In this document: piece after piece, positions 1 through 64,000 of the stretch
How positions within the stretch are numbered: the stretch's first letter is position 1
Layout: each line of letters begins with the position of its first letter
Source: Marmoricola sp.
GTDB taxonomy: Bacteria > Actinomycetota > Actinomycetes > Propionibacteriales > Nocardioidaceae
DNA: 64,000 nt
Direction of reading: 5' to 3'
NCBI GenBank assembly: GCA_025965195.1
Contig: JAOPXK010000129.1
Span: 1 to 64,000 of the forward strand
Made by a program: the position numbers and the translations under genes
Notes under the pieces: generated by a model
What the model was told of the DNA's origin: nothing
The model's input: the letters and a program-made list of their open reading frames with translations, nothing else
The model's database searches: none

Positions 1-130
1 GGACGTCGTCTCCGACGCTGACCACTTGGCCATCGCTGATAGCGACGTCCCGCTGCTGGAACAGTCCGGAATCCGGATCGAAGACCTGCCCGGACTTCAG
101 TACGAGATCAAACTGGCTCATTGCACACAT
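1..130 (-). CDS. Amidohydrolase N-terminus (dihydroorotase/allantoinase-like), truncated by window edge
   Basis: Only the first 43 codons lie in the window. The peptide (MSQFDLVLKSGQVFDPDSG...) has the N-terminal beta-sandwich pattern of cyclic amidohydrolases: a hydrophobic 'DLVLKSGQV' strand and a 'DVAISDGQVVSVG' strand. The metal-binding HxH lies off the edge, so the substrate class is open. An AAGGAAAGAG ribosome site sits about 7 bases before ATG at 130; a second ATG nine bases later is possible. It precedes nothing on its own strand here but lies 33 bases downstream of the glycerate kinase, so it is probably in the same operon. Allantoinase would fit a purine-to-glyoxylate-to-glycerate route, but a deacetylase-type amidohydrolase fits the N-terminus equally well. 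Confidence 0.6.
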   Translation of the reverse strand, partial: MCAMSQFDLVLKSGQVFDPDSGLFQQRDVAISDGQVVSVGDDV

Positions 131-163
131 CTCTCTTTCCTTGGTCCACTCTCGTGCGCGTCA

Positions 164-1390
164 TCAGGATTGATCGTCCGGGAGCAGCAGGGCTCTGGGC
201 TCGAGTATCGACTCGGTCCTCTCCCCGACCGGCTCGCAGGGCGAGAAGTAGCGTGCTGCGATCTGCCGCCCGATCACCCTCAGCCCCTGCGGCGAGCGGT
301 CAGTGTGGTCGGCGATGAATGGGTCCTGATCAGTCAGGGTGTAGGCGGCCGAGAACCCCATCTCCCGCAGTTCCGCGGTCTCCAGAGTGGACTGCCCCGA
401 TACCGCGATGACCGGGACGCCGGCTGCCCGGGCGGCACGCGCCACGCCGGCCGGCGCTTTTCCGCGCGACGTCTGCTCGTCGATTCGACCCTCACCGGTC
501 ACCACCAAGGTCGCGTCGACCACCGTTTTCGAGAAGTCCAGGAGGTCCAAGATCACGTCGACGCCTGGGAGCAGCTCCGCACGCAACGCGGCGAGAGCTG
601 CGAACCCGACACCACCTGCGGCGCCCGCACCAGGTTCAGCACGGTGGTCACGACCGACGTTCTGTGCGACAAGCGCGGCCCAGCGACCGAGCGCCGATTC
701 GAGGAGCACCGCCCCAGTCCCGTCCACCCCTTTCTGGGGTCCGAAGACCGCGACTGCGCCGGTGGTCCCCAATAGCGGGCTGTCGACGTCTGAGGCAACC
801 ACGATCCGTGACCCCTTCAACCGCGCCTGGACTGGCACGAGGTCGACTGAGCCGAGCTCGAGCAACGCTGCTCCCCCGTCCGGCAGAGGATTGCCGGCTC
901 GATCCAGGACCCGCGCCCCGAGTGCCATGAGCATGCCGGCGCCGCCGTCGGTGCTGGCACTACCGCCCAGGCCGAGATTGATCAGCTGACAGCCGGAGTC
1001 GACCGCGGCAGCGATGACCTCTCCCACACCACGCGTCGAAGCGCACAGCGCCGAGTTGGAATCGGGTGTGAGCATCGTCAGCCCGGCGATGCTTGCCAGC
1101 TCGACGAAGGCCGTCGTCCCGCGACGCGCATATGACGTCTCAACGGGCGCCCCGAGCGGACCCGTAGCGGTTATCGGGACCCGCTCGAACCCGGCGTCGA
1201 TGACCGCATCCAGCGTGCCGTCGCCGCCGTCGGCCACCGGCACCTCGACGACGTCCAGATCGGGGCACACCTCCAGCATTCCCTCGATCAGGTGCCGCCT
1301 CACCTCACGGGCCGTGAGGGTCCCTTTGAACTTGTCCGGGGCGACAACGACCCGCGGTCGTCTCGCGGTTCCCGGCGAGTGTTCACTCAC
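164..1390 (-). CDS. glxK: Glycerate kinase (GarK/GlxK type)
   Basis: Predicted cytosolic kinase that phosphorylates D-glycerate, feeding 2- or 3-phosphoglycerate to glycolysis. About 408 residues, close to the family's usual 380. Visible family marks are 'VVVAPDKFKGTLTAREV' near the N-terminus, 'PVADGGDGTLDAV' around residue 45-60 and 'LGLGGSASTDGGAGML' around 120-140, the signature of type 1 glycerate kinases. The ORF track starts further upstream, but that extension is low-quality sequence inside the upstream gene; GTG at 1390 (VSEHSPG) is the better start. It overlaps the end of the tartronate semialdehyde reductase gene by 8 bases, implying translational coupling. The two form the classic glyoxylate-to-glycerate end branch. 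Confidence 0.9.
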   Translation of the reverse strand: MSEHSPGTARRPRVVVAPDKFKGTLTAREVRRHLIEGMLEVCPDLDVVEVPVADGGDGTLDAVIDAGFERVPITATGPLGAPVETSYARRGTTAFVELASIAGLTMLTPDSNSALCASTRGVGEVIAAAVDSGCQLINLGLGGSASTDGGAGMLMALGARVLDRAGNPLPDGGAALLELGSVDLVPVQARLKGSRIVVASDVDSPLLGTTGAVAVFGPQKGVDGTGAVLLESALGRWAALVAQNVGRDHRAEPGAGAAGGVGFAALAALRAELLPGVDVILDLLDFSKTVVDATLVVTGEGRIDEQTSRGKAPAGVARAARAAGVPVIAVSGQSTLETAELREMGFSAAYTLTDQDPFIADHTDRSPQGLRVIGRQIAARYFSPCEPVGERTESILEPRALLLPDDQS

Positions 1391-2270
1391 TCTGTCGGGC
1401 CTTCGGACGACCGGACAGCTCGTCCACGAGCATGAGGAGGCCGGAGTGATCGAGGCCGCCGTGTCCGCGCGCGACCATTGACGCCACCAGCTGCGCGGCA
1501 ACGGCGCCCATCGGTGTGGCCACTCTCAGGTCACGTGCGGAGGACATGAAAATGCCCAGGTCCTTGTGATGAAGCTCAAGGCGAAAGCCCGGATCGAACT
1601 GGCGCTTCAGCATCCCGGCCGACTTGCGCTCCAGAATGGCGCTCCCAGCAAGCCCTCCGCCCAGCACCTCGAGCGCAGCCTCCAAGTCGGCTCCATTGGC
1701 CTCGAGGAACACGATCGCCTCCGATACGAGCTGCAACGTACCCGCGACGATCAGCTGATTGGCCGCCTTGACTGTCTGACCGGCACCTGGCGGGCCGACG
1801 TGCACGATGGTCTTGCCAACAGCGGCCAGCACGGGCTGGGCCCGCTCATAGTCAGCGTCCACGCCACCGACCATGATCGAGAGCGACCCGTCGATCGCAC
1901 CCTGCTCACCGCCTGAAACAGGCGCGTCGACAAGTCCGAGCCCCAAGTCGTGCGCCTCCTGGTGCAGGGCCGCCGCGACGTCAGGCCGGATGGTTGAGAA
2001 GTCGATGAACAATGTGCCCGGTCGAGTGGCCCGGAGCAGCTCGCCCAACACCGCCTGGACGTCGGGTGAGTCGGGAAGCATCGTCGCCACCACGTCGGCG
2101 CCTGCGGCAGCCTCGAGCGCGGACGCCACCAGCTTCACTCCGTGCTGCTCGAACGCGTCCGACCTCGGACGCGAACGATTGAACCCAACGACATCGAAGC
2201 CAGCATCCGCGAGGTTGCAGGCCATGGGCGCACCCATGATTCCCAATCCAATGAACCCGATCTTCGGCAC
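1383..2270 (-). CDS. glxR: 2-hydroxy-3-oxopropionate (tartronate semialdehyde) reductase
   Basis: NAD(P)H-dependent enzyme of the beta-hydroxyacid dehydrogenase family, reducing tartronate semialdehyde to glycerate; its product would be the substrate of the adjacent glycerate kinase. At 295 residues it has normal family length. Seen motifs: Rossmann 'GFIGLGIMGAPMACNL' at the start, substrate-binding 'DAPVSGGEQGAIDGSLSIM' near residue 120, and the catalytic-lysine motif 'GPPGAGQTVKAANQL' near 165. Start is GTG at 2270 behind a clear AAGGAGG with 8-base spacing. A close paralogue such as 3-hydroxyisobutyrate dehydrogenase is the main alternative; the kinase neighbour favours GlxR. The 275 bases upstream carry no gene, only an A/T-rich patch (TTATACATG on the minus strand, about 2398-2407) that could be a promoter or GntR-type site. 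Confidence 0.85.
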   Translation of the reverse strand: MPKIGFIGLGIMGAPMACNLADAGFDVVGFNRSRPRSDAFEQHGVKLVASALEAAAGADVVATMLPDSPDVQAVLGELLRATRPGTLFIDFSTIRPDVAAALHQEAHDLGLGLVDAPVSGGEQGAIDGSLSIMVGGVDADYERAQPVLAAVGKTIVHVGPPGAGQTVKAANQLIVAGTLQLVSEAIVFLEANGADLEAALEVLGGGLAGSAILERKSAGMLKRQFDPGFRLELHHKDLGIFMSSARDLRVATPMGAVAAQLVASMVARGHGGLDHSGLLMLVDELSGRPKARQSE

Positions 2271-2545
2271 GTCGAAATCCTCCTTGATTCGCGAACGAGA
2301 TGTCGCCCGACATGTCGCCGCACTCCTCGTCCCGGTCCTTGCGCTTCTCTTGCAGCGATCGAGGTCGGCTTGAGGACAATGTTCCTGTCAGACTAGCGCA
2401 CATGTATAACACGCGTACTCGCGACTGGGGCGCGGTCCACCGACCGGTCGTGGGTGGCCGACACGCCGCTAAAGGCTCGTTGCACCTTTCACAGACACCG
2501 GTTGCGTCCCTGAGGACGCTGCCGGGCCGTTGCCGTGTCGAACCG

Positions 2546-2856
2546 TCAGTCGGTGCCCACCGCCTTGAGGACGTCCACCTTCGCGGCGGTGCGGGCCGGT
2601 CCGACGGCGGCGAGAACTCCGGCCACCGCGGCCAGAGCGACGTACAGGTCGATCTGCGGACCCGGGATCGAGATCGCCTTGATCCTTCGTCCTTCAGTGC
2701 CTGCGACAGGGCCAGCCCGATACCGGTCCCGAGAGCTGCGCCGCTCGCGGCACCGATCAGTGAGATCACCACCGACTCCAAGCGGACCATGGCCCGGACC
2801 TGCGCCCGGGTCATGCCGGCCGCGCGGAGCAGGCCCAGCTCACGGGTGCGCTCAAC
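2546..2856 (-). pseudogene. FtsX-type ABC transporter permease, C-terminal remnant
   Basis: The reading frame 'VERTRELGLLRAAGMTRAQV' starts at the junction with the neighbouring response-regulator fragment and continues through 'LIGAASGAALGTGIGLALSQ', the last transmembrane region of MacB/FtsX permeases. Near 2690 one base is missing ('GACGAAGGATCAAGGCG'); in the next frame the protein resumes as 'IKAISIPGPQIDLYVALAAV' and ends at the expected 'LKAVGTD' stop at 2546. So this is the C-terminal ~105 residues of an ~800-residue permease, cut at its 5' side and frameshifted. The track's 277-residue ORF over the region runs past the frameshift into nonsense sequence. Confidence 0.8.
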
Positions 2857-3426
2857 ACGGGCTTCTCCACGGCCCGTTCGCTCCTGAACAGGACCTTCGC
2901 GGTCGCTCCGTTGCTGCGTCCGGTCGCCAGCTCGTGCAGGACCTCGTGCTCACGCGCTGTCAGCGCGAGGAGCGCAGAGCTCTGCTCCTGGGCCTTGTGC
3001 GCGAGCAGTCCCTCAACGACCTTCGGATCCAGGGTCGACCCGCCGAGCGACACCTCGTACAGGGCGCGGACGAGGTCGTCGACCTGCTCACCCGCTCCTT
3101 CAACAGGTAGCCCAACCCCCTCCACACCCTCGGAGAGGAACTCGAAGGCGTAGTCCTCCTCGACGTACTGGGAGAGGACGACGACGCTGGTCTCGGGGAA
3201 CTCGGCCCGGATCCGCTTGGCGGCGTAGATCCCCCGGTCGTGAAGGTCGGGGGCATCCTGATGTCGGTGAGCACGGCATCGGGCCGGTGCGCCGCTACGG
3301 CCGCCAGGAGCGCATCCGGCTCAGCCACCGTCTCGACCAGATCGATCTCGGCGGTCTCGCTCAGCAGGCCCGCGACCCCTCACGGACCAGGTAGTTGTCG
3401 TCGGCGAAGACGACGCGCACCGTCAT
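2857..3426 (-). pseudogene. LuxR/NarL-family response regulator, multiply frameshifted and truncated
   Basis: The protein begins 'MTVRVVFADDNYLVREG' (receiver domain with acidic pocket DD) and, after one lost base near 3383, continues in another frame through 'LLAAVAAHRPDAVLTDIRMP', which contains the phospho-acceptor Asp. Further shifts near 3240 and between 3110 and 3085 are needed to join 'YLLKERV' and 'VDDLVRALYEVSLGGSTLDP'. The HTH domain is readable as 'LTAREHEVLHELATGRSNGA...SERAVEK', then breaks off at 2857, where permease sequence begins. At least four frameshifts and a deletion make it non-functional. It probably once worked with a sensor kinase and the ABC transporter whose permease tail follows. 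Confidence 0.82.
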
Positions 3427-3554
3427 GAGTTCACTGTATGGCCCGTCCGCGATCGATGCCGCGCCGCGCATCGGGCCGACCCGACCGATTGTCACCGGGG
3501 CCAGTCAAGTTCGAAACTCGGCCAATGGCCTCTGAATGCGGCCCTGTCGTGCTC

Positions 3555-3630
<76 letters not shown>

Positions 3631-3695
3631 AGATGTACGCCCTTCGGCGCGTGGAGAAAGTTACCACCGCGATCGGTGGCCTCCGAAATCGGGGC

Positions 3696-4496
3696 TCAGG
3701 CCCCGGAGGCCTTGCGCTGCTCGGCCTGTGCGACGGTCTCGGCCGTCGCCTCGGCAGCTGCTGCCTCCGCCGCTTCGGCCTGACGGACGAGGCCGGAGTC
3801 TGCCTCGTCGTGACCTGAGGAGGTGACGCCGGTCTGGGTGAGCTCGATCGTGCGGACGGTACGGCGGGCGCGCGCCTTCGAGACGTACGTCGGAAGCGTG
3901 ACGGGCAGCGGGTCCCACAACGAGCCCTCGTCGGCCACCGGCTCGGCAACTGCCGCGGCCAGCGCTGCATGGGAGAGACCCATCGTGTCCTCGGTGTCGA
4001 GGTCGGGGTCGATGTCGTGCTCGGTCGGAAGGACCTGGGCGGCCCGGGCACGGCGCGGAACCGCGGTCCGCTGGACCGACTGGGCACGCACCGAGAGCCG
4101 GGCGATGACGAGGAAGACGACGATCAGTGCGCCCGGGGCAGCTGTCGCCAGCCACGGGACGTAGTGGAAGTAGGCGAGCCCGGCGACGACGGCCAGGGCG
4201 AAGGTGAGGATGCCGAGCACCCGGCGCCGACGGGCAGCCGCGGCGCGCGCCTTCGTGCGGGTGATGACCGGCGGACGACGGGTGGTCTCGACAGGCTCGA
4301 CCACCGGAGGCCGCTCGACGACGGTCGACTCCTCGACCATCCGGGTGTCCTTGCGCGCGAGCACTCGCATCGTGTGCGAGAACCGCTCGACCGGGCGCGT
4401 CTGCGCCATCTCGTCATGGTGCTTGAGGGCCTTCGGGATCAGGTAGACCGCCCACGCGACGGCGAGCGCGACGAAGATGATTCCTGAAAGGTCCAC
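3696..4496 (-). CDS. SepX/GlpR-like actinobacterial single-pass membrane protein
   Basis: 266 residues. It opens with a membrane segment (residues about 4-22, 'GIIFVALAVAWAVYLIPKAL'), followed by a charged region with 'HHDEMAQTRPVERFSHTMRV', two more hydrophobic stretches near 90-130 ('VLGILTFALAVVAGLAYF', 'APGALIVVFLVIARL') and a long acidic, Ala-rich tail. This layout and position next to rimJ-moaB-moaC-moeA match the conserved actinobacterial divisome protein SepX/GlpR (Rv0996 in the equivalent M. tuberculosis block, from memory). Known role: a cell-division and septation accessory factor. Start is GTG at 4496. Residues near 70 ('VVEPVETT') are encoded by a dispersed palindromic repeat. 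Assignment rests on synteny and N-terminal pattern. Confidence 0.65.
   Translation of the reverse strand: MDLSGIIFVALAVAWAVYLIPKALKHHDEMAQTRPVERFSHTMRVLARKDTRMVEESTVVERPPVVEPVETTRRPPVITRTKARAAAARRRRVLGILTFALAVVAGLAYFHYVPWLATAAPGALIVVFLVIARLSVRAQSVQRTAVPRRARAAQVLPTEHDIDPDLDTEDTMGLSHAALAAAVAEPVADEGSLWDPLPVTLPTYVSKARARRTVRTIELTQTGVTSSGHDEADSGLVRQAEAAEAAAAEATAETVAQAEQRKASGA
4281..4305. repeat. Dispersed palindromic repeat inside a coding sequence (copy 1)
   Basis: GGTGGTCTCGACAGGCTCGA followed by CCACC: a near-perfect palindrome with 7-base outer arms GGTGGTC/GACCACC. In the sepX-like frame it encodes 'VVEPVETT'. Related copies are at 51876-51897 and 58206-58229. Confidence 0.7.
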
Positions 4497-4577
4497 GCTC
4501 AGACGATAGAAGCGCAGCCGGGCCCGCAGCCGGAGGCGGATCGGTGTGTCGCAAGATCACTTGTGTGACTGGTGTGA

Positions 4578-5174
4578 CTAAGCCTGTCCCTGATCGAGCC
4601 GGGCGACAAGACCCGGCGCCGCCTCCTCGACGGTGATCGCGAACAACCGGTGGTCGCGCCAGTCTCCGTCGATGTGCAGGAAGCGCGGCGCGTAGCCGAT
4701 CTCCCGGATGCCGAGCTTCTCCACGATCCGCAACGAGGCAGCGTTTTCCGGTCGGATCGCGATCTCGATCCGGTGCAGCCTCGCGGGCCCGAAACAGTGG
4801 TCGATCGCCATCGCGACGGCGCGGGGCATGATCCCCTTGCCGGCGTACCTCTCGTCGATCCAGTAGCCGATCGAGGCGAACTGGGCCGAGCCGCGCACGA
4901 TGTTGTTGACGGTGAGCTGGCCGACGAACGTGTCCTGATAGTCGACGGCGAACGCCAGCTGTCGTCCGGCACGGCTGCCCCGGCGCATGTCGCGCACCAT
5001 CGACGAGAACGTCCGCGGCCGGGTGTTGGACAGCGGCGGAGCGGTCGCGTCCCAGTGCTTGAGCCACTCGGCGTTGCGCTGCCTCGCCGAGCGCCACGCA
5101 CGCCGGTCCCTTTGCGAGAAGGGCCGGAGCCGCACCCCGGCAGAGGTGAGCACGACGGGCCAGGGTGAGTTCAT
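4578..5174 (-). CDS. rimJ: GNAT-family N-acetyltransferase (RimJ-like)
   Basis: 198-residue cytosolic acetyltransferase of the RimJ/RimL type, which uses acetyl-CoA to modify protein N-termini or small amines. Evidence: 'GVRLRPFSQRDRRAW' opening, central strand 'LAFAVDYQDTFVGQLTVNNI', the acetyl-CoA loop 'ERYAGKGIMPRAVAMAIDHC' (Q/RxxGxG/A form, residues about 107-125), and 'NAASLRIVEKLGIREIGYAP' near 145-165, typical of this subfamily. It sits 20 bases downstream of moaB on the same strand and upstream of the sepX-like gene, a linkage conserved across Actinobacteria. The specific substrate cannot be read from sequence. Confidence 0.8.
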   Translation of the reverse strand: MNSPWPVVLTSAGVRLRPFSQRDRRAWRSARQRNAEWLKHWDATAPPLSNTRPRTFSSMVRDMRRGSRAGRQLAFAVDYQDTFVGQLTVNNIVRGSAQFASIGYWIDERYAGKGIMPRAVAMAIDHCFGPARLHRIEIAIRPENAASLRIVEKLGIREIGYAPRFLHIDGDWRDHRLFAITVEEAAPGLVARLDQGQA

Positions 5175-5194
5175 GGGTGCACTCAGGGACGGGC

Positions 5195-5674
5195 TCAGTG
5201 GTCGCTCCCGACGATCTGCTCGACGGCGTGCCGAAGCAGGGGTACGACGACCGCGAGCCCATCCTTCACGCCGCCCCTCGACCCGGGCAGGTTGATCACC
5301 AGCGCCTGCCCGATCGTGCCGGCGAGTCCTCTGGACAGTGCCGCGGTCGGAACGCCCTTCGCCACGCCGTACGCCCTGATCGCCTCGGCGATGCCCGGCA
5401 CCTCGCGCTCGAGCAACGAACGAGTGACCTCGGGAGTCTGGTCGGTCGGGGTGAGACCGGTGCCGCCACTGGTCAGCACGAGGCGCGCGCCAGCTGCGAC
5501 AGCTGCGGTTATCGCCGCTGCGACCGGCACACCGTCGGGTACGACGACCGGGTCAGAGACGGCCCAGCCTTCCGCCGCGAGGGCAGCAACGATCAGGGGA
5601 CCGGTCTCGTCGGCGTACACTCCGGCCGCGGCGCGGTTCGAGGCGATGATGACGGTTGCCTTCAACGTGTCCAC
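5195..5674 (-). CDS. moaB: Molybdenum cofactor biosynthesis protein MoaB/MogA family
   Basis: 159-residue MPT-binding protein, expected to adenylylate molybdopterin before molybdate insertion. Seen: '[20 protein letters not shown]' at the start, the GTGGTG-type loop '[19 protein letters not shown]' (residues about 66-85), and '[17 protein letters not shown]' near 125-140, the molybdopterin-binding PGS loop. It overlaps the 3' end of moaC by 13 bases and is followed by the acetyltransferase gene, so moeA-moaC-moaB form a tight minus-strand operon. Confidence 0.9.
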
Positions 5675-6144
5675 GGCCCGCTCTTGCCCCCGGTCTTTGC
5701 CTCGACCCGGATATCGGTGATGACCGCAGCCTTGTCGACGGCCTTGACCATGTCGACGATCGTCAACGCAGCAACGGATACGGCGGTCAGCGCTTCCATC
5801 TCGACACCGGTCCGATCGGTCGTCCGGACGGTCGCGGAGATCGCTACGGCGTCGTCGAGCACGTCGAGCGACACCTCCACCGAGGAGATCGCCAGCGGAT
5901 GGCAGAGCGGCACCAGCGACGGTGTCTGCTTCGCGGCCATGATCCCGGCGACCCGGGCAACTCCCAGCGCATCGCCCTTCGGGACCCCGACACCTCGCAG
6001 AAGCCCAACCACAGCAGGGGAAACCAGCACCCGCCCGCTTGCTGTCGCCGACCGGGCGGTCACGTCCTTGCCGGAGACGTCGACCATCCGGGCGGCGCCG
6101 GTCTCGTCGACATGGGTGAGGCGAGGTTCATCGGGCGCCGTCAT
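5662..6144 (-). CDS. moaC: Cyclic pyranopterin monophosphate synthase MoaC
   Basis: 160 residues, usual length. MoaC converts the MoaA product to cyclic pyranopterin monophosphate, the first stable intermediate of Mo-cofactor synthesis. Family sequences seen are '[21 protein letters not shown]' near the start, '[21 protein letters not shown]' (residues about 68-90, with the conserved K and CHPL), and '[20 protein letters not shown]' near 108-128, plus '[12 protein letters not shown]'. Its ATG overlaps the moeA stop (ATGA), so the two are translationally coupled. No moaA, moaD or moaE lies in the window. Confidence 0.95.
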
Positions 6145-7391
6145 CAGAACTCCCTGTCCAGCATCATCACCGGCACCGGCTGGCCTGCTTCGACCCGGGT
6201 GATGTCCTCGGCGATCACGATCAGCGCGTTGGCTCCCGACAGGCCGGCGACCAGATGGGACCCGGCACCGCCGACCGGAGTGACCTTGGCGCCACCCGGG
6301 CCGGCCGCGATCTGCGCCCGCAGGAACTGGCGCCGTCCCCTCATCGAGGTCAGGTCGGTGGTGCAGGACGCCCGGACCAGCGGGCGGGCATACGGCTCGC
6401 GGCCCATCATCTTGCGGAGCGCCGGCACCACGAAGACCTCGAAGGAGATGTACGACGAGACCGGGTTGCCCGGCAGCGTGAAGATCGGCGTCGCGTCCTC
6501 GCCGATCACACCGAAGCCCTGCGGCTTGCCCGGCTGCATCGCGACCTCGAGGAAGTCGACCGTGCCCAGCTCGCGGAGCACCTCCTTGACCACGTCATGG
6601 GTGCCCTTGCTGACCCCGCCGCTGGTGACGACCACGTCCGCCCGGACGAGCTGGTCGTTGATCGCCTCGGAGAAGCTGTCCGGGTCGTCGGAGACCGAAG
6701 CGACCCGGTAGGCGATCGCGCCGGCGGACTTCGCCGCGGCGGCGAGCAGGTAGGAGTTCGCGTCGAAGATGCTGTCGCGTCCCAGCGGCGAGCCCGGGTC
6801 GACCAGCTCGGACCCGGTCGAGAGCACGACGACCCGCGGCCGCGGCGGCGTCGGGACCTGGCCGAACCCGACCGAGGCGAGCAGGCCGAGCTGACGGGCG
6901 CCGACCATCGTGCCCTTGGGCATCAGCAGGTCACCCTTGCTGATCTCCTCACCGGCCCGGCGTACGTGCTCACCGAGGCCGGGGGCGCGATGGATCAGCA
7001 CCTGGGCGACGCCCTCGTCGGTCCACTCGAAGGGCACCACCGCGTCGCAGCCTTGCGGAATGGGAGCACCGGTCATGATCCGGACCGCCGTACCCGGAGA
7101 CATCGCGAAGATCCTGGTCTGGCCGGCCGCGATCTCGCCGACCACCGGCAGGTGCACGGGGCGCTCCGCGGAAGCGTCGGCGACGTCGCGGAAGACCACG
7201 GCGTAGCCATCCATGGCGGAGTTGTCGAAGATCGGCAGCGCGACCGGGGAGTGGATGTCCTCCGCGACCGGCAGACCGAGGGCATCCATCAGCGGCTGCT
7301 GGTACGTCGGAAGCGCGGAGATCCGCTTCAGGATGTTCGCGAGGTGCTCGTCAACAGTGGTCAGGCCGGACGGCTCGCGAGAGGAAGGCAT
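6144..7391 (-). CDS. moeA: Molybdopterin molybdotransferase MoeA
   Basis: 415 residues. MoeA inserts molybdate into adenylylated molybdopterin. Motifs: '[20 protein letters not shown]' (residues about 54-73), '[25 protein letters not shown]' near 105-130, '[16 protein letters not shown]' near 185, '[20 protein letters not shown]' near 250 and '[12 protein letters not shown]...[17 protein letters not shown]' near 285-325, all classic MoeA. First gene of the moeA-moaC-moaB operon, 9 bases downstream of the UDP-glucose pyrophosphorylase stop, so probably co-transcribed with it. The same ugp/galU-moeA-rimJ order is conserved in mycobacteria. Confidence 0.95.
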
Positions 7392-7400
7392 GAGCCGACC

Positions 7401-8786
7401 CTATTGCGCCGACGGCCCCGTGCCGAGCACCGTGCCCGCGTCCACCCGGCCGTGGTCGCCGTCGAGCGTGACGTCGCCGACGACGCGGACCTTCCCGCCG
7501 AACGCCCAGTCCCCGTGTACGACGAACGAGCTCGCGTCCTTCAGCGACGGCACTCCCGATTGGAAGCGCTTGTCGAACTCCCCCACCAGCTTGTACACGT
7601 TGCCCAGCTCGACGTACGGGATCGAGGCGACTGCCTGGTCGAGCACGAAGTCCTTGCCGAGCTCGTAGGCATCGGATCGCAGCACCAGCAGGTCGTCGGT
7701 CGTCTTCACCGGCACGAACCTGTCGCGCCCGACCTCGATCGTGCGGGCGTCCTCGAAGATCTCGATGGCCGCACCCATCGCGGTCTCGATCTGGACGACC
7801 TCCGGGCTCGCCTTGTCACCGGGGTCGACGTGCTTCGTGTTGCGGATCAGGGGCAGGCCGAGGATGCCGTCGCGCCGGACGATCTCGCTGCGCAGGGCCG
7901 CCAGGTCGAACCACAGGTTGTTGGTGGAGGTGAACTTGTGGCGGCTCAGGTCGCCGAGCGCCTCCAGGTCCTCGGGCAGCGTCTGCGCGGTCTCGCGAAG
8001 CACGATCCGGCCATCGCTCTTGCGGGTGGCGAAGTGACCGCCCTTCTTGTCCCCGGCCGTACGCCGGACCGCCTCGATCGCGAACGGCGCGCCGGAGGAG
8101 GCGAACCAGCCGGCGACTCGTGCGTCGGGCACCGCGCCGAGGTTGTCGGAGTTGGAGACGAAGGCCCGCTGGTAGCCCGCGTCGATCAGCTTGTCGAGCA
8201 GCCCGGTGCCACGCAACGCGGTGTAGATGTCGCCGTGACCCGGAGGGCACCACTCGAGTGCGGGATCCTTCGGCCAGCGGACCGGCTTGAGGTTGTCGAC
8301 CCGGATCTTCGGTTCCTTGTTCTGCAGGAACTCCAGCGGGAGGCCGTCGACCGCGAGCCCGTCGTACCGGGCCAGGGCAGCGAGGGTGTCTGCACTGGTC
8401 CGAAAGCTGTTCATGAAGATCAGTGGCAGCGGGGCGGCGTACTCGTCGCGCAGGTGCAACACCTGGCGGGCGATGATGTCGAGGAAGGACAGGCCCCGGC
8501 GTACGCAGAGCAGGGACTTCGCCCGGTCCATGCCCATCGAGGTGCCGAGGCCGCCATTGAGCTTGATCACCGCGGTCGTCGCGATCGCGTCGGCGGCGAC
8601 CTGGTCGGGAACATCCATGTCGGCGAGGGACGGCATGTCCAGCGGGTCGATGGTGTCCTCCGGGATCATCCCGGTCTCGCCGTGCTCCACCAGCCGGTAG
8701 TAGTGCGCGAACACGTCGATGGCAACCGGGTCCACCCCAGCGTCGACCATCTTGCGCCGGGCGAGCCGCAACCCTTCGTCACTCAT
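7401..8786 (-). CDS. UTP--glucose-1-phosphate uridylyltransferase, eukaryote-type UDPGP family
   Basis: Makes UDP-glucose from UTP and glucose-1-phosphate for cell-wall glycans, trehalose and glycogen. 461 residues from the ATG at 8786 (MSDEGLRLARRK); the track's 16 extra residues are upstream noise. The nucleotide-binding loop is 'AVIKLNGGLGTSMGMDRAKS' (residues about 67-87), the form found in eukaryotic UGPases, not the 'PAAGxGTRxLPxTKxxPKEM' of the common bacterial GalU. Other family segments are 'PLIFMNSFRTSADTLAAL', 'PPGHGDIYTALRGTGLLDKL' and 'FVSNSDNLGAVPDARVAGWF'. It occupies the place galU holds in the mycobacterial version of this locus. Only 26 bases separate its start from the divergent cyclo-ligase gene, so promoters must overlap. 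Confidence 0.88.
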   Translation of the reverse strand: MSDEGLRLARRKMVDAGVDPVAIDVFAHYYRLVEHGETGMIPEDTIDPLDMPSLADMDVPDQVAADAIATTAVIKLNGGLGTSMGMDRAKSLLCVRRGLSFLDIIARQVLHLRDEYAAPLPLIFMNSFRTSADTLAALARYDGLAVDGLPLEFLQNKEPKIRVDNLKPVRWPKDPALEWCPPGHGDIYTALRGTGLLDKLIDAGYQRAFVSNSDNLGAVPDARVAGWFASSGAPFAIEAVRRTAGDKKGGHFATRKSDGRIVLRETAQTLPEDLEALGDLSRHKFTSTNNLWFDLAALRSEIVRRDGILGLPLIRNTKHVDPGDKASPEVVQIETAMGAAIEIFEDARTIEVGRDRFVPVKTTDDLLVLRSDAYELGKDFVLDQAVASIPYVELGNVYKLVGEFDKRFQSGVPSLKDASSFVVHGDWAFGGKVRVVGDVTLDGDHGRVDAGTVLGTGPSAQ

Positions 8787-8812
8787 ACCTCGATCGTAGG
8801 GTTGATCTCGCC

Positions 8813-9385
8813 ATGGATCACATCGAGTCTGCAAAGCTTGCGATCCGCGACCAGCTGCTGACCGCCCGAGGGCGGCAACCGGTCGCCGAACTCGCTGCCC
8901 GCGCCCAGGCCAGGGCTGCCCTTCTGCTCGCCGCGCCGGAGGTACGCCGGGCAGCGACGGTCGCTGCCTATGTCTCCGTCGGACGTGAGCCCGGCACCGG
9001 CCCGTTGCTCGATGGCCTGCTGTCCTTGGGGAAACGGGTGATCCTGCCGCTGCTCCAGCCCGACAACGACCTCGACTGGGCGGTCCACGACGGTCGGCTC
9101 GTCTCGGCCAGCCGTGGCTTGCTCGAGCCGGACGGTCGCCCGCTCGGGTTCGACGCGATCGCCACGGCCGACGTGGTGATCGTCCCGGGCCTCGCCGTCG
9201 ATCCGACCGGCATGCGGATGGGCCGCGGCGGTGGGTCCTACGACCGGGCCCTGGGCCGCGTCCCGGTCGGGACGTTCACGTGCGTGCTGCTCAACTCCGA
9301 AGAGGTGCTCCCCCAAGTGCCCCGGGACTCGCACGACCGACACGTCAGCGCCGCCGCGACCGAGCTCGACCTCCTCCGCTTCTGA
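8813..9385 (+). CDS. 5-formyltetrahydrofolate cyclo-ligase
   Basis: ATP-dependent conversion of 5-formyl-THF to 5,10-methenyl-THF in one-carbon metabolism. 190 residues, normal length. Seen: N-terminal 'AKLAIRDQLLTARGRQPVAE', 'AYVSVGREPGTGPLLDGLLS', 'LVSASRGLLEPDGRPLG' and the family signature 'VVIVPGLAVDPTGMRMGRGG' followed by 'GSYDRAL' (residues about 122-148). Divergently transcribed from the UGPase gene with 26 bases between start codons. It converges on the penicillin acylase gene; a four-copy inverted repeat lies between the two stops. Confidence 0.92.
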   Translation: MDHIESAKLAIRDQLLTARGRQPVAELAARAQARAALLLAAPEVRRAATVAAYVSVGREPGTGPLLDGLLSLGKRVILPLLQPDNDLDWAVHDGRLVSASRGLLEPDGRPLGFDAIATADVVIVPGLAVDPTGMRMGRGGGSYDRALGRVPVGTFTCVLLNSEEVLPQVPRDSHDRHVSAAATELDLLRF

Positions 9386-9386
9386 T

Positions 9387-9503
9387 CGCCGACCCGTCAG
9401 ATCTTCACTCGCGGACCGCGCCGACCCGTCAGAACCTCACCGAGCTGGCGTGAACTTCTGCCGGGTCGGCGGGGCAGCTGGGTGAACTTCTGCCGGGTCG
9501 GCG
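9387..9503. repeat. Four-copy 22-base inverted repeat between convergent genes, likely bidirectional terminator
   Basis: Two direct copies of a 22-mer beginning CGCCGACCCGTCAGA (9387-9408, 9419-9440) are followed by two copies in reverse orientation, GTGAACTTCTGCCGGGTCGG... (9450-9471, 9482-9503). Each pair has a 32-base period. The outer copies extend the pairing to TGATCGCCGACCC/GGGTCGGCGATCA. It fills the gap between converging 5-formyl-THF cyclo-ligase and penicillin acylase, where a bidirectional terminator is expected; nested or alternative hairpins are possible. Confidence 0.8.
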
Positions 9504-9504
9504 A

Positions 9505-12105
9505 TCAATTCGAGCGGGGGACCAGGTTGAGGTGGTCGCGGGTTGCGGCCTGCACAGCAGTCTTGCTGGAGACCCAGGGCAGGGTCTCGCCGGCGAGCCA
9601 CAGCTTGGTCTGGTCGGTGTAGTGGGCGGAGAACGCGTGGCCCGAGACCCCGGTCTGGTTGATCCAGCGCGAGTTGTCGAAGTCGGAGAGGTCCACGACC
9701 ATCCGCATCGATGGCGCGGCGGTCACGGCGTACCCCTTGGCCGCGTCCCAGGCCGTCGCATCCACGTTCGAGCCGCCCCCGGCGACGTCGTACGGCCCCC
9801 GGTTGAAGAGCCGCTCGACGACTCCGATCCCGCTGGCGCCGAGCGACTGGTTGGTCAGCTTGAGTTGGTGCAGGGCGCCCCACTGCCACTTGTCGGGGTC
9901 GACCGAGATCCTCCGGACCAGCTCGTCGCGGGCGTCCTGCATCGCCGTGGTGAGAATCGTGTCGCGGTTCTCGATCACACCATCGGTGCGGACGTCGTCC
10001 CACCACGGGCTGTCCGGCTCCTGGAGCAGCTCGCTGACCACGGCCATCCAGCGCTGGCCACCGTCGGGCCAGAGCGACTTCTTGAGCTGGTCCTGGAAGG
10101 TGAGCCGAAGCAGGTTGCTCCACACCGCGTTGAAGTAGGCCGCTGCTGCGGAATCGGCGGGCTGGGTGTAGTCCCAGGTCGCAAGCAGCCGCTGGCCATC
10201 GGCGTAGTACTCCGAGGTCAGCAAGATGTTGAGCAGGTAGGGCACCAGGATCGGCGCCATCGGGTTGCGGGTGTCGTTCTGGATCCTGCTCATCTCGGCG
10301 ACACCGACCGGCTGGTCGCCCACGAAGTCCTTGGTGAGCAGCTGCCGGATCCGCTGGCTCCGGTAGCCCTGGTCCCACGAGTCGGAGAGGAAGTACGGGT
10401 AGTTCGGGCCGGTGACCGCCTGGTTGGCCGTGACGATGAACCCGTCGTCAGGATTCAGCTCGGTGGGGAGGTCCTTGAACGGGACGTACTTCCCTGACCA
10501 GTCGTTCGCGGAGTTCCAGCCCTCCACCGGGTAGTCGCCGCTGCGGTTGCCCTTGCGGATCGGGATCAGTCCCGGCGCCTGGTAGCCGATGTTGCCGTCG
10601 GTGTCGGCGTAGACGAGGTTCTGGCTGGGTACGGCGAACCGGGCAGCCGCCGCCCGGAACTGGGTCCAGTCCTGGGCCCGGTCGAGCAGGAAGATCGCAT
10701 CCGCCGTACGAGACGGAGTCAGCGCGGTCCACTCCAGCGAGACGGCATAGCCGTTGCCACGCGGCGGCGAGCCCGGCAAGGAGCTGGCGTTCGCGCCGAC
10801 GCTCGAGAGCTGGGAGGAGACGTCGGAGACCAGGGGTCCGTGCCCGGTCGCGCGCACCGTGAAGGTCTTCGACTTCCCGCCCGCGACCTTGATCGTCTCG
10901 TCGTGCTCCTTGAGCGGCAGCCACTTGTTGTCGTAGAGGTAGTTCTGGCCCTCGACCTTCTCCAGGTAGAGGTCGGTGACATCGGGGTCGAGATTGGTGA
11001 AACCCCAAGCGATCTTGTCGTTGTGCCCGATCATCACGCCCGGCACTCCGGCGAACGTGAAGCCGCTGACGTCGAACGGGCAGGACTCGTCGACCACCCT
11101 GCAGTGCAGGCCCATCTGGTACCAGATGCCCGGAAGCGACGGACTCAGGTGCGGGTCGTTGGCGAGGAGCGGCTTGCCGCTGACGGTGTGCGCCCCGGAG
11201 ACCACCCAGCTGTTCGAGCCGATGCCGTCACCGCTGCCGAGCAGATCGGGGATGGCCGCGGTGCCGCGCTCGACGGCCTCGAGCGCCTTCATCGCGGCCG
11301 AGCCGAGAGGCGGGCGAGGGTTCGCCCCGGTCGGAGGCGGGGTGGCCGGCTTCCAGTCCATGATCGGCTGGTTCGTCGCGTAGGGGTACGGCGGATACAG
11401 CTCGGCGATCTGGTCCGGTGTCCTGTCCACCGACAGCCGGGCCCGGTCGATCTCGTCGTCCATGTTGCCGCGCAGGTCCCAGGCCATCGCCTTCAGCCAG
11501 GCCAGCGAGTCGACCGGAGTCCAGTCCTCTGGGGTGTAGTTCAGCCCATGGATCGCAAGCAGGGAGTACTCCAGCGACATCTGTGAGATCGAGTGCACGT
11601 GGATGTAGGCGTTCACTCCGGCGCTGTAGGCGTCCAGGTAGCTGCGCGAATCGGGCGAGAGCAGCGCGTACTCCTTCTGGGCGACGTCGCGCCAGCCCAT
11701 CGTCCGGATGTACATGTCCGTGCTGAGCGCCTTCTTGCCGAGCAGTTCACTGAGCCGCCCGGACGTCACGTGTCGGCGGAAGTCCATCTCCCAGAACCGG
11801 TCCTGGGCCTGCACATAGCCCTGGGCGTAGAAGAGGTCGGCGGGCGTGTCGGCGTACACCTGGGCGATGCCGTTGGCATCCCGGTCGACATCGACGGTGC
11901 TGGTGAGGCCGCGCAGCTGGAGCGTGCCCGAGGTCTGCGGCAGCGATCGTCGTACGACGGTGGCGCCGGCCAGGAAGAGCGCGATCATCGCGATGACCAG
12001 CAGGATCACGGAGTAGACCAGCCAGCGACCGCCTGTGGGCCAGTCCCGGAAACGTGTGCGCTCGTCGGCTGCCGGAACGTCGGTGCTCGAGTTCACGGTG
12101 ATCAT
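9505..12105 (-). CDS. Membrane-anchored penicillin acylase family protein (Ntn hydrolase)
   Basis: 866-residue precursor of the penicillin amidase family, which cleaves amide bonds (penicillins, acyl-homoserine lactones or other N-acyl amines) after self-cleavage into alpha and beta chains. Residues about 30-52 form one membrane segment ('WLVYSVILLVIAMIALFLAG') with no clear signal-peptidase site, suggesting an N-terminal anchor with an outside catalytic domain. The alpha part has 'GIAQVYADTPADLFYAQGYV' and 'WEMDFRRHVTSGRLSELLG'. The beta-chain start and nucleophile are in 'GDGIGSNSWVVSGAHTVSGK' (around residue 300), followed by 'PLLANDPHLSPSLPGIWYQM'. Natural substrate is unknown. Ends just beyond the inverted-repeat terminator shared with the cyclo-ligase. 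Confidence 0.88.
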   Translation of the reverse strand: MITVNSSTDVPAADERTRFRDWPTGGRWLVYSVILLVIAMIALFLAGATVVRRSLPQTSGTLQLRGLTSTVDVDRDANGIAQVYADTPADLFYAQGYVQAQDRFWEMDFRRHVTSGRLSELLGKKALSTDMYIRTMGWRDVAQKEYALLSPDSRSYLDAYSAGVNAYIHVHSISQMSLEYSLLAIHGLNYTPEDWTPVDSLAWLKAMAWDLRGNMDDEIDRARLSVDRTPDQIAELYPPYPYATNQPIMDWKPATPPPTGANPRPPLGSAAMKALEAVERGTAAIPDLLGSGDGIGSNSWVVSGAHTVSGKPLLANDPHLSPSLPGIWYQMGLHCRVVDESCPFDVSGFTFAGVPGVMIGHNDKIAWGFTNLDPDVTDLYLEKVEGQNYLYDNKWLPLKEHDETIKVAGGKSKTFTVRATGHGPLVSDVSSQLSSVGANASSLPGSPPRGNGYAVSLEWTALTPSRTADAIFLLDRAQDWTQFRAAAARFAVPSQNLVYADTDGNIGYQAPGLIPIRKGNRSGDYPVEGWNSANDWSGKYVPFKDLPTELNPDDGFIVTANQAVTGPNYPYFLSDSWDQGYRSQRIRQLLTKDFVGDQPVGVAEMSRIQNDTRNPMAPILVPYLLNILLTSEYYADGQRLLATWDYTQPADSAAAAYFNAVWSNLLRLTFQDQLKKSLWPDGGQRWMAVVSELLQEPDSPWWDDVRTDGVIENRDTILTTAMQDARDELVRRISVDPDKWQWGALHQLKLTNQSLGASGIGVVERLFNRGPYDVAGGGSNVDATAWDAAKGYAVTAAPSMRMVVDLSDFDNSRWINQTGVSGHAFSAHYTDQTKLWLAGETLPWVSSKTAVQAATRDHLNLVPRSN

Positions 12106-12221
12106 CCTTGGGCAGGTCTCCGGCCAGTCACGTTGTCATTGTGCCGTAGGATTGGCAGTCGAAGTCGTTGAGTGCCAGCGGTCTGCCGGGTGGCACCACC
12201 TGTAGTCGTGAAGGAAAACCC

Positions 12222-12545
12222 GTGCCCACCTATCAGTACTCCTGCACCGAGTGCGGCCACTTTTTCGAGGCTGTCCAGAGTTTCAGCGAGGACTCCCTCT
12301 CGGAATGCCCCGAGTGCGGCGGCAAGCTGCGCAAGGTCTTCAACGCCGTCGGCGTGGTCTTCAAGGGCAGCGGCTTCTACCGCAACGACAGCCGCGGCAC
12401 GAGTACGTCGACCAGCCCGGCAGCGTCCGGCGACACCAAGTCGGACGGCAAGTCCGAGGGCAAGTCGGAGGGCAAGTCGGAGGGCAAGTCCGAGACCAAG
12501 ACCGAGTCGAAGCCGGCAGCGAAGACCGAGGCCAAGAGCGCCTGA
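12222..12545 (+). CDS. FmdB-family zinc-ribbon protein (Ruc/Rv0991c-like)
   Basis: 107 residues from GTG at 12222 (VPTYQYSCTECG), preceded by AAGGA with suitable spacing; the track's longer start includes non-family sequence. Two CxxC pairs ('CTECG', 'CPECG') form an N-terminal zinc ribbon, followed by 'GKLRKVFNAVGVVFKGSGFY' and a disordered tail made mostly of K, S, E, G and T. The family member Rv0991c (Ruc) of M. tuberculosis is described as a redox-controlled chaperone with the same zinc-cysteine head and disordered tail; its location near mscL and the cyclo-ligase matches this locus. Function here is inferred from that parallel. Confidence 0.75.
   Translation: MPTYQYSCTECGHFFEAVQSFSEDSLSECPECGGKLRKVFNAVGVVFKGSGFYRNDSRGTSTSTSPAASGDTKSDGKSEGKSEGKSEGKSETKTESKPAAKTEAKSA
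12447..12494 (+). repeat. Tandem 12-base repeat (4 copies) encoding a GKSE tail
   Basis: Four consecutive copies of GGCAAGTCGGAG (two with CC for CG at one step) inside the zinc-ribbon gene, encoding repeated G-K-S-E. Such an array is prone to copy-number change and lengthens the disordered tail without shifting the frame. Confidence 0.85.
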
Positions 12546-12558
12546 TCTCCCCCGGGCG

Positions 12559-12580
12559 CTGAGCCGTTCGAGAGGCTCAG
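12559..12580 (+). terminator. Hairpin after zinc-ribbon gene
   Basis: CTGAGCC and GGCTCAG pair as a perfect 7-base stem with an 8-base loop, 14 bases after the stop codon. No U tract follows, as is usual in high-GC actinobacteria, so termination is inferred from position and symmetry. Confidence 0.5.
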
Positions 12581-12650
12581 GAACCACGTTCGGCTGCCCC
12601 TGTGGATTCCGGAAGCGGGATCCGGCCCGTCCTGCCTAGCCTCGGTCCTC

Positions 12651-13283
12651 ATGAGATCGCTTCTTGCCCGCCTCCGCCAGGTCCGTTGCCGGATCCTGAT
12701 CCATCGTCGCCCGCTCGCCGCCCTGACGGCAGCCGGCGCTGTGCTCCTCGTCCTCCAGGCTGCCACGGCCCCGCCCGCGCCGACCGTGTCCGTCTGGACG
12801 GCCAGCCGTGACCTGCCCGGGGGCACGGTACTCAGGGTCGCCGACCTCACCCGTACGTCGTACGCCCCTGGCAGCGTTCCGGAGCGGGCCCTCGACTCCC
12901 CCGCCGGCGCCATTGGCCGGACCCTGGCCGCTCCCCTGACCAAGGGTGAACCGCTGACCACGGTTCGCCTGGTGGGGCCGCGGCTGCTCGCCGGCTACCC
13001 CGCCCTGGTCGCAGTGCCGGTGCGGATCACCGATCCTGCCGTGGTCGACCTGATGCGGGTGGGCGACCGGATCACGCTGACGGCCGCGGACCCCCAGGGA
13101 GAGGCTGCCGCACGAACCCTTGCCGAGGATGTGCCGGTGATCGCGCTGCCGCACGCGCAGCCAACCGCACTCGACACCGGCCTTCCCGGCCGGTTGGTCG
13201 TGGTCGGCGTGCGTCCGGAGGTGGCACGAGACCTGACGGCAGCCGGGGTTTCGGGCTATATCTCGGTGATCTGGACCAGTTAA
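12651..13283 (+). CDS. SAF-domain membrane-anchored protein (CpaB/RcpC-like)
   Basis: 210 residues. One membrane segment at about 20-40 ('PLAALTAAGAVLLVLQAATA') is followed by a SAF domain: 'VWTASRDLPGGTVLRVADLT' (about 48-67), then 'GRTLAAPLTKGEPLTTVRL' and 'AVPVRITDPAVVDLMRVGDR' leading to a second beta domain. This is the architecture of the Flp/Tad pilus assembly protein CpaB and related SAF proteins, but no other pilus genes are nearby, so a pilus role is not supported. It lies between the zinc-ribbon gene and mscL on the same strand. The start has a poor ribosome site. Confidence 0.72.
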   Translation: MRSLLARLRQVRCRILIHRRPLAALTAAGAVLLVLQAATAPPAPTVSVWTASRDLPGGTVLRVADLTRTSYAPGSVPERALDSPAGAIGRTLAAPLTKGEPLTTVRLVGPRLLAGYPALVAVPVRITDPAVVDLMRVGDRITLTAADPQGEAAARTLAEDVPVIALPHAQPTALDTGLPGRLVVVGVRPEVARDLTAAGVSGYISVIWTS

Positions 13284-13341
13284 CCTGCTGGCGACATCAT
13301 CCGCGGCTCCGGACGTCTCGGGGCCTGAGTGAGGAGATTCC

Positions 13342-13704
13342 ATGACCGGCTTCAAGAACTTCGTCCTGCGGGGCAACCTCGTCGAGATCGCCGTCGGCCT
13401 GATCCTGGCCGTTTCCTTCGCCGCGGTCGTCAGTACATTCACCAACGTGCTGCTGCAGGTGATCGCCAAGATCATCGGTCAGAACCCCACCTTCGACTCG
13501 TGGGCGCCGAAGGGGATCGCCCTCGGCACGTTCCTGACGGCAGTCATCGCGTTCCTGATCCTGGCTGCGGTCGTGTACTTCTTCGTGGTGGTTCCGTACA
13601 CCAAGGCCAAGGAGAGGTTCTTCCCGAGCGAGCCCGAGGGGACTCCTGCAGACATCGCGTTGCTCACCGAGATCCGCAACCTGCTCGCCCAGCGCCAAGC
13701 CTGA
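13342..13704 (+). CDS. mscL: Large-conductance mechanosensitive channel MscL
   Basis: 120 residues, a homopentameric inner-membrane channel that opens under hypo-osmotic stress. N-terminal helix and TM1 'GFKNFVLRGNLVEIAVGLIL' plus 'AVSFAAVVSTFTNVLL', a periplasmic loop with 'NPTFDSWAPKG', TM2 'GTFLTAVIAFLILAAVVYFF' and C-terminal 'LLTEIRNLLAQ'. GAGGAG stands 5 bases before ATG. Likely last gene of the zinc-ribbon/SAF/mscL run. Confidence 0.96.
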   Translation: MTGFKNFVLRGNLVEIAVGLILAVSFAAVVSTFTNVLLQVIAKIIGQNPTFDSWAPKGIALGTFLTAVIAFLILAAVVYFFVVVPYTKAKERFFPSEPEGTPADIALLTEIRNLLAQRQA

Positions 13705-13768
13705 CGCGGTCTCCAACGCCCCCGGACGTCATACCCGATGGTCGCCCGAGCCGCCGGGAGGTATGACG

Positions 13769-13939
13769 TCAGCCGTGGTGCGGCGGGACCTGGCGCCTGA
13801 GCCAGTCCTCTGCGGCGTCGGTTTCGGGAGTTTTCTCGGCGGCGTCGTCCGAGGTCTGCTCGGGGAGTACGTCGCCGAACACCTCGGCGAGCCGACGCCT
13901 GCGCGCCTCGCGCTCCGCCGGAGTGAGCGGGTCGTTCAT
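13769..13939 (-). CDS. Small conserved hypothetical protein (56 aa), absent from the ORF track
   Basis: The minus strand encodes 'MNDPLTPAEREARRRRLAEV' followed by an acidic, Thr-rich middle and the end 'EDWLRRQVPPHHG'. The charged helix at the start, the absence of frameshifts and the fully used gap between mscL and the epimerase gene support a real small gene. I recall short actinobacterial proteins with the same PAERxARRRRLAEVFG start and WLRxQVPPHHG end, but cannot verify this. Function unknown; the ribosome site is weak. Confidence 0.65.
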   Translation of the reverse strand: MNDPLTPAEREARRRRLAEVFGDVLPEQTSDDAAEKTPETDAAEDWLRRQVPPHHG

Positions 13940-13991
13940 CTAGACACTCGACTCATCCATCGGCTCATCCATTGGCGCGTCGACGGACTCA

Positions 13992-14912
13992 TCAATGGAC
14001 CGCATGGTCGACGGCGACGGTCACGTCGAACCACTCGGAGTCGAACTCCGGCCGGGACGGCCGCCAGCCGGTCTGGGCCTCGAAGTGGTCCGAGGAGATC
14101 CGTAGCGAGCGGGTCAGCGGCTCGATGCGCTGCCCGGACAGGCGCCGCATCATCGGGCCCATGAACGAACCCTGACCACCGGCGCCGGCCGCCTCGGCGA
14201 ACCCCGCGACCAGGTCCTTGCGGAGCACGGGCTCGCTGCCGACGTTGTAGACGCCGCTCGGCGCATGCAGCGCGGCGACCACCGCTGAGCCGAGGTCGTC
14301 GGTGTGCACGAGGTGGGCCCAGCTCTCGGGTCGGCCGATGCCCACGGGCCGGCCGTGCGAGGCGGCGCGCAGCCAGAAGCGGGTCAACGGGTCATCGCCG
14401 AGGATCGAACCGAAGCGGAGGACGACCCCGACGCGCGAGTCACAGGCGTAGTCCTGCACATGCGACTCGCCCACGCAGGAGGGCTCCGTCGACGGCGTGA
14501 TCTCGATCGGGTCCTGCTCGGTGATCCAGTCGTCGCCATGGTCGGCGTACACGAAGCTCACCGATTCCTGCACGACTCGCCGCACGCCGGCCCGGCGGGC
14601 AGCCTCCACGACGTTCGCGACGCCGGTCGTGCGCAGCCGGTCGTGCTCGCGCCAGGAACCCGGGAGGGCGCCGGCATACCCGACAGGCACGTGGGTGGCG
14701 AGGTTGATGACGGCATCGGCGCCCTTGTAGAGATCGGTCAGGCTGTCGACATCGAAGAGGTCGCCGGGAAGGGGCAGCGCGCCCAGCTCGCTGAGCACCT
14801 TGACGTTCTCAGGGTTGCGCGAGAGCGCCACGACCCGATGGCCGGCGTTCACGAGGGCGGGTACCGCGGCACTTCCAATGACGCCGGTCCCCCCGGACAG
14901 GACTACCTTCAC
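13992..14912 (-). CDS. NAD-dependent epimerase/dehydratase family protein (extended SDR)
   Basis: 306 residues. The N-terminal Rossmann motif 'VVLSGGTGVIGSAAVPALVN' (GxxGxxG) and 'ADAVINLATHVP' near residue 65-76 identify an extended SDR. The catalytic SDR region is around 'VVQESVSFVYADHGDDWITE' (residues about 117-136), where the usual YxxxK is not clean, so enzymatic activity is uncertain. 'VHTDDLGSAVVAALHAPSGV' and 'YNVGSEPV' are the substrate-domain elements seen in sugar-nucleotide epimerases. It lies in a minus-strand row before the small hypothetical gene; substrate unknown. Confidence 0.75.
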   Translation of the reverse strand: MKVVLSGGTGVIGSAAVPALVNAGHRVVALSRNPENVKVLSELGALPLPGDLFDVDSLTDLYKGADAVINLATHVPVGYAGALPGSWREHDRLRTTGVANVVEAARRAGVRRVVQESVSFVYADHGDDWITEQDPIEITPSTEPSCVGESHVQDYACDSRVGVVLRFGSILGDDPLTRFWLRAASHGRPVGIGRPESWAHLVHTDDLGSAVVAALHAPSGVYNVGSEPVLRKDLVAGFAEAAGAGGQGSFMGPMMRRLSGQRIEPLTRSLRISSDHFEAQTGWRPSRPEFDSEWFDVTVAVDHAVH

Positions 14913-14948
14913 AGCTTGATCGTATAACGAGGAGGTAACGCCCGCCTT

Positions 14949-16451
14949 TTAAAGATGTAGACCAGCCTCTGCAGCCGCCCGGTGGCCGGCGCGCACGGCG
15001 CCGTCCATGTAGCCGGTCCAGTAGGTCGAGGTCTCGGTCCCGGCCCAGTGCACGCGACCGTGCGGCTTGCGGATCCACGGTCCGTACGTCGAGAGCGTGT
15101 TGGGCCCCATGAACGCCACCGGAGCGCCACCGGTCCACTTCTCGTGGGGCCAGTTGTGTTCGACGTACTCGATCGGGTGCAGTGCCTCGTCACCGAACAT
15201 CGCGGCAAAACCCTCGAGCACGTGCTTGCGCCGGTTGGCGACGGACATCGTGCCGTAGGTCCGCCAGGTGCTGCCGCCGACGAACGCGAGGAGCACCCCG
15301 ACCTTGCCGTCCGGCGGGCTGTTGTCGAAGGACGCCCGGACCGCACCCGCGTCGCTGATGCCGAACCCGTTCATGCCGGCCTTGCGCCAGAACGGCGTCT
15401 TGTAGACCGCGTCGCACTTCATCAGGTCGCCCATCGGCATCTGCTCCAGCAGCGTGCGCCTCGGAGCCGGCAGCTGCGGATGCCAGTCGATGCCGAGCAC
15501 CATCGGCGGCGGGCAGGCGACGATCACCCGCTTGGCCCGTACGACGCCCCGGGCGCTGTGCACGAAGCAGTAGCCGTCCCGCTGGGCGATCCGGTGGACG
15601 GGCGCGTTCAGGGCGACCTTGTTGTGCAGCGTTGCCGCCATCCGGAGCGGGATCAGCTGGGAGCCGCCGATGAACCGGGACTCCTGAGCTCCGTCCGCGG
15701 TGTTGGAGTTCCGCTCGAACGTGCCTTTGTTCTTCTCGTCCCCCGAGCAGGCGACGTACCAGAGCACGAAGAGCAGGGAGAGCTCGTCGACGTCGGCGCC
15801 GAACCCCGGTTGGGTCCACGCGAGGATCAGGTTCACCACATCGTGGTTCAGGGTGTTGGCCCGCAGCCAGCTGCCCAGGGTCTGGCTGTCCCACGTCTTC
15901 GCGTTGGGGTGCGCCCACGGCTGGGACACGTCGAGCTCGGCAGCCATCTGGTCGATCCGCAGCTGGACCAGCGCAGCGTCGAGAAGAATCGCCGGGTCGG
16001 GAGGCACCGTGCCGGTGTAGAGCTGGCGCTGGCCCTTGGAGACCGAGACGCTCTGGCCGTCGTTGTACTCCTTGAAGGTCTGTACGCCGAGCTGCTTCGC
16101 CAGCGCCGCGATGTGGTTCTGCGTCGGTCCGATGAACGCTCCGCCGGACTCGATGACCGAGCCGTTGGGCAGCTTGTGGTTGAGCACCCGCCCGCCGACG
16201 CGGTCCCGCGCCTCGAGGACCAGCACCGACTTCTGCTGGTGGTACCTGATGTGGCGAGCGGCCACGAGGCCGGAGATGCCACCGCCCACGACGACGCAGT
16301 CCACCTGCTTCGGCAGCTTGCCGTGCAGCGTGGCGGCCTCCGCTGCCTCCCAGGCCCCTCCGAGTACGCCGGTCAGCAGACCGACCCCGGCACCACCGAG
16401 CACCGCTCGTCGGGTCAGGTGGTCAAAAGGGGACTGCGGAGTCTCGGCCAT
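14949..16451 (-). CDS. Tat-exported flavin monoamine oxidase
   Basis: 500 residues. A twin-arginine signal ('LTRRAVLGGAGVGLLTGVLG', residues about 12-31) is followed by the FAD dinucleotide fold 'VDCVVVGGGISGLVAARHI' (about 50-68), 'VLVLEARDRVGGRVLNHKL', and the C-terminal FAD segment 'GRVHWAGTETSTYWTGYMDG' (about 468-487). This is the flavin amine oxidase family (putrescine oxidase, MAO). It oxidises amines to aldehydes with H2O2 release, here predicted outside the membrane. The same strand carries, upstream, a gamma-glutamyl-polyamine type operon that lacks its own oxidase, making a polyamine substrate plausible; the LCP gene lies in between, so the link is inference. Confidence 0.85.
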   Translation of the reverse strand: MAETPQSPFDHLTRRAVLGGAGVGLLTGVLGGAWEAAEAATLHGKLPKQVDCVVVGGGISGLVAARHIRYHQQKSVLVLEARDRVGGRVLNHKLPNGSVIESGGAFIGPTQNHIAALAKQLGVQTFKEYNDGQSVSVSKGQRQLYTGTVPPDPAILLDAALVQLRIDQMAAELDVSQPWAHPNAKTWDSQTLGSWLRANTLNHDVVNLILAWTQPGFGADVDELSLLFVLWYVACSGDEKNKGTFERNSNTADGAQESRFIGGSQLIPLRMAATLHNKVALNAPVHRIAQRDGYCFVHSARGVVRAKRVIVACPPPMVLGIDWHPQLPAPRRTLLEQMPMGDLMKCDAVYKTPFWRKAGMNGFGISDAGAVRASFDNSPPDGKVGVLLAFVGGSTWRTYGTMSVANRRKHVLEGFAAMFGDEALHPIEYVEHNWPHEKWTGGAPVAFMGPNTLSTYGPWIRKPHGRVHWAGTETSTYWTGYMDGAVRAGHRAAAEAGLHL

Positions 16452-16487
16452 GCAACACCAACGAAGTCGTCCCCGAAAGGCGACGGA

Positions 16488-17636
16488 TCAGGAGCACAGA
16501 CCGTTCTGATGCGCGATGGCGGCCTGCTGCTCGGTCGTCGTGCCTTTGCTGCCCGAGCCCGGCGACTTCGTCCCGGGAGTCGTGGTGCTCGCCTTGACCA
16601 CGTCGTCGTCGAACCTGCCACCGAGGGGCTTGTCGTGCTTGATCCGGTCCCAGAGCTGCGCAGCCTCGGGCTTCCACTCGACCCGGTTGATGTCGGGCGG
16701 ATAGGGCTGCCACGGCACGGTGATGAACTTGATGTTGTCGAGCCCGATGTTCTTCAGCGACGAGCCGAGCGAGGTCAGCTGGCCGAGACTCTTGAACCCG
16801 CTGTCGAGCGCGATCGACTTGGTCAGCGCATCGAGGAAGCTGTAGAGCCGGATCGGGTTGGCCAGTGTGCCGGCCGACATGACCTTCTTGATCATCGCCG
16901 CCACGAAGGTCTGCTGCCGCTTCATCCGGCCGATGTCGGAACCGTCGCCGACGCCGTACCTCTCGCGCACGTAGTTCAGGGCCTGCTCGCCACTGACCTT
17001 GTAGGTGCCGGCGGGCATGTTGATGTTGCCCGTGGGGTCGTTGATCGCCTCCGGAATGCAGACCGTCACACCATGAATCGCATCGACCATGTTGCGGAAG
17101 CCGACGAAGTCGATGACCACGAAGTGGTCGATGTGGATGCCGGTCAGCTGCTCGACGGTGCGGACGGTGCAGAGCGGACCACCGATGGCGTACGCCGCAT
17201 TGAACTGGGTCAGCCCGCCGGGATCGGTGCCCCCGCCCTTCTTGTCACAGGTGGGGCGCTGGACCATCGCATCGCGCGGGAGGCTGACGCCGTAGGCGAA
17301 CTTCCGGTTCGCGGAGATGTGCAACATGATCGTCGTGTCCGAGAGCCCGGGGGTCTGGCCACCGATGCCGACGCCGTTGGCGCCGGCCCGGGTGTCCGAT
17401 CCCATCACCAGGATCGTGAGCGGTTGCTGGGGTCCGCTGACCGGTATCTTCTTCGGCCTGTTACCGAGGTGATTGCCGATCGCGATCGAGTGGATGTTGC
17501 CCTGAAGGTGCTCGTAAGCAAGGAAGAACGCCGTCGACGCGATCACGAGAAGACAGCAGAAACCGATCAGGATGCGTCGCGCCAGCTTGTGTTTTCGGGG
17601 CAGGCGATCCCGGTGGCGTGGCTCTTCCTCGGACAA
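16488..17636 (-). CDS. LCP (LytR-CpsA-Psr) family cell-wall glycopolymer ligase
   Basis: 382 residues. One membrane helix at about 19-41 ('ARRILIGFCCLLVIASTAFF') and a large outside LCP domain: 'LTILVMGSDTRAGANGVG' (about 73-90), 'GLSDTTIMLHISANRKFAYG' with 'SLPRDAMV', 'FNAAYAIGGPLCTVRTVEQL', and 'ALNYVRERYGVGDGSDIGRM' with the catalytic-site arginines. LCP enzymes transfer glycopolymers from lipid carriers to peptidoglycan. Because an in-frame stop lies shortly upstream, the start is TTG at 17636, with GAGGG 6 bases before it. The C-terminus ends in a Ser/Thr/Gly-rich tail. Confidence 0.9.
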   Translation of the reverse strand: MSEEEPRHRDRLPRKHKLARRILIGFCCLLVIASTAFFLAYEHLQGNIHSIAIGNHLGNRPKKIPVSGPQQPLTILVMGSDTRAGANGVGIGGQTPGLSDTTIMLHISANRKFAYGVSLPRDAMVQRPTCDKKGGGTDPGGLTQFNAAYAIGGPLCTVRTVEQLTGIHIDHFVVIDFVGFRNMVDAIHGVTVCIPEAINDPTGNINMPAGTYKVSGEQALNYVRERYGVGDGSDIGRMKRQQTFVAAMIKKVMSAGTLANPIRLYSFLDALTKSIALDSGFKSLGQLTSLGSSLKNIGLDNIKFITVPWQPYPPDINRVEWKPEAAQLWDRIKHDKPLGGRFDDDVVKASTTTPGTKSPGSGSKGTTTEQQAAIAHQNGLCS

Positions 17637-17824
17637 GTTCGACCCTCAACTGATGTCTGTCGGGCCCCCGCCCTTTTCCACTGTGACCTCTTATTGTGCG
17701 ACGGGCAGCAGCATGTCCCAAATCGGGCACGGCCGCGAGGTCTCCGGAGGAGGGTGCTCGACGGGGTGGTTCCCGGCCCGGCAGGACGTGCGAAAACCGT
17801 CGGGATGCGCACCGACCGAGCGCC

Positions 17825-18538
17825 TCAGATGCGCTCGTGGCCGCGCGCGGCCCCAACAAGTGCCTCGAACAACCCGTGTTCCGTGCTGACCTCTGGATGC
17901 CACTGCACGGCGATCTGGAACCGGTCACCAGGCGCCTCCATCGCCTCGAGCAGGCCGTCATCGGCCCAGCCGACCGCGTCGAATCCGGGGTGTGTCCGCA
18001 CCGACTGATGATGATGGCAACGAACCAGTGGCCTCGGCGGCAGCGCTCCGGCGAGTCTGCTGGTCGGCGCAACCTGCACTTCCATGTCGCCGTACGCGTC
18101 ACCACCGGGGCTGTGCCGATCGTGGCCCACCAGTTCGGGGACGTGCTGGTCCAGAACTCCGCCGGCGTGCACAGCCATCACCTGCATGCCTCGGCAGACG
18201 CCGAGCGTCGGCAGATCCTGGTTGGCGGCTTCGTCGAGGAGGGCCAGCTCCCAGGCGTCCCTGCCCGGTCGCCAGCGAGTGGTGGTCGGCAACGGCTCGG
18301 CGCCGTACCGCTCGGGCTGGACATCGGCTCCGCCACTGATGACCAGCCCGTCGAGCCGTGCGACGACCGCACGGGCGGCCTCGTCATACGGGAGGGACAT
18401 CGGCAGCAACACCGGCACCCCGCCCACGGCCTCGATGGCCCGGGCATAGTCACTCGGCAACAGGTCTGCGGACGTGTCCCAGACACCCCACTGCGCCCGT
18501 TCGCGGTAGGCGCTCAGCCCGATCAGCGGTCGGTTCAC
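17825..18538 (-). CDS. puuD: Gamma-glutamyl-gamma-aminobutyrate hydrolase family (PuuD-like)
   Basis: 237 residues, class I glutamine-amidotransferase fold (peptidase C26). Seen: 'RPLIGLSAYRERAQWGVWDT' at the start, 'RLDGLVISGGADVQPERYGA', the nucleophile elbow 'PTLGVCRGMQVMAVHAGG', and the catalytic His-Glu 'QIAVQWHPEVSTEHGL'. In putrescine breakdown PuuD releases GABA from gamma-glutamyl-GABA. Start is GTG at 18538, overlapping the SDR stop by four bases (GTGA); the 73-residue N-terminal extension of the track ORF is out-of-frame SDR sequence. Part of the glnA-like/ALDH/SDR/puuD operon. Confidence 0.88.
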   Translation of the reverse strand: MNRPLIGLSAYRERAQWGVWDTSADLLPSDYARAIEAVGGVPVLLPMSLPYDEAARAVVARLDGLVISGGADVQPERYGAEPLPTTTRWRPGRDAWELALLDEAANQDLPTLGVCRGMQVMAVHAGGVLDQHVPELVGHDRHSPGGDAYGDMEVQVAPTSRLAGALPPRPLVRCHHHQSVRTHPGFDAVGWADDGLLEAMEAPGDRFQIAVQWHPEVSTEHGLFEALVGAARGHERI

Positions 18539-19302
18539 AGCGGCGTGACGTAAGCGCCAGAGATGCCTCCGTCGACCAGGAACGTGGAGGCCGTGATGAA
18601 GGACGACTCGTCGGAAGCAAGGAAGAGGACGGCGTTGGCGATCTCGGCAGGCTCTGCGAAACGGCCAACGGGCACGTGCACCAGTCGCCGGGCGGCGCGC
18701 TCGGGGTCGTTGGCGAACAGCTCCTGCAAGAGCGGCGTGTTCACGGGACCCGGACACAGGGCATTCACCCGAACGCCCTCACGCGCGAACTGCACCCCGA
18801 GCTCGCGTGACATGGACAGCACACCACCCTTCGAGGCGGAGTAGGAGATCTGCGAGGTGGCCGCTCCCATTACTGCGACGAACGACGCCGTATTGATGAT
18901 CGACCCGCTCTTCTGGTCGATCATGTAGGGCAGCGCCGCCTTGCAACACAGATAGACGCTGGTCAGGTTGACCTCCTGAACCCGGCGCCAGGCGTCCAGA
19001 TCGGTGTCCAGGATCGAAGCATCCTCGGGGGGTGAGATGCCGGCGTTGTTGAACGCGATGTCCACCGACCCGTAGGTGTCCTTGGCTGTCTTGAAGAGCG
19101 TGTCGACCTGTTCCTTGTCGGCGACATCGGTATGCACATAGCTGCCGCCGACCTCGGCGGCGATCTCTGCTCCGCGCGCGTCGTCGAGGTCGCCGATGAC
19201 GACGTTCGCGCCTTCTTCGGCGAAGCGACGGACCGTCGCGAGACCGATGCCGGAGCAGCCACCGGTGATGACGGCGGTCTTGCCCTCGATGCGTCCTGCC
19301 AT
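18535..19302 (-). CDS. SDR-family oxidoreductase
   Basis: 255 residues, classical short-chain dehydrogenase. Cofactor motif 'TAVITGGCSGIGLATVRRFA', 'DIAFNNAGIS' (NNAG), catalytic 'YSASKGGVLSMSRELGV' (YxxxK) and 'ALCPGPVNTPLL' with C-terminal 'FITASTFLVDGGISGAYVTP'. Asp at the end of beta-2 ('VVIGDLDDARG') favours NAD over NADP. Sits between aldehyde dehydrogenase and puuD in one operon; it may take an alcohol or amino-alcohol intermediate, but the substrate is not readable. Confidence 0.88.
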   Translation of the reverse strand: MAGRIEGKTAVITGGCSGIGLATVRRFAEEGANVVIGDLDDARGAEIAAEVGGSYVHTDVADKEQVDTLFKTAKDTYGSVDIAFNNAGISPPEDASILDTDLDAWRRVQEVNLTSVYLCCKAALPYMIDQKSGSIINTASFVAVMGAATSQISYSASKGGVLSMSRELGVQFAREGVRVNALCPGPVNTPLLQELFANDPERAARRLVHVPVGRFAEPAEIANAVLFLASDESSFITASTFLVDGGISGAYVTPL

Positions 19303-19329
19303 TTTGTCTTGCTCCTCTTGGTGAAGTGG

Positions 19330-20691
19330 CTACTCGTTGCTGATGAAGACGTTCTTGACATCGGTGAACGAATGCGGGGCATCGGGCCCCAGCTCTCGAC
19401 CGATCCCCGACTGCTTGAAGCCACCGAACGGGGTCCAGTACCGCACCGACGAATGGGAGTTGACGCTCAAGGCACCGGCCTCGACCCCCCGCGAGACGCG
19501 CAACGCGCGCCCGACGTCCCTGGTGAAGATCGAACCCGACAGCCCGAAGTCCGAGTCGTTGGCAAGCGCGATCGCTTCCTCCTCGTCGTCGAAGGGCATG
19601 ACGGCAACAACCGGTCCGAAGACCTCCTCACGCCAGATCCGCTGTTGGGTCGACTCGGCAAGCACGACTGCCGGGGCGACCCAGAAGCCCGGACCGTCAG
19701 GCTTGTGGCCGGAGAAGGCGACCTCGACCTCGTCGAGGAAACCCTGCACCGTGCTCCGCTGCCCCGCGGAGATGAGTGGGCCCATCTCGCTGCTGCGATC
19801 GCTGGGGTCGAGCACCTTGACGCCCTCGACTGCAGGTCGGAGCAGCGAGATGAACTCGTCGTACACCGAGCGCTGGACGAGGATCCGCGAGCGCGCGCAG
19901 CAGTCTTGTCCGGCATTGTCGAAGACTGCGTAGGGTGCGCTGGCCGCAGCCTTGGCGATGTCCGCGTCAGCGAAGATGATGTTGGCGCTCTTGCCGCCCA
20001 GCTCGAGGGTCACCCGCTTCACCCGGTCCGCGCAGCCGGCCATGATTCGCTTGCCGACCTCGGTCGAACCGGTGAAGCAGACCTTGCGGACCGCTGGATG
20101 GGTCACGAAGCGCTCCCCCACGATCGAGCCCCTGCCCGGGATCACCGAGAAGACTCCCTCTGCCAGACCGGCCTCGCGACCCAGCTCACCGAGTCGGATC
20201 GCGGTGAGCGGCGTGAGCTCAGCGGGCTTCAGTACGACGGTGTTGCCGGCCGCCAGTGCCGGCGCGAATCCCCAGCCAGCGATCGGCATCGGAAAGTTCC
20301 ACGGCACGATGATTCCCACCACGCCCAGTGGTTCATGGAAGGTGACGTCGATGCCACCTGGTACGGGGATCTGGTGGCCGATCAGTCGCTCGGGAGCGGC
20401 TGAGTAGTAGTTGAGGACGTCGCGGACGTTGGCTGCCTCCCACGTCGCGTTTCCCCAGGTGTGACCGGAGTTGCGCACCTCGAGCTCCGCGAGCTCCTCG
20501 ACATGCTCGTCAACGAGCGCTGCGAATCGCCGCAGCAGACGCGCCCTTTCGCCCGGTGCAAGGTCCCGCCAGGACGGGAACGCCTCGACTGCCCGTTCGA
20601 TCGCGGCATCTGTGGCTGCGATGTCGGCCATGTCGACGTCAACGACTGGTTGCTCGGTGGCCGGATTCACCACCGTGTAGGTGTTGCTCAT
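19330..20691 (-). CDS. NAD(P)-dependent aldehyde dehydrogenase (PuuC-like role)
   Basis: 453 residues. Oxidises an aldehyde to the acid, probably gamma-glutamyl-gamma-aminobutyraldehyde or a related amino-aldehyde given its neighbours. Motifs: 'VPWNFPMPIAGWGFAPALAA' (cofactor site), 'VCFTGSTEVGKRIM', general-base 'VTLELGGKSANIIF' and catalytic-Cys 'DNAGQDCCARSRILVQ'. C-terminal 'SHSSVRYWTPFGGFKQSGIG' is typical. ATG at 20691 is preferred over GTG at 20703 because GAGGAG lies just before the ATG; the GTG overlaps the GS-like stop codon. Confidence 0.88.
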   Translation of the reverse strand: MSNTYTVVNPATEQPVVDVDMADIAATDAAIERAVEAFPSWRDLAPGERARLLRRFAALVDEHVEELAELEVRNSGHTWGNATWEAANVRDVLNYYSAAPERLIGHQIPVPGGIDVTFHEPLGVVGIIVPWNFPMPIAGWGFAPALAAGNTVVLKPAELTPLTAIRLGELGREAGLAEGVFSVIPGRGSIVGERFVTHPAVRKVCFTGSTEVGKRIMAGCADRVKRVTLELGGKSANIIFADADIAKAAASAPYAVFDNAGQDCCARSRILVQRSVYDEFISLLRPAVEGVKVLDPSDRSSEMGPLISAGQRSTVQGFLDEVEVAFSGHKPDGPGFWVAPAVVLAESTQQRIWREEVFGPVVAVMPFDDEEEAIALANDSDFGLSGSIFTRDVGRALRVSRGVEAGALSVNSHSSVRYWTPFGGFKQSGIGRELGPDAPHSFTDVKNVFISNE

Positions 20692-20699
20692 GCTGCTCC

Positions 20700-22076
20700 T
20701 CACATCCGTTCGAAGCCACGGCGCAGCTCCCAGTCGGTGACGACGGCGCCGAAGGCCGCCAGCTCCACGTCGGCCATGTTCGTGTAGTGCTCGACGACTT
20801 CATCACCGAACGCCGCCCGGGCGACCTCTGAGGACGCGAAAGCCCCGCGGGCATCACGCAGGGAGCCTGGGACCCTTGGGCGGCCAGAGGTGTATGCGTT
20901 GCCAGCCAGGGCGGGTTCCAGGGCGAGCTCCTTCTCGATGCCATGCAGCCCACCAGCAAGCATCGCGGCCAGGGCGAGGTAGGGGTTCACGTCGCCACCG
21001 GGGACCCGGTTCTCCATCCGCGCTCCGGCACCTCGCCCGACCAGACGTACGGCGCAGGACCGGTTGTCCTCACCCCACGCGATCGTCGTCGGCGCGAACG
21101 ACCCGTCAGCGAAACGCTTGTAGGAGTTGATGTTCGGCGCGTAGAGCAGGGTCAGGTCCGGCATCGTCGCCAGCACCCCGGCCACGAAGTGGTCGTACAG
21201 GGCAGTGCGCTTGCCCGCCCCGTCGTCCCAGAACACGACCGACCCGTCGATCCCGCGCAGCGACAGGTGGATGTGGCATGAGTTGCCCTCGCGCTGGTCG
21301 TACTTGGCCATGAACGTCAATGACTTGCCGTGCAGTGCGGCGATCTCCTTCGCCGCTGTCTTGTAGACGGCGTGGTTGTCCGCGGTGACCAGCGCGTCGT
21401 CGTAGACGAAACCGATCTCGTGCTGTCCGAAGTTGCACTCACCCTTGGAGCCCTCGACGTTCATGCCGGCGGAGTACATGGTGTTGCGGATGTCGCGCAG
21501 CAGTGGCTCCACCCGGGTGCCGCCGACGATCGAGTAGTCGACGTTGTACTGGTTGGCCGGGGTAAGCCCCTGGTAGCGCGCCTCGAACGCCGCTTCATAG
21601 GTGTCCTCGAACACGATGAACTCCAGCTCGGTGCCGGCGAATGCGGTGAACCCGAGCTTCGCGGCCCGAACCATCTGCTGCTTGAGAATGGTCCGCGGTG
21701 ACTGCAGAACCGGTGAGCGGTCGGGCCAGGCCAGGTCGCACTGCACCATCGCGGTCGCAGGCAGGTGGGTCAGCAGCCGCAGCGTGTCGAGGTCGAGGAC
21801 GAACCCCATGTCGCCGTAGCCACGGTCCCAGGACGTCATCGCATAGCCCGCGACGGTGTTCATGTCGATGTCGACGCCGAGCAGGTAGTTGCAGCCCTCG
21901 GTGCCCTGCTCGAGGGCGATGTCGAGGAAGTACCGGGCGTGCAGCCGCTTGCCCTGCAGACGTCCTTGCATGTCGGTGAAGGCGACCACCACCGTGTCGA
22001 TACCCCCCGAGTCGATCGCCGTGGTGAGCTGATCGATGGTCAGGTGGCGGTCGTTCCGTGTGGCCGTCTCGCTCAT
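20700..22076 (-). CDS. puuA: Glutamine synthetase-like gamma-glutamylpolyamine synthetase
   Basis: 458 residues from ATG at 22076 (MSETATRNDRHLT). GS family, group PuuA/GlnA3-GlnA4: 'VVVAFTDMQGRLQGKRLHAR' replaces the usual GS N-terminus, then 'GTELEFIVFEDTYEAAFEA' (metal-binding Glu), 'GMNVEGSKGECNFGQHEIGF', 'HGKSLTFMAKYDQREGNSCH' with 'IHLSL', and 'ENRVPGGDVNPYLALAAML'. These proteins ligate glutamate to putrescine or other amines, not ammonia. First gene of the four-gene minus-strand operon whose products fit the gamma-glutamylated putrescine route; the oxidase step is missing from the operon itself. Ethanolamine or spermidine are alternative substrates. Confidence 0.85.
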   Translation of the reverse strand: MSETATRNDRHLTIDQLTTAIDSGGIDTVVVAFTDMQGRLQGKRLHARYFLDIALEQGTEGCNYLLGVDIDMNTVAGYAMTSWDRGYGDMGFVLDLDTLRLLTHLPATAMVQCDLAWPDRSPVLQSPRTILKQQMVRAAKLGFTAFAGTELEFIVFEDTYEAAFEARYQGLTPANQYNVDYSIVGGTRVEPLLRDIRNTMYSAGMNVEGSKGECNFGQHEIGFVYDDALVTADNHAVYKTAAKEIAALHGKSLTFMAKYDQREGNSCHIHLSLRGIDGSVVFWDDGAGKRTALYDHFVAGVLATMPDLTLLYAPNINSYKRFADGSFAPTTIAWGEDNRSCAVRLVGRGAGARMENRVPGGDVNPYLALAAMLAGGLHGIEKELALEPALAGNAYTSGRPRVPGSLRDARGAFASSEVARAAFGDEVVEHYTNMADVELAAFGAVVTDWELRRGFERM

Positions 22077-22354
22077 CGTGGTGTTTCCCTTCGCTTCTCC
22101 AGAACGACCGAGCAATCCCGATGCGACGTGCCCGAGGCGATCGGTTGAACCCTCGGGTCACCCGCGATCGTGACACCTCTCCTGCTCGAGGCCCGGGACC
22201 CCCGCCCATTCGCGGTCGAAAGCCGCACGACGCTTGAACGTCATCCTGAACTCTCCCACTCCGAGGCGGAGTGCCCACTGAGCTGGATCGAGAGGTGATC
22301 ACTAGACTGACCGCTGGCGTTCGGTGGTTTTCGGCCGGTAAGTCCGCACGTCCC

Positions 22355-22427
22355 GCCCCAGTAGCTCAGTGGATAGAGCAGCCGCCTCCTAAGCGAAAGG
22401 TCGCCAGTTCGACTCTGGCCTGGGGCA
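22355..22427 (+). tRNA. tRNA-Arg (anticodon CCT)
   Basis: 73-mer starting GCCCCAGTAGCTCAGTGGAT; acceptor GCCCCAG pairs with CTGGGGC, D arm and T arm (GCCAG/CTGGC) are complete. Loop CTCCTAA gives anticodon CCT (AGG codons). The anticodon stem pairs CGC with GCG, but its two outer pairs (27-43, 28-42) read G-A and C-A, leaving only three pairs. CCA is not fully encoded (CCT follows). Confidence 0.88.
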
Positions 22428-22454
22428 CCTTGCGTCATTTCCCACCTCGCCGGA

Positions 22455-22925
22455 TCAGCTCGCCAGCGCGTCCTGGGCGGCCGCAATCACGCGGGTCAGC
22501 GTGGCATGCATGTCACGCAGGTCGCTGAGGGGCAGACCGATCCGCTCCACGATCGCGCCCGGCACCTTCAGCGCCTCCTTGCGCAGCGCCCGACCCTTCT
22601 CGGTCAGCACGATCGCCAGCGAACGCTCGTCGCCGGCGTCTCGATCACGTCGGACGAGACCCGCAGCCTCGAGTCGCTTCACGAGCGGGGAGAGCGTCCC
22701 GGGATCCAGCTGCAGCATCCCGCTCAGGTCCTTGACCGACACCGGCTCGTGCTGCCAGAGGGCGAGCATCACCAGGTACTGCGGGTGGGTGAGGCCCATC
22801 GGCTCGAGGACCGGCTTGTAGACCGCGACCACGGATCGCGCAGCAACCGAGAGGGCGAAGCAGACCTGTTCCTCCAGGGCGAGCGGGTTGGTCTCGGACG
22901 GGCCTGCGGCTGTTGTGGACCTCAT
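22455..22925 (-). CDS. OhrR-like MarR-family regulator (peroxide-sensing type)
   Basis: 156 residues, winged-helix dimer. 'LEEQVCFALSVAARSVVAVY' aligns with the OhrR start, placing Cys22 at the reactive, peroxide-sensing position; 'LTHPQYLVMLALWQHEPVSV', 'LDPGTLSPLVKRLEAAGLVR' (recognition helix) and 'DAGDERSLAIVLTEKGRAL' (wing) complete the family pattern. It is divergent from a rhodanese gene, and two palindromes between them are probable operators, so it likely represses itself and the sulfurtransferase until oxidised. A classic ohr target gene is not adjacent, which is unusual. Confidence 0.82.
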   Translation of the reverse strand: MRSTTAAGPSETNPLALEEQVCFALSVAARSVVAVYKPVLEPMGLTHPQYLVMLALWQHEPVSVKDLSGMLQLDPGTLSPLVKRLEAAGLVRRDRDAGDERSLAIVLTEKGRALRKEALKVPGAIVERIGLPLSDLRDMHATLTRVIAAAQDALAS

Positions 22926-22935
22926 CTGGCGAGCC

Positions 22936-22973
22936 TACCAATCGTTGGTACCCTAATGATTGGTACACCAATC
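22936..22973. promoter_or_regulatory. Two palindromic MarR/OhrR operators between divergent genes
   Basis: TACCAATCGTTGGTA (22936-22950) has 6-base arms; GATTGGTACACCAATC (22958-22973) has 7-base arms. Both share the half-site ATTGGT/ACCAAT and lie between the OhrR-like start (22925) and the sulfurtransferase start (22988). Confidence 0.75.
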
Positions 22974-22987
22974 CTTAGGAGAAACCG

Positions 22988-23812
22988 ATGAGCCGCAACG
23001 ACGTACTGGTGGATGGCGACTGGGTCGAGAAGCATCTCTACGAGCCGGGCATCGTCCTGGTCGAGGTCGACGAGGACAGCCATGCCTACTACGACAACCA
23101 CATCCCGGGCGCGGTCGCGCTCGACTGGCGAGGCGACCTGCAGCACCAGACCCGAAGAGACTTCGTCGACCGCGCCGGCTTCGAGTCGCTGCTGTCGGAG
23201 AAGGGAATCAGCAACGACGACACGGTCGTGCTGTACGGCGGGAACAACAACTGGTTCGCGGCATACGCCTACTGGTACTTCAAGGTCTACGGGCACGCCG
23301 ATGTCCGCCTCCTCGACGGTGGCCGCAAGCGCTGGGAGCTCGACGGCCGGCCCCTCGGTGCCGAGGTGGTCGCTCGCCCCGAGGCGACCTATGTGGCCCG
23401 CACCGCCGACCCCACCATCCGGGTCCTCCGAGACGAGGTCGTTGCCTCGATCGGCGCGAAGAACATCGTTGACGTCCGCTCGCCGCAGGAGTTCTCCGGA
23501 GAGATCCTCGCACCGGCGCATTTCCCGCAGGAGCAGCCCCAGGTCCGGGGGCACGTGCCCACCGCGGTCAACGTCCCCTGGTCGAAGGCCGCCGCGGACG
23601 ACGGCTGCTTCCTCCCCGATGACGAGCTGCGGGCACTGTACGCGGACCTCGAACCCGCGCGTGACACCATCGTCTACTGCCGGATCGGCGAGCGCAGCGC
23701 GCACACCTGGTTCGTGCTGCACGAGCTGCTGGGCTTCACCAACGTCAAGAACTACGACGGCTCCTGGGTCGAGTACGGATCGCTGGTCGGCGTACCGGTG
23801 GAGGTCTCCTGA
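22988..23812 (+). CDS. sseA: Thiosulfate/3-mercaptopyruvate sulfurtransferase (double rhodanese)
   Basis: 274 residues, two rhodanese domains. The first (residues about 5-125) contains 'YDNHIPGAVALDWRGDLQ' but no catalytic Cys; the second (about 140-274) has 'NIVDVRSPQEFSGEILAPAH' and the active-site loop 'TIVYCRIGERSAHTW' with Cys near 232. CRxGERS is the thiosulfate-sulfurtransferase type loop. It moves sulfane sulfur to cyanide or thiols and is often tied to sulfur or oxidant stress, in line with its OhrR-like divergent neighbour. ATG has AGGAGA 7 bases upstream. Confidence 0.92.
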   Translation: MSRNDVLVDGDWVEKHLYEPGIVLVEVDEDSHAYYDNHIPGAVALDWRGDLQHQTRRDFVDRAGFESLLSEKGISNDDTVVLYGGNNNWFAAYAYWYFKVYGHADVRLLDGGRKRWELDGRPLGAEVVARPEATYVARTADPTIRVLRDEVVASIGAKNIVDVRSPQEFSGEILAPAHFPQEQPQVRGHVPTAVNVPWSKAAADDGCFLPDDELRALYADLEPARDTIVYCRIGERSAHTWFVLHELLGFTNVKNYDGSWVEYGSLVGVPVEVS

Positions 23813-23951
23813 GCGACAGGTGTCACCGACTGCCAGCACGGCTGCCGAAGAAATTTGCGTGTTCCTGAAACAACCGGGCCCTGTCGTGGCATGTACGGGT
23901 GTCACATCCACCCAACCAAAGGTTATTGATGACTAACCAGATGGACCGCCT

Positions 23952-24506
23952 GTGAAGTCCGATGCGGAACTCATCGCCGCGTCCGGGCACGACCCAGACG
24001 CCTTTCGGCAGCTCTACGACCGTCATGCGGCACCGGTGCATGGCTTCTTGCTGCGTCGAACCCGAGACCCCGATGCAGCCATGGATCTCACGGCAGAGAC
24101 CTTCGCCCAGGTCTGGTCGTCCCGACACCGCTTCAGCGACCAGAAGGACGGCTCCGCAGCCGGCTGGGTCTTCGGGATCGCACGGAACGTGTTGTCACGC
24201 TCGGCACGAGAGCGCCGAATGGTCCGCGCCGCCACCGAGGCCCTTGGGCTGGTGCGGCCCGAATCCGGAGCGATGCCGGATGACTCCTGGACGGAGGGTC
24301 TCGAGGCTGACCTCGAGCGAGCTCTCGCAGACCTACCGGAGTCACAGCGTCAGGCACTCGAGCTGAGGATCCTGGCCGACCAGCCCTACCAGGCAGTGGC
24401 AGCTCAACTCGACTGCTCGCCCACCGCCGCTCGCATCCGAGTGTCTCGGGGGCTCTCCCACATGCGTCGGTCCCTCAACGTCGTCCCGTCAACGAAGGAA
24501 ATCTGA
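23952..24506 (+). CDS. ECF-type RNA polymerase sigma factor
   Basis: 184 residues. Region 2: 'DAFRQLYDRHAAPVHGFLLR' and 'AMDLTAETFAQVWSSRHRFS', with 'AGWVFGIARNVLSRSARER' (2.4). Region 4: 'ALADLPESQRQALELRILAD' and HTH 'PYQAVAAQLDCSPTAARIRV'. GTG start at 23952. Its stop codon overlaps the ATG of a membrane-protein gene (TGATG), the usual position of an anti-sigma partner. The 139-base upstream gap contains GAAAC (about 23877), possibly a -35-like autoregulatory element, but a matching -10 is not certain. Confidence 0.9.
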   Translation: MKSDAELIAASGHDPDAFRQLYDRHAAPVHGFLLRRTRDPDAAMDLTAETFAQVWSSRHRFSDQKDGSAAGWVFGIARNVLSRSARERRMVRAATEALGLVRPESGAMPDDSWTEGLEADLERALADLPESQRQALELRILADQPYQAVAAQLDCSPTAARIRVSRGLSHMRRSLNVVPSTKEI

Positions 24507-25009
24507 TGAACACCAACCTCCGCACTGATCTTGCCCGTCTCGGCGACCAGCTCGAGCACGCCGTTGCCGTGCAGATTGGCGGTTCGATCGCCAGTCGGCG
24601 CAGGCGCAAGCTTCGCTCTCGCACCACGATTGCGGGCCTGGTCGTCGTTGGCGTCCTTGGCACTGCCGGCGCTGCCGCTGCGGCCGTGTCGCTGCTCTCG
24701 ACGACCAGCGTTGAACACGGCATGCCTGGAAGCACGCAGATCTTCGTCGGCACGGACCCGACCTGCACGACCAAGGATCACCAGACCTTCGACTGCACCC
24801 TTGGCAAGTCTCCCGGGAACGCGCTCGCCGACTGGACCGGCACGAAGGAGTCGTTCAACGACGATCAGAACAACGTCGCCGGCGGGTGCGTCGGCTTGAA
24901 CAAGGCCGGCACGAAATGGACCTGCTATGCGGGCCAGCTAGCCGTGGACAAGCAGACGATCGGCCCGGCGCTCCTTGGGGTTCACAGTTCTGGACCCGCT
25001 GTCGGCTGA
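24506..25009 (+). CDS. Single-pass membrane protein, candidate sigma-factor partner
   Basis: 167 residues, family not recognised. A basic inside segment ('SIASRRRRKLRSRTTIAG') precedes one membrane helix at about 41-63 ('GLVVVGVLGTAGAAAAAVSL'), then an outside domain with four cysteines ('PTCTTKDHQTFDCTLGKS' and 'GGCVGLNKAGTKWTCYAG') that may form two disulfides. No zinc-binding HxxxCxxC anti-sigma motif is present. Translational overlap with the ECF gene (TGATG) suggests regulation or sensing linked to that sigma factor. Confidence 0.7.
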   Translation: MNTNLRTDLARLGDQLEHAVAVQIGGSIASRRRRKLRSRTTIAGLVVVGVLGTAGAAAAAVSLLSTTSVEHGMPGSTQIFVGTDPTCTTKDHQTFDCTLGKSPGNALADWTGTKESFNDDQNNVAGGCVGLNKAGTKWTCYAGQLAVDKQTIGPALLGVHSSGPAVG

Positions 25010-25027
25010 TACAGGTCGGTAGTCCTT

Positions 25028-25134
25028 CAACAAACACCACCTCCGGAGGCGTCCGAAGGGATCCATTGGATTCCTTCGAGGGCGGGCGTTGACACGCCTG
25101 TCCTCCTGGCGCCCTCCGGAGGTGGGTTGTGTTG
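25028..25134. repeat. 107-base structured element with 22-base inverted termini
   Basis: Left arm CAACAAACACCACCTCCGGA... (25028-25051) and right arm (25110-25134), whose complement reads CAACACAACCCACCTCCGGA..., form an inverted repeat with a perfect ACCTCCGGAGG core. Inside lies a hairpin, CGAAGGGATCC/GGATTCCTTCG (25054-25078). It sits between the sigma-factor partner gene and the M20 gene, at the point where base composition drops. It may be a bidirectional terminator or a miniature mobile element or island end; no target duplication was found. Confidence 0.65.
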
Positions 25135-25157
25135 CGCTCGTCCGGTTCTCAGATCGC

Positions 25158-26336
25158 CTATTCCATCGCCAATTTGCATAGCAGGTTCAAGTACACCTCA
25201 GCGGCCAGCTCCAAATCGGCAAGCGAAACAAACTCGCCCGTCGTGTGCGCGTCCTTTATGCTTCCGGGACCGAAAATAACCGTCGGCACCCCGGCCGCCA
25301 TCAGAAACGTCATGTCCGTGCCGCCCACGAAAACTGGCCCCACCTCACCCAGACCGGTCACCTCTCGGGCGCTTTTGAGAATCGTCACCGCCAGGACCGA
25401 CTCACTATCCAGCAGCGCCGGCGACTTGCCTAGGCCCAGGTCTGAAATCTCCACCGACAGCTCCGGGTATCGCCCGTGCAACGTGTCCAGGACCTCGCTG
25501 AACTCAGCATCGACCATCTCCTCAGTCTCACCAGGAAGCATGCGCCGGTCGATATCCAAGCTACATTCGTCTGCAATGATGATTACCTGATCACCGCCAC
25601 TGATAACATTTGCACTCACCGCTGGAGAACCGTACGGCGACACGCTCGTCTCTTTCATTCGACTATTCCAGGCGTCCACCTCCAGGGCTATCAACGCGGC
25701 GCCATAGATAGCATTGTTCCCCAAGCTCGGATCACTTGAGTGAGCTGCCCTACCGTGTATGGAAATTCTCTTCCGCCACGACCCCTTGTGACCCAAGACC
25801 GGGAGCAGCTCTGTCGGTTCACCGACCACCGCGTAGTCGCTGAGGGGACCATGTTGGGTGAGGTAGCGGGTACCTTCACCGCTGGTCTCTTCACCCATCA
25901 CCCCAGCAAGTACCAAAGTCCCGCGGATGTCGTGACCGGCGCGCTTCAACTCCACCGCGGCCGCGCACGTGGCCAACATCGCCACGAGACCGCCCTTGTC
26001 GTCACATGCACCGCGGCCGAAGACCTTGCCGTCTCTCAGCACGGGCTCCAGAAGACGCACGCCCGAGGCTCCCACTGGAACAGTGTCGGTATGCGCATTC
26101 AGCATGAGGCTGGGCCCCGGCCCGAAATCAAGCACTCCGATCACATTCGGTCTTCCCGGGCGCACGACCTGATAATCAACTTCCGCACCCAACGCCAACA
26201 ATCTGTCGCCCACGTAGTGGGCAACCGCCTCTTCCCGTCCGGGCGGATTCTCCGAGTTCATCGCGATCAGGTTCAATATGTCTGCCTGAATTGACTCCCT
26301 CTGCGCCCTCACGGCATCCTTCAATGCTTGTCTCAC
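25158..26336 (-). CDS. M20-family metallopeptidase/amidase (ArgE/DapE/CPG2-like)
   Basis: 392 residues, cytosolic di-zinc amidohydrolase. Metal and catalytic motifs: 'SLMLNAHTDTVPVG' (HxDTVP), 'FGRGACDDKGGLVAMLATCA' (bridging Asp), 'LAGVMGEETSGEG' (base Glu and metal Glu), 'DYAVVGEPTEL' (metal Asp/Glu), and C-terminal 'SIKDAHTTGEFVSLADL' with the last His. Dimerisation-domain sequence 'ISIHGRAAHSSDPSLGNNAI' is present. Members remove N-acyl groups from amino acids or split small peptides. It ends the dpp-deacylase operon, so it probably processes the imported substrate; it would complement the D-specific deacylases, perhaps acting on the L form. Confidence 0.88.
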   Translation of the reverse strand: MRQALKDAVRAQRESIQADILNLIAMNSENPPGREEAVAHYVGDRLLALGAEVDYQVVRPGRPNVIGVLDFGPGPSLMLNAHTDTVPVGASGVRLLEPVLRDGKVFGRGACDDKGGLVAMLATCAAAVELKRAGHDIRGTLVLAGVMGEETSGEGTRYLTQHGPLSDYAVVGEPTELLPVLGHKGSWRKRISIHGRAAHSSDPSLGNNAIYGAALIALEVDAWNSRMKETSVSPYGSPAVSANVISGGDQVIIIADECSLDIDRRMLPGETEEMVDAEFSEVLDTLHGRYPELSVEISDLGLGKSPALLDSESVLAVTILKSAREVTGLGEVGPVFVGGTDMTFLMAAGVPTVIFGPGSIKDAHTTGEFVSLADLELAAEVYLNLLCKLAME

Positions 26337-26394
26337 TCACAGCCTCCTTAATCGATGGACACCCAGGGAACAATTCTCCGAACACACTCCGGCG

Positions 26395-27465
26395 TCACTG
26401 CGCGGTCGACGTCCTCGCCGCAACCACGGGCGCATCCTGAGCGCGATGGCAGGCCACATTGTGTCCATCAACCAAACGCAGGGCGGGTGCCTCCACCCGA
26501 CAGATATCCACTGCGAAGGGGCAGCGTGGATTGAACCTGCAGCCCTCGGGCATATCAGCGAGCGCCGGGGTCGAACCCGCGATGGCGTGCAAGCGGGCAC
26601 CGCGCACACCATTTCTTCCAGGAATCGACGCCAACAAACCCTGCGTATACGGGTGGAGAGGCCGATCGAATATCTCTTCGACACTACCCTCTTCAATTAC
26701 ATTACCGGCATACATCACGACAACCCGATCCGCCATTTCGGCGGCCACGCCCATATCATGCGTGATCAGGAGGATTGACATCTTGAGGTCCCTCTTCAAA
26801 CGACGCAGCAAATCCAAGACTTGAGCTTGAATCGTCACGTCCAATGCAGTGGTCGGCTCATCCGCGATCAGCAGCTTTGGATTGCACACCAGCGCCATGG
26901 CCACGACTACTCTCTGCCGCATGCCGCCCGACAGCTGGTGCGGGTACTGCTTTGCCCGGATCTCTGGTTCCGGTATCCCCACCAAGCGGAGCATGTCTAC
27001 CGTGCGGTTCCAGGCCTGTTCCCGACTCTCGTCGGTGTGCAAAAGTATTGCCTCGCTGATCTGACTTCCGACGGTGAAGATCGGGTTCAGAGCCGTCATC
27101 GGTTCCTGGAACACCATGCTGACCGTGCGGCCTCTTACACGCCGCATCTCTTCATTTGAAGCCTTGAGCAGGTCGTCGCCGTCGAACCAGATGCTCCCAG
27201 CGACAACTCTGCCGCCCTCATTCTCGATGAGCTTCATGATCGACAGCGACGTGACGCTCTTCCCGCTCCCGGATTCTCCGACGATGCACACAGTCTCTCC
27301 GGGAGACAGATGAAACGAGACAGAGTCGACCGCCCGTACGTCCCTCCCGTTTGCGTGAAAGACCGTTGTCAAGCCGACCACGTTCAACAACTTGCCGTCG
27401 CCTACTGAGTGATCACCCGGATCGACAACGCGACTTTTGCGAGACTTCACGGTTCGACTTGCCAT
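26395..27465 (-). CDS. dppD: Oligopeptide/dipeptide ABC transporter ATP-binding protein (DppD/OppD-like)
   Basis: 356 residues from ATG at 27465; GAGGAG lies about 10 bases upstream, whereas the track's ATG six codons earlier overlaps that ribosome site. Walker A '[12 protein letters not shown]', Q-loop 'SMVFQEPMTALNPIFTVG', ABC signature 'HQLSGGMRQRVVVAMAL', Walker B 'LLIADEPTTALD' and H-loop 'LLITHDMGVAAEMADR' are intact. The C-terminal 'CRFNPRCPFAVDICRVEAP' is the Cys-containing oligopeptide-transporter extension. One half of the ATPase pair of the importer, in the same operon but separated from permeases by the two catabolic genes. Confidence 0.92.
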   Translation of the reverse strand: MASRTVKSRKSRVVDPGDHSVGDGKLLNVVGLTTVFHANGRDVRAVDSVSFHLSPGETVCIVGESGSGKSVTSLSIMKLIENEGGRVVAGSIWFDGDDLLKASNEEMRRVRGRTVSMVFQEPMTALNPIFTVGSQISEAILLHTDESREQAWNRTVDMLRLVGIPEPEIRAKQYPHQLSGGMRQRVVVAMALVCNPKLLIADEPTTALDVTIQAQVLDLLRRLKRDLKMSILLITHDMGVAAEMADRVVVMYAGNVIEEGSVEEIFDRPLHPYTQGLLASIPGRNGVRGARLHAIAGSTPALADMPEGCRFNPRCPFAVDICRVEAPALRLVDGHNVACHRAQDAPVVAARTSTAQ

Positions 27466-27502
27466 CCGTCTCAAACTCCTCATGTCGATGGATTGGAGAG
27501 CA

Positions 27503-28633
27503 TCAAACGGGACGCAATCCAGAGAGTGAATCCACAGCCTTCAACCCATGGCCGGTCATTATCGCCACCGTCACCTCACCAGGGCCGACAACTCCTGACT
27601 CGCACAACTGACGGGCGGCCGCAGCACAGACCGCAGTGGTGGGCTCCACGAAAAGGCCGAACTCACGTCCAACACTCTTCAATGCCAAGATGATCGCCTC
27701 CTCTGAGACAGCCACAGTGTCGCCACGGCTCTCCCTCAGCGCCTCGAGGATCTCCGGGACTCGCACCGGGGCCGACGTCGCAACGCCCTCCGCGATCGTT
27801 GGAATCCTCGGGCCCGCAGGGGTGCCCTTCCACGCGTCGTGAATCGCCGCACAGTTTGCGGCCTGGGCCGCAAAGATCCTCGGGAGCCGAGCGATCTGAC
27901 CGGCAGCCAGGAGCTCGCTGAACCCTCGGTACAGACCCAACACATTGCTTCCGAAGCCAGCCGGCGCAACCACATTGTCGGGGGCTACAAAGCCTAGTTG
28001 TTCCCAGATCTCGTAGGCGACAGTCTTCACACCTTCCACAAAGAGTGGGTGCCAGTTGTGACTTGCGTAAAACACGCCCGTCTCGGCCGAAAAAGTCTGT
28101 GCCGCCACAGCGGTGTCCTCGCGGGAGCCAGGCACCTTCACCACCTCGGCGCCGTACATTCTCGTCTGGACGACCTTTCCCTCACTTGTATGGGCGGGAA
28201 CGAATATCGTGCAGTCGATTCCGGCTGCCGCCGAGTAGGCGGCGATCGATGCCCCACCGTTGCCGGACGAATCTTCCGCGACGCTGCGTACGCCCAGCTC
28301 CCAGAGACGATTCATCATCACTGCCGCTCCGCGATCCTTGAACGATCCCGAGGGGCACAGGTAGTCGAGCTTCAACAGCAGCTCGCTCCCCTCCCACGAA
28401 ACCGGGACCAGGGGTGTCATCCCTTCACCAAGGGTGATGCTCGGACCTTCGGGTGGAGACTCGAGCACCTTGTTGTAGCGCCACAGTCCGCGCCGGCCAG
28501 TGTCTATTTCGTCGGGCGCCAGACCGGGCGCCCGACCGACGTCCAGATGACCTCCGCAGGAACACCGCCAAATCAACTCGTTCGCCGAGTAGACCGTACT
28601 GCAGGAACTGCAAACGTATCCCCGTGGATTCAT
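27503..28633 (-). CDS. PLP-dependent threonine synthase-like / ammonia-lyase-like enzyme
   Basis: 376 residues, fold-type II PLP enzyme. A short zinc-ribbon-like head ('YVCSSCSTVY...WRCSCGG') precedes 'LGEGMTPLVPV', the PLP lysine 'CPSGSFKDRGAAVMMNRL' (residues about 91-108), and the phosphate-binding loop 'EDSSGNGGASIAAYSAAAG'. C-terminal 'MTGHGLKAVDSLSGL' resembles threonine synthase ('TGHGLKD'). Housekeeping threonine synthase normally sits with hom and thrB; here the neighbours are D-aminoacylase (ATGA overlap) and a peptide importer, so a catabolic dehydratase or beta-eliminase acting on a hydroxy or diamino acid is more likely. Confidence 0.8.
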   Translation of the reverse strand: MNPRGYVCSSCSTVYSANELIWRCSCGGHLDVGRAPGLAPDEIDTGRRGLWRYNKVLESPPEGPSITLGEGMTPLVPVSWEGSELLLKLDYLCPSGSFKDRGAAVMMNRLWELGVRSVAEDSSGNGGASIAAYSAAAGIDCTIFVPAHTSEGKVVQTRMYGAEVVKVPGSREDTAVAAQTFSAETGVFYASHNWHPLFVEGVKTVAYEIWEQLGFVAPDNVVAPAGFGSNVLGLYRGFSELLAAGQIARLPRIFAAQAANCAAIHDAWKGTPAGPRIPTIAEGVATSAPVRVPEILEALRESRGDTVAVSEEAIILALKSVGREFGLFVEPTTAVCAAAARQLCESGVVGPGEVTVAIMTGHGLKAVDSLSGLRPV

Positions 28634-30225
28634 TTCCGACTCCTTCTCACGATGCGCCCGCCGTGCATTCCTGTCGACTCGCCACCGGCGATGCTGACGA
28701 CACCACCCACAACAACACTGTCAATACCGACCGGGTATTGCCGTGGGTCGTCATATGTTGCCCGATCGAGCACGGTCGCACTGTCGAAGACGGTCACGTC
28801 GGCTTGGTATCCCGGTCGGAGGTAGCCCATTCCCGAAAGCCCAAACGTGTCAGCGGACTGGCCGGACATTTTTCGAATGGCCGTGGCCATTGTGAGGACT
28901 GCCTCATCTCGCACGTAGGTTCCAAGAATGCGAGGAAACGTTCCGTACTGGCGAGGATGCGGCCGTTCCCCGACGTCCAGGCCATCACTTCCCACTACGG
29001 TCAGGTCGTGAGTCAGAACAGATCTCAAATCGCTCTCGCACGAGTTCGTGGTCAGATCGCCCACATCGCAGCGCTCCTCAACCAGCAGGTCACAAACAAA
29101 CGCCAGGGGGGCCTTCGCCGCGGCAGCGGAAGCGGCCGCGACCGTCTCGCCCTCCAGATATCGATTTGCCAACGACCCGACATGGGAAACGACGACGTTC
29201 TCCCATCCGACCGCCTTGACTCGGTTCTCCCAGCCTGGAAGACCTGTGTCCAGATCAAGCGCCATCCGTGCGCGCTGGGATGGGTCGTCAAGCCGCCGCA
29301 CGACGCTCTCCAAGTCATCCGCCCACACCCACGGCGGTAGAAGCATCAACATGGACGAACTACCCGCCAGATAGGGGTAGATGTCGGACGAAACCGCCAG
29401 CCCATCTCGAGACGCCTGGTCAAGCATCGCGAGGGTCTCCTGGACGACGCCATAGTTGCGCCGGCCGACACTCTTGTGATGTGAGATGGCGACCTGCGAT
29501 CCAGCCGCCCTCCCCACGTCCAGCGCCTCGCGAACGGAATCCACAAGTCCGTCCACCTGATCCCTCAAGTGGGTCGCGTAAAGCCCGCCATTGCGAGCGC
29601 TCACCTCAGCGAGGGCCACGAGCTCGTCTGTTGATGCATACACGCCCGGCGGGTAGGCGAGTCCGGAGGATATCCCGAGAGCCCCGTGATCCATAGCGAG
29701 CTGGACGGCCGCCTTCATGGCCTCCAGTTCGGAGGCCGTCGGCTCCCGATTGTCGAGTCCCATAACCGCGGCCCGCACATTTCCGTGACCAACAAGTGTG
29801 GCCACATTGACGCTGGTCCCTCGGCGCACCAGGACATCGAAATAGTCATTGAGATCCTGCCATTCCCAGTCGACCTCAGGATGCCCAAAGATCGGCGACG
29901 AAAGCTCTCTGATCGCGCGACCGCCGGGGCCGTGATGCGGATATGCCGACCAGCCACAGTTGCCAAGAATCTCCGTGGTCACCCCTTGTCGCAACTTGCT
30001 TTGCGCTTCCGGCTCGGCCACCAAGGCCAGCTCGGAGTGACAATGGACGTCGATGAAGCCGGGTGCGACGGTTTTTCCAGAGGCGTCGATCCGCTCACGT
30101 GACAACTGAGATGCCAGCTCGCCGATCTCGTCAATTCGTCCGTTCGAAATGGCAACATCGGCAACGATCGGTTCCGCACCGCTGCCGTCGTAGACGGTTC
30201 CGCCTGTGATCAAGAGGTCGTGCAC
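28630..30225 (-). CDS. N-acyl-D-amino-acid deacylase (D-aminoacylase), copy 1
   Basis: 531 residues from GTG at 30225 (VHDLLITGGTVYDG), which has AGGAGA about 10 bases upstream; 31 extra residues in the track are not family sequence. Amidohydrolase-superfamily elements: 'VAPGFIDVHCHSELAL' (HxH with Cys between, where copy 2 has Thr), the zinc Cys in 'EILGNCGWSAYPHHGPGG', 'YATHLRDQVDGLVDSVREAL', metal His in 'VAISHHKSVGRRNYG', and Asp in 'LTVVGSDGLDVGERPHPRQY'. Hydrolyses N-acyl-D-amino acids to D-amino acid and fatty acid or acetate. Stop overlaps the start of the PLP gene (ATGA); 37 bases downstream of the DppC-like permease. Confidence 0.9.
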   Translation of the reverse strand: MHDLLITGGTVYDGSGAEPIVADVAISNGRIDEIGELASQLSRERIDASGKTVAPGFIDVHCHSELALVAEPEAQSKLRQGVTTEILGNCGWSAYPHHGPGGRAIRELSSPIFGHPEVDWEWQDLNDYFDVLVRRGTSVNVATLVGHGNVRAAVMGLDNREPTASELEAMKAAVQLAMDHGALGISSGLAYPPGVYASTDELVALAEVSARNGGLYATHLRDQVDGLVDSVREALDVGRAAGSQVAISHHKSVGRRNYGVVQETLAMLDQASRDGLAVSSDIYPYLAGSSSMLMLLPPWVWADDLESVVRRLDDPSQRARMALDLDTGLPGWENRVKAVGWENVVVSHVGSLANRYLEGETVAAASAAAAKAPLAFVCDLLVEERCDVGDLTTNSCESDLRSVLTHDLTVVGSDGLDVGERPHPRQYGTFPRILGTYVRDEAVLTMATAIRKMSGQSADTFGLSGMGYLRPGYQADVTVFDSATVLDRATYDDPRQYPVGIDSVVVGGVVSIAGGESTGMHGGRIVRRSRK

Positions 30226-30262
30226 TGTCGTCGAGTCTCCTATGACTGAGAGATGATGGAAA

Positions 30263-31099
30263 TCAACCCACTGATCCACGGGTCGAATGAGGATCCAGCT
30301 GGTCCCGCAAGGCGTCACCGAACATATTCAAAGCAAGCACGGTGACGACGATCGCGAGGCCGGGAAAGATGGAGAACCAAGGCGCCAGGGACAGATAGGT
30401 CCGTGAGTCCGCGAGCATGTTTCCCCACGTGGGAGCCGGCGGTGCGACACCGAGGCCGAGGAAGCTCAGTGACGCGTCGAGAAGCACTGCTTCCGCGAAT
30501 ACAAACGTCCCCTGGATGATTATTGGGGCCATCGCATTCGGAAGGACATGGCGCAACAGGATGGATGGGCCACGGACGCCGACTGCGCGTGCCGCCTCCA
30601 CATATTGCTCCTCACGGAGTTGCATTGTCGATGACCGCACGACGCGCATTATTCGCGGCCAGTAGGCAATCGAGAGAGCCAGAATCTCACTTCGGACACT
30701 CGGTCCGAGCGCTCCGACAAGTGCAATGGCAAGGAGAAAGGATGGAAATGCCATGAGACCATCAAGAAATCGCGACAGGGTACGGTCTACGGCGCGATAG
30801 TATCCAGCCAGGAGGCCGGACACTGTCCCGAGCAGGAGAGCGACGAGGGACACGGACGCACCGATCAGCATTGAGATCCTGCCACCGGTGACCACTCTGC
30901 TAAGAATGTCTCGGCCGAAGTTGTCGGTCCCCAACAGATGGCTCGCCGATGGGCCAACAAGTCGTTGCGCTACGTTGATCCGGTTCGGGTCTGCCGCCCA
31001 AAGCGGCGCGGTGACAGCCGCCAGCACGACGGCGACGAGAACTGCGAGGGAAACCACGGCGAGCGGTCTCCGCATTAACCCAGCGACAGTCGTTCGCAT
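30263..31099 (-). CDS. dppC: Peptide ABC transporter permease (DppC-like)
   Basis: 278 residues, six predicted membrane helices. ATG at 31099 follows GGAGG closely; the track's TTG start lies over that site. N-terminal helix 'LAVVSLAVLVAVVLAAVTA', DppC marker 'HLLGTDNFGRDILSRVVTGG' (residues about 56-75), and the ATPase-coupling EAA loop 'YVEAARAVGVRGPSILLRHV' followed by 'LPNAMAPIIIQ'. C-terminal 'APWFSIFPGLAIVVTVLALN' with 'GDALRDQLDP' is typical of the family. Partner of DppB, DppD and DppF homologues in the operon. Confidence 0.93.
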   Translation of the reverse strand: MRTTVAGLMRRPLAVVSLAVLVAVVLAAVTAPLWAADPNRINVAQRLVGPSASHLLGTDNFGRDILSRVVTGGRISMLIGASVSLVALLLGTVSGLLAGYYRAVDRTLSRFLDGLMAFPSFLLAIALVGALGPSVRSEILALSIAYWPRIMRVVRSSTMQLREEQYVEAARAVGVRGPSILLRHVLPNAMAPIIIQGTFVFAEAVLLDASLSFLGLGVAPPAPTWGNMLADSRTYLSLAPWFSIFPGLAIVVTVLALNMFGDALRDQLDPHSTRGSVG

Positions 31100-31150
31100 T
31101 GCGCCTCCTTCCAATCTGGACAGTATGGTGATCGAGAACTCGGGCCCGGA

Positions 31151-32095
31151 TTATCGATATTGAACTCTGGGGTCGAGGACCGAATAGAGTAGATCAATGA
31201 GGAGATTCACCAGCACATACACAAGGGCAACGAACATCACTGCGCCAGTTAGAACCGGGAAATCGCGCGATGCGATCGACTGAACGATCAGGTTGCCGAC
31301 GCCGGGGATCGCGAAGACCACTTCCGTAACCACGGCACCGCCTAGAAGGCCCGCGAGACTCGTCCCGATCACTGTGACAGTCGGAATGAGGGCGTTGCGA
31401 AACGCGTGATGTAGCAGTACGAGACGCTCCCCCGCGCCCTTGGCGCGCGCCGTCCGAATGTAATCCTGGTGCAGGACGTCGAGCATCCCGTCGCGAAGCA
31501 TTCGTGCGATCAGGCCGGCCTGTTGAATAGCCAACACAAATGCAGGCATCAGCAAGTGGGAGAACCACAACCCAACACCTTGGTCAAGGGGCACATAACC
31601 AGACACTGGAAGCCAGCCGAGTTTGACCCCGAACAATGAGATCATCATCAGGGCCAACCAGAAGTTGGGCATCGATACGCCTAGCAACGAACCGGACATG
31701 AAGATCGGGTCGAGGAGACTCCCGCGCTTCCATACCGCCAGTAGTGCGCTAGGAATGGCGATCACGAGACTGAACACGAAGGCCAGGCCCGCGAGACTCG
31801 CTGTGGGCCCCACGCGTACGGCAACCGTGTGGACGACTGATTGCTGATAGAACAGCGATGTACCCAGGTTGCCCCGACAGACATGTTCGACCCAGGTAAG
31901 GAACTGCTTCCAAAGTGGCTGATCGAGTCCCAGCTGGTGGCGCAGAACTTTCACTCGGGCGGGCGTGGCGGCGTCTCCAAGTATCACCTGTGCGGGATCA
32001 CCTGGAGTCAGGTGAATGAGCATGAAGACGACGATGCCCACCACGAGGAGCACTGGGATTATGGCCAGCACTCTCCGCACGATGTAGCCGATCAT
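31151..32095 (-). CDS. dppB: Peptide ABC transporter permease (DppB-like)
   Basis: 314 residues, six membrane helices. 'YIVRRVLAIIPVLLVVGIVV' and 'FMLIHLTPGDPAQVILGD' are the DppB/GsiC N-terminal pattern; 'LGLDQPLWKQFLTWVEHVCR' follows. EAA loop 'YIRTARAKGAGERLVLLHHA' and 'FRNALIPTVTVIGTSLAGLL', then 'VVTEVVFAIPGVGNLIVQSI'. Ends 'LLYSVLDPRVQYR', as in close relatives. Lies 51 bases upstream of dppC and 136 bases downstream of the binding protein. Confidence 0.94.
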   Translation of the reverse strand: MIGYIVRRVLAIIPVLLVVGIVVFMLIHLTPGDPAQVILGDAATPARVKVLRHQLGLDQPLWKQFLTWVEHVCRGNLGTSLFYQQSVVHTVAVRVGPTASLAGLAFVFSLVIAIPSALLAVWKRGSLLDPIFMSGSLLGVSMPNFWLALMMISLFGVKLGWLPVSGYVPLDQGVGLWFSHLLMPAFVLAIQQAGLIARMLRDGMLDVLHQDYIRTARAKGAGERLVLLHHAFRNALIPTVTVIGTSLAGLLGGAVVTEVVFAIPGVGNLIVQSIASRDFPVLTGAVMFVALVYVLVNLLIDLLYSVLDPRVQYR

Positions 32096-32231
32096 CCAAT
32101 ACCTTCTTTCAACTGCGGTGGGGAGCTCGCGCTCCCCACCGCAACTCTCTCGGTTATGGACACAGTGATCTACGAATTGATCGCGCTGGTTCCTCGCGTC
32201 GAGTCGTTAAAGGCAGACCACGTGGCATCTG

Positions 32232-33839
32232 TTAGTTCTTGGTCATCCAAGCGTTCCAGAAGGTCGTGTCCATCCAGTTCGGGTAGCCCTGCAAATTCTT
32301 ACTGGCTACATAGAGGGCCGACAGGGTCGCCGATTTGATCTCGGGTACCTCTGTGTAGACCGTCTCGTTCATCTGTCCCAAGAGATCCGTCTTCACGGCG
32401 GGGTCAGAGGTCTTCACCCACTGTGCGAGGAGTGAGTCCATTTTGGGGCTCGTGTAGAACCCGGACCACCCACCAGGAATCATCCACAGCATGGAGGTTG
32501 GATCGAAAGACGGGGAACTCGTGGTTACAAATATGTCGTAGTCAGAGGCGATGTCCCTGCGCTGCAACAAGGTGGGCCAGTCATAAACTTGGATATCGAC
32601 CTTGAATCCAACGGCCTCTAGTTCTGAGCTGAGCGCAACCGTGGCATTGTAGAACTCGGGATAGTCTTTGGTGGTCAGAAGGCGAATCGGCTTGCCATCG
32701 TAACCGCCCTGCGTAACGAGTTGTTTGGCCTTTGCAATGTTCTGGTCGTTGTACAGACTCGTTCCCGTGAGCGTGTGCAGCGCCGCCTGCTGGGGGAAGA
32801 AGATCGAGCCATCGAGTGAGTAGAGGGCCTTGTTGCCGACGGCAGCGGCGCCGATCTCACTCGGGTTTGATGCGTACTGCGCAGCTTGACGCAGCAGGAC
32901 GTTGTTGAAGGGGCCGGACTGCTTGTTGAAGACGAAGGCCAGGAAAGCGTAGGGATCGACGATGAAAGGTTGTACGGTCGGCATCGTCTTGACTTGATCG
33001 TAGTTGTCCTGGGGGACATTCACTGCGAATTGGTATTCGCCCGTCTGTACACCATTGATGCGAACTTGGGGATCCGTCACGATTTGGTAGTCGAGCTTGT
33101 CGAAGTACGCGGCCTTTGCGCCAGCCAATCCACCCCAGTTCTCGGTAAGCGATTTGTACTGATCGAATCGCTTCAAGACGATCGAGCTTCCGGGGGTACG
33201 GCTCTCAAGTTCGTACGGTCCAGTGCCGATGATCTGTTTGTCTTCAAGTGCGTTGACACCTGCCGCGTTGGCGATGGCCGATGGGAGCATGATGGCCGCC
33301 TGCCTGACATCGGCCAGATCAATGAGAAGGGGACCGAACAGGCTCTTGAGTTTGATCTGGACGGTGTCCGGGCCCTCTGCCGTCACACTCTTCACATGCT
33401 GGAAGGTCTCGACTCCTGTCCCGGAGACTTTGCCCCAGCGTTCAAGGGAGGCCACAACATCGGCTGAGTCGAAGTCACTGCCGTCTTGGAACTTGACTCC
33501 GGTTCGCAACTTGATGGTATAGGTCAGTTTGTCTGGACTGACTTTCGCGGACTGGGCGAGCATAGGTCGTTCGACATAGTTCTTGTCGAGTGCGAAGAGT
33601 TGCTCAAAGATGTTCCAGGACACGGCTCGTGTCACCACGGCCGATGTCGATGTCCAGTCCAGCGTGGCCGGATCTGCGTTGAGCGCGATCTTGAGTGTGC
33701 CCCCCTTCACGGGCGGGCCCGCGGCGGAGTTCTGCGCGGTTCCCGTCGAAGCACTGCCGCAGGCTGCAAGTAAGCCCATTGAACCGACCGCCAAGAGCAC
33801 CATGATGGTGCGGGACAACCTTCGTCTAAGCCTAGGCAT
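32232..33839 (-). CDS. dppA: ABC transporter substrate-binding lipoprotein, family 5 (DppA/OppA-like)
   Basis: 535 residues. Lipoprotein signal with basic start and lipobox ('LLAVGSMGLLAACGSAS', Cys about 27). Family-5 marks: 'KGGTLKIALNADPATLDWTS', 'TYTIKLRTGVKFQDGSDFDS' and 'ADVVASLERW' (residues about 120-155), 'GTGPYELESRTPGSSIVLKR', and the C-terminal 'YDWPTLLQRRDIASDYDIFV'. It sets the specificity of the importer; the ligand is not readable but family members bind peptides, glutathione, D-amino-acid-containing peptides, opines or nickel. First gene after the DppF-like ATPase in the transport operon. Confidence 0.92.
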   Translation of the reverse strand: MPRLRRRLSRTIMVLLAVGSMGLLAACGSASTGTAQNSAAGPPVKGGTLKIALNADPATLDWTSTSAVVTRAVSWNIFEQLFALDKNYVERPMLAQSAKVSPDKLTYTIKLRTGVKFQDGSDFDSADVVASLERWGKVSGTGVETFQHVKSVTAEGPDTVQIKLKSLFGPLLIDLADVRQAAIMLPSAIANAAGVNALEDKQIIGTGPYELESRTPGSSIVLKRFDQYKSLTENWGGLAGAKAAYFDKLDYQIVTDPQVRINGVQTGEYQFAVNVPQDNYDQVKTMPTVQPFIVDPYAFLAFVFNKQSGPFNNVLLRQAAQYASNPSEIGAAAVGNKALYSLDGSIFFPQQAALHTLTGTSLYNDQNIAKAKQLVTQGGYDGKPIRLLTTKDYPEFYNATVALSSELEAVGFKVDIQVYDWPTLLQRRDIASDYDIFVTTSSPSFDPTSMLWMIPGGWSGFYTSPKMDSLLAQWVKTSDPAVKTDLLGQMNETVYTEVPEIKSATLSALYVASKNLQGYPNWMDTTFWNAWMTKN

Positions 33840-33886
33840 GTGATATCTCCATTGTGTTTAACGATTTCCAGGGGTTGACGCTGGGT

Positions 33887-34987
33887 CTAGCGCATTTCCG
33901 ACGTTGCTGGTTGTGCAAGAGGAAAGTGGCAGGCCACCTCATGGTTCTCTCCGATTGAATGCAAGATCGGCTCCTCTTTTGAACACAGTTCTTCTGCGCG
34001 GACGCAGCGCGTGCGAAATCGACACCCTGAGGGCGGATTTGTGGGTGACGGAACCTCACCCTGGAGAACTATTCGCTCACGGTTGTTGTGTGGGTCAGGC
34101 ACGGGTAGCGCAGATAGAAGTGCGGAAGTGTAGTGATGTGCCGGCGTGGTGAATATTCTTTCGGCCGGCGCGATCTCGACCAGTTTGCCCAGGTACATCA
34201 CCGCAACTCGATCGGAGATATGTCTCACAACATCGAGACCGTGTGCAATGAAGAGGTAAGTGAGGCCCAGTTCACGCTGAAGGTCCATCAAGAGATTGAT
34301 GACCTGCGACTGCACAGAGACATCAAGTGCGGAGACTGCCTCATCGGCAACGATGAACTTGGGATTGAGGGCAATTGCCCGAGCTATCCCGACGCGCTGG
34401 CGTTGCCCGCCTGAGAACTCGTGCGGATATCGATCCTTACGGGAGGGGTCCAACCCCACCAGCTCGAGTAGCTCGGAGACACGAGCGGCGCGTTCCTTGC
34501 CTCGAGAGATCCTGTGCACCCGGAGGGGCTCGCCAACGATCTCGCCGATCGTAAAGCGAGGATTGAGCGAACCGAACGGGTCTTGGAATACGACCTGCAT
34601 CTGTCGACGCATGTCGCGCATCTTCCGCTCCGGGAGACTCATCAGGTCCTGGCCCTCGAAGAGCACCTGTCCGCTCGTCTCAGGCATCAGGCGCACCAGC
34701 AGCCGACCAAGAGTCGACTTCCCGGAGCCGGACTCACCGACCAGGCCGAGCGTCTCGCCGGCGAAGATGCTGAACGACACATCATCTACAGCTCTGACAT
34801 TGACAGTTCCTCTGCCCAACTTCCCGTCCCTGATCGGGAAGTACTTCCTGAGGCCGTACACGTCCAACAGATGGTCGGGCTGTTCACCCTGTGCTGTCTC
34901 CGGCTTGTCGATGATCTTCAACCCCTCCTGCACAGCCACGCTGTCCTGATCGATCTGCACAGCCACGCTCTCCTGATCGATGCACAT
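33887..34987 (-). CDS. dppF: Oligopeptide/dipeptide ABC transporter ATP-binding protein (DppF/OppF-like)
   Basis: 366 residues if started at ATG 34987 (MCIDQES), which overlaps the stop of a short upstream ORF as TGATG; the track's start is 8 codons earlier and has no ribosome site. After an unusual repeated N-terminus, the ATPase begins at '[16 protein letters not shown]'. Walker A '[14 protein letters not shown]', Q-loop '[16 protein letters not shown]', signature '[17 protein letters not shown]', Walker B '[12 protein letters not shown]' (Ala replaces the usual Pro-Thr context, catalytic Glu kept) and '[20 protein letters not shown]'. The switch loop reads IAHGL where IAHDL is usual. C-terminal oligopeptide-family Cys motif '[14 protein letters not shown]'. 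Confidence 0.9.
34928..34981 (-). repeat. 27-base tandem duplication at the start of the dppF-like gene
   Basis: Two adjacent 27-base units (34928-34954, 34955-34981) differ at one base. In frame they encode IDQESVAVQ and IDQDSVAVQ. Each unit contains CAGGAG/CAGGAC followed by GTG, so the duplication also duplicates a possible ribosome site and start. Confidence 0.9.
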
Positions 34988-35106
34988 CAGACTCGGTCTG
35001 CCCGGTTCCATACGCGGAGCTGTCCGGGTTGCGACAGACTGTAGGTCCGATGTACTTTGAGGTCAAGAGGTTTCGCTTCGAACTTCTCGGGATCGTACTT
35101 GTTCAC
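34987..35106 (-). CDS. Possible small ORF translationally linked to dppF
   Basis: The frame reading '[20 protein letters not shown]' and ending '[10 protein letters not shown]' stops at 34987 in TGATG, overlapping the probable dppF start. Residue composition (K, D, E, Y, aromatic mix) looks protein-like. The frame continues upstream to a GTG at 35124 that is directly against AGGAGG; GTG at 35106 is about 18 bases from it, so neither start is ideal. It may be a leader peptide, a remnant of a larger gene or chance. No family recognised. Confidence 0.3.
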
Positions 35107-35152
35107 GTCGAAGGTGATACCCACCCTCCTCTCACCCCAGGAGATTGAGCGT

Positions 35153-35695
35153 ATGAAGACGGACCACGTGGATGCTGTCCTCGCTGGCTGGGCGGAAGAG
35201 TGGCCCGAGCTGGATGCGTCAGCACAGGGTGTGATCGGACGTATCTCGCGGTTGTCACGTTTCTTGGAACGCGATCTGGTGCGCGTGTTCGGAGAGTTCG
35301 GCCTCACTGGTGGTGAGTTCGATGTGCTCGCCACCCTCCGGAGGGCGCTTGGATCCCGGGGTTCGTTGACTCCCACCGAGCTCACGGCAGCATGCATGCT
35401 GTCGTCGGCAGCGATGACACACCGAATTGACAGACTTGAACAGGCCGATCTCGTCAGTCGCGATCGAGACTCCGCGGACCGCCGGGAAGTGTCGGTGCGC
35501 CTGACGTCAAAGGGTCAAGCTCTCATCGAACAGGCGCTCGTCGTGCATACCGGCAACGAAAGCAGAATGCTCGACGCTTTGACCGCTGAGGATCGGGAGT
35601 CGCTCGCTGGACTCTTGCGGAAGCTTCTACAGCCGATCGAGGCACACGGGGGCATAAGCATCAAGCCTCGGAACACTGAAGACGAGCGCGCTTGA
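35153..35695 (+). CDS. MarR-family transcriptional regulator
   Basis: 180 residues from ATG at 35153 (MKTDHVDAVLAGW), 9 bases after AGGAG; the 32 extra residues of the track ORF lie in the divergent promoter region. Winged helix: 'FLERDLVRVFGEFGLTGGEF', 'DVLATLRRALGSRGSLTPTE', recognition helix 'SSAAMTHRIDRLEQADLVSR' and wing 'DSADRREVSVRLTSKGQAL'. Divergent from the dppF-dppA-...-M20 operon and upstream of ridA and the racemase, so it is the likely local regulator. No clear palindrome was found in the short divergent region. Confidence 0.85.
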   Translation: MKTDHVDAVLAGWAEEWPELDASAQGVIGRISRLSRFLERDLVRVFGEFGLTGGEFDVLATLRRALGSRGSLTPTELTAACMLSSAAMTHRIDRLEQADLVSRDRDSADRREVSVRLTSKGQALIEQALVVHTGNESRMLDALTAEDRESLAGLLRKLLQPIEAHGGISIKPRNTEDERA

Positions 35696-35823
35696 AGCGC
35701 TTGAATACGCAACCGGCGGCTTGCGGAATGTCTTTGGCGTTCGAGCAGGTTCAGGAGTCCGGTCCCACTCGTACACCCATTGATTTGGCAGAGGTATCAA
35801 CACCACGATGAGGAAGGCAAGAC

Positions 35824-36189
35824 ATGAGTGCGGACGACGACCATGACCACCCGTATAGCGAAGCAGTAATCGCCGGGGGCCTGGTTTTCCTATCAGGATG
35901 CCTTCCAGACAATCTCCCGTCCCCAGGGACCGACCAGACGCCGTTGTCCTTGGCAATGGATGTTGTTGAGCGCCGGCTGAAGCTGGTGGGTGGAAGTCTG
36001 GAGGACATTGTCAAGTTGACTTATTTTGTGACCGACATGTCCTTGCGTGAGGGCGCCAACCAGCAGTACCTGGATCTGTGGGACGAACCACGTCCAGCCA
36101 GGACCGTGATCGGGGTGGCGTCCTTGCCAAGGAACTCCTCGGTCGAGATTGACGCCATTGCGCGATACCGCGAGTCGAAGTTGTCGTGA
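35824..36189 (+). CDS. ridA: RidA-family (YjgF/YER057c) enamine/imine deaminase
   Basis: 121 residues. RidA hydrolyses reactive enamines/imines such as 2-aminoacrylate that PLP dehydratases release. Family marks: 'HPYSEAVIAGGLVFLSG' near the start, 'LEDIVKLTYFVTDMSL' in the middle and 'ARTVIGVASLPRNSSVEIDA' (Arg binding the carboxylate, then VEIDAIA) near the C-terminus. Its GTGA overlap with the racemase gene shows coupling, and two PLP enzymes in the same island are its likely partners. Confidence 0.9.
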   Translation: MSADDDHDHPYSEAVIAGGLVFLSGCLPDNLPSPGTDQTPLSLAMDVVERRLKLVGGSLEDIVKLTYFVTDMSLREGANQQYLDLWDEPRPARTVIGVASLPRNSSVEIDAIARYRESKLS

Positions 36190-36914
36190 TTGGCCCTAAC
36201 GCTGTGCGTGCTTCTGGCCCGCCCCTTATAGGCATCCTGGGTGGAATGGGTCCCGCTGCGACGGTCGACTTTTATGCCAAACTTACCGCCGCAACGTCTG
36301 CAAAGTCCGACCAAGAGCACGTGCCCGTGGTTATTTGGGCCGACCCCACGGTGCCCGACCGGGTGGCCGCGCTGGTCAACGGCCAGGAGGATCCCACACC
36401 GTGGTTGGTCTATGGCGCACAGATGCTCGCCAAGTGTGGAGCAGACCTGATTGTGATGCCCTGCAACACGGCTCACGCATTCCTGCCTGGCTTGGAATCT
36501 GCGGTGGATACTCCGATCATCAGCATGATTGAAGCGGCCGTGGATTGCCTTGCGGACGTAACGCCCTCCCCCCTGAAAGTGGGTCTCCTCGCTACGGACG
36601 GGACATTGCAGACCCGACTTTATCAGTCCCAACTTTCGCGCAGCGGTATCGCGTGTATAACGCCTCGGAACAACTCTCAGCAATTCTTGATGGAGGCCCT
36701 TAAGTCCATCAAGGCGGGTGATGTTGGCGCAGACGTGGAAGATTGTCTAACTCAAGTTGCGTTAGGTCTGGTTGAAGACGGTGCAGAGGTAATTATTGCC
36801 GGTTGCACCGAAATTTTGATTAGTCTTCGACCTGAATCCGTGCCAGTTCCCGTGATTGACCCTGCGCGCGAACTCGCTCACAAGGCGATACAGATCTGGC
36901 GCCTGTCGGCTTAA
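36186..36914 (+). CDS. Aspartate/glutamate racemase family protein
   Basis: 242 residues, PLP-independent two-cysteine racemase. 'LIGILGGMGPAATVDFYAKL' (residues about 14-33) is the Asp racemase signature; the two catalytic cysteines are in 'LIVMPCNTAHAFLPG' (about 95) and 'EVIIAGCTEILISL' (about 206). Both are present, so activity is likely. It interconverts L- and D-Asp, D-Glu or a related amino acid. GTG start overlaps the ridA stop. Codons are notably AT-rich for this genome (one 60-base line inside it is 45% GC by hand count). Confidence 0.9.
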   Translation: MIGPNAVRASGPPLIGILGGMGPAATVDFYAKLTAATSAKSDQEHVPVVIWADPTVPDRVAALVNGQEDPTPWLVYGAQMLAKCGADLIVMPCNTAHAFLPGLESAVDTPIISMIEAAVDCLADVTPSPLKVGLLATDGTLQTRLYQSQLSRSGIACITPRNNSQQFLMEALKSIKAGDVGADVEDCLTQVALGLVEDGAEVIIAGCTEILISLRPESVPVPVIDPARELAHKAIQIWRLSA

Positions 36915-37107
36915 TGCCGGCTGCTGCGAGACGTCGCCGAGAAACGCGACATCGGCGATGTCACCACCCTCGCAGACCTCCACCGTGATGGACCTCATCA
37001 AGGAAGGCGCGGCGGATCGGTATCGGTAGCGAGCTGAGCACCCCTCTCGAACCCGTTCGACGGGCCCGGGTCCACGTGCACAGGCAATCTACTGCGGGGG
37101 CGTCGGA

Positions 37108-38736
37108 TCAGCCTCGAGCCGCTCCAACTTTCTTACGCAAGACGCGCCCTGGCGCCGCTCCAGTGTCAACGCCCCCTTCGACAACCACGACGCCATTGAC
37201 GACGACCATCTGAACCCCGACGCTCAATTGATGAGGGTCCTCAAATGTTGCCCGATCCGAAACACTCGCCGGGTCGAACAAGACCAAGTCAGCAGCATGC
37301 CCTTCGCGAATCAGTCCCCGATCACGAAACCCAAGACGCCTTGCTGGCAGTGAAGTCATCTTCCGAACTGCTTCCTCAAGTCTCAGAACATGCTCCTCCC
37401 TCACATAACTGCCAAGGACCCGCGAGAACGTCCCGTAACTCCGCGGATGCGGTCGGCCCCCTGCAGTCGGGCTGAGCGTCCACCCGTCGCTCGCGATCAT
37501 ACTTCGCCCGTGCTTCATGATCTTCTGAATATTCTCCTCTGATTGACCATGAACAACGGTCAATACTTCGCCTCTCGTCTCCGTGATGAGGTCCAAGACC
37601 GTATCAACCGGAAGCTCCTGCCGCGCGGCAGCCACTTCAGTCAACGTCATTCCGATGTAGCGTTCCAACGATGAAGGCCCGTCAGCAAGCACAACTTCGT
37701 CAGGCGCAAACTCACGAAGTCCACCCATGAGGTCGGCGGGACTCTGCAATACGATCTGATTCCGTATCTTCTCCCGCTCGGCAGGGGTCGATAGCCTGCG
37801 AACCACCTGATCTATTCCGCCGGAAAGGGACCAGGCCGGCAACAGCGCAACGAGACCAGTACTACTGGCCGTATACGGGTACTGGTCCAATGTCACGTCT
37901 TGCCCCAGCACAACGGCCTGATCAACCATCTCCAATGTGGTCGCGACCTTGTGCCAGTTTGCACGGCCCATGGCTTTGTGATGGCTCACCTGAACTGGAA
38001 CATCGGCGTCGGAACCGATTCTCAGCGCCTCGCCGAGCGCTTCCACAAGAGTGATCGCCTCGTTCCGCAAGTGCGTTGAATAGAATCCGCCGTACTTCCC
38101 AACCACCTTTGCCAACTCGACAAGCTCAGCTGTCTCCGCCAAACTCGCTGGCGCGTAGGTGAGGCCGCTCGACATGCCGTAAGCACCGGCAATCATCGCT
38201 GCGGCGACGAACCCCTTCATCTCCTCCATCTGAGATCGTGACGGAGGGCCCTCTTCGAACCCCATTGCTGCGATCCGCACGCTGCCGTGGCCAACTTGGC
38301 ACGCCAAATTCACGGCCAAGGGCAGACCAGATACAAAGGTCATGAATCCATCTGCGTCACTCCACGCTCCCCATGGCAATCCACCATCAAGGAACGCCGT
38401 GTATTCGCGAAGCAGGTCGCCTCTGCGCCCATCAACCGGAAAGGGGGAGAAACCGCAATTCCCAGCAACCTGCGTTGTCACGCCCTGCATTGTCATCGAC
38501 ATGGCCCGCGGGTAACAAGGAAGGGTGAAATCACTATGCGTATGAATATCAATGAACCCCGGACTCAGGACCAGCCCAGACGCATCGACATGCGTCACTC
38601 CAAATGTCTTCGGCAGTGACTTGGCCCTGGCAACTGCGACTATACGATCATGTTGGGTGACAACATCGCCGCGCCAAGAATCGGCACCGGTCCCATCCAC
38701 AATGGTGGCGTCATGAAATACAATCCCTGTCTTCAA
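37108..38736 (-). CDS. N-acyl-D-amino-acid deacylase (D-aminoacylase), copy 2
   Basis: 542 residues. Zinc-binding 'LVLSPGFIDIHTHSDFTL' (HTHSD as in the Alcaligenes enzyme), 'TQVAGNCGFSPFPVDGRRG' with the bridging Cys, 'YSTHLRNEAITLVEALGEAL', 'VQVSHHKAMGRANWHKVATT' and catalytic Asp in 'SMIASDGWTLSPTAGGRPHP'. All expected ligands are present. It belongs to the same family as copy 1 (28630-30225) but differs at several active-site-adjacent residues, suggesting different acyl or side-chain preference. It follows the D-serine-dehydratase-like gene by 49 bases on the same strand. Confidence 0.9.
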   Translation of the reverse strand: MKTGIVFHDATIVDGTGADSWRGDVVTQHDRIVAVARAKSLPKTFGVTHVDASGLVLSPGFIDIHTHSDFTLPCYPRAMSMTMQGVTTQVAGNCGFSPFPVDGRRGDLLREYTAFLDGGLPWGAWSDADGFMTFVSGLPLAVNLACQVGHGSVRIAAMGFEEGPPSRSQMEEMKGFVAAAMIAGAYGMSSGLTYAPASLAETAELVELAKVVGKYGGFYSTHLRNEAITLVEALGEALRIGSDADVPVQVSHHKAMGRANWHKVATTLEMVDQAVVLGQDVTLDQYPYTASSTGLVALLPAWSLSGGIDQVVRRLSTPAEREKIRNQIVLQSPADLMGGLREFAPDEVVLADGPSSLERYIGMTLTEVAAARQELPVDTVLDLITETRGEVLTVVHGQSEENIQKIMKHGRSMIASDGWTLSPTAGGRPHPRSYGTFSRVLGSYVREEHVLRLEEAVRKMTSLPARRLGFRDRGLIREGHAADLVLFDPASVSDRATFEDPHQLSVGVQMVVVNGVVVVEGGVDTGAAPGRVLRKKVGAARG

Positions 38737-38785
38737 GGCCAGGCCCTCTTCCGACGTCGTTCGACGAACCTTGCATCAACGCACG

Positions 38786-40081
38786 TCAAAAGAACGTGCG
38801 GACTCCCCCAATCACGGCTCCAGAATCGTCGATCAGTGGCAGCAACGGCGACTTCTCAAACGCGCCACAGGGGTGAGACACACCTAAAGCGACAATATCG
38901 CCCGGAGCCAATTCGACCTCGGGAGCAATCGCTACCAGCGCGTGCTGATCAAACAATGCAGTAATTACACCCTGGTTGGTTAGATCTACCACCCCGCCAT
39001 CGCGCGAGTAGGCTCGCCGTAGGCAAGGCAGTTCCACATCGTAGGGAACATCGCGTCGCCCCGCTCCGAGCACCACCAATCCGGGCTCGGGTCGTGAGAG
39101 TACAACTGCCCACACGTCCAATGCGTCCTGAAGCTCCAGAACCTCGTCCGGGTTGCGACGCCCGTCCAGCGGCGAAAGCCGGTGGTAGCGACCCGAGTCA
39201 TGTGACACGTAACAACCGCTCCGGAGCACCAGTCTTGCGTCGATTCCCGACTTCGACCAGTCGCTCAGGGAGTGCACTACGCGGTCGAAGTAGACACTGC
39301 CTCCTGCACTGACCAGCGGATCGGGTCGGGCAAGGAGCTCACCCTCAAAAAGCTCGGTGACGAGAATACGAGTCCGATCCAGCAGAGCATCCACCGCTGC
39401 CAGATCTGCCGGCGCAGAACCCCGTGCGACAACTCCCTCGTACGTCTCGACTCCGGCCAGCTGCAAGTTCCGGGACGCCTTGACGGCCCGGGCCACCTGC
39501 ATAGCGGAATCTGTGGTCCGGCAGCCCGTCCGACCACCTTCTGCTCCGAGTTCCAACAAGACGTTCATTCGGCGCCCGGGCGCACAGTCGTCCAAGGTCC
39601 GGTCCATGAGAGCAACTGTCTGCGGATCGTCTACCAAACAGTAGAAGTCGAACGCGGCGTCGGTGCGCAGCTGCTCGCAGACCCAACGCAGGGGGCCCGG
39701 CTCGACAAGCTCGTTCGCGAGGAGGATACGAGGCACCCCGTACTTGCGCATCACGGCCATTTGCGACGACGTGGCGGCGGTTATTGCCCACGCTCCGGCG
39801 TCAAGCTGGCGCTTGAAGAGTTGAGGAGCCATCGTGGTCTTTCCATGTGGCGCGAAGAGTGCCCCATAGCGCCTGGCATATGCTGCCATGGCTTCGATGT
39901 TCCCAGTCAGCGCGCCTTCCCGGAGGGTCGTGACCGGGAGGGGCAGATCGCCCTTGGTGACATTCCAACCCTGGCTCCCGAGCTCGCTCAGCCTGATACG
40001 TGTGCCGAGCGGAACCCCCTTGTATTCACAATCAAGAATCGTCTCGTCGCAGCCTTCGCCGACGTCGATGTGCGCGTTCAT
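38786..40081 (-). CDS. D-serine dehydratase-like / D-threonine aldolase-like PLP enzyme (fold type III)
   Basis: 431 residues. Alanine-racemase N-terminal barrel with PLP lysine in 'LFAPHGKTTMAPQLFKRQLD' (about 75-95). The C-terminal DSD1 domain ends 'VALGVSHPCGAFEKSPLLPL', where His and Cys (HPC) are the zinc ligands of eukaryotic-type D-serine dehydratases. It would dehydrate or split D-Ser, D-Thr or other 3-hydroxy-D-amino acids, giving an imine that RidA could hydrolyse. Start ATG at 40081; it precedes D-aminoacylase copy 2, so release of a D-amino acid and its deamination would be co-expressed. Confidence 0.85.
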   Translation of the reverse strand: MNAHIDVGEGCDETILDCEYKGVPLGTRIRLSELGSQGWNVTKGDLPLPVTTLREGALTGNIEAMAAYARRYGALFAPHGKTTMAPQLFKRQLDAGAWAITAATSSQMAVMRKYGVPRILLANELVEPGPLRWVCEQLRTDAAFDFYCLVDDPQTVALMDRTLDDCAPGRRMNVLLELGAEGGRTGCRTTDSAMQVARAVKASRNLQLAGVETYEGVVARGSAPADLAAVDALLDRTRILVTELFEGELLARPDPLVSAGGSVYFDRVVHSLSDWSKSGIDARLVLRSGCYVSHDSGRYHRLSPLDGRRNPDEVLELQDALDVWAVVLSRPEPGLVVLGAGRRDVPYDVELPCLRRAYSRDGGVVDLTNQGVITALFDQHALVAIAPEVELAPGDIVALGVSHPCGAFEKSPLLPLIDDSGAVIGGVRTFF

Positions 40082-40414
40082 GACTTGGTCGCCTCAACTC
40101 TGTTCGCGAGCGGGGTTGCAGTCTCCATTGGGTGCCTTACTGTGCTTCGTTGAGTGGTTGGTGAATTTCATGTTCTGCCCGTTTGGAACTTGCTTCTCCA
40201 TTGCAGGCTGTCTCTGCCCGGCGTGGAGAGCCTCTGGGAGAAGGCGCTGTGTTGGGGTCGGCGGTGCGCCACTCGCAGTCCGCAATTTCGACGAGCGATG
40301 GCGGAAGGTGTTGGCCTCACCGGGAAGACGCTGGTGCGACGTCACATCAGTGACAGAGATCCATGACGTCCTCAACACGCTCATGGCAGCTGAAGGGCAA
40401 CGCCAAGCGGATGA
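40082..40414. other. Intergenic stretch, no gene seen
   Basis: 333 bases between the D-serine-dehydratase-like start and the SDR stop. ORFs in it (96 aa minus, 70 aa plus) show no family pattern or ribosome site. It should contain the promoter of the dehydratase/deacylase pair. I see no repeat or strong hairpin. Confidence 0.6.
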
Positions 40415-41188
40415 CTACAAAGCACTGATGGCTCCGCCATCGACCCGGATCTGGGCACCTGTCACGTACGAGGCGCGATCGCTGCAAAGAAAGACTGCGA
40501 CATCAGCGAACTCGTCTGTCCGGCCGTATCTGCCGATGGGAATCGTTGCGGCCGACGCTCGCCTCACTGCCTCTATCTCTATCTCGTCCCGACGCGCGCG
40601 CGCCTCGTCCAGGTCCGCCACGCGACGAGTGTCAATGCGTCCTGGTAGAAGCATGTTCACAGTCACGCCTTGTCCAGACACCTCGTTTGCAAGGGTCTTC
40701 AAGTAGGCCGCAAGTGCCGCGCGGGCTGCATTGGAACGTGCGAGGTTGGCGATGGGTTGCTGGACCCCACTGGAACCTATTGCCAACACGCGACCCCATC
40801 CGTGAGTCCGCATCTGTGGAAGCAGAAGCGTTGCGAGCGCAATCTGTGGAAGCAGCATGGAGCGGAGGCTCGCATCCATGTCGTGCGGCGTCAGATCCGC
40901 TGCTGTCCCTGGCGGGGGGCCCCCAGAGTTCAAGACAAGGACATCGATTTGGCCAAAGGCACGCTGGGCTTCACGACCCAGGCGCTGGCAAGCGGCGGGA
41001 TCGGAAAGGTCAGCGACCAGTCCGACTGACCGTGGCACCGCTGCGACCGCATCGGTGACGCTGCTCTCGCGCCTCCCCGTTACGACTACGTTGGCACCTT
41101 CAGCCGACAGGCCTTTGGCAATGGCCAACCCGAGCCCAGAAGTCGAACCGAGAACCAAGCAGGAGCGTCCATCCAGTCGCATATCCAT
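40415..41188 (-). CDS. Atypical SDR-family protein lacking the YxxxK catalytic pair
   Basis: 257 residues. The cofactor-binding 'CLVLGSTSGLGLAIAKGLSA' and 'DVLVLNSGGPPPGTAADLT' (NSGGPPPG instead of NNAG) are present, and the C-terminus 'VTGAQIRVDGGAISAL' is normal. At the catalytic site the expected SxnYxxxK is 'GSSGVQQPIANLARSNAARA': the Tyr and Lys positions read Leu and Asn. A divergent subset of SDRs with NSGGP and SNxxR shares this pattern, so it may use another mechanism or be a binding protein. Substrate unknown. Confidence 0.8.
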   Translation of the reverse strand: MDMRLDGRSCLVLGSTSGLGLAIAKGLSAEGANVVVTGRRESSVTDAVAAVPRSVGLVADLSDPAACQRLGREAQRAFGQIDVLVLNSGGPPPGTAADLTPHDMDASLRSMLLPQIALATLLLPQMRTHGWGRVLAIGSSGVQQPIANLARSNAARAALAAYLKTLANEVSGQGVTVNMLLPGRIDTRRVADLDEARARRDEIEIEAVRRASAATIPIGRYGRTDEFADVAVFLCSDRASYVTGAQIRVDGGAISAL

Positions 41189-41371
41189 TGGGCTATGTCC
41201 ATTCGGTTGTGAGCGGTGGTGGAAAACATGTGCTGTTCACATGTGCAAGGCAGCTACACGAACCCCGATTGTCTGGGTCATACCCGACCTGTTCGCCCGT
41301 AGGTCGTAACGGACACACCCAGCTTGCCCGTGCTTCCCGGATGTTCCCGAGCTGCCGAAACAGGGCGCCCG

Positions 41372-42064
41372 TCAAACAGGGGGGAAGCTGGCGACCACAA
41401 CAGCCGCAACGTGCTGGATGTGGGCATCCATCGCGGAAGCCGCCAAGTCTGATTTGCCGTCCGAGATCGCCTGGGCGATCTCGATGTGCTCCTGCGCGCA
41501 ACCGACAGTCCCCTCCGACGGCGACAGGTCCCTCTCTCTCAGCACGGAGGTCAGGAGGAGGGCATCCGCAACTGCAGCCTCGGTCATGGGGTTGCCCGCG
41601 GCTCGAGCGACGGTTGCGTGGAACTCGTGGTCCCACTGCCGGAAGCCAGGCCCATCCCCCTCGACGGCTGCTCGGAGAGCTTGTTCGGCGGCCGACAGAA
41701 GCGCCGCGATATCGGGCGTGGACACCCGTTGCGCAGCATAGAACGCGGCGGAACGCTCAATGCCGGCTCGTAACTCATACGCGTCACGAATCGCGGTTCG
41801 CGAGGGCTCGATCACCCTCAGCCCGTCACCGGACGGCACGACCAGCCCAATGTGTTTGAGACGGAGAAGTACATCGCGCACCGGTGTCCGGCTCACATTG
41901 AGCTGGACCGCAAGAGCTGCAGCGGTCACTCGACTGCCCGGGGCCAGCGTCTTGTCGACAATCGCCTCCTTGATCTTGTCGAAGACCAGGTCCGTTCGTG
42001 ACGACGGCGGGGACGGCAGCGGCGACAACAGCGACCGCCCGATGTGTGTCACTGCATCCTGCAT
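41372..42064 (-). CDS. GntR-family regulator (FCD subfamily)
   Basis: 230 residues from ATG at 42064 (MQDAVTHIGR); the track's TTG start lies in the operator region. N-terminal winged helix 'LVFDKIKEAIVDKTLAPGSR', 'VTAAALAVQLNVSRTPVRDV' and 'LLRLKHIGLVVPSGDGLRVI', then an all-helical FCD ligand domain: 'RDAYELRAGIERSAAFYAAQ', 'DHEFHATVARAAGNPM' and 'EEHIEIAQAIS'-like end with metal-binding Asp/His positions. FCD regulators bind small carboxylates. It is divergent from the amidohydrolase/enolase genes and probably controls them and possibly the SDR. The 183 bases downstream (41189-41371) hold no gene. Confidence 0.88.
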   Translation of the reverse strand: MQDAVTHIGRSLLSPLPSPPSSRTDLVFDKIKEAIVDKTLAPGSRVTAAALAVQLNVSRTPVRDVLLRLKHIGLVVPSGDGLRVIEPSRTAIRDAYELRAGIERSAAFYAAQRVSTPDIAALLSAAEQALRAAVEGDGPGFRQWDHEFHATVARAAGNPMTEAAVADALLLTSVLRERDLSPSEGTVGCAQEHIEIAQAISDGKSDLAASAMDAHIQHVAAVVVASFPPV

Positions 42065-42077
42065 ACAGGACACGGTA

Positions 42078-42095
42078 CTTGGTGTACGCTCCAAG
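42078..42095. promoter_or_regulatory. Candidate GntR operator
   Basis: CTTGGTGTACGCTCCAAG is an inverted repeat with 5-base arms and a GTAC-containing centre, 14 bases upstream of the GntR start, overlapping a TTGACG that could be a -35 element on the minus strand. Typical position for autoregulation. Confidence 0.5.
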
Positions 42096-42263
42096 CGTCA
42101 ACAGACATTGGCGTGCTCCTCACCCGGCTCGCCACTTGACAGGCCGGCCCGGGCAGCAGCTCCTCGGGCAGCGGCTCTCGGCAGACGTCTCGGATCTCAG
42201 ATCCCAGCTCTGACCACGCAGCGAGGTGAGCGACGCGATTCTTTACAGCTGGGAGGCTGGCAA

Positions 42264-43055
42264 GTGCAGACCGCGACGGTGTCATCACTGAAGTTCTATG
42301 ACTGCAACGCTTTGATTGGCAGACCGGCGATTCCGCGGTTCTTCCCAGATCCTGTCTCAGGGGAGGTACTGCTACGAGAGATGGACCGAATCGGAGTCGA
42401 GAGCGCAGTTGTCACCCACGTGGCCGCGCGTGAATACTCGCCTCGGGTAGGAAATGACCTCCTGGTGGACGCAGTCAGCGTCGAACCTCGGCTCACCGGG
42501 TGCATGACACTTCTGCCCGACCACACAGACGAGCTCTGGGACACCGCGGCAGTTCTCAACGAACTGAAGCGGCGCGACGCGCGCTGCGTTCGGCTGTTCC
42601 CGAGCGAGAGTCTGCATCGATATCCGCTCGACCATCGAGTCCTCGGCGATCTTTTTGAAGTGCTCGAATCAGCCCGGGTGCCGACTCTTCTGGACTTCGA
42701 CCTGGGCCGGCGAGACGAGGCTGATTGGCGCGCGCTCTACGACTTGGCGGATAGATATCCATTGCTCCCAATGATCATAATCCGCCCCGGCGGCCGCAGT
42801 GACCGCGGACTGTATCCCTTGCTCAAACGATCTCCGAACGTGTCCGTGGAGACAGGCGGCTACTGGGTGCACCGAGGAATTGAGCGAATTTGCGAACGCT
42901 TTGGCGCTGAGCGTTTGGTCTATGGTTCCGGGTTCCCCTATTGGACAATGAGCGGTGCCGCATTCCACGTGGCCTCCGCGAGGGTGTCAGCGTCAGAGAA
43001 GATGGCTATTGCAAGCGGCAATCTGGAAGCGCTTATGTCGGGGGTATCGCTGTGA
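42264..43055 (+). CDS. Amidohydrolase-fold protein without metal ligands (probable pseudoenzyme)
   Basis: 263 residues from GTG at 42264, 8 bases after GGGAGG; the longer track ORF runs back through the GntR gene. TIM-barrel amidohydrolase-2 family by its spacing of strands and by 'LLREMDRIGVESAVVTHVAA', 'VLGDLFEVLESARVPTLLDF' and 'RICERFGAERLVYGSGFPYW'. All expected metal positions are changed: DxHxH is 'YDCNALIG', the LGHAG histidine is 'IIRPGG', and the WGSD aspartate is 'YGSGFP'. Its stop overlaps the start of an intact homologue (GTGA). Likely a non-catalytic partner subunit. Confidence 0.78.
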   Translation: MQTATVSSLKFYDCNALIGRPAIPRFFPDPVSGEVLLREMDRIGVESAVVTHVAAREYSPRVGNDLLVDAVSVEPRLTGCMTLLPDHTDELWDTAAVLNELKRRDARCVRLFPSESLHRYPLDHRVLGDLFEVLESARVPTLLDFDLGRRDEADWRALYDLADRYPLLPMIIIRPGGRSDRGLYPLLKRSPNVSVETGGYWVHRGIERICERFGAERLVYGSGFPYWTMSGAAFHVASARVSASEKMAIASGNLEALMSGVSL

Positions 43056-43840
43056 TCCATGAATTTCGGCCCTTCACGAAGGCGACACCAATCATCGACG
43101 CCCATGCGCACATGGGCTCCTACCGGAACTTCAATATCCCTTGGAATGACGCAGATGGAATGATCGAGCAGATGGATGCCGCCGGCATCGACCTTGCCTG
43201 CGTAAGCCATCATGCGAGTATCTCAGCTGATCATACGTACGGGAACAGCATCATCAGAGCGGCCGTATCTCAGCACCCCGGAAGGTTCTTGGGGTATTGC
43301 GTCATCAACCCAAATTATCCGGAGTCGGCGTCGTCGGAAATCGAGAAATGTTTCGCAACGGGATCCTTCGCAGGCTTCAAGGCGCACCCTGAACTTCATG
43401 GCAACTACCCCTTGAACGGGCCGGGGTACGAGCCGATGTGGAAGTACGCTGACGCTCATGGGCTTCCGGTACTTTTCCACAGCTACTTCGGTGGCGATCA
43501 ACTGGCCATCTTCGAGTCTCTAGCCAATCTTTATCCAGGAGCGACCCTGCTCCTAGGGCACGCGGGTCTTGATCTCGGCCTTGACAACGCAGTGGCGCTG
43601 ACCACCAGGGTCGACAACGTGGTCCTTGACATGACCGCGATGCAACGACACTGCTGGGCAGTCGAGTACCTGGCTGCTCGGGCGAGTTCTGAGCGACTCG
43701 TGTGGGGTTCTGACAGTCCCTTCATAGATCCCACGCCCATGCTGGGCGCCATTGCGCTGGCCGCAATCCCAGAAGGCGTCCGCGACGCGATCCTCTATCA
43801 CAATATGGCTCGAATCCTGAGAATCGATCTTCAGTCATGA
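43052..43840 (+). CDS. Metal-dependent amidohydrolase (amidohydrolase_2/TIM-barrel family)
   Basis: 262 residues from GTG at 43052, which overlaps the preceding stop. Metal ligands are intact: 'PIIDAHAHMGSYRNF' (HxH), 'GLPVLFHSYFGGDQ', 'GATLLLGHAGLDLG' and 'RLVWGSDSPFIDPTP'. Family enzymes hydrolyse lactones or amides or decarboxylate aromatic acids (ACMSD-like, OMPDC-like). With the enolase-superfamily gene next to it and an FCD regulator upstream, a carboxylate or lactone substrate is plausible. Same length and fold as the upstream ligand-less protein. Confidence 0.85.
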   Translation: MIHEFRPFTKATPIIDAHAHMGSYRNFNIPWNDADGMIEQMDAAGIDLACVSHHASISADHTYGNSIIRAAVSQHPGRFLGYCVINPNYPESASSEIEKCFATGSFAGFKAHPELHGNYPLNGPGYEPMWKYADAHGLPVLFHSYFGGDQLAIFESLANLYPGATLLLGHAGLDLGLDNAVALTTRVDNVVLDMTAMQRHCWAVEYLAARASSERLVWGSDSPFIDPTPMLGAIALAAIPEGVRDAILYHNMARILRIDLQS

Positions 43841-43874
43841 TTGAGCGAAGCGTGTCAAAGAAGTTGGATTAGAA

Positions 43875-44981
43875 ATGTTGAAGATTCGAGCTGTAGAGGC
43901 TATCCCGGTACGAGTTCCGCGAGTTCATGCGTCAGAGAGTGCGTTCGGCATCCGGTCGCACACCGACGCCGGGATAGTGCGCATCGAGGCCTCCGACGGT
44001 GTCGTTGGCTGGGGCGAGATTTCACTGGTTTGGTGGCGGCTGGGCAGCGGTTTGTGTGAAGCAGTCAATGAAATCCTCGCGCCGGCGCTGATCGGCGAAG
44101 ACCCGATGGCGATCTCGCGAATCATGGAGAAACTACGCTCGCTCCTTCCCGGCAAGCACGACGGACCGGCGCTCGCTGGAATCGAAATGGCTCTGATCGA
44201 CCTCGTCGGGCGTGAAACATCCTTACCTGCCTATATGTTCTTGGGCGGAGCCTTTCGCACCAAGATCGATCTCAGCATGTCGCTTCACATCGCCGAACCG
44301 AGCGCCGTGGCTGCCGAGGCAACCAAGTGGGTCGCGCAAGGATTCTCGACTCTCAAGATCAAGATGGGCCGCGACTGGAACCGAGACCGTCTGGCACTCG
44401 AGGCCGTTCGGTCCGCCGTGGGTGCCGGGGTGAGGTTGAGGGTCGATGTCAACGAGGGTTGGTCGTCTGTTCCGCTCGCAGCGTCTCGCCTTGATGAGAT
44501 GAGACAATATGACGTCGAGCTGGTTGAGCAGCCATTGGGCGCCGAGGACCTCATCGGAATGAGAGAACTGCGGGCTCGCTCGTCAATACCCCTCGCTATC
44601 GATGACGGCGTGTGGACCGCTCGCGATGCGTCGGACATCATCCGGGAGCGGGCCGCCGACGTGCTCAATGTCTACGTCAGTGAGAGCGGAGGCATGATCG
44701 CGGGTAGACATATCGCCGAGGTCGCGCGCACTGCCGGACTGCAGTGCTGGGTGGGGAGCATGCCCGAATTGGGGATAGGGACTGCGGCCAACGCCCACCT
44801 CGCGGCAGCCATGCCGGAACTGTCGCTTGCATCTGATGTCTGCGGCTTTCTGTATCACGCGGCGGATGTCCTGACGACGCCGCTCGTCGTCGACAACGGG
44901 AGTATCGCTGTACCCACCGGCCCGGGCCTGGGTATCGAGGTCGACTCCGCAGCGGTTGAGAACTGGCGACTGCGGGCCTGA
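43875..44981 (+). CDS. Enolase-superfamily protein, muconate-lactonizing subgroup-like
   Basis: 368 residues. N-terminal capping domain ('AVEAIPVRVPRVHASES', 'GVVGWGEISLVWWRLG') and a modified TIM barrel. The first catalytic lysine motif is present ('GFSTLKIKMGRDWNRDR', KxK), and the three metal ligands can be read in 'RLRVDVNEGWSS', 'VELVEQPLGAEDL' and 'PLAIDDGVWTAR'. The second catalytic lysine of the subgroup, normally KxGG at the end of strand 6, is Glu: 'DVLNVYVSESGGMIAG'. Possible activities are cycloisomerase, dipeptide epimerase, N-acylamino-acid racemase or dehydratase; the Lys-to-Glu change argues against two-base racemisation. Confidence 0.8.
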   Translation: MLKIRAVEAIPVRVPRVHASESAFGIRSHTDAGIVRIEASDGVVGWGEISLVWWRLGSGLCEAVNEILAPALIGEDPMAISRIMEKLRSLLPGKHDGPALAGIEMALIDLVGRETSLPAYMFLGGAFRTKIDLSMSLHIAEPSAVAAEATKWVAQGFSTLKIKMGRDWNRDRLALEAVRSAVGAGVRLRVDVNEGWSSVPLAASRLDEMRQYDVELVEQPLGAEDLIGMRELRARSSIPLAIDDGVWTARDASDIIRERAADVLNVYVSESGGMIAGRHIAEVARTAGLQCWVGSMPELGIGTAANAHLAAAMPELSLASDVCGFLYHAADVLTTPLVVDNGSIAVPTGPGLGIEVDSAAVENWRLRA

Positions 44982-45109
44982 CTCATGCAACAGCGGGCAA
45001 CGGTTGTCGCCCGTGACGCGAGGCGGGCCTCGTCGGCGAGACGGCCGGTGTGGGCCGAGCGCCAGCCCCGGTGCCCGGTCCGGGCGATGGACGGGCCATG
45101 CTACGGTTC

Positions 45110-45128
45110 TGAGGTAAGCCTTACCTAA
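45110..45128. promoter_or_regulatory. IdeR/DtxR iron box upstream of efeU
   Basis: TGAGGTAAGCCTTACCTAA matches the 19-base palindromic DtxR/IdeR consensus (TTAGGTTAGGCTAACCTAA) at most positions, with arms AGGTAAG/CTTACCT. It is centred about 19 bases before the GTG of efeU, so Fe(II)-IdeR would repress the operon when iron is plentiful. Confidence 0.9.
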
Positions 45129-45137
45129 GCAACCGGA

Positions 45138-46007
45138 GTGAGCGTGCTCGGCAACTATCTGATCGGCCTCCGTGAGGGCCTCGAAGCGTCCCTCGTCGTC
45201 GTCATCCTGATCGCCTACCTGGTGAAGTCTGACCGTCGACAGTTCCTGCCCCGGATCTGGGCCGGCATCGCCATCGCGATCGCGGTCTCGCTCGGGTTCG
45301 GTGCACTGCTCACCTTCGGACCTCGCGGGCTCACGTTCGAGGCGCAGGAAGGTCTCGGCGGCACCCTGTCGGTCATTGCGGTCGGTTTCGTGACCTGGAT
45401 GGTCTTCTGGATGGCACGTCACGCTCGCGGGCTCTCGAGTGAGCTGCGCGGCAAGGTCGATGTCGCGGCCGCGGCCGGTGGCGCGAGCCTGGCCCTGGTG
45501 GCGATGCTCGCTGTCGGCCGCGAGGGTCTCGAGACGGCGCTGTTCCTCTGGGCCGCGACCCAGGCCGCCAGCGGCACCAACGGCTCGGAGGTCGGGCCGC
45601 TTCTCGGCGCACTGCTCGGCATCCTGACGGCAGTGGCGATGGGCTTCGCGTTCTACAAGGGCGTGCTCCAGATCAACCTGTCGAAGTTCTTCACCTGGAC
45701 CGGAGCGATCCTGATCGTCGTGGCCGCCGGCGTGCTCGGGTACGGCGTACACGACCTGCAGGAGTCCGGCGTTCTCCCTGGGTTGAACAGCCTCGCCTTC
45801 GACGTCAGCAAGCAGATCCCGCCCTCCTCGTGGCTCGGCACCTTCCTCAAGGGCATCTTCAACTTCACTCCGAACACGACCTGGTTGCAGGCGATCGCCT
45901 GGGTGGCGTACATCGTGCCGACCCTGACGCTCTTCCTGGGCCGGATCCGCAGGAAGCCCCCTGTCCCCCAGCCCACTCCCGCAAAGTCCGCGGCCGCGGC
46001 TCGCTGA
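45138..46007 (+). CDS. efeU: Iron permease EfeU (FTR1 family)
   Basis: 289 residues, seven-helix inner-membrane ferrous/ferric iron permease. Two REGLE iron-binding motifs are visible: 'LREGLEASLVVVILIAYLVK' (residues about 10-30) and 'GREGLETALFLWAATQAASG' (about 128-148). GTG start 10 bases after the iron box implies a very short or no leader. Followed by efeO after 23 bases and efeB with overlap: a complete EfeUOB system. Confidence 0.93.
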   Translation: MSVLGNYLIGLREGLEASLVVVILIAYLVKSDRRQFLPRIWAGIAIAIAVSLGFGALLTFGPRGLTFEAQEGLGGTLSVIAVGFVTWMVFWMARHARGLSSELRGKVDVAAAAGGASLALVAMLAVGREGLETALFLWAATQAASGTNGSEVGPLLGALLGILTAVAMGFAFYKGVLQINLSKFFTWTGAILIVVAAGVLGYGVHDLQESGVLPGLNSLAFDVSKQIPPSSWLGTFLKGIFNFTPNTTWLQAIAWVAYIVPTLTLFLGRIRRKPPVPQPTPAKSAAAAR

Positions 46008-46030
46008 ACCTTCCCCGAAAGGCAATCCCT

Positions 46031-47203
46031 GTGCGCTTCCGATCGATCGCTGCTGCCTGCGCTGCTGCAGCCCTCCCGCTGTCGCTCTCGGCCTGCAGCC
46101 TCACCCAGTCCAACAACACCGACGACGCCTCCGGCGGCGGTCCGATCACCGTCAGCTCCACCGACTCGGCGTGCGATGTCTCCTCGACGACCACGCCGTC
46201 GGGCAACCTGGTCTTCCAGGTGAAGAACAGTGGCACGAAGGTCACCGAGTTCTACCTGTACGGCGCGGACGGCCTGCGGATCGTCGGCGAGATCGAGAAC
46301 ATCGGGCCCGGGCTGACACGTCCGCTCGTCGTGAGCGCCGGACCCGGCAAGTACTTCACGGCGTGCAAGCCGGGCATGATCGGCCAGGGCATCCGCGCCG
46401 CCTTCACCGTCACCAACTCCGGCAAGAGCACCGTGATCAAGGGCGTCACCAAGGCGTCGATCAACCGCGCGACGGCGCAGTACGCGGCCTACGTCAAGGA
46501 CCAGTCGAACCAGCTCCTCGACGCGACCCGGGCGTTCGTGACGGCCTACGAGAGCGGTGACCAGGCCAAGGCCCGCGAGCTCTACCCGCTCGGCCGTCAG
46601 CACTACGAGCGCATCGAGCCGGTCGCAGAGTCCTTCGGTGACCTCGACCCCAAGCTCGACCTCCGTGAGGCCGATGTCGAGGCCGGCGCGAAGTGGACGG
46701 GCTGGCACCGGGTGGAGAAGGACCTGTGGCCGCCGGCCACGGGCTACCACGTGCTCAACGCCGCAGGCCGAGCCAAGGTCGGCGGCCAGCTCCTCACCGA
46801 CACGATCGACCTCGACAAGCGGGTGCAGACGACGAAGTACTCCGTCGACCAGATCGGCAACGGCTCCAAGGGTCTCCTCGACGAGGTTGCGACCAGCAAG
46901 ATCACCGGCGAGGAGGACATCTGGTCGCACACCGACCTCTATGACTTCCAGGCCAACATCGACGGCGCCCGGGTTGCCTACGAGGACCTCAAGCCGCTTC
47001 TCGACGTGAAGGACAAGGCCCTGTCCTCCCAGATCGGGGAACGGTTCACTACGCTTCAAACGTTGCTCAACAAGTACAAGGTCGGAGACACGGGTTTCGT
47101 GTTCTACGACAAGGTGACTGAAGCGCAGCGCAAGGAACTGTCCGACGCGGTCAACGCGCTCTCCGAGCCGCTGGCACAAATGACCGGAGCCATCACCCTG
47201 TGA
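46031..47203 (+). CDS. efeO: EfeO: cupredoxin/M75-peptidase-like iron-binding lipoprotein
   Basis: 390 residues from GTG at 46031. Lipoprotein signal 'AAACAAAALPLSLSACS' (lipobox LSAC, Cys about 20 residues in). The N-terminal cupredoxin-like domain ('GNLVFQVKNSGTKVTEFYLY') is followed by an M75/imelysin domain with the HxxE motif in 'WTGWHRVEKDLWPPATGYHV'. It delivers iron from the cell surface to EfeU. The track ORF begins 67 codons earlier inside efeU and is not the real start. Confidence 0.92.
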   Translation: MRFRSIAAACAAAALPLSLSACSLTQSNNTDDASGGGPITVSSTDSACDVSSTTTPSGNLVFQVKNSGTKVTEFYLYGADGLRIVGEIENIGPGLTRPLVVSAGPGKYFTACKPGMIGQGIRAAFTVTNSGKSTVIKGVTKASINRATAQYAAYVKDQSNQLLDATRAFVTAYESGDQAKARELYPLGRQHYERIEPVAESFGDLDPKLDLREADVEAGAKWTGWHRVEKDLWPPATGYHVLNAAGRAKVGGQLLTDTIDLDKRVQTTKYSVDQIGNGSKGLLDEVATSKITGEEDIWSHTDLYDFQANIDGARVAYEDLKPLLDVKDKALSSQIGERFTTLQTLLNKYKVGDTGFVFYDKVTEAQRKELSDAVNALSEPLAQMTGAITL

Positions 47204-48501
47204 CCGATTTCCCCGAGTCCGAGCCCGAGCACACCACCCCCGGGGCATTCTCGCGACGGCGGCTTCTCGGAGTCGCCGGTGTGGGCGCGATCGCCGCAGT
47301 CGGTGTCGGTGCGATCGACGTCGCGCGCCGGGCGGACAAGGACCTGCAGAACCCGCCGGTCACCGTGGTGGCCGACGCCAGCTTCCATGGCGAGCACCAA
47401 GCCGGGATCATCACGCCCGCCCAGGACCGGTTGCACTTCGCGGCGTTCGACATCACCACCGACTCGCGCGCCGAGTTGATCGCCCTGCTCAAGGCCTGGA
47501 CCGATGCTGCTGTCGAGATGACCGAGGGCGTCCCCGTCGGAGGGGACGAGACCCCGCTTCCCTACGACAGTCCCCCGGCCGATTCGGGCGAGGCACTGGG
47601 TCTTCCGGCTTCCAAGCTGACCCTGACGTTCGGCTTCGGCCCAACCATGTTCGAGAAGGACGGCAAGGACAGGTTCGACCTGTTGAGCAAGAAGCCGAAG
47701 GCGCTCCGCGAGCTCCCGCACTTCGCGTCCGACAACCTCGACCCGGCCAAGAGCAACGGCGATCTCTGCATCCAGGCCTGTGCGGATGACCCGCAGGTCG
47801 CCGTACACGCGATCCGGAACCTCGCTCGCATCGGCTTCGGCACGGTCGCGATGCGGTGGGCCCAGCTCGGTTTCGGTCGTACGTCGTCCACCTCGACCGC
47901 CCAGTCCACGCCACGGAACCTCCTCGGCTTCAAGGACGGCACCGCCAACCTGAAGTCCGAGCACGGCGCGGACATCAAGGAGTTCGTCTGGGTGCAGCCC
48001 GGTGTTGACCCCGCCGCCGACTGGCTCGCGCACGGTTCGTTCCTGGTCTGCCGCCGGATCAACATGCAGATCGAGCCCTGGGACCGGACGTCACTGCGTG
48101 AGCAGGAGAACCTCATCGGCCGCGACCGGGCGCATGGCGCTCCGCTCTCGGGCGGCAAGGAGTTCACCGAGCCCAACTTCACGATCGCCGGCACGGACGG
48201 ACCGCTGATCGGACTGGACGCGCACATCCGGCTGGCCCATCCCGACTTCAACAACGGCACCAAGATGCTCCGACGTGGGTACAACTTCACCGACGGCAGT
48301 GACGCTCTCGGACGCCTCGACGCGGGTCTGTTCTTCATCGCCTACGTCAGCGACCCCGACACGCACTACATCCCGATGCAGTCGAAGCTGTCCGCGAAGG
48401 ACGGGTTGATGGAGTACCTCGAACACACCGGGTCGGGCATCTTCGCCGTACCCCCGGGCATCGCCAAGGGCGAGTACGTCGGTCAGTCGCTCTTCACCTG
48501 A
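47200..48501 (+). CDS. efeB: EfeB: Tat-exported DyP-type haem peroxidase
   Basis: 433 residues. Twin-arginine signal 'GAFSRRRLLGVAGVGAIAAV' (about 15-35). DyP motif GxxDG in 'NLLGFKDGTANLKS' and proximal haem His in 'HIRLAHPDFNNGTKMLRRGY'. It oxidises Fe(II) or removes iron from haem for EfeO/EfeU. GTG start overlaps the efeO stop by four bases. Last gene of the iron-box operon; ends 5 bases before the convergent saccharopine-dehydrogenase-like stop. Confidence 0.93.
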   Translation: MTDFPESEPEHTTPGAFSRRRLLGVAGVGAIAAVGVGAIDVARRADKDLQNPPVTVVADASFHGEHQAGIITPAQDRLHFAAFDITTDSRAELIALLKAWTDAAVEMTEGVPVGGDETPLPYDSPPADSGEALGLPASKLTLTFGFGPTMFEKDGKDRFDLLSKKPKALRELPHFASDNLDPAKSNGDLCIQACADDPQVAVHAIRNLARIGFGTVAMRWAQLGFGRTSSTSTAQSTPRNLLGFKDGTANLKSEHGADIKEFVWVQPGVDPAADWLAHGSFLVCRRINMQIEPWDRTSLREQENLIGRDRAHGAPLSGGKEFTEPNFTIAGTDGPLIGLDAHIRLAHPDFNNGTKMLRRGYNFTDGSDALGRLDAGLFFIAYVSDPDTHYIPMQSKLSAKDGLMEYLEHTGSGIFAVPPGIAKGEYVGQSLFT

Positions 48502-48505
48502 GCGG

Positions 48506-49660
48506 CTACCTCACTTCGAAGGTGAGACCGGCTTTCTGCAAGCGGGCAAGGAGATTGTCGGCCATCGCCGTGGCCGTGGTGACCTGTCCGGCCGTGGGCG
48601 GGTTGTCGTCGAAGGCCAGGCAGAGCGCCGACTCGGCGAGCATCTTCGACGTCTCGGTGTAACCGGGATCGCCACCGCTCACCAGCGTGTGCACCTTCTG
48701 GCCACCGGCCTCGCCGATGAAGTCGACGGTGAACCAGGACTTCGCGCGCCGCGACTCCGAGGGGCCCTCACCCTGCTTGATCCGCTTCAGCAGGGCCTTG
48801 CGCACCGGCGGCACCTGCGCGGCGATACCGATCGCGGCGGCCCCGACAGCGCCACCGGCCGCGTAGCGCAGCGTCTTCAGACCGGCGTAGTGCGAGTAGC
48901 TGAAGTCGGGACCGTACGACGGCAGGGCGGCCCCTGACCGGGCGACCACGAACGGGTCGATCGTCGGCAGCGGCAGCAGCCAGTAGCCGAGGTCGGAGTC
49001 GCGCTGCGGCTTGCCGGCCTTGGCGCGGGACTTCCGGCCCTCGGGACGGGGCTCGACCTTGCGCCGCGCGATGCTCGCGTCACGCATCTGCTTGGCCCGG
49101 GAGAACGCCGTCATCGCCGAGTGGAACGTGCCGCCGGAAGGCTGCGCACCGGCGCGGACCACGCCACGCACCTTCACAGGCCCGTCGGTCGGGAGCTGCT
49201 GGACGGTGAAGTAGGCACCGAGGTCGTGCGGGATCGAGTCGAAGCCACACGCGTGCACGATCCGGGCGCCGGTCTCGACCGCCTTGGCGTGGTGCTCGAC
49301 ATACATCCGGTCCACGAACTCCGGCTCTCCGGTCAGGTCGACGTAGTCGGTGCCGGCCTCGGCGCACGCGCGGACCAGCGGCTCGCCGTAGAGCAGGTAG
49401 GGCCCCACGGTCGTGATGACGACCTTCGTCGACTCGGCGACCGTCTTCAGCGACTCAGGATCATTCGAGTCGGCGTGCAGCAACGGCAGGTCCGCGAGCG
49501 CGGGGTCGATCTGGGCGAGCCGCGTCCGCACCGCCTCGAGCTTGTCCTGGTTGCGGCCGGCGAGGGCCCAGGAACAGCCTGCGGGGGCGTGTTCGGCGAG
49601 ATAGGCAGCGGTCAGCTCTCCGGTGAACCCGGTGGCGCCAAAGACAACGATGTCAAACAT
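48506..49660 (-). CDS. Saccharopine dehydrogenase-like NAD(P)-binding reductase (trans-acting enoyl reductase type)
   Basis: 384 residues from ATG at 49660 (MFDIVVFGATGFTGEL). Rossmann GxxGxxG at the N-terminus, 'KVVITTVGPYLLYGEPLVRA', 'GTDYVDLTGEPEFVDRMYVE' and 'ARIVHACGFDSIPHDLGAYF' are the pattern of the Rv2449c/Rv2953 group. Rv2953 is a trans-acting enoyl reductase in mycobacterial lipid synthesis; others are uncharacterised, so the role here is unknown. The track's 74-residue extension overlaps the divergent beta-propeller gene and is unlikely to be real. Confidence 0.82.
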   Translation of the reverse strand: MFDIVVFGATGFTGELTAAYLAEHAPAGCSWALAGRNQDKLEAVRTRLAQIDPALADLPLLHADSNDPESLKTVAESTKVVITTVGPYLLYGEPLVRACAEAGTDYVDLTGEPEFVDRMYVEHHAKAVETGARIVHACGFDSIPHDLGAYFTVQQLPTDGPVKVRGVVRAGAQPSGGTFHSAMTAFSRAKQMRDASIARRKVEPRPEGRKSRAKAGKPQRDSDLGYWLLPLPTIDPFVVARSGAALPSYGPDFSYSHYAGLKTLRYAAGGAVGAAAIGIAAQVPPVRKALLKRIKQGEGPSESRRAKSWFTVDFIGEAGGQKVHTLVSGGDPGYTETSKMLAESALCLAFDDNPPTAGQVTTATAMADNLLARLQKAGLTFEVR

Positions 49661-49712
49661 CCGCCCATGCTCTCGCGTGGAACCTCCAACGGCCACCCCA
49701 CGTCTCATCCTC

Positions 49713-51581
49713 ATGCGTGGGCTGACGAAAGTGATCATGGGTGGCAGCGCCCTGTCAGCGGCCACCGTCGGGGGGCTGCTGGCCGCCGGCGTGTTCGCAA
49801 CAACTGCGGGCGGCGTGCTCGCCGCACCTCCAGCCCACGCTGACTCACTGACCAGCTTCGGTTCCTGCAACGCCCTGCTCAAGTGGTACGTCGACCGGGG
49901 CGTCCAGGATGTCGGTCCCTACGGCTGGGGTGGCCGGAGGGTCTTCGACACGACGCTGTCCAAGGCCGCCGTCCCGGAGCCGGACGCAGCCACCTCGAGC
50001 GAGACCGGCACGAACACCCAGGAGGCCGGCGTCGACGAGCCCGATGTGGCGAAGACCGACGGCCGGTTCGTCGTACGGATGGATGACAGGCTGGACGTGG
50101 TGGTCACCGACGTCAGCGGCGCTGCTCCGCGAGACGTCGGCCACTACACCCTGCCGAAGGGCAGCTGGGGTGGCCAGCTGCTGCTCGTCGGCCACCACGT
50201 CCTGGTCAGCACCTCGACCGGCGGTGGCATCGCCTTCCCCGTGAAGACCGACTCGATCAGCGGCCGGTCACCGATCTATCCGCGGACCCTCACGCAGAGC
50301 CGGCTGGTCGACCTCGACATCAGCGACCCGGCGAACCCGGTGATCGTGGCCGACGACACCTACTCCGGCAGCCAGATCTCACTGAGGCAGTACGGCGACA
50401 CCGTCCGACTGGTCACCTCGACGCCCCGACCGTCGCTCCGTTTCGTGATGCCCGGCACGAACCTGACGACAGCGCAGGCCACGGCGGCCAACCGCGCGGT
50501 GGTCCGCAGGAGCACGATCGACGACTGGTTGCCGAGCGTGACGACCGACGGCGCGACGAAGCCTCTGGTCGACTGCCAGGACGTGATGCATCCACAGGTG
50601 TTCTCCGGCACGGAGACGCTGGCGGTGATCGGGTACGACGTCGGCAACCCGTCCGACCGCTCGAGCGTGGCGATCACCGCCGGTGGCGGGCTCGTCTACT
50701 CCTCCGACCGCCGGCTCTACGTCGCGACGACGACGGATGACGCACCTCCGGTCGAGGAGCTCAGCCGTGCGCCCAGGCCGACGGCTCCACCGGCCGCGGT
50801 GATCACCCAGATCCATGCGTTCAGGCTCGACGGCACCCGGGCGACGTACGTCGGATCCGGGCAGCTGCCCGGCATCGTCAAGGACCGCTGGTCGCTCGAC
50901 GAGCACGCCGGCAAGCTGCGCGTCGCCGTGTCGTACGCCGGACCCAGCGGAGCCGTCGACCAGAACGGCATCGAGGTGCTCTCCGAGGAGGACGGCGCCC
51001 TGGTCGAGACGGGGGCTCTCAGGGGGCTGGGCATCGACGAGAACCTCCAGGCCGTTCGCTGGTTCGACAACCTCGCCGTCCTCGTCACGTTCCGGCAGGT
51101 CGACCCGCTCTACACGATCGACCTGACCGACCAGGACCACCCGAAAGCCCTTGGAGCGTTGAAGATTCCTGGCTACTCCGGCTATCTGCACCCGATCGGG
51201 AGCGATCTGGTCCTCGGCCTCGGCACGAGCTCGTCGGAAGGCGCACCGTCGAGGGCCCAGGCTGCCGTTTTCGACCTCTCGGACCTGGCACACCCGGTCC
51301 GGGTCTCGACGCACGAGTTCGGTGCGAACACCAACCTCAGCGCGGTCGACGATCCCCGCGCCTTCACCTGGCTGGCCGGCACCTCCACCGCGGTGACCAC
51401 CATCCAGGACGCGACCTCACCCGACGGACCCCGGACAGTCGTCCTCCGGGTCGGCGCCGACGGTTCGCTGGACGTCGCGGGGGCGCCGTCGGCCGGTGGG
51501 TACTCGATCCGGGCGTTGCCCCTGCCGGACAACCGGGTCGCGCTGGTCGGCGACAGCGTCAGGCTGATCACGCTCGGCTGA
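49713..51581 (+). CDS. Secreted C-terminal beta-propeller domain protein
   Basis: 622 residues from ATG at 49713 (start uncertain; no clear ribosome site, a later ATG is possible). Signal peptide 'GGLLAAGVFATTAGGVLAAP' with cleavage near 'AHADS'. The mature protein has 'TNTQEAGVDEPDVAKTDGRF', the hallmark of the beta-propeller family often fused to protease inhibitors or found alone in actinobacteria and archaea, then repeated blade sequences such as 'VLVSTSTGGG', 'RLVDLDISDPANPVIV', 'YTIDLTDQDHPKALGALKIP' and 'AVFDLSDLAHPVRVSTHEFG'. Function unknown, probably extracellular binding. Confidence 0.83.
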   Translation: MRGLTKVIMGGSALSAATVGGLLAAGVFATTAGGVLAAPPAHADSLTSFGSCNALLKWYVDRGVQDVGPYGWGGRRVFDTTLSKAAVPEPDAATSSETGTNTQEAGVDEPDVAKTDGRFVVRMDDRLDVVVTDVSGAAPRDVGHYTLPKGSWGGQLLLVGHHVLVSTSTGGGIAFPVKTDSISGRSPIYPRTLTQSRLVDLDISDPANPVIVADDTYSGSQISLRQYGDTVRLVTSTPRPSLRFVMPGTNLTTAQATAANRAVVRRSTIDDWLPSVTTDGATKPLVDCQDVMHPQVFSGTETLAVIGYDVGNPSDRSSVAITAGGGLVYSSDRRLYVATTTDDAPPVEELSRAPRPTAPPAAVITQIHAFRLDGTRATYVGSGQLPGIVKDRWSLDEHAGKLRVAVSYAGPSGAVDQNGIEVLSEEDGALVETGALRGLGIDENLQAVRWFDNLAVLVTFRQVDPLYTIDLTDQDHPKALGALKIPGYSGYLHPIGSDLVLGLGTSSSEGAPSRAQAAVFDLSDLAHPVRVSTHEFGANTNLSAVDDPRAFTWLAGTSTAVTTIQDATSPDGPRTVVLRVGADGSLDVAGAPSAGGYSIRALPLPDNRVALVGDSVRLITLG

Positions 51582-51605
51582 TCGGATGCGACGTAGGCTC
51601 GACCC

Positions 51606-51875
51606 ATGTGCCGCAACATCCGAACCCTTCACAACTTCGATCCCCCGGCATCACGCGACGAGGTCCACGCAGCGGCCGTCCAGTACGTCCGCAAGATCAG
51701 TGGGACGACGAAGCCGTCGGCTGCCAACCAGGCCGCGTTCGACCAGGCCGTGGACGAGATCGCCCACATCACCAGGCATCTGCTCGAAGACCTGGTCACC
51801 ACGGCACCGCCGAAGAACCGTGAGGCAGAGGCCGCCAAGGCGCGCGCCCGCGCCGAGCTCCGCTATGCCCGCTGA
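51606..51875 (+). CDS. DUF2277 family protein
   Basis: 89 residues. 'MCRNIRTLHNFDPPASRDEV' and 'HAAAVQYVRKISGTTKPSAA' define this short, widespread, uncharacterised family. The C-terminus is a charged helix ('AKARARAELRYAR'). Its last codons overlap the start of the sirtuin gene by 11 bases, so the two are probably co-translated. Confidence 0.92.
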   Translation: MCRNIRTLHNFDPPASRDEVHAAAVQYVRKISGTTKPSAANQAAFDQAVDEIAHITRHLLEDLVTTAPPKNREAEAAKARARAELRYAR

Positions 51876-52695
51876 GGTCTCGACGAGCTCGACCACCGAC
51901 TCGCTCGATCTCCTCGGGTCGCGGCGCTTCGTCGCGCTCACCGGTGCCGGTCTCTCGACCGACTCGGGCATCCCCGACTACCGCGGCCCGGGCGCCCCTG
52001 TCCGGATGCCGATGACCTACCAGGAGTTCGTCGCCGGCCCCGAGAGCCAGCAGCGCTACTGGGCCCGCGCCCACGTTGGCTGGTCGCGGATGCGGGACGC
52101 GGAACCCAACGCAGGCCACCTCGCCCTCGCCCGGCTCGGCCACCGACAGCTCGACCTGCTGATCACCCAGAACGTCGACGGCCTGCACGAGCGCGCCGGC
52201 CAGCCCGACGTGATCGCGTTGCACGGCAGGATCTCCGACGTGATCTGCCTGGACTGCCGGGTCGTCTCGGGCCGGCGCCAGATCCAGGCCCAGATGGCCG
52301 CCGCGAACCCGGGCTACGTCGAGACCCACAGCACGTCGCCGGTCAGACCCGACGGTGACGTCGCGCTGGAGAACACGACCGGCTTCGTCGTACCGACCTG
52401 CGCCTGCGGTGGCCGCCTGAAGCCCGACGTGGTCTTCTTCGGGGAGAACGTCCCCAAGGAGCGCGTCGCGCGTTGCCAGGCGGCGGTCGACGCGACCGAG
52501 GCCCTGCTCGTCGCGGGCTCGTCACTGACGGTGATGTCCGGCCTGCGGTTCGTCCGTCAGGCAGCCAGGCGAGGGATCCCGATCGTGATCCTGAACCGGG
52601 GAGTCACCCGCGGAGACGAGTTTGCGACGTACAAGGTCGAAGCCGGGTGCAGCGAGTTCCTCGGCCGGCTCGACCTGACCATGCTGGCGGGCTGA
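51865..52695 (+). CDS. Sir2-family NAD-dependent protein deacetylase
   Basis: 276 residues from ATG at 51865. 'VALTGAGLSTDSGIPDYRGP' (NAD binding), 'LLITQNVDGLHERAG' (TQNxDxLH), catalytic His in 'VIALHGRISDVICLDC', and four zinc cysteines (CLDC and CACGG). 'PDVVFFGENVP' is the next family motif. Resembles class II (SIRT4-like) bacterial sirtuins. The first residues 'EVSTSSTT' are encoded by the dispersed palindromic repeat, indicating that the repeat created or replaced the N-terminus. Confidence 0.93.
   Translation: MPAEVSTSSTTDSLDLLGSRRFVALTGAGLSTDSGIPDYRGPGAPVRMPMTYQEFVAGPESQQRYWARAHVGWSRMRDAEPNAGHLALARLGHRQLDLLITQNVDGLHERAGQPDVIALHGRISDVICLDCRVVSGRRQIQAQMAAANPGYVETHSTSPVRPDGDVALENTTGFVVPTCACGGRLKPDVVFFGENVPKERVARCQAAVDATEALLVAGSSLTVMSGLRFVRQAARRGIPIVILNRGVTRGDEFATYKVEAGCSEFLGRLDLTMLAG
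51876..51897. repeat. Dispersed palindromic repeat at the sirtuin N-terminus (copy 2)
   Basis: GGTCTCGACGAGCTCGACCA followed by CC. It lies across the DUF2277 stop region and the first codons of the sirtuin gene, encoding VSTSSTT in the sirtuin frame. Palindromic core TCGACGAGCTCGA. Confidence 0.7.
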
Positions 52696-52701
52696 CCGAC
52701 G

Positions 52702-53391
52702 TCAGGCCCGGCCCACGAAGATGTGCTCGGCGGCCTCGAGATCGATCTCCGTGGTCTCGCCCGAGCTGCCGACCATGATGCCTTGAAGTGTGGCCGCCGC
52801 GGCCACGATCTCACCGGGCCGGGCGCCCACGCGGCGCAGCGCACCCATCAGCACCTCGTCCTTCTGCATCTCCTCGGAGATCCGGCGGATCCGCACCAGC
52901 ACACCCTCGATGGACGTGCCGACGACGTCGGACAACGCCTCGACGTCGGTCATGAAACCTTCACTGTCGGCGCTCTCGCCGAGCTCGGCGAGACCCGGGA
53001 TCGGGTTGCCGTACGGCGACTCGGTGGGATGCTTGAGGAGCTCGAGCAGCCGGAGCTCGACCGTCTCGCTCATCACGTGCTCCCAGCGGCAGGCCTCCTC
53101 GTGGACGAGCTCCCAGGGCAGCCCGATCACATCGGTCAGCAGCCGCTCGGCGAGCCGGTGCTTGCGCATCACCCGGGTCGCCAGGCTCATCCCCTGGTCC
53201 GTGAGCTGCAGGTGTCGGTCGCCCTCGACCGTGAGCAGGCCGTCGCGTTCCATCCGGGCGACCGTCTGGCTGACTGTCGGGCCGCTCTGGTGCAGACGCT
53301 CGGCAATCCGGGCGCGCAACGGCGTGATGCCCTCCTCGACCAGCTCATAGATCGTGCGGAGGTACATCTCGGTGGTGTCGATCAGGTCGCT
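52702..53391 (-). CDS. ideR: Iron-dependent repressor IdeR/DtxR
   Basis: 229 residues from GTG at 53391 ([20 protein letters not shown]), the usual IdeR length and start; the 12 upstream residues in the track are doubtful. Winged helix '[20 protein letters not shown]' and '[16 protein letters not shown]', metal-site '[20 protein letters not shown]' (Cys, Glu, His), and a C-terminal SH3-like domain with a '[14 protein letters not shown]'-type sequence. Likely the regulator acting on the iron box of efeUOB 7.6 kb away. Convergent with the sirtuin gene, 6 bases apart. Confidence 0.93.
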
Positions 53392-53432
53392 CACCCGCCC
53401 ATTGTTGCCCATCAGGCAATTCAGCATGCAAG

Positions 53433-54182
53433 GTGATGATCGTGGATGAAACCCTGCTGATCGCCCATCGTTTCTGCGGCCCGCCCTCCTCCGGCAACGG
53501 TGGGTACGTCGCGGGTGCTCTCGCCGAGCGCCTCTCCAGTGCGCCAGGTGAGGCAGTCACGGTGTCACTGCGTCACCCGCCGCCGCTCGACGTGCCGATG
53601 GAGGTGATCGTGGTGGACGGGGTGGCAACGCTCTCCCGCGGCGGATCCGTCATCGCGACGGCAGCGATCGCCCAAGCAACCATCGACCCCGTCGAGCCGG
53701 TGTCCTACGACGAGGCGGTCAGCGCAAGCCGGTCCTATCCCGGACTGGCGAACCACCCGTTCCCGACCTGCTTCAGCTGCGGAACCGACCGCACGGACGG
53801 GTTGAGGATCTTCCCGGGGCCGGTCGATCCGGGACCAGGCGGCACAGCGCGGGCGGCCACGCCCTGGACCCCCGACGCGACCATCGCCGGGGCAGATGGG
53901 CAGCAGGCGAGTCTGGCCGCGACCTGGGCGGCGCTGGACTGCTCCGGAGGCTGGGCCGGCGGTGAGCTGACCGGCCGGATGATGGTGCTCGCCCGGATGA
54001 CCGCCATCATCGACGAGCTGCCCCGCATCGGCGAACCCCATGTCGCGATGGGGCAGAAGCTCGGTGAGGATGGCCGCAAGACCATCACCGCGTCCACCCT
54101 GCACGACTCCGATGGGCGGGTGGTGGGACGGGCCGAGCACCTCTGGGTCGCGGTCGACCCCGCGTTGTTCGGACGGGCCTAG
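53433..54182 (+). CDS. Hotdog-fold thioesterase-like conserved hypothetical protein
   Basis: 249 residues, no named function recognised. Sequence suggests two hotdog halves: '[20 protein letters not shown]' near the N-terminus resembles acyl-CoA thioesterase starts, and '[20 protein letters not shown]' with 'FPGPV' (residues about 108-133) is a Cys-pair motif conserved in this actinobacterial group. '[12 protein letters not shown]' forms part of the second half. Possible acyl-CoA binding or hydrolysis. Divergent from ideR with about 40 bases between start codons. Confidence 0.65.
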
Positions 54183-54194
54183 CCAGAGCCTGCG

Positions 54195-54635
54195 TCAGTC
54201 GAGCGAGGCGTTGTAGCGAGACAGCCAGCCCACGAAGTCCGACAGGTCGGCCGCCGACCACTCGGCGAGCCGGTCATCGAGGAACTTGCGGCGGTTCCGG
54301 TTCACTGCGTCGAGCCGCGACCGGCCCAGGGCACTGAGCTGCAGGATCGACGCGCGGCCGTCGTTCGGGTCCGGCGTACGGTCGACCAGATCGAGGTCGA
54401 CGAGCTGCTGGACCTGTCGGCTGACGGCACCCTTGTCGATGGCGAAGGTGTCGGCGATCTCGGTGGCCCGCTTGGGCCCCGTGTCGGCGAGGTTGGTCAG
54501 TACGGAGTAGGAGACGGCGTTCAGGTCGGGATGCACGAACTGTGCCCGGAGCACCATCACACGCCGAATCCTGCGGATCAGGACGCCCATCTCGTGTTCG
54601 AGGTCGCGCATGGCGTCGGTTTTGCCTCGCGTCAT
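54195..54635 (-). CDS. MarR-family transcriptional regulator
   Basis: 146 residues from ATG at 54635 (MTRGKTDAMRDLEHEMGVLI); the track's extension runs through the operator region. Winged helix: 'VLTNLADTGPKRATEIADTF', recognition helix 'AIDKGAVSRQVQQLVDLDLV' and wing 'DPNDGRASILQLSALGRSRL'. It lies next to a palindrome and divergent from an MFS exporter, the usual arrangement for a drug-responsive repressor controlling efflux. Confidence 0.87.
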   Translation of the reverse strand: MTRGKTDAMRDLEHEMGVLIRRIRRVMVLRAQFVHPDLNAVSYSVLTNLADTGPKRATEIADTFAIDKGAVSRQVQQLVDLDLVDRTPDPNDGRASILQLSALGRSRLDAVNRNRRKFLDDRLAEWSAADLSDFVGWLSRYNASLD

Positions 54636-54681
54636 CGGCTGTCCCGGTTCGTTGCAATCATGGCTGAAGAATACCCAAATA

Positions 54682-54696
54682 GTTGTAAAATACAAC
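54682..54696. promoter_or_regulatory. Palindromic MarR operator
   Basis: GTTGTAAAATACAAC has perfect 6-base arms (GTTGTA/TACAAC) around AAA, 46 bases upstream of the MarR start, within an AT-rich patch that likely holds the promoter. A further TTGTG half-site follows at about 54701. Confidence 0.7.
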
Positions 54697-54736
54697 CGGG
54701 TTGTGAAGCGGTCTAGCCCAAGCGTACGCACAGCAG

Positions 54737-54796
54737 CGACCCGCAGGCGTGATGCGGAACATCACTTCGGTGGACGACCGGGTCGCCTGCGGGTCG
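54737..54796. repeat. Long hairpin upstream of the MFS gene
   Basis: CGACCCGCAGGCG (54737-54749) and CGCCTGCGGGTCG (54784-54796) are perfect 13-base complements around a 34-base loop. It stands between the MarR promoter and the MFS start in a 240-base gap with no gene. Confidence 0.75.
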
Positions 54797-54975
54797 GGTG
54801 ACTGCTTGTGGATTCGCCAGCAACCGTGCCGGCGGACCGGTGTGCTGCTAGCGAGCAGCCACCTCACGCGTCCTAAGAGAAATCATTTCCTGGACCACCT
54901 CCTTTCCCGTGTGCCACAACGGTAAGTCGGGGGGCGGTGGGAATCAATGGGATTGGCTGCGAGACGATCCTCTGC

Positions 54976-56208
54976 ATGAGGGGGATCCTGACCGACATCC
55001 GCCCTCTTCGCGCATCACCGGCCTTCCGGCGACTCTTCTTCGGCAACTCGGTGGGGCAGCTCGGCCAGCAGATGACAGCGGTCACGGTCGCGATCCAGGT
55101 CTATGCGATCAGCCACTCGTCCTTCGCTGTCGGCGTCATTGGCGCGTGCGCGCTCCTGCCGCTCGTCGGGTTCGGGCTGTACGGCGGCGCGATCGCCGAC
55201 GCGATGGACCGTCGCAAGCTCTCCTTGATGGCCTCGGCGCTGGCGTGGTTCTGCTCGGTTGCGCTCGCAGCACAGGGCTTCCTGCACAACCACCACACCT
55301 GGGTCCTCTATGCGGTGACCGCGTTGCAGTCGGCGGCATTCGCACTGAACAGCCCGGCGCGCAACGCGATGATCGCCCGGCTGCTGCCTCGCGAGCTGCT
55401 GCCCGCCGCCTCCGCGCTGAACATGGCGTCGTTCAACCTCGGCTTCACGCTCGGACCGATGCTCGGTGCGCTTGCCACCAAGTTCGGGGGCTACGGGATG
55501 GCGTACGCGATCGACGCGATCACGTTCTCGGCGTCGTACTACGCGCTGCTCCGGCTGCCGAAGATGCCGCCCGAGGGCAAGGTCTCCAGGCCCGGCCTGC
55601 GCTCGGTCTTCGAGGGCCTGCGCTACCTGCGAACCTCACCGAACCTGCGGATGACCTTCATCATCGACCTCTGCGCGATGGTGCTCGCCCAGCCACGGGC
55701 ACTGTTCCCGGCCATGGCCGCGCGCGTGTACAACGCCGGCACCGGAACGGTCGGCCTGCTCCAGTCGGCACCCGCGATGGGCGCACTGGCGGCATTCCTC
55801 TTCTCGGGCTGGGTCTCGCGCGTTCGGCTGCAGGGACTGGCGGTTGTGATCGCGGTCTGTGGCTACGGCCTCGCCGTCGGCTCTGTCGGGATCACGTCCA
55901 TCCTCTGGGTCGGCGTGATCTGCCTGGCCATCTCGGGAGCGTGCGACATGGTGTCGTCGGCGTACCGCTCCACGATCCTGCAGGTGGCCGCGCCCGACGA
56001 GCTGCGCGGCCGGCTGCAAGGAGTGTTCATCGTCGTCGTCGCGGGTGGACCGAGGGCCGGTGACTTCCTGATCGGCTCCGGCGGCTCGACTCTCGGAGAG
56101 CGGGTCGCGCTCATCGCCGGTGGACTCGCCTGTGTCGCCGGCGTGCTGATCGCCGCGTCGCTGCAGCCGAAGTTTCTCAAGTACGACGCACGCCACCCGA
56201 CCCCCTGA
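54976..56208 (+). CDS. MFS transporter (EntS-like exporter)
   Basis: 410 residues from ATG at 54976 (MRGILTDIRPLRASPAFRRL). Twelve-helix major facilitator of the EntS/enterobactin-exporter type: 'FGNSVGQLGQQMTAVTVAIQ' in helix 1, 'GLYGGAIADAMDRRKLSLMA' (loop 2-3 motif A), 'NSPARNAMIARLLPRELLPA' and 'ASALNMASFNLGFTLGPMLG'. Exports small molecules, possibly siderophores or drugs. The MarR gene and palindrome upstream are divergent and suggest inducible control. Stop is 8 bases before the convergent ABC gene stop. Confidence 0.88.
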   Translation: MRGILTDIRPLRASPAFRRLFFGNSVGQLGQQMTAVTVAIQVYAISHSSFAVGVIGACALLPLVGFGLYGGAIADAMDRRKLSLMASALAWFCSVALAAQGFLHNHHTWVLYAVTALQSAAFALNSPARNAMIARLLPRELLPAASALNMASFNLGFTLGPMLGALATKFGGYGMAYAIDAITFSASYYALLRLPKMPPEGKVSRPGLRSVFEGLRYLRTSPNLRMTFIIDLCAMVLAQPRALFPAMAARVYNAGTGTVGLLQSAPAMGALAAFLFSGWVSRVRLQGLAVVIAVCGYGLAVGSVGITSILWVGVICLAISGACDMVSSAYRSTILQVAAPDELRGRLQGVFIVVVAGGPRAGDFLIGSGGSTLGERVALIAGGLACVAGVLIAASLQPKFLKYDARHPTP

Positions 56209-56216
56209 GCCCGCCG

Positions 56217-58256
56217 CTAGGCGACCACTGCTGCGGCGAACTGGGCGTTGTAGAGGCGGGCGTAGGCCCCGTCCGCAGCGAGCAGCGACTCATGGGTGCC
56301 CTGCTCGACGATCGCTCCGTCCTCCATCACCAGGATCAGGTCGGCGTCACGGATCGTGGAGAGCCGGTGCGCGATCACGAACGACGTACGGTCCGTCCGC
56401 AGGGCTGCCATCGCGTGCTGCAGCAACAGCTCCGTGCGGGTGTCGACCGACGAGGTCGCCTCATCGAGGATCAGCAGCGCCGGGTTGGACAGGAACGCCC
56501 GCGCGATCGTGATCAGCTGGCGCTCGCCCGCGGAGAGGTTCGAACCCTCCTCGTCGATGTGGGTGTCGTAGCCCTCGGGCAGGGAGTGCACGAACCGGTC
56601 GACGAACGTCGCCCGCGCGGCCTCGAGGATCTCCTCGTCGGATGCGTTCGGTCGGCCATAGGCGATGTTCTCCCGGATCGTCCCGGCGAAGAGCCAGGTG
56701 TCCTGCAGCACCATCCCGATCTGGCTGCGCAGCGCGGCGCGCGGCATCGAGTCGATGTCCACCCCGTCGAGCAGGATCTGCCCGGCACTCACGTCGTAGA
56801 ACCGCATCACCAGGTTGACCAGCGTGGTCTTGCCGGCCCCGGTCGGGCCGACGATCGCGACCGTCTGGCCGGGCTCGGCGAGGAGTGACAGGTCCGAGAT
56901 GAGCGGCCGGTCGGCGTCGTAGGAGAAGGACACGTGCTCGAAGCGCACCTCGCCATGACGCTGGACCGCGCCAACCGCGCCGTGCTCCTCGACGGGCTCC
57001 TCCTCGGCGTCGAGGAGCTCGAAGACCCGCTCGGCCGAAGCCACCCCGGACTGCAGGAGATTGGCCATCGACGCGACCTGCGTCAGTGGCTGGGTGAACT
57101 GGCGGGAGTACTGGATGAAGGCCTGCACGTCGCCCAGCGACATCGAGCCGCTCGCCACCCGGAGACCACCGAGCACGGCGATCACCACGTAGTTGAGGTT
57201 CCCGATGAACATCATGATCGGCATGATCAGGCCGCTGATGAACTGCGCACTGAACGAGGCCTTGTAGAGCGCGTCGTTCTCCTTCGCGAAGACCTCCTCG
57301 ACCTCGTGCTGACGGCCGAACACCTTGACCAGCGCGTGGCCCGAGAAGGTCTCCTCGATGTGCCCGTTGAGCTTGCCCGTACGCCGCCACTGGTCGATGA
57401 ACATCCCCTGCGAGCGCTTCATGATCGCCCGGGTGACGAGCATCGACAGCGGCACCGTGATCAGCGCGACCAGCGCCAGCAGCGGCGAGATCCAGAACAT
57501 CATCGCGAGCACTGCCACCACGGTCAGCACGGACGTGAGCAGCTGGCTCATCGTCTGCTGCAGGGTCTGGCTGACGTTGTCGATGTCGTTGGTGACCCGG
57601 CTGAGCAGCTCACCGCGGGGTTGCCGGTCGAAGTAGCTCAGCGGCAGCCGGTTGACCTTGTCCTCGACGTCCGAGCGCATCCGCAGGACAGTCCCCTGCA
57701 CCACGTCGTTGAGCAGGTAGCCCTGCAGCCAGCCGAGCAGCGATGCAGCGACGTACACACCGAGCACGAGCAGCAGCACGGTGCGGACGCTGTCGAAGTT
57801 CACCCCGTGCAGGTCGAAGCTGTTCATCGAGCCGACCAGGTCGGCCAGCCGGCCCTGGTTGTGGTTGCGAAGGCTGTCGGCGATCTGCTGCTGGCTCTGA
57901 CCGGGGAACTCGGCCGAGAGAGTCCTGCCGAGCAGCCCGCCGAAGATCAGGTCGGTTGCCCGGCCGAGGATCTTGGGCCCGAACGCGGTGAGGACGACGC
58001 TGCTGACGGCGAGCACGACGACCCCGATGGCCTTGAACCGTGCAGGCCGCATCCGCCCCATCAGCCTCTTCGCGGACGGACCGAACGTCGACGCCTTCTG
58101 GCCGACCATGCCGCCGAACGGCCCGCGATTCGGTCCACCCGGGTTCGACTGGATGCGCTCGGTCTCCTTGAGCGTGCCGCCGCCCCCGGTGGTCGAGCCT
58201 GGGCCGGTGGTCGAGCTTGTCGAGACCACGTCCCGATCCGAAGTACCCGCGCTCAT
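56217..58256 (-). CDS. Heterodimeric ABC exporter subunit with canonical ATPase
   Basis: 679 residues from ATG at 58256, overlapping the partner's stop (ATGA). A Gly/Thr/Ser-rich N-terminal extension of about 75 residues partly encoded by a palindromic repeat ('VVSTSSTTGPGSTTGG') is followed by a six-helix exporter domain ('FKAIGVVVLAVSSVVLTAFG', 'VLGVYVAASLLGWLQGYLLN') and an ATPase: Walker A 'GPTGAGKTTLVNL', signature 'NLSAGERQLITIARA', Walker B 'ALLILDEATSSVD' with catalytic Glu, and 'FVIAHRLSTIRDADLILVM'. Multidrug or lipid export. Third gene of the tetR-ABC-ABC operon. Confidence 0.93.
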   Translation of the reverse strand: MSAGTSDRDVVSTSSTTGPGSTTGGGGTLKETERIQSNPGGPNRGPFGGMVGQKASTFGPSAKRLMGRMRPARFKAIGVVVLAVSSVVLTAFGPKILGRATDLIFGGLLGRTLSAEFPGQSQQQIADSLRNHNQGRLADLVGSMNSFDLHGVNFDSVRTVLLLVLGVYVAASLLGWLQGYLLNDVVQGTVLRMRSDVEDKVNRLPLSYFDRQPRGELLSRVTNDIDNVSQTLQQTMSQLLTSVLTVVAVLAMMFWISPLLALVALITVPLSMLVTRAIMKRSQGMFIDQWRRTGKLNGHIEETFSGHALVKVFGRQHEVEEVFAKENDALYKASFSAQFISGLIMPIMMFIGNLNYVVIAVLGGLRVASGSMSLGDVQAFIQYSRQFTQPLTQVASMANLLQSGVASAERVFELLDAEEEPVEEHGAVGAVQRHGEVRFEHVSFSYDADRPLISDLSLLAEPGQTVAIVGPTGAGKTTLVNLVMRFYDVSAGQILLDGVDIDSMPRAALRSQIGMVLQDTWLFAGTIRENIAYGRPNASDEEILEAARATFVDRFVHSLPEGYDTHIDEEGSNLSAGERQLITIARAFLSNPALLILDEATSSVDTRTELLLQHAMAALRTDRTSFVIAHRLSTIRDADLILVMEDGAIVEQGTHESLLAADGAYARLYNAQFAAAVVA
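58206..58229. repeat. Dispersed palindromic repeat at the ABC exporter N-terminus (copy 3, plus half copy)
   Basis: GGTGGTCGAGCTTGTCGAGA followed by CCAC; a half copy GGTGGTCGAGCC stands just before it at about 58189-58200. In the ABC frame it encodes VVSTSSTT, and the half copy adds STT. Confidence 0.75.
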
Positions 58257-59986
58257 GCCGCCTCCTCCGCGCTCAGCTGCGACTCGACGATCTCCTGGTA
58301 GGTCTCGCAACCCGCAAGCAGCTCCTCATGGGTGCCGCGGCCGACCACCTCGCCGTCCTCGACGACCAGGATCTGGTCGGCATCGCGGATCGTGGTGACC
58401 CGCTGGGCGACGATCAGCACGGTCGCGTCGCGCGTGACCGGACCGAGCGCGGCACGGAGCCGGGCATCGGTCGCGAGGTCGAGAGCCGAGAACGAGTCGT
58501 CGAAGAGATAGATCTCGGGCTTCCTGATCAGTGCCCGGGCGATCGCGAGGCGCTGTCGCTGGCCACCGCTGACGTTGGTGCCGCCCTGGGCGATCTTCGA
58601 CTCGAGGCCGTCGGGCATCGCCTCGACGAACTCCCTTGCCTGGGCGATCTCGAGAGCCGTCCACATCTCGTCCTCGGTGGCATCCGGCTTGCCGTAGCGG
58701 AGGTTGCTCGCAACGGTGCCGGAGAAGAGGAACGCCTTCTGTGGCACCAGTCCGATGGTGTTCCAGAGCAGGTCCGGGTCGAGCCGGCGTACGTCCACAC
58801 CGTCGACCAGGACGCGTCCGCCGGTGACGTCGAAGAGCCGCGGGATCAGGTTGACCATCGTGGACTTGCCTGCACCCGTGGATCCGATGATCGCCACCGT
58901 CTGACCGAGCTGGGCAGTGAAGGAGACATCGCGGACGACGGGGACATCGGCGCCCGGGTAGGTCAGCTCGACGTGCTCGAAGGCCAGGGTTCCGCGCTCG
59001 GTGACCACCGTGACGGGCTCGGCAGGAGGTACGACGGAGGAGTCGGTGTCGAGCACCTCGATGATCCGGTCCGCACACACGGCCGACCTCGGGATCATCA
59101 TCATCATGAAGGTCGCCATCATCACCGACATCAGGATCTGCACCAGGTAGGCGAGGAACGCGGTCAGCTGACCGACCTCCATCTGACCGCTCTCGACCCG
59201 GTGGCCGCCGAACCACAGCACCGCGACGGACGACGCATTCATGATCATCATCACCGTCGGGAACATCGTCGCCTGCCAGCGTCCGGCGCGGATCGCCACA
59301 GCGGTGAGGTCCTCGTTGGCTCCCGCGAAGCGCTTGGTCTCATGGGGCTCGCGCACGAAGGCCCGGACCACCCGGACACCGGTGATCTGCTCGCGCAGCA
59401 ACCGGTTCACCTCATCGATGCGCACCTGCATGACCCGGAAGCTCGGCACCATCCGCGACACGATGAAGCCCACCGAGAGCAGCAGGGCCGGGATCGAGAC
59501 CCCGAGCAGCCAGGACAGGCCGAAGTTCGTGCGCATGGCCATGATCACGCCGCCGACCATCATGATCGGGGCGGCCACCATCAGCGTGCACGACATCAGC
59601 ACGAGCATCTGGACCTGTTGCACGTCGTTGGTCTGGCGGGTGATCAGCGAGGGTGCGCCGAAGTGCTGGACCTCGCGCGACGAGAACGCGCCGACGCGGC
59701 GGAAGATCGAGGCGCGAACGTCGCGGCCGAAGCCCATCGCCGTCCGGGAGGAGTACCAGACAGCCGCCACCGAGCAGCCGATCTGCAGCAGTGCGACCGC
59801 GAGCATCATCCCGCCCACCCGGACGATGTAGCCGGTGTCCCCGACCGCGACTCCCTTGTCGATGATGTCCGCGTTGAGGCTCGGCAGGTAGAGCGCGGCG
59901 ACCGTGCCGACGAACTGGAGCAGCACGATGGTCGTCAGCCAGTTCCTGTACGGCTTCAGATATTCGCGCGTGAGACGGATCAACAT
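58253..59986 (-). CDS. Heterodimeric ABC exporter subunit with degenerate ATPase site
   Basis: 577 residues. Six-helix domain 'WLTTIVLLQFVGTVAALYLP', 'LAVALLQIGCSVAAVWYSSR', 'LLGVSIPALLLSVGFIVSRM', and ATPase: Walker A 'GSTGAGKSTMVNL', signature 'NVSGGQRQRLAIARAL', Walker B 'IYLFDDSFSALD'. The catalytic Glu after Walker B is Asp, and the switch His position reads 'LIVAQRVTTIRDADQ' (Gln for His), so this subunit contributes a non-hydrolytic site, as in asymmetric exporters such as TmrAB or BmrCD. Start ATG overlaps the tetR stop. Confidence 0.93.
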   Translation of the reverse strand: MLIRLTREYLKPYRNWLTTIVLLQFVGTVAALYLPSLNADIIDKGVAVGDTGYIVRVGGMMLAVALLQIGCSVAAVWYSSRTAMGFGRDVRASIFRRVGAFSSREVQHFGAPSLITRQTNDVQQVQMLVLMSCTLMVAAPIMMVGGVIMAMRTNFGLSWLLGVSIPALLLSVGFIVSRMVPSFRVMQVRIDEVNRLLREQITGVRVVRAFVREPHETKRFAGANEDLTAVAIRAGRWQATMFPTVMMIMNASSVAVLWFGGHRVESGQMEVGQLTAFLAYLVQILMSVMMATFMMMMIPRSAVCADRIIEVLDTDSSVVPPAEPVTVVTERGTLAFEHVELTYPGADVPVVRDVSFTAQLGQTVAIIGSTGAGKSTMVNLIPRLFDVTGGRVLVDGVDVRRLDPDLLWNTIGLVPQKAFLFSGTVASNLRYGKPDATEDEMWTALEIAQAREFVEAMPDGLESKIAQGGTNVSGGQRQRLAIARALIRKPEIYLFDDSFSALDLATDARLRAALGPVTRDATVLIVAQRVTTIRDADQILVVEDGEVVGRGTHEELLAGCETYQEIVESQLSAEEAA

Positions 59987-60615
59987 CAGCGCGCCCCCTT
60001 CTTCTTGGCTGGAATGTCCTTGAGCAGTACGCCGTCGAGCACGATGCCGACGATCTGTTCGGGCGTGAGCGTTCGGCCGTCCGCAATCTCCGGGTGACTG
60101 GCCGAGAACGTCAGCAGCCGGAGCACATGCACGAGCTCCGAAGCCGAGATCCGCAGCTCGTCAGCACCGTCCCCGACGAACTCGACCATGCGTTTCGTGA
60201 TCTGCTCGCGCCAGTCGTCCATCTCCTCGCCGCGTTCGAGGCGATGGCGTGGTGGTCCGACCATGCCGACCGCGCGCATCAGCACGAACGTGTCGGTGAA
60301 CCGCTTCTGCAGCAGGGTGACCAGCGCGACCATCCGCTCCCGGAACGGGGCGGTCGGGTCGAGCCCCTCCGCCTGGTCGATGAAGGTCTCGGGCTGGAAC
60401 GCCTTGACGAGCGCCTCTTCGATGAGCTCGTCCTTGGAGTCGAAGACCCGGAAGATCGTGCCCTCGGCAACGCCTGCTGCCTCGGCAATCTGCCTGGTGC
60501 TCACGGCTCGACCGTGCACGCGCAGCAGCGGCAAGGTGGCCAGCACGAGCGCCTCGCGGCGTTCGTCGGCAGGCATCGACGGCGCCCGGCCTCGCTTGAC
60601 TTGGTTGGCAGTCAC
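59986..60615 (-). CDS. TetR-family repressor of the ABC exporter operon
   Basis: 209 residues from GTG at 60615 (VTANQVKRGRAP). The track start lies inside the palindrome and is less likely. HTH region 'VLATLPLLRVHGRAVSTRQI' and 'AEAAGVAEGTIFRVFDSKDE' is clear; the C-terminal ligand domain is variable. Overlap with the first ABC gene (ATGA) and the palindrome 15 bases upstream indicate autoregulation and control of the exporter. Confidence 0.88.
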   Translation of the reverse strand: MTANQVKRGRAPSMPADERREALVLATLPLLRVHGRAVSTRQIAEAAGVAEGTIFRVFDSKDELIEEALVKAFQPETFIDQAEGLDPTAPFRERMVALVTLLQKRFTDTFVLMRAVGMVGPPRHRLERGEEMDDWREQITKRMVEFVGDGADELRISASELVHVLRLLTFSASHPEIADGRTLTPEQIVGIVLDGVLLKDIPAKKKGAR

Positions 60616-60629
60616 AACCAACAGGCTAC

Positions 60630-60649
60630 GTGAGTGAGCACTCACTCAC
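60630..60649. promoter_or_regulatory. TetR operator palindrome
   Basis: GTGAGTGAGCACTCACTCAC: perfect 8-base arms GTGAGTGA/TCACTCAC around GCAC, directly upstream of the tetR start. This form is common for TetR regulators of actinobacterial ABC exporters. Confidence 0.82.
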
Positions 60650-60734
60650 AAATGGTTTTCCGCCCGTCCAGGTCGGGTGCCGGCTGTGCGGGTGATCCGA
60701 CGTGCCGGCTGGGTCCGATCACACGCATTGACGG

Positions 60735-61517
60735 TCAGCTGATCGTGACCAGCAGCGCACGCAGCCTCTCCTCGGTGAGCTCGAGCACCTCGAGTGAGAC
60801 ATCCGCCCCGCCCACCTTGCCGCCGGCGTAGTCGAACGGATTGTCCAGGTCGCGGATCAGCGTGAGCATGTAGACCAGCAGGTAGGTGATGGTCCCGATC
60901 AGGCTCAGCGTCGGCGCTACGGAGCCGAGGTCGGTCATCAGCAGGATGATGACCAGGACGACGGCCGTTGCCTCCGCGATCGTGTACGCCGCCCGGACGT
61001 ACGACGTACGCCGGATCGTGTCCATCCGCAGCACGACCTTCCGCATGGCCGCCTGCTCGGACTTGAGCCGGGTGGTGAAGCCCGGCTGGATCTTGGGCCC
61101 GAACACGATGAAGTAGTCGTTCAGCGAGCGGAGGTCGGCCATCACGCGTGAGAACTCGTGGTTGTGAAGCAGCCACTGCCGGATCGCGTGGCTGATCTCG
61201 ACCAGCTTGGCCAGGCACTGCTGCGCTTCGGGCAGCCCCGGATCCGTGGCGGTGATCAGGCATTCGTCGGCGATCGTCTCCAGGGATGCCGAGATCTCCC
61301 CCGGCAGGTGCTCGGCCTCCTTGTAGTCCGACGAGGTGCCGGCGAGCAGGAAGCCGATGATGAACACCTCGGCCGTGATCGTCGCGGGGAGCAGGGTGCT
61401 GAGCTCGAGCGGGTGGACGCCGGCCCATTCGAGGAGGCCCTTGACCACTACGACCACGATCGCCCACGGCGCCGCGTTGATCAGCAGACGGGGATCGCCC
61501 CGGAACAGCTTCATCAT
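60735..61517 (-). CDS. Integral membrane protein, DUF4239/bestrophin-like
   Basis: 260 residues, function unknown. Two hydrophobic segments near the N-terminus ('NAAPWAIVVVVVKGLLEW' and 'PATITAEVFIIGFLLAGTSS'), a soluble middle with 'IRQWLLHNHEFSRVMADLRS' and 'RMDTIRRTSYVRAAYTIAEA', and two at the C-terminus ('TAVVLVIILLMTDLG', 'SLIGTITYLLVYMLTLIRDL'), followed by 'DNPFDY'. The RDLDNPF ending resembles bestrophin-like DUF4239 proteins, but the match is by eye. Stands alone between tetR and pdxH. Confidence 0.6.
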   Translation of the reverse strand: MMKLFRGDPRLLINAAPWAIVVVVVKGLLEWAGVHPLELSTLLPATITAEVFIIGFLLAGTSSDYKEAEHLPGEISASLETIADECLITATDPGLPEAQQCLAKLVEISHAIRQWLLHNHEFSRVMADLRSLNDYFIVFGPKIQPGFTTRLKSEQAAMRKVVLRMDTIRRTSYVRAAYTIAEATAVVLVIILLMTDLGSVAPTLSLIGTITYLLVYMLTLIRDLDNPFDYAGGKVGGADVSLEVLELTEERLRALLVTIS

Positions 61518-61579
61518 CCCCGCAGCGTAGGGCTCGGAGCGGTGTCCGCGAGGGCCGATTCAGATCATCTGCCGGGCGC

Positions 61580-62221
61580 TCAGGGCGCCAGCCGCTCCAT
61601 CGCCCAGCCGCTGCCGGTGAGCCGGTAGACGAGCCGGTCGTGCATCCGGCCGCGCCTGCCCTGCCAGAACTCCACGACCCGCGGAGCAACGACGTACCCA
61701 CCCCAGTGCGGCGGGCACGGCACGTCCGTCCCGGCGAAGCGCGCCTCCACGTCGGCGTACGACGCGTCGAGAGCTGCTCGGGACGACACCACGCTCGACT
61801 GCCGGGAGGCCCACGCACCGAGCTGCGACTCACGTGGCCGGGTGGCGAAGTAGGCCTCCGCATCGGACCGTGGTGCGACGGAGGCGGTCCCCTCGACGCG
61901 GACCTGTCGTTGCAACTCGAACCACGGAAACGTCAATGCACACAAGGGATTCACCGCGAGATCGCTGCCCTTGCGAGACTCCTGGTTCGTGTAGAAGACG
62001 AAGCCGGCGGCGGACAGGCCCTTGAGCAGGACCGCCCTCGCAGCGGGCTGACCGGTCGTCGACGCCGTCGCCAGCACCATCGCATTCGGCTCGTGAACGC
62101 CGCCTCCCTCTGCCTCCGCGAACCAGGCCGCGAACAGGGTGAGCGGATCGGCCGGGGCATCCGCCTCGGCCAGTCCTCCGAGCTCGTACTCCTGTCTCAG
62201 GGCAGCCAAGTCGGGATCCAT
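61580..62221 (-). CDS. pdxH: Pyridoxamine 5'-phosphate oxidase
   Basis: 213 residues from ATG at 62221 (MDPDLAALRQEYELGGL). FMN enzyme that oxidises PNP/PMP to PLP. 'ADPLTLFAAWFAEAEGGGVH', 'AMVLATASTTGQPAARAVLL' with 'KGLSAAGFVFYTNQESRKGS', 'PWFELQRQVRVEGTASVAP', and C-terminal 'RVVEFWQGRRGRMHDRLVYR' (substrate-binding Arg-His motif) are diagnostic. It would supply PLP for the many PLP enzymes of the cell. Divergent from the citrate synthase gene with 119 bases between starts. Confidence 0.94.
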   Translation of the reverse strand: MDPDLAALRQEYELGGLAEADAPADPLTLFAAWFAEAEGGGVHEPNAMVLATASTTGQPAARAVLLKGLSAAGFVFYTNQESRKGSDLAVNPLCALTFPWFELQRQVRVEGTASVAPRSDAEAYFATRPRESQLGAWASRQSSVVSSRAALDASYADVEARFAGTDVPCPPHWGGYVVAPRVVEFWQGRRGRMHDRLVYRLTGSGWAMERLAP

Positions 62222-62340
62222 GTCGCGAAGATAACCCGTGCTGGCAGAATGCGTCCTTGGCGTCTGTCCTGAGCCACCCCACAGGATTTGTTTTCTGGGC
62301 CCGACAATCTTCCGGGCCTGCCGACGAAGGAGTCGAACCG

Positions 62341-63447
62341 ATGACCGAGGTACACCACGGCCTTGAAGGCGTGATCGCATTTGAGTCCGAGATCGCCGAG
62401 CCGGACAAGGAAGGCTCAGCCCTTCGCTATCGCGGTGTCGACATCGAGGAGATCGTCGGACGGATCCCGTTCGAGAAGGTCTGGGGACTGCTGATCGACG
62501 GTGACTACGAGCCCGGGCTGCCCCCGGCCGAGCCGTACAACATTCCCGTCCACACCGGCGACATCCGGGTCGACGTGCAGGCGGCAGTCGCGATGCTCGC
62601 ACCCGCCTTCGGCTTCGGCCAGACCTACGACATCAGCGACGAGCAGGCCCGCGAGGACCTCAGCCGGGTTGCGGTGATGGTGTTGTCGTACGCCGCCCAG
62701 GCCGCACGCGGCCTCGACAAGGCCGTCGTCTCGCAGCGCGAGGTCGACAAGGGCGAAACCCTCGCCGACCGCTTCATGATCCGCTGGAAGGGCGAGCCGG
62801 ACCCCGAGCACGTCAAGGCGATCGACGCCTACTGGAGCTCCGCAGCCGAGCACGGCATGAACGCCTCCACCTTCACCGCGCGGGTGATCACCTCGACCGG
62901 CGCCGATGTGGCCGCCGCGTTCTCCGGAGCCATCGGCGCGATGAGCGGCCCGCTCCACGGCGGCGCCCCGGCTCGGGTGCTGGGCATGATCGAGGATGTC
63001 GAGAAGAGCGGTGACCCGACGGCCTACGTGAAGGGGCTGCTCGACTCGGGCGAACGACTGATGGGCTTCGGCCACCGGGTCTACCGCGCGGAGGACCCAC
63101 GCGCCCGCGTCCTGCGGCGTACGGCGAAGGAGCTGAACGCCCCCCGCTACGAGGTGGCCGAGGCGCTCGAGAAGGCCGCTCTCGCGGAGCTCAAGGAGCG
63201 TCGGCCCGACCGCGTGCTCGAGACCAACGTGGAGTTCTGGGCAGCGATCGTGCTCGACTTCGCCGAGGTCCCGCCGCACATGTTCACCTCGATGTTCACC
63301 TGCGCACGCACCGCCGGCTGGTCGGCCCACATCCTGGAGCAGAAGCGCACCGGCCGGTTGATCCGCCCGTCCGCGATCTACACCGGGCCGGCGTCACGTC
63401 CGGCCTCCGACATCAAGGGCTGGAACGAGGCGTGGGCGACCAGCTAG
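62341..63447 (+). CDS. Citrate synthase (type CitA/citrate synthase 2)
   Basis: 368 residues from ATG at 62341, 8 bases after GAAGGAG; the track's 28 extra residues are upstream sequence. Condenses oxaloacetate and acetyl-CoA. 'ALRYRGVDIEEIVGRIPFEK', catalytic His in 'AAEHGMNASTFTARVITSTG' and 'MSGPLHGGAPARVLGMIEDV', then 'LMGFGHRVYRAEDPRARVLR' (His, Arg) and Asp in the C-terminal 'FWAAIVLDFAEVP'. Length fits the short Gram-positive type; methylcitrate synthase is a possible alternative but no prp genes are nearby. Confidence 0.93.
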   Translation: MTEVHHGLEGVIAFESEIAEPDKEGSALRYRGVDIEEIVGRIPFEKVWGLLIDGDYEPGLPPAEPYNIPVHTGDIRVDVQAAVAMLAPAFGFGQTYDISDEQAREDLSRVAVMVLSYAAQAARGLDKAVVSQREVDKGETLADRFMIRWKGEPDPEHVKAIDAYWSSAAEHGMNASTFTARVITSTGADVAAAFSGAIGAMSGPLHGGAPARVLGMIEDVEKSGDPTAYVKGLLDSGERLMGFGHRVYRAEDPRARVLRRTAKELNAPRYEVAEALEKAALAELKERRPDRVLETNVEFWAAIVLDFAEVPPHMFTSMFTCARTAGWSAHILEQKRTGRLIRPSAIYTGPASRPASDIKGWNEAWATS

Positions 63448-63494
63448 CGGCCCACCGGTCGTAGGGGTGCCGGCCGGTCAGCTGTTTCGGAGGA

Positions 63495-64000
63495 TCAGTC
63501 GGCTCGGCGTTCCGACCTGATCTTCCAGATCACCAGCAAGAGCACGACGAGGACGACTGCCGCGATGCCGGAGGACCGGCCGACCTTCTGCTCGATCGCG
63601 TGGTACGACGAGCCCGCGATGTGACCGACCACGACCCAGAGGGTTCCCCAGACGACACCGCCGATCGCATTCCACTTGAGGAACGTGCGATACGGCAGGT
63701 GGGCCGACCCGGCGAGTGCGGGCATCATCGCCCGGAAGAACGCGGTGAAGCGGCCCAGGAAGACTGCGATCCCGCCACGTCGCCGCAGGAAGTCATGGGC
63801 TCCGTCGATCCGCGCCCGGTGCCTGCTGAGCAGACCGCTGTGCAGCACTTTCGGGCCGAAGAAGTGCTTGCCGACCTCGTAGCCGACCGAGTCACCGAGG
63901 ATCGCCGCGCTCACCACGATCACGATCGCCAGGCCGAGATCCACGTGCTCCAGGCTGGACGCGACCCCGGCGACGATCGCGGCCGTCTCACCGGGGATCG
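63495..64000 (-). CDS. DedA-family membrane protein, 5' end beyond the window
   Basis: The frame extends past the track's start: upstream codons read 'IPGETAAIVAGVASSLEHVD', the DedA signature (F/Y-I-P-G-E-T), so the gene continues off the right edge. Visible part: 'LGLAIVIVVSAAILGDSVGY' with 'EVGKHFFG', then 'RRGGIAVFLGRFTAFFRAMM' and 'PALAGSAHLPYRTFLKWNAI' with 'GGVVWGTLWVVVGHIAG', and a C-terminal helix with 'VVLVVLLLVIWKIRSERR'. DedA proteins are undecaprenyl-phosphate or phospholipid flippase-like membrane proteins. At least 168 codons visible. Confidence 0.9.
   Translation of the reverse strand, partial: IPGETAAIVAGVASSLEHVDLGLAIVIVVSAAILGDSVGYEVGKHFFGPKVLHSGLLSRHRARIDGAHDFLRRRGGIAVFLGRFTAFFRAMMPALAGSAHLPYRTFLKWNAIGGVVWGTLWVVVGHIAGSSYHAIEQKVGRSSGIAAVVLVVLLLVIWKIRSERRAD

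Follow-up and report, generated by a model that had tools for sequence, protein, structure and literature searches.

A D-aminoacylase and DSD1-like enzyme pair in Marmoricola as a possible actinobacterial relative of the OngB-OngC step

What is degraded at a locus whose proteins are annotated as a D-aminoacylase and a D-serine deaminase? The characterised example of such a set degrades an oxidised chitin sugar. The question arises for a stretch of 64,000 nucleotides (hereafter, the window) at the beginning of contig JAOPXK010000129.1 of a Marmoricola sp. genome (GCA_025965195.1). An earlier note had proposed that four genes here, for a RidA protein, an Asp/Glu-type racemase, a second D-aminoacylase and a DSD1-like enzyme, form one module acting on a D-Ser, D-Thr or diaminopropionate-type substrate. 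All four genes are present, with coordinates and families that agree with the open reading frames and Pfam (Table 1), and the deacylase and DSD1-like genes do lie on the strand opposite RidA and the racemase. The GTGA overlap between the RidA stop and the racemase start also occurs, although it holds only for the start codon chosen: there is an in-frame GTG at 36204, 18 bases downstream, and homology to solved racemases starts only at residue 12-14.

Table 1. Positions of the genes and predicted motifs discussed here, numbered along the window
Feature	Position	Strand	Basis
Threonine-synthase-like PALP enzyme, overlaps D-aminoacylase copy 1	27503..28633	-	PF00291
D-aminoacylase copy 1	28630..30318	-	PF07969
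Opp/Dpp-type ABC importer (OppC, OppB, SBP5 binding protein, ATPase), candidate importer	30263..35011	-	Pfam
MarR-family regulator upstream of RidA	35057..35695	+	Pfam
RidA-superfamily protein	35824..36189	+	PF01042, E 5e-20
GTGA, RidA stop/racemase start overlap	36186..36189	+	sequence
Asp/Glu-type racemase (CuyB-like)	36186..36914	+	PF01177, E 3e-41
D-aminoacylase copy 2, 542 aa	37108..38736	-	PF07969, E 2e-31
DSD1-like (OngC/3gwq-type) fold-type III PLP enzyme, 431 aa	38786..40081	-	PF14031, E 5e-12; Ala_racemase_N
His403-Pro-Cys405, predicted metal ligands, dehydratase-type H-x-C	38867..38875	-	homologue alignment
PHGK motif, predicted PLP Schiff-base lysine Lys81	39839..39850	-	conservation
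Non-canonical SDR without YxxxK, DSD1-linked in the window clade	40415..41188	-	58% to Knoellia SDR
GntR/FCD regulator, heads same-strand run	41372..42094	-	Pfam

The minus-strand run is ordered GntR, SDR, DSD1-like enzyme and D-aminoacylase 2, with 49 bases between the last two genes, and it is this pair, together with the SDR, that is the conserved core. The GntR regulator is 47-53% identical to GntR genes at the DSD1 loci of Antrihabitans (L003) and Saccharopolyspora spinosa (L004). Divergent from it, an enolase-superfamily (muconate-cycloisomerase-like) gene and two amidohydrolase-2 genes occupy positions 41760-44981 and may make up a further set for the catabolism of acids or lactones. 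Incidentally, positions 54731-54912 strongly match the actinobacterial sRNA Ms_IGR-5.

The fold of the DSD1-like enzyme is clear from sequence. It scores 46.8 bits against PF14031 (curated cut-off 22), is the sole PF14031 protein of the genome, and finds its best PDB match in 3gwq ('D-serine deaminase') at 240 bits, as against 76 bits or less for BhcC and D-threonine aldolase. The H-x-C of the metal site is kept in 87 of 87 full homologues, among which the Pro, His and Lys of the PHGK motif are likewise invariant. D-serine dehydratase uses His and Cys as metal ligands, D-threonine aldolase His and Asp (PMC4401734), and the H-x-D of the aldolases is absent at the predicted metal site, where H-P-C stands instead. 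Because it has H-x-C and the PHGK lysine rather than an aldolase-type H-x-D, the enzyme is likely of the dehydratase/ammonia-lyase type, catalyzing beta-elimination. The imine-releasing dehydratase of the earlier note is thus favored by both motifs, and an aldolase acting without imine release is unlikely. The segment around the metal site does differ from the norm, reading HPCGAFEKS where most homologues have HPCxxFDKW. The Trp, replaced by Ser in the window enzyme, is gone in all four members of its clade (see below). The missing Trp does not by itself set the clade apart, since it is also absent in L190 and in a subgroup with an HAC motif.

D-aminoacylase 2 is 40% identical to copy 1, has the D-aminoacylases 1m7j/1rjp as its best PDB matches, and carries SDG and HPR segments. 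All of the anchors C97, Y194, H222, H252, K254, Y285 and S291 (PpOngB numbering) are kept and, by sequence alignment, both the metal and the acetamido/carboxylate anchoring residues are in place. In PpOngB, a deacetylase of the type acting on N-acetyl-D-glucosaminate (GlcNAc1A), the sites that set specificity include Ser292 and Gln298 (PMC12017989). D-aminoacylase 2 clearly has Thr at 292, Leu at 298 by position only (this lies outside the alignable part) and Met at a third specificity site, a pattern seen in hydrophobic N-acyl-D-amino-acid deacylases; the residues in copy 1 are Ser, Val and Leu. The Thr, Met and Leu of D-aminoacylase 2 speak against GlcNAc1A as such, though the poor alignment of the loop calls for caution. 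Site 298 does not serve as a firm test, as actinobacterial deacylases of the long type cannot be aligned across the loop, and kinase/aldolase-linked relatives (L104, L105) also show Thr and Leu at those sites. Other kinase/aldolase-linked relatives, from Chloroflexi and some Actinobacteria (L006-L010, L102:6864-8489, L111:7690-9321), carry Asp where the zinc ligand Cys97 would be and lack Lys254, and may be a different deacylase or a lactonase type.

Of the loci compared, 78 come from named genomes, 13 belong to the family of the window organism and 24 to its phylum; the tallies that follow refer to 116 DSD1 loci. A D-aminoacylase lies within 8 kb of DSD1 in 46 of the 116, RidA in 37 (chance would give about 2%, calculated with the 5 RidA genes that this genome has in 3.97 Mb) and both in 31. 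The pairing of DSD1 with D-aminoacylase recurs so widely that it must be more than chance, and deacylase, DSD1-like enzyme and RidA are a recurrent set, the actinobacterial version of which we did not find in the open-access literature. Within the same distance are a KDG-kinase-like PfkB (24/116), a gluconate-type permease (15/116) and KDPG aldolase (11/116). Given that kinase and aldolase genes also accompany DSD1 within the family and genus to which the window belongs (L102, L104, L105, L111), many actinobacterial DSD1 loci are probably of a sugar-acid type. Opp transporters like that of the window adjoin DSD1 in Knoellia koreensis (L002) and, among the proteobacterial loci, in Achromobacter/Bordetella. 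Proteobacterial homologues (L025, L026, L029, L046, L051, L058-L060, L065, L068, L070) also adjoin genes for MlrC (M81) peptidase-like proteins, which suggests D-amino-acid peptide substrates in that branch.

In the DSD1 tree the window enzyme falls into a clade of four (SH-aLRT 100) with those of K. koreensis, Antrihabitans and S. spinosa. Its sister group (87) is made up of kinase/aldolase-linked Chloroflexi sequences; 3gwq groups with loci whose deacylases bear OngB-type residues. Neither KDG kinase nor KDPG aldolase occurs near DSD1 in any of the four members. Instead, all four have near DSD1 an SDR of a single clade. The six members of that SDR clade (support 100/97) all lack YxxxK, in place of which the window protein reads NLARSNAAR (that is, S-N-x-x-R), which casts doubt on a role as a simple dehydrogenase. 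At the loci of the three relatives, but not in the window, a FAH-family gene directly precedes DSD1 and RidA follows it after 19-131 bases; in two relatives D-glutamate cyclase genes are nearby. The full operon was seen once within the clade, in Knoellia, where a single run holds a DHDPS-family gene, SDR, Opp transporter, 2-hydroxyacid dehydrogenase, FAH, DSD1, RidA, D-aminoacylase (60% to window copy 2) and one more gene.

In this Marmoricola genome, as far as sequence identity can tell, relatives of the genes in the Knoellia run are divided between the window and a second contig (C102). The latter carries the FAH and DHDPS genes that lie outside the window, and its genes resemble those of the relatives at 47-57% for FAH (L002-L004), 52% for an SDR, 53% for DHDPS and 39% for the hydroxyacid dehydrogenase. 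This set adjoins an IlvD/EDD-type sugar-acid dehydratase. The same downstream genes are thus found with such a dehydratase here and with DSD1 and RidA there, which suggests that DSD1, too, yields a 2-keto-3-deoxy acid. Searching the genome by region, we found neither KDPG aldolase nor LPMO, and the matches to KDG kinase were weak (with no KDG kinase in the window cluster), on which grounds a plain ong pathway, as described below, was ruled out.

The earlier note had the window RidA clear the imine released by the DSD1-like enzyme. A role of that copy as the dedicated partner is not supported: the RidA genes adjoining DSD1 in the three relatives form a clade (100/99) from which it is excluded, on a long branch, and their orthologue is on another contig (C156), with 57-61% identity to them compared with 31-37% for the window copy. 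The C156 gene has a creatininase-like gene at a distance of 60 bases and a DHDPS-like gene farther along (names read from sequence); it is more probably the partner of the DSD1-like enzyme. The window RidA scores 64 bits against TIGR00004 (archetypal RidA), under the cut-off of 106, and has close relatives in only 2 of 395 genomes of the class. It does keep the equivalent of Arg105 (PARTVIG aligned with PARS), a residue important in imine hydrolysis by RidA (PMC4433059). On its strand it sits between MarR and the racemase in a run separate from DSD1. The relative closest to it (58%, in L211) is found by an amidohydrolase gene and a PALP gene matching serine/threonine-ammonia-lyase models, and for that reason the window RidA may instead serve the operon of PALP and D-aminoacylase 1, with the threonine-synthase-like PALP (ThrC models under cut-off) as a candidate alternative source of imine. 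A parallel design is found on contig C41 of the same genome (L207:7774-10531), where a further RidA overlaps PLP genes that read as SelA/glucosaminate-6-phosphate-lyase-type, beside an Opp transporter.

The racemase likewise drops out of the module, being near DSD1 at 1 of the 116 loci, that of the window. It matches the solved structure 1jfl, holds both catalytic-type cysteines (MPCNTA, AGCTE) and scores 258 bits against the CuyB cysteate racemase model (NCBIfam equivalog, cut-off 190). Cysteate racemase function is nonetheless doubtful, because a CuyA-type partner is absent among the listed family matches of the window proteins; the PALP there is threonine-synthase-like.

It is nearly an even call, falling slightly on the side of doubt, that RidA and the racemase form a separate unit for the D-aminoacylase 1/PALP/Opp operon and are next to DSD1 by position only, a reading that is compatible with our main proposal. 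The amidohydrolase-PALP-RidA run in L211, the distinct RidA lineage, the opposite strand with its own MarR regulator and the adjacency of a RidA to a racemase of like kind elsewhere (G008, L194) all speak for it; its base is one or two relatives, and the PALP of L211 shares only about 31% identity with that of the window. A different question is whether the DSD1-like enzyme could be an aldolase or a D-3-hydroxyaspartate-type enzyme, the FAH protein serving as an oxaloacetate decarboxylase. Weak similarity to D-threonine aldolases and to BhcC (80 bits, not reaching the model cut-off of 690) would fit, but the far closer 3gwq and the H-x-C site make this quite improbable, and the aldolase reading as such was dismissed on that site.

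A competing reading keeps the substrates of the earlier note: N-acyl-D-Ser or N-acyl-D-Thr would be deacylated, the DSD1-like enzyme would produce 2-aminoacrylate or 2-aminocrotonate, and the window RidA would convert these to pyruvate or 2-ketobutyrate. The family and motif of the enzyme agree with this, as do the deaminating activity of OngC on both amino acids, the resemblance of the D-aminoacylase 2 specificity sites to those of amino-acid deacylases, the Arg in the window RidA and the D-glutamate cyclase near two relatives. Pyruvate, however, needs no SDR, FAH, DHDPS or kinase/aldolase partners for its use, the DSD1-linked RidA has its orthologue elsewhere in the genome, and the window RidA and DSD1 are in separate transcription units; on balance we regard this as somewhat unlikely. 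What stands of the earlier suggestion is that a D-aminoacylase-type deacylase with its anchors would feed the PLP enzyme; D-Ser, D-Thr or diaminopropionate are possible products of deacylation that the neighborhoods do not favor. Because the SDR/FAH partners in the window clade probably mark a non-phosphorylative route, we consider a longer-chain 3-hydroxy-D-amino acid (e.g., a 2-amino-2-deoxy aldonate) at least as likely a substrate as D-Ser/D-Thr, and the neighborhoods lean toward it.

From the genes, motifs, phylogeny and neighborhoods observed, we infer the substrate and its transport, the sequence of the steps, the partner RidA and roles for SDR and FAH as follows. An N-acylated 2-amino-3-hydroxy acid with D configuration would be imported, probably by the adjacent Opp-type transporter, and deacylated by the zinc amidohydrolase D-aminoacylase 2. 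The PLP/metal-dependent DSD1-like enzyme would then eliminate the 3-hydroxyl group and ammonia from the free D-3-hydroxy-amino acid, giving an enamine/imine that would hydrolyze to a 2-keto(-3-deoxy) acid, aided by RidA (more probably the C156 copy). This product would probably be handled by the SDR and the FAH-family hydrolase, possibly with a DHDPS-family lyase, rather than by KDG kinase and KDPG aldolase. Taken whole (a deacylase-DSD1 pair resembling the OngB-OngC step, a non-phosphorylative downstream route and a longer-chain substrate), we think that the proposal stands about equal chances of being right or wrong. Counting against it are the deacylase sites, the lack of KDPG aldolase and LPMO, the weak KDG kinase matches, an SDR without YxxxK, FAH and DHDPS genes outside the window, a clade with only four members and a full operon seen in one of them; D-glutamate cyclase near two relatives fits D-amino acids, and OngC itself takes D-Ser and D-Thr. 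An actinobacterial non-phosphorylative branch specifically for amino-sugar acids (D-glucosaminate-type), with Opp import and with deacylase, altered-site ammonia-lyase, RidA, non-canonical SDR and FAH in place of the KDG kinase and KDPG aldolase of ong, is unlikely. If the proposal is true, the catabolism of oxidised amino sugars (or related D-hydroxyamino acids) known from Gammaproteobacteria would be widespread in Actinobacteria too, there with another downstream route, and this would offer a direct test of the role of RidA beside such enzymes.

With 3gwq and the vertebrate and yeast D-serine dehydratases (PF14031), the window enzyme has in common fold type III, the lysine and H-x-C; it differs in the Ser that replaces the Trp following H-x-C-x-x-F-D-K, its separate clade and its neighborhood. 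D-aminoacylase 2 shares Cys, His, Lys and Tyr anchors with AfDam (1m7j), BbDam (3gip) and PpOngB (9kb1) but is about 50-60 residues longer, and its specificity sites are mixed or AfDam-like, not OngB-like. In route 3 of non-phosphorylating L-fucose/L-rhamnose degradation, an SDR acts before a FAH-family hydrolase (PMC11199699). The two families co-occur in the window clade too; the window SDR lacks YxxxK and the FAH gene of this genome is on another contig.

The closest comparison is with the ong cluster of Pseudoalteromonas prydzensis, in which OngB, OngC, OngD (RidA) and KDG kinase are each required for growth on GlcNAc1A and together convert it to KDG-6-P (PMC9537276). From D-glucosaminate, OngC produces KDG and ammonia, and it accepts D-Ser and D-Thr for deamination as well; the study assigned no role to OngD (PMC9537276). 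The ong system acts on GlcNAc1A, not on N-acetyl-D-serine. Compared with it, the window lacks kinase, KDPG aldolase and LPMO and has an Opp ABC importer in place of the sodium symporter, a linked SDR, an added racemase, a RidA of another lineage and a deacylase with differing specificity sites. What the two have in common is a D-aminoacylase-like deacylase, a DSD1-like PLP ammonia-lyase and a RidA in one locus, and their chemistry is expected to be alike.

Follow-up and report, generated by a model that had tools for sequence, protein, structure and literature searches.

A ligand-less amidohydrolase-fold protein encoded beside an intact one in Marmoricola: a widespread gene pair and a candidate heteromer

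The gene pair and its surroundings

The window, a stretch of 64,000 nucleotides from Marmoricola sp. (contig JAOPXK010000129.1, positions 1 to 64,000), contains two adjoining genes, here called A and B, that both encode proteins of the Pfam family PF04909 (Amidohydro_2). These genes and their nearest neighbors are as follows.

41372..42094, minus strand: divergent GntR/FCD regulator (PF07729 and PF00392)
42264..43055, plus strand: gene A, ligand-less Amidohydro_2 protein, 263 aa, GTG start
43052..43840, plus strand: gene B, Amidohydro_2 protein with a complete HHHHD metal site, 262 aa, GTG start
43875..44981, plus strand: mandelate racemase/muconate lactonizing (MR/MLE, enolase superfamily) gene, MR_MLE_C 190.9 bits

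Inspection of the open reading frames showed that the GTG start of B overlaps the TGA stop of A as GTGA, and that purine-rich stretches lie upstream of both starts (gggagg for A and ggggg for B). Relative to the curated PF04909 cut-off of 26.4 bits, the profile score was weak for A (39.2 bits) and strong for B (98.9 bits), both being above it. The coordinates, the overlap, and the presence of a full-length A beside an intact B, as given in a preliminary description of the locus, were confirmed on the sequence. The ligand set of metal-dependent amidohydrolases (HxH, the β5 His, the β6 His, and the β8 Asp) is present in B and absent from A: in the alignment the five positions read HHHHD in B (H18, H20, H143, H170, and D221) and NLDRG in A (N15, L17, D144, R174, and G223), and the B ligands are invariant throughout the B alignment. 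The description had stated that every metal ligand was lost from A; this holds at all five ligand positions, while D13 of the DxHxH motif is still present. The identity between A and B is only about 20%, indicating that their divergence is old.

AlphaFold2, given only three aligned sequences as input, modeled the barrel of B usably (pLDDT 77.7, pTM 0.83) and that of A moderately well (pLDDT 68.7, pTM 0.75). Foldseek placed both models among Amidohydro_2 structures (3cjp, 3irs, 5-carboxyvanillate decarboxylase, and ACMSD), with 3cjp the best match of B, and with a best E value of 1.5e-9 and TM scores by query length of about 0.62–0.70 for A. According to these models, A and B share the predicted amidohydrolase TIM-barrel fold. 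The best profile match of the A family was PDB 3irs (BB4693), a solved but uncharacterized protein; as it reads FGTA at the expected β8 Asp, this protein may also be partly degenerate.

The MR/MLE gene begins 34 bases past B on the same strand, and the divergent GntR/FCD gene, judged by its position, possibly regulates the pair. The loci of the two closest orthologous pairs, from Knoellia koreensis (L001) and a Schumannella MAG (L002), have a GntR gene upstream of the pair as well, as read from the sequence; they also carry genes of the NAD-dependent epimerase/dehydratase and DHDPS families, creatininase-like genes, and GntR-like regulators, some of these being read from sequence only. Other pairs adjoin DegT-type aminotransferase, DHDPS-family, and MR/MLE genes. 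From such neighbors the substrate of the pair is likely to be a sugar acid, a lactone, or an amino sugar. To the left of the pair, window positions 25158–40081 hold genes for an Opp-type ABC transporter, Asp/Glu racemase-like and D-serine dehydratase-like proteins, and two D-aminoacylase-like amidohydrolases (28630–30318 and 37108–38736), a content that suggests use of D-amino acids or peptides; the A/B pair adjoins this cluster but runs divergent from it.

Orthologues, side-by-side pairs, and fusions

The A orthologues in K. koreensis and the Schumannella MAG are 62% and 59% identical to A, respectively, and both read NFDRG at the ligand positions, so that they are ligand-less at the same sites as the window protein. 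The gene order A, B, and enolase-family (MR/MLE) gene is common to all three loci, and the A/B junctions, from ORF coordinates, are ATGA in L001 and TGATG in L002. Loss of the same positions in the same gene order makes chance or sequencing error unlikely, and a frame or sequence error in A was ruled out by the agreement of these orthologues. No close relative of A was found in the other sampled genomes of the window's own genus, and its distribution is therefore patchy. Genomes of the same order and phylum yielded remote relatives of A (about 18–32% identity), as did plasmids of Subdoligranulum, Nonomuraea, and haloarchaea; the pair class was seen in Actinomycetota, on one Bacillota plasmid, and in haloarchaea.

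The preliminary description had called for a search for conserved side-by-side pairs in other genomes, and we took a census of ligand positions in all fetched loci, counting as a neighbor an intact Amidohydro_2 domain on the same strand within 1.5 kb. Pairing proved to be widespread: 96 degenerate domains had such a neighbor versus 5 that did not. The loci were gathered mostly with A-type queries, a design that biases the proportion of degenerate domains but not the presence of an intact neighbor. Among the five partnerless domains, L146 begins at base 20 of its own contig and is cut by the contig end, and L008 (YNNHD) and L155 (LRQHN) are apparently members of other subfamilies; the YNNHD gene (L008:1495–2241, also in L116) lies in a genome of the window's genus. 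The remaining two, L028 and L029, come from one genus, belong to the A clade, and stand without an adjoining partner. Homologues of A standing alone with restored ligands were sought as well; these two were found alone, and none had its ligands restored. Two solo A-clade genes, at L051:3636–4463 and L052:3360–4187, lie in surroundings that read like class II aldolase, UroD-type methyltransferases, and a corrinoid protein; their genomes carry intact Amidohydro_2 genes elsewhere.

A smaller set comprised 70 non-redundant tandem pairs, of which 60 had the degenerate gene first, 6 had the intact gene first, 2 were intact-intact, and 2 (L018 and L114) were partly aligned, the alignment spanning only part of the intact half. 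The genes overlap or sit close together in most pairs; in three loci (L107, L108, and L111) A and B are separated by a gene for a DegT-type aminotransferase. Six loci within the 96 (L114, L148, L149, L151, L156, and L157) form a separate class in which partly degenerate HRRKD (or HRRRD) domains stand next to ..HHD domains; L114 and L151 each have a third member. Two tandem pairs keep most or all ligands (HHHHD/HHHHD in L113 and HHHHD/HHCHD in L057) and may serve as models of the condition that preceded ligand loss. We concluded that pairing is widespread and old, and no local accident.

Some of the pairs are natural fusions, which were also examined as two-domain proteins by Pfam scan. They occur in haloarchaea: two A-B fusions (L018:5803–7713, 636 aa; L120:4134–5759, 541 aa) and one B-A fusion (L120:5833–7521, 562 aa) lie on the Halomontanus plasmid NZ_CP119797, and Halosolutus NZ_CP095492 encodes another B-A fusion (L020:5149–6846, 565 aa). 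That the fusions come in both orders suggests that A and B associate physically, although fusion can also join successive enzymes of one pathway.

Descent, selection, and the pocket of A

In a tree of 129 rows, 43 degenerate-first A chains together with two solos formed one group, and the B chains of those 43 pairs grouped apart with matching subclades; the deepest splits of this tree were weakly supported. In an unconstrained tree the six intact-first A chains did not join the main A clade, though support for this placement was weak, and the data neither established nor rejected one common origin for all degenerate chains (AU p 0.747). The A and B distance matrices were correlated with r = 0.89 for 49 pairs and 0.91 for 43 pairs, and none of 1000 permutations (0/1000) gave a value as high. 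The mirrored trees show that A and B were inherited together, which is no proof of contact. Relative to L001 and L002, the window genes had identities of 59.5–61.6% for A, 61.8–64.0% for B, and 58.0–59.4% for the enolase-family gene. Median dN/dS, calculated for close relatives in clades other than that of the window gene from pairwise values that are mutually dependent and include duplicated loci, was 0.18 for A and 0.15 for B. Purifying selection acts on these relatives of A.

A clade-weighted alignment of the degenerate-first clades showed what has become of the pocket. D13 and G19 are near universal in A, the first His is replaced by N or D in 89%, the Lys at B position 110 by R in 88%, and the β5 His by D or E in 68%, and E207 is retained in 82%. 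Such conserved replacements indicate that the pocket of A has been remodeled and constrained, and not randomized. The former ligand positions nevertheless vary among A clades, reading NLDRG, RVDNG, DLEHR, NWSGY, and others. Basic residues after β6, YRxxR-like or other, occur in about 7 of 11 A clades and are represented by R178 and R181 in the window protein; they are absent from the DLDHR, DVED, and DLEHR clades and from the haloarchaeal A proteins, and an Arg is also present at this position in some B proteins.

These residues recall ACMSD (2-amino-3-carboxymuconate-6-semialdehyde decarboxylase), a dimer in which Arg239, contributed by the neighboring subunit and lying 11 residues past His228, is needed in the active site (PMC11650718). 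By the numbering, the Arg239 loop of ACMSD would correspond to the β6 loop of A, and R178 and R181 might enter the active site of B in the same manner; we regard this as rather doubtful. As a general rule it was only partly borne out, residues being missing in several A clades, and the three clades and the haloarchaeal proteins without them keep it a hypothesis. ACMSD has the same fold and family as A and B, but is a homodimer of active chains, whereas the A and B chains differ and A has no metal site; a PDB profile search also placed B nearer to 3cjp than to ACMSD.

Known systems and the proposed partnership

The closest known system is 2-aminoisobutyric acid hydroxylase, AibH1H2 (PDB 8FUN), a PF04909 heterotetramer in which AibH2, with a dinuclear Mn/Fe site and a Rieske protein as its partner, is catalytic and AibH1, which binds a Mn ion needed for folding, is auxiliary and structural; AibH2-like proteins have at times been reported without AibH1-like ones (PMC10401708, PMC12141560). 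It resembles the proposed A/B enzyme in having two PF04909 chains, one of them auxiliary; it differs in that AibH1 keeps a metal, whereas A is without all five ligands of the fold and B has the HxH/H/H/D set. The dinuclear ligands of AibH2 (D25, H27, H211, E265, D337, H340, and D342) are not those of B, which by strand order would have His at the β6 position and Phe three residues past the β8 Asp (WGSDSPFIDP). Judged by the five ligand positions of the fold, A also lacks the metal site that the auxiliary chain of AibH1H2 keeps, and a Pfam scan of seven window proteins found no Rieske ferredoxin. Membership of A and B in the AibH1H2 group was rejected on the ligand set. A further parallel is the pseudo-dihydroorotase of Pseudomonas aspartate transcarbamoylase, which is inactive and needed for ATCase activity and has related pDHO domains without zinc ligands (PMC7053772). 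It is likewise an inactive amidohydrolase-superfamily subunit required by its partner, but that partner is an unrelated transcarbamoylase and not an active chain of the same fold. In the literature searched, which took in a minority of subscription papers, AibH1H2 was the only amidohydrolase heteromer found with a non-catalytic chain of the same fold, and no description of the present pair class was found within the same scope.

The comparative evidence gives good but indirect support to a heteromer of A and B, which we consider probable. In it B would act as the metal catalyst, and A, itself without catalytic activity, would stabilize B or complete its active site. Such a heteromer would probably be 1:1, with an arrangement like that in dimers of other members of PF04909; B would hold the metal site and carry out the chemistry on a small polar metabolite, and A, a putative pseudoenzyme with its barrel kept, would replace what a second identical subunit would give, namely a stable interface and perhaps loop residues reaching the active site of B. 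The sequence features, the ligand loss in orthologues, the conserved adjacency, the mirrored trees, the purifying selection on related A genes, and the fusions are observations; the association, the division of labor, and any trans-acting residue are inferences. Against the heteromer we counted the solos L028 and L029 and the DegT gene inside three pairs, and against a residue acting in trans the clades without basic β6 residues and the Arg in some B proteins. The suggestion in the preliminary description of a heteromer whose inactive chain regulates or shapes the active site is partly supported, in that the ligand-less copy has been retained widely and for long and the fusions in both orders suggest association.

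The nearest competitor is the view that A is a metal-free enzyme in its own right that acts on a neighboring step of the same pathway, with no complex needed, in which case the fusions would reflect channeling of successive steps. Metal-free action has precedents on this fold: D-galactarolactone isomerase (COG3618) works without metal, and neither it nor LigI is known to need a partner chain. LigI, also of COG3618, is one of the cofactor-free enzymes that PF04909 includes (PMC10811679); the only matches bearing on COG3618 were weak profile matches to 2ffi and 4i6k. The constrained pocket of A (D13, N/D at the first His, R110, D/E at the β5 His, and E207), the two A-clade genes without an adjoining partner, and the three loci in which DegT parts A from B would also suit such an enzyme. 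Successive enzymes, however, need neither a shared fold nor constant adjacency, whereas 96 of 101 degenerate domains stand beside an intact one of the same fold, and the differences among A clades at the former ligand positions leave no single new catalytic set visible; we consider this reading unlikely.

Distinctly less probable still is a regulatory subunit whose remodeled pocket binds an effector and controls B allosterically. The conserved polar remodeling would suit ligand binding, and the precedent for regulatory amidohydrolase-fold subunits is indirect, but the variation of the former ligand residues among A clades means that the effectors would have to differ too. That A is a decaying, functionless duplicate, as the loss of all five ligand residues might suggest, is hardly credible: recent decay was ruled out by the low A-B identity, by conservation of A like that of the enolase-family protein, and by the dN/dS near 0.18 in related A genes, and the mirrored trees and the fusions also speak against it. 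Because the same pair, sometimes fused, recurs across bacteria and haloarchaea, the ligand-less half is most likely a needed partner.

In its broadest form the proposal is of an old and large class of two-chain amidohydrolases: after duplication, one subunit would have given up every metal ligand and turned into an obligate half, acting in trans, of a composite active site, with fusions arising later and perhaps several independent origins; we hold this conceivable, at somewhat less than an even chance. PF04909 has been described as comprising more than 100,000 proteins (PMC10811679), which annotation labels simply as "amidohydrolase"; if one gene of each pair encodes a pseudoenzyme subunit, screening of single genes would miss the activity. 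A heteromer with one non-catalytic amidohydrolase chain is already known in AibH1H2, and the pairs offer many natural replicates in which to ask why one half of a symmetric enzyme drops its metal site, and what replaces it.
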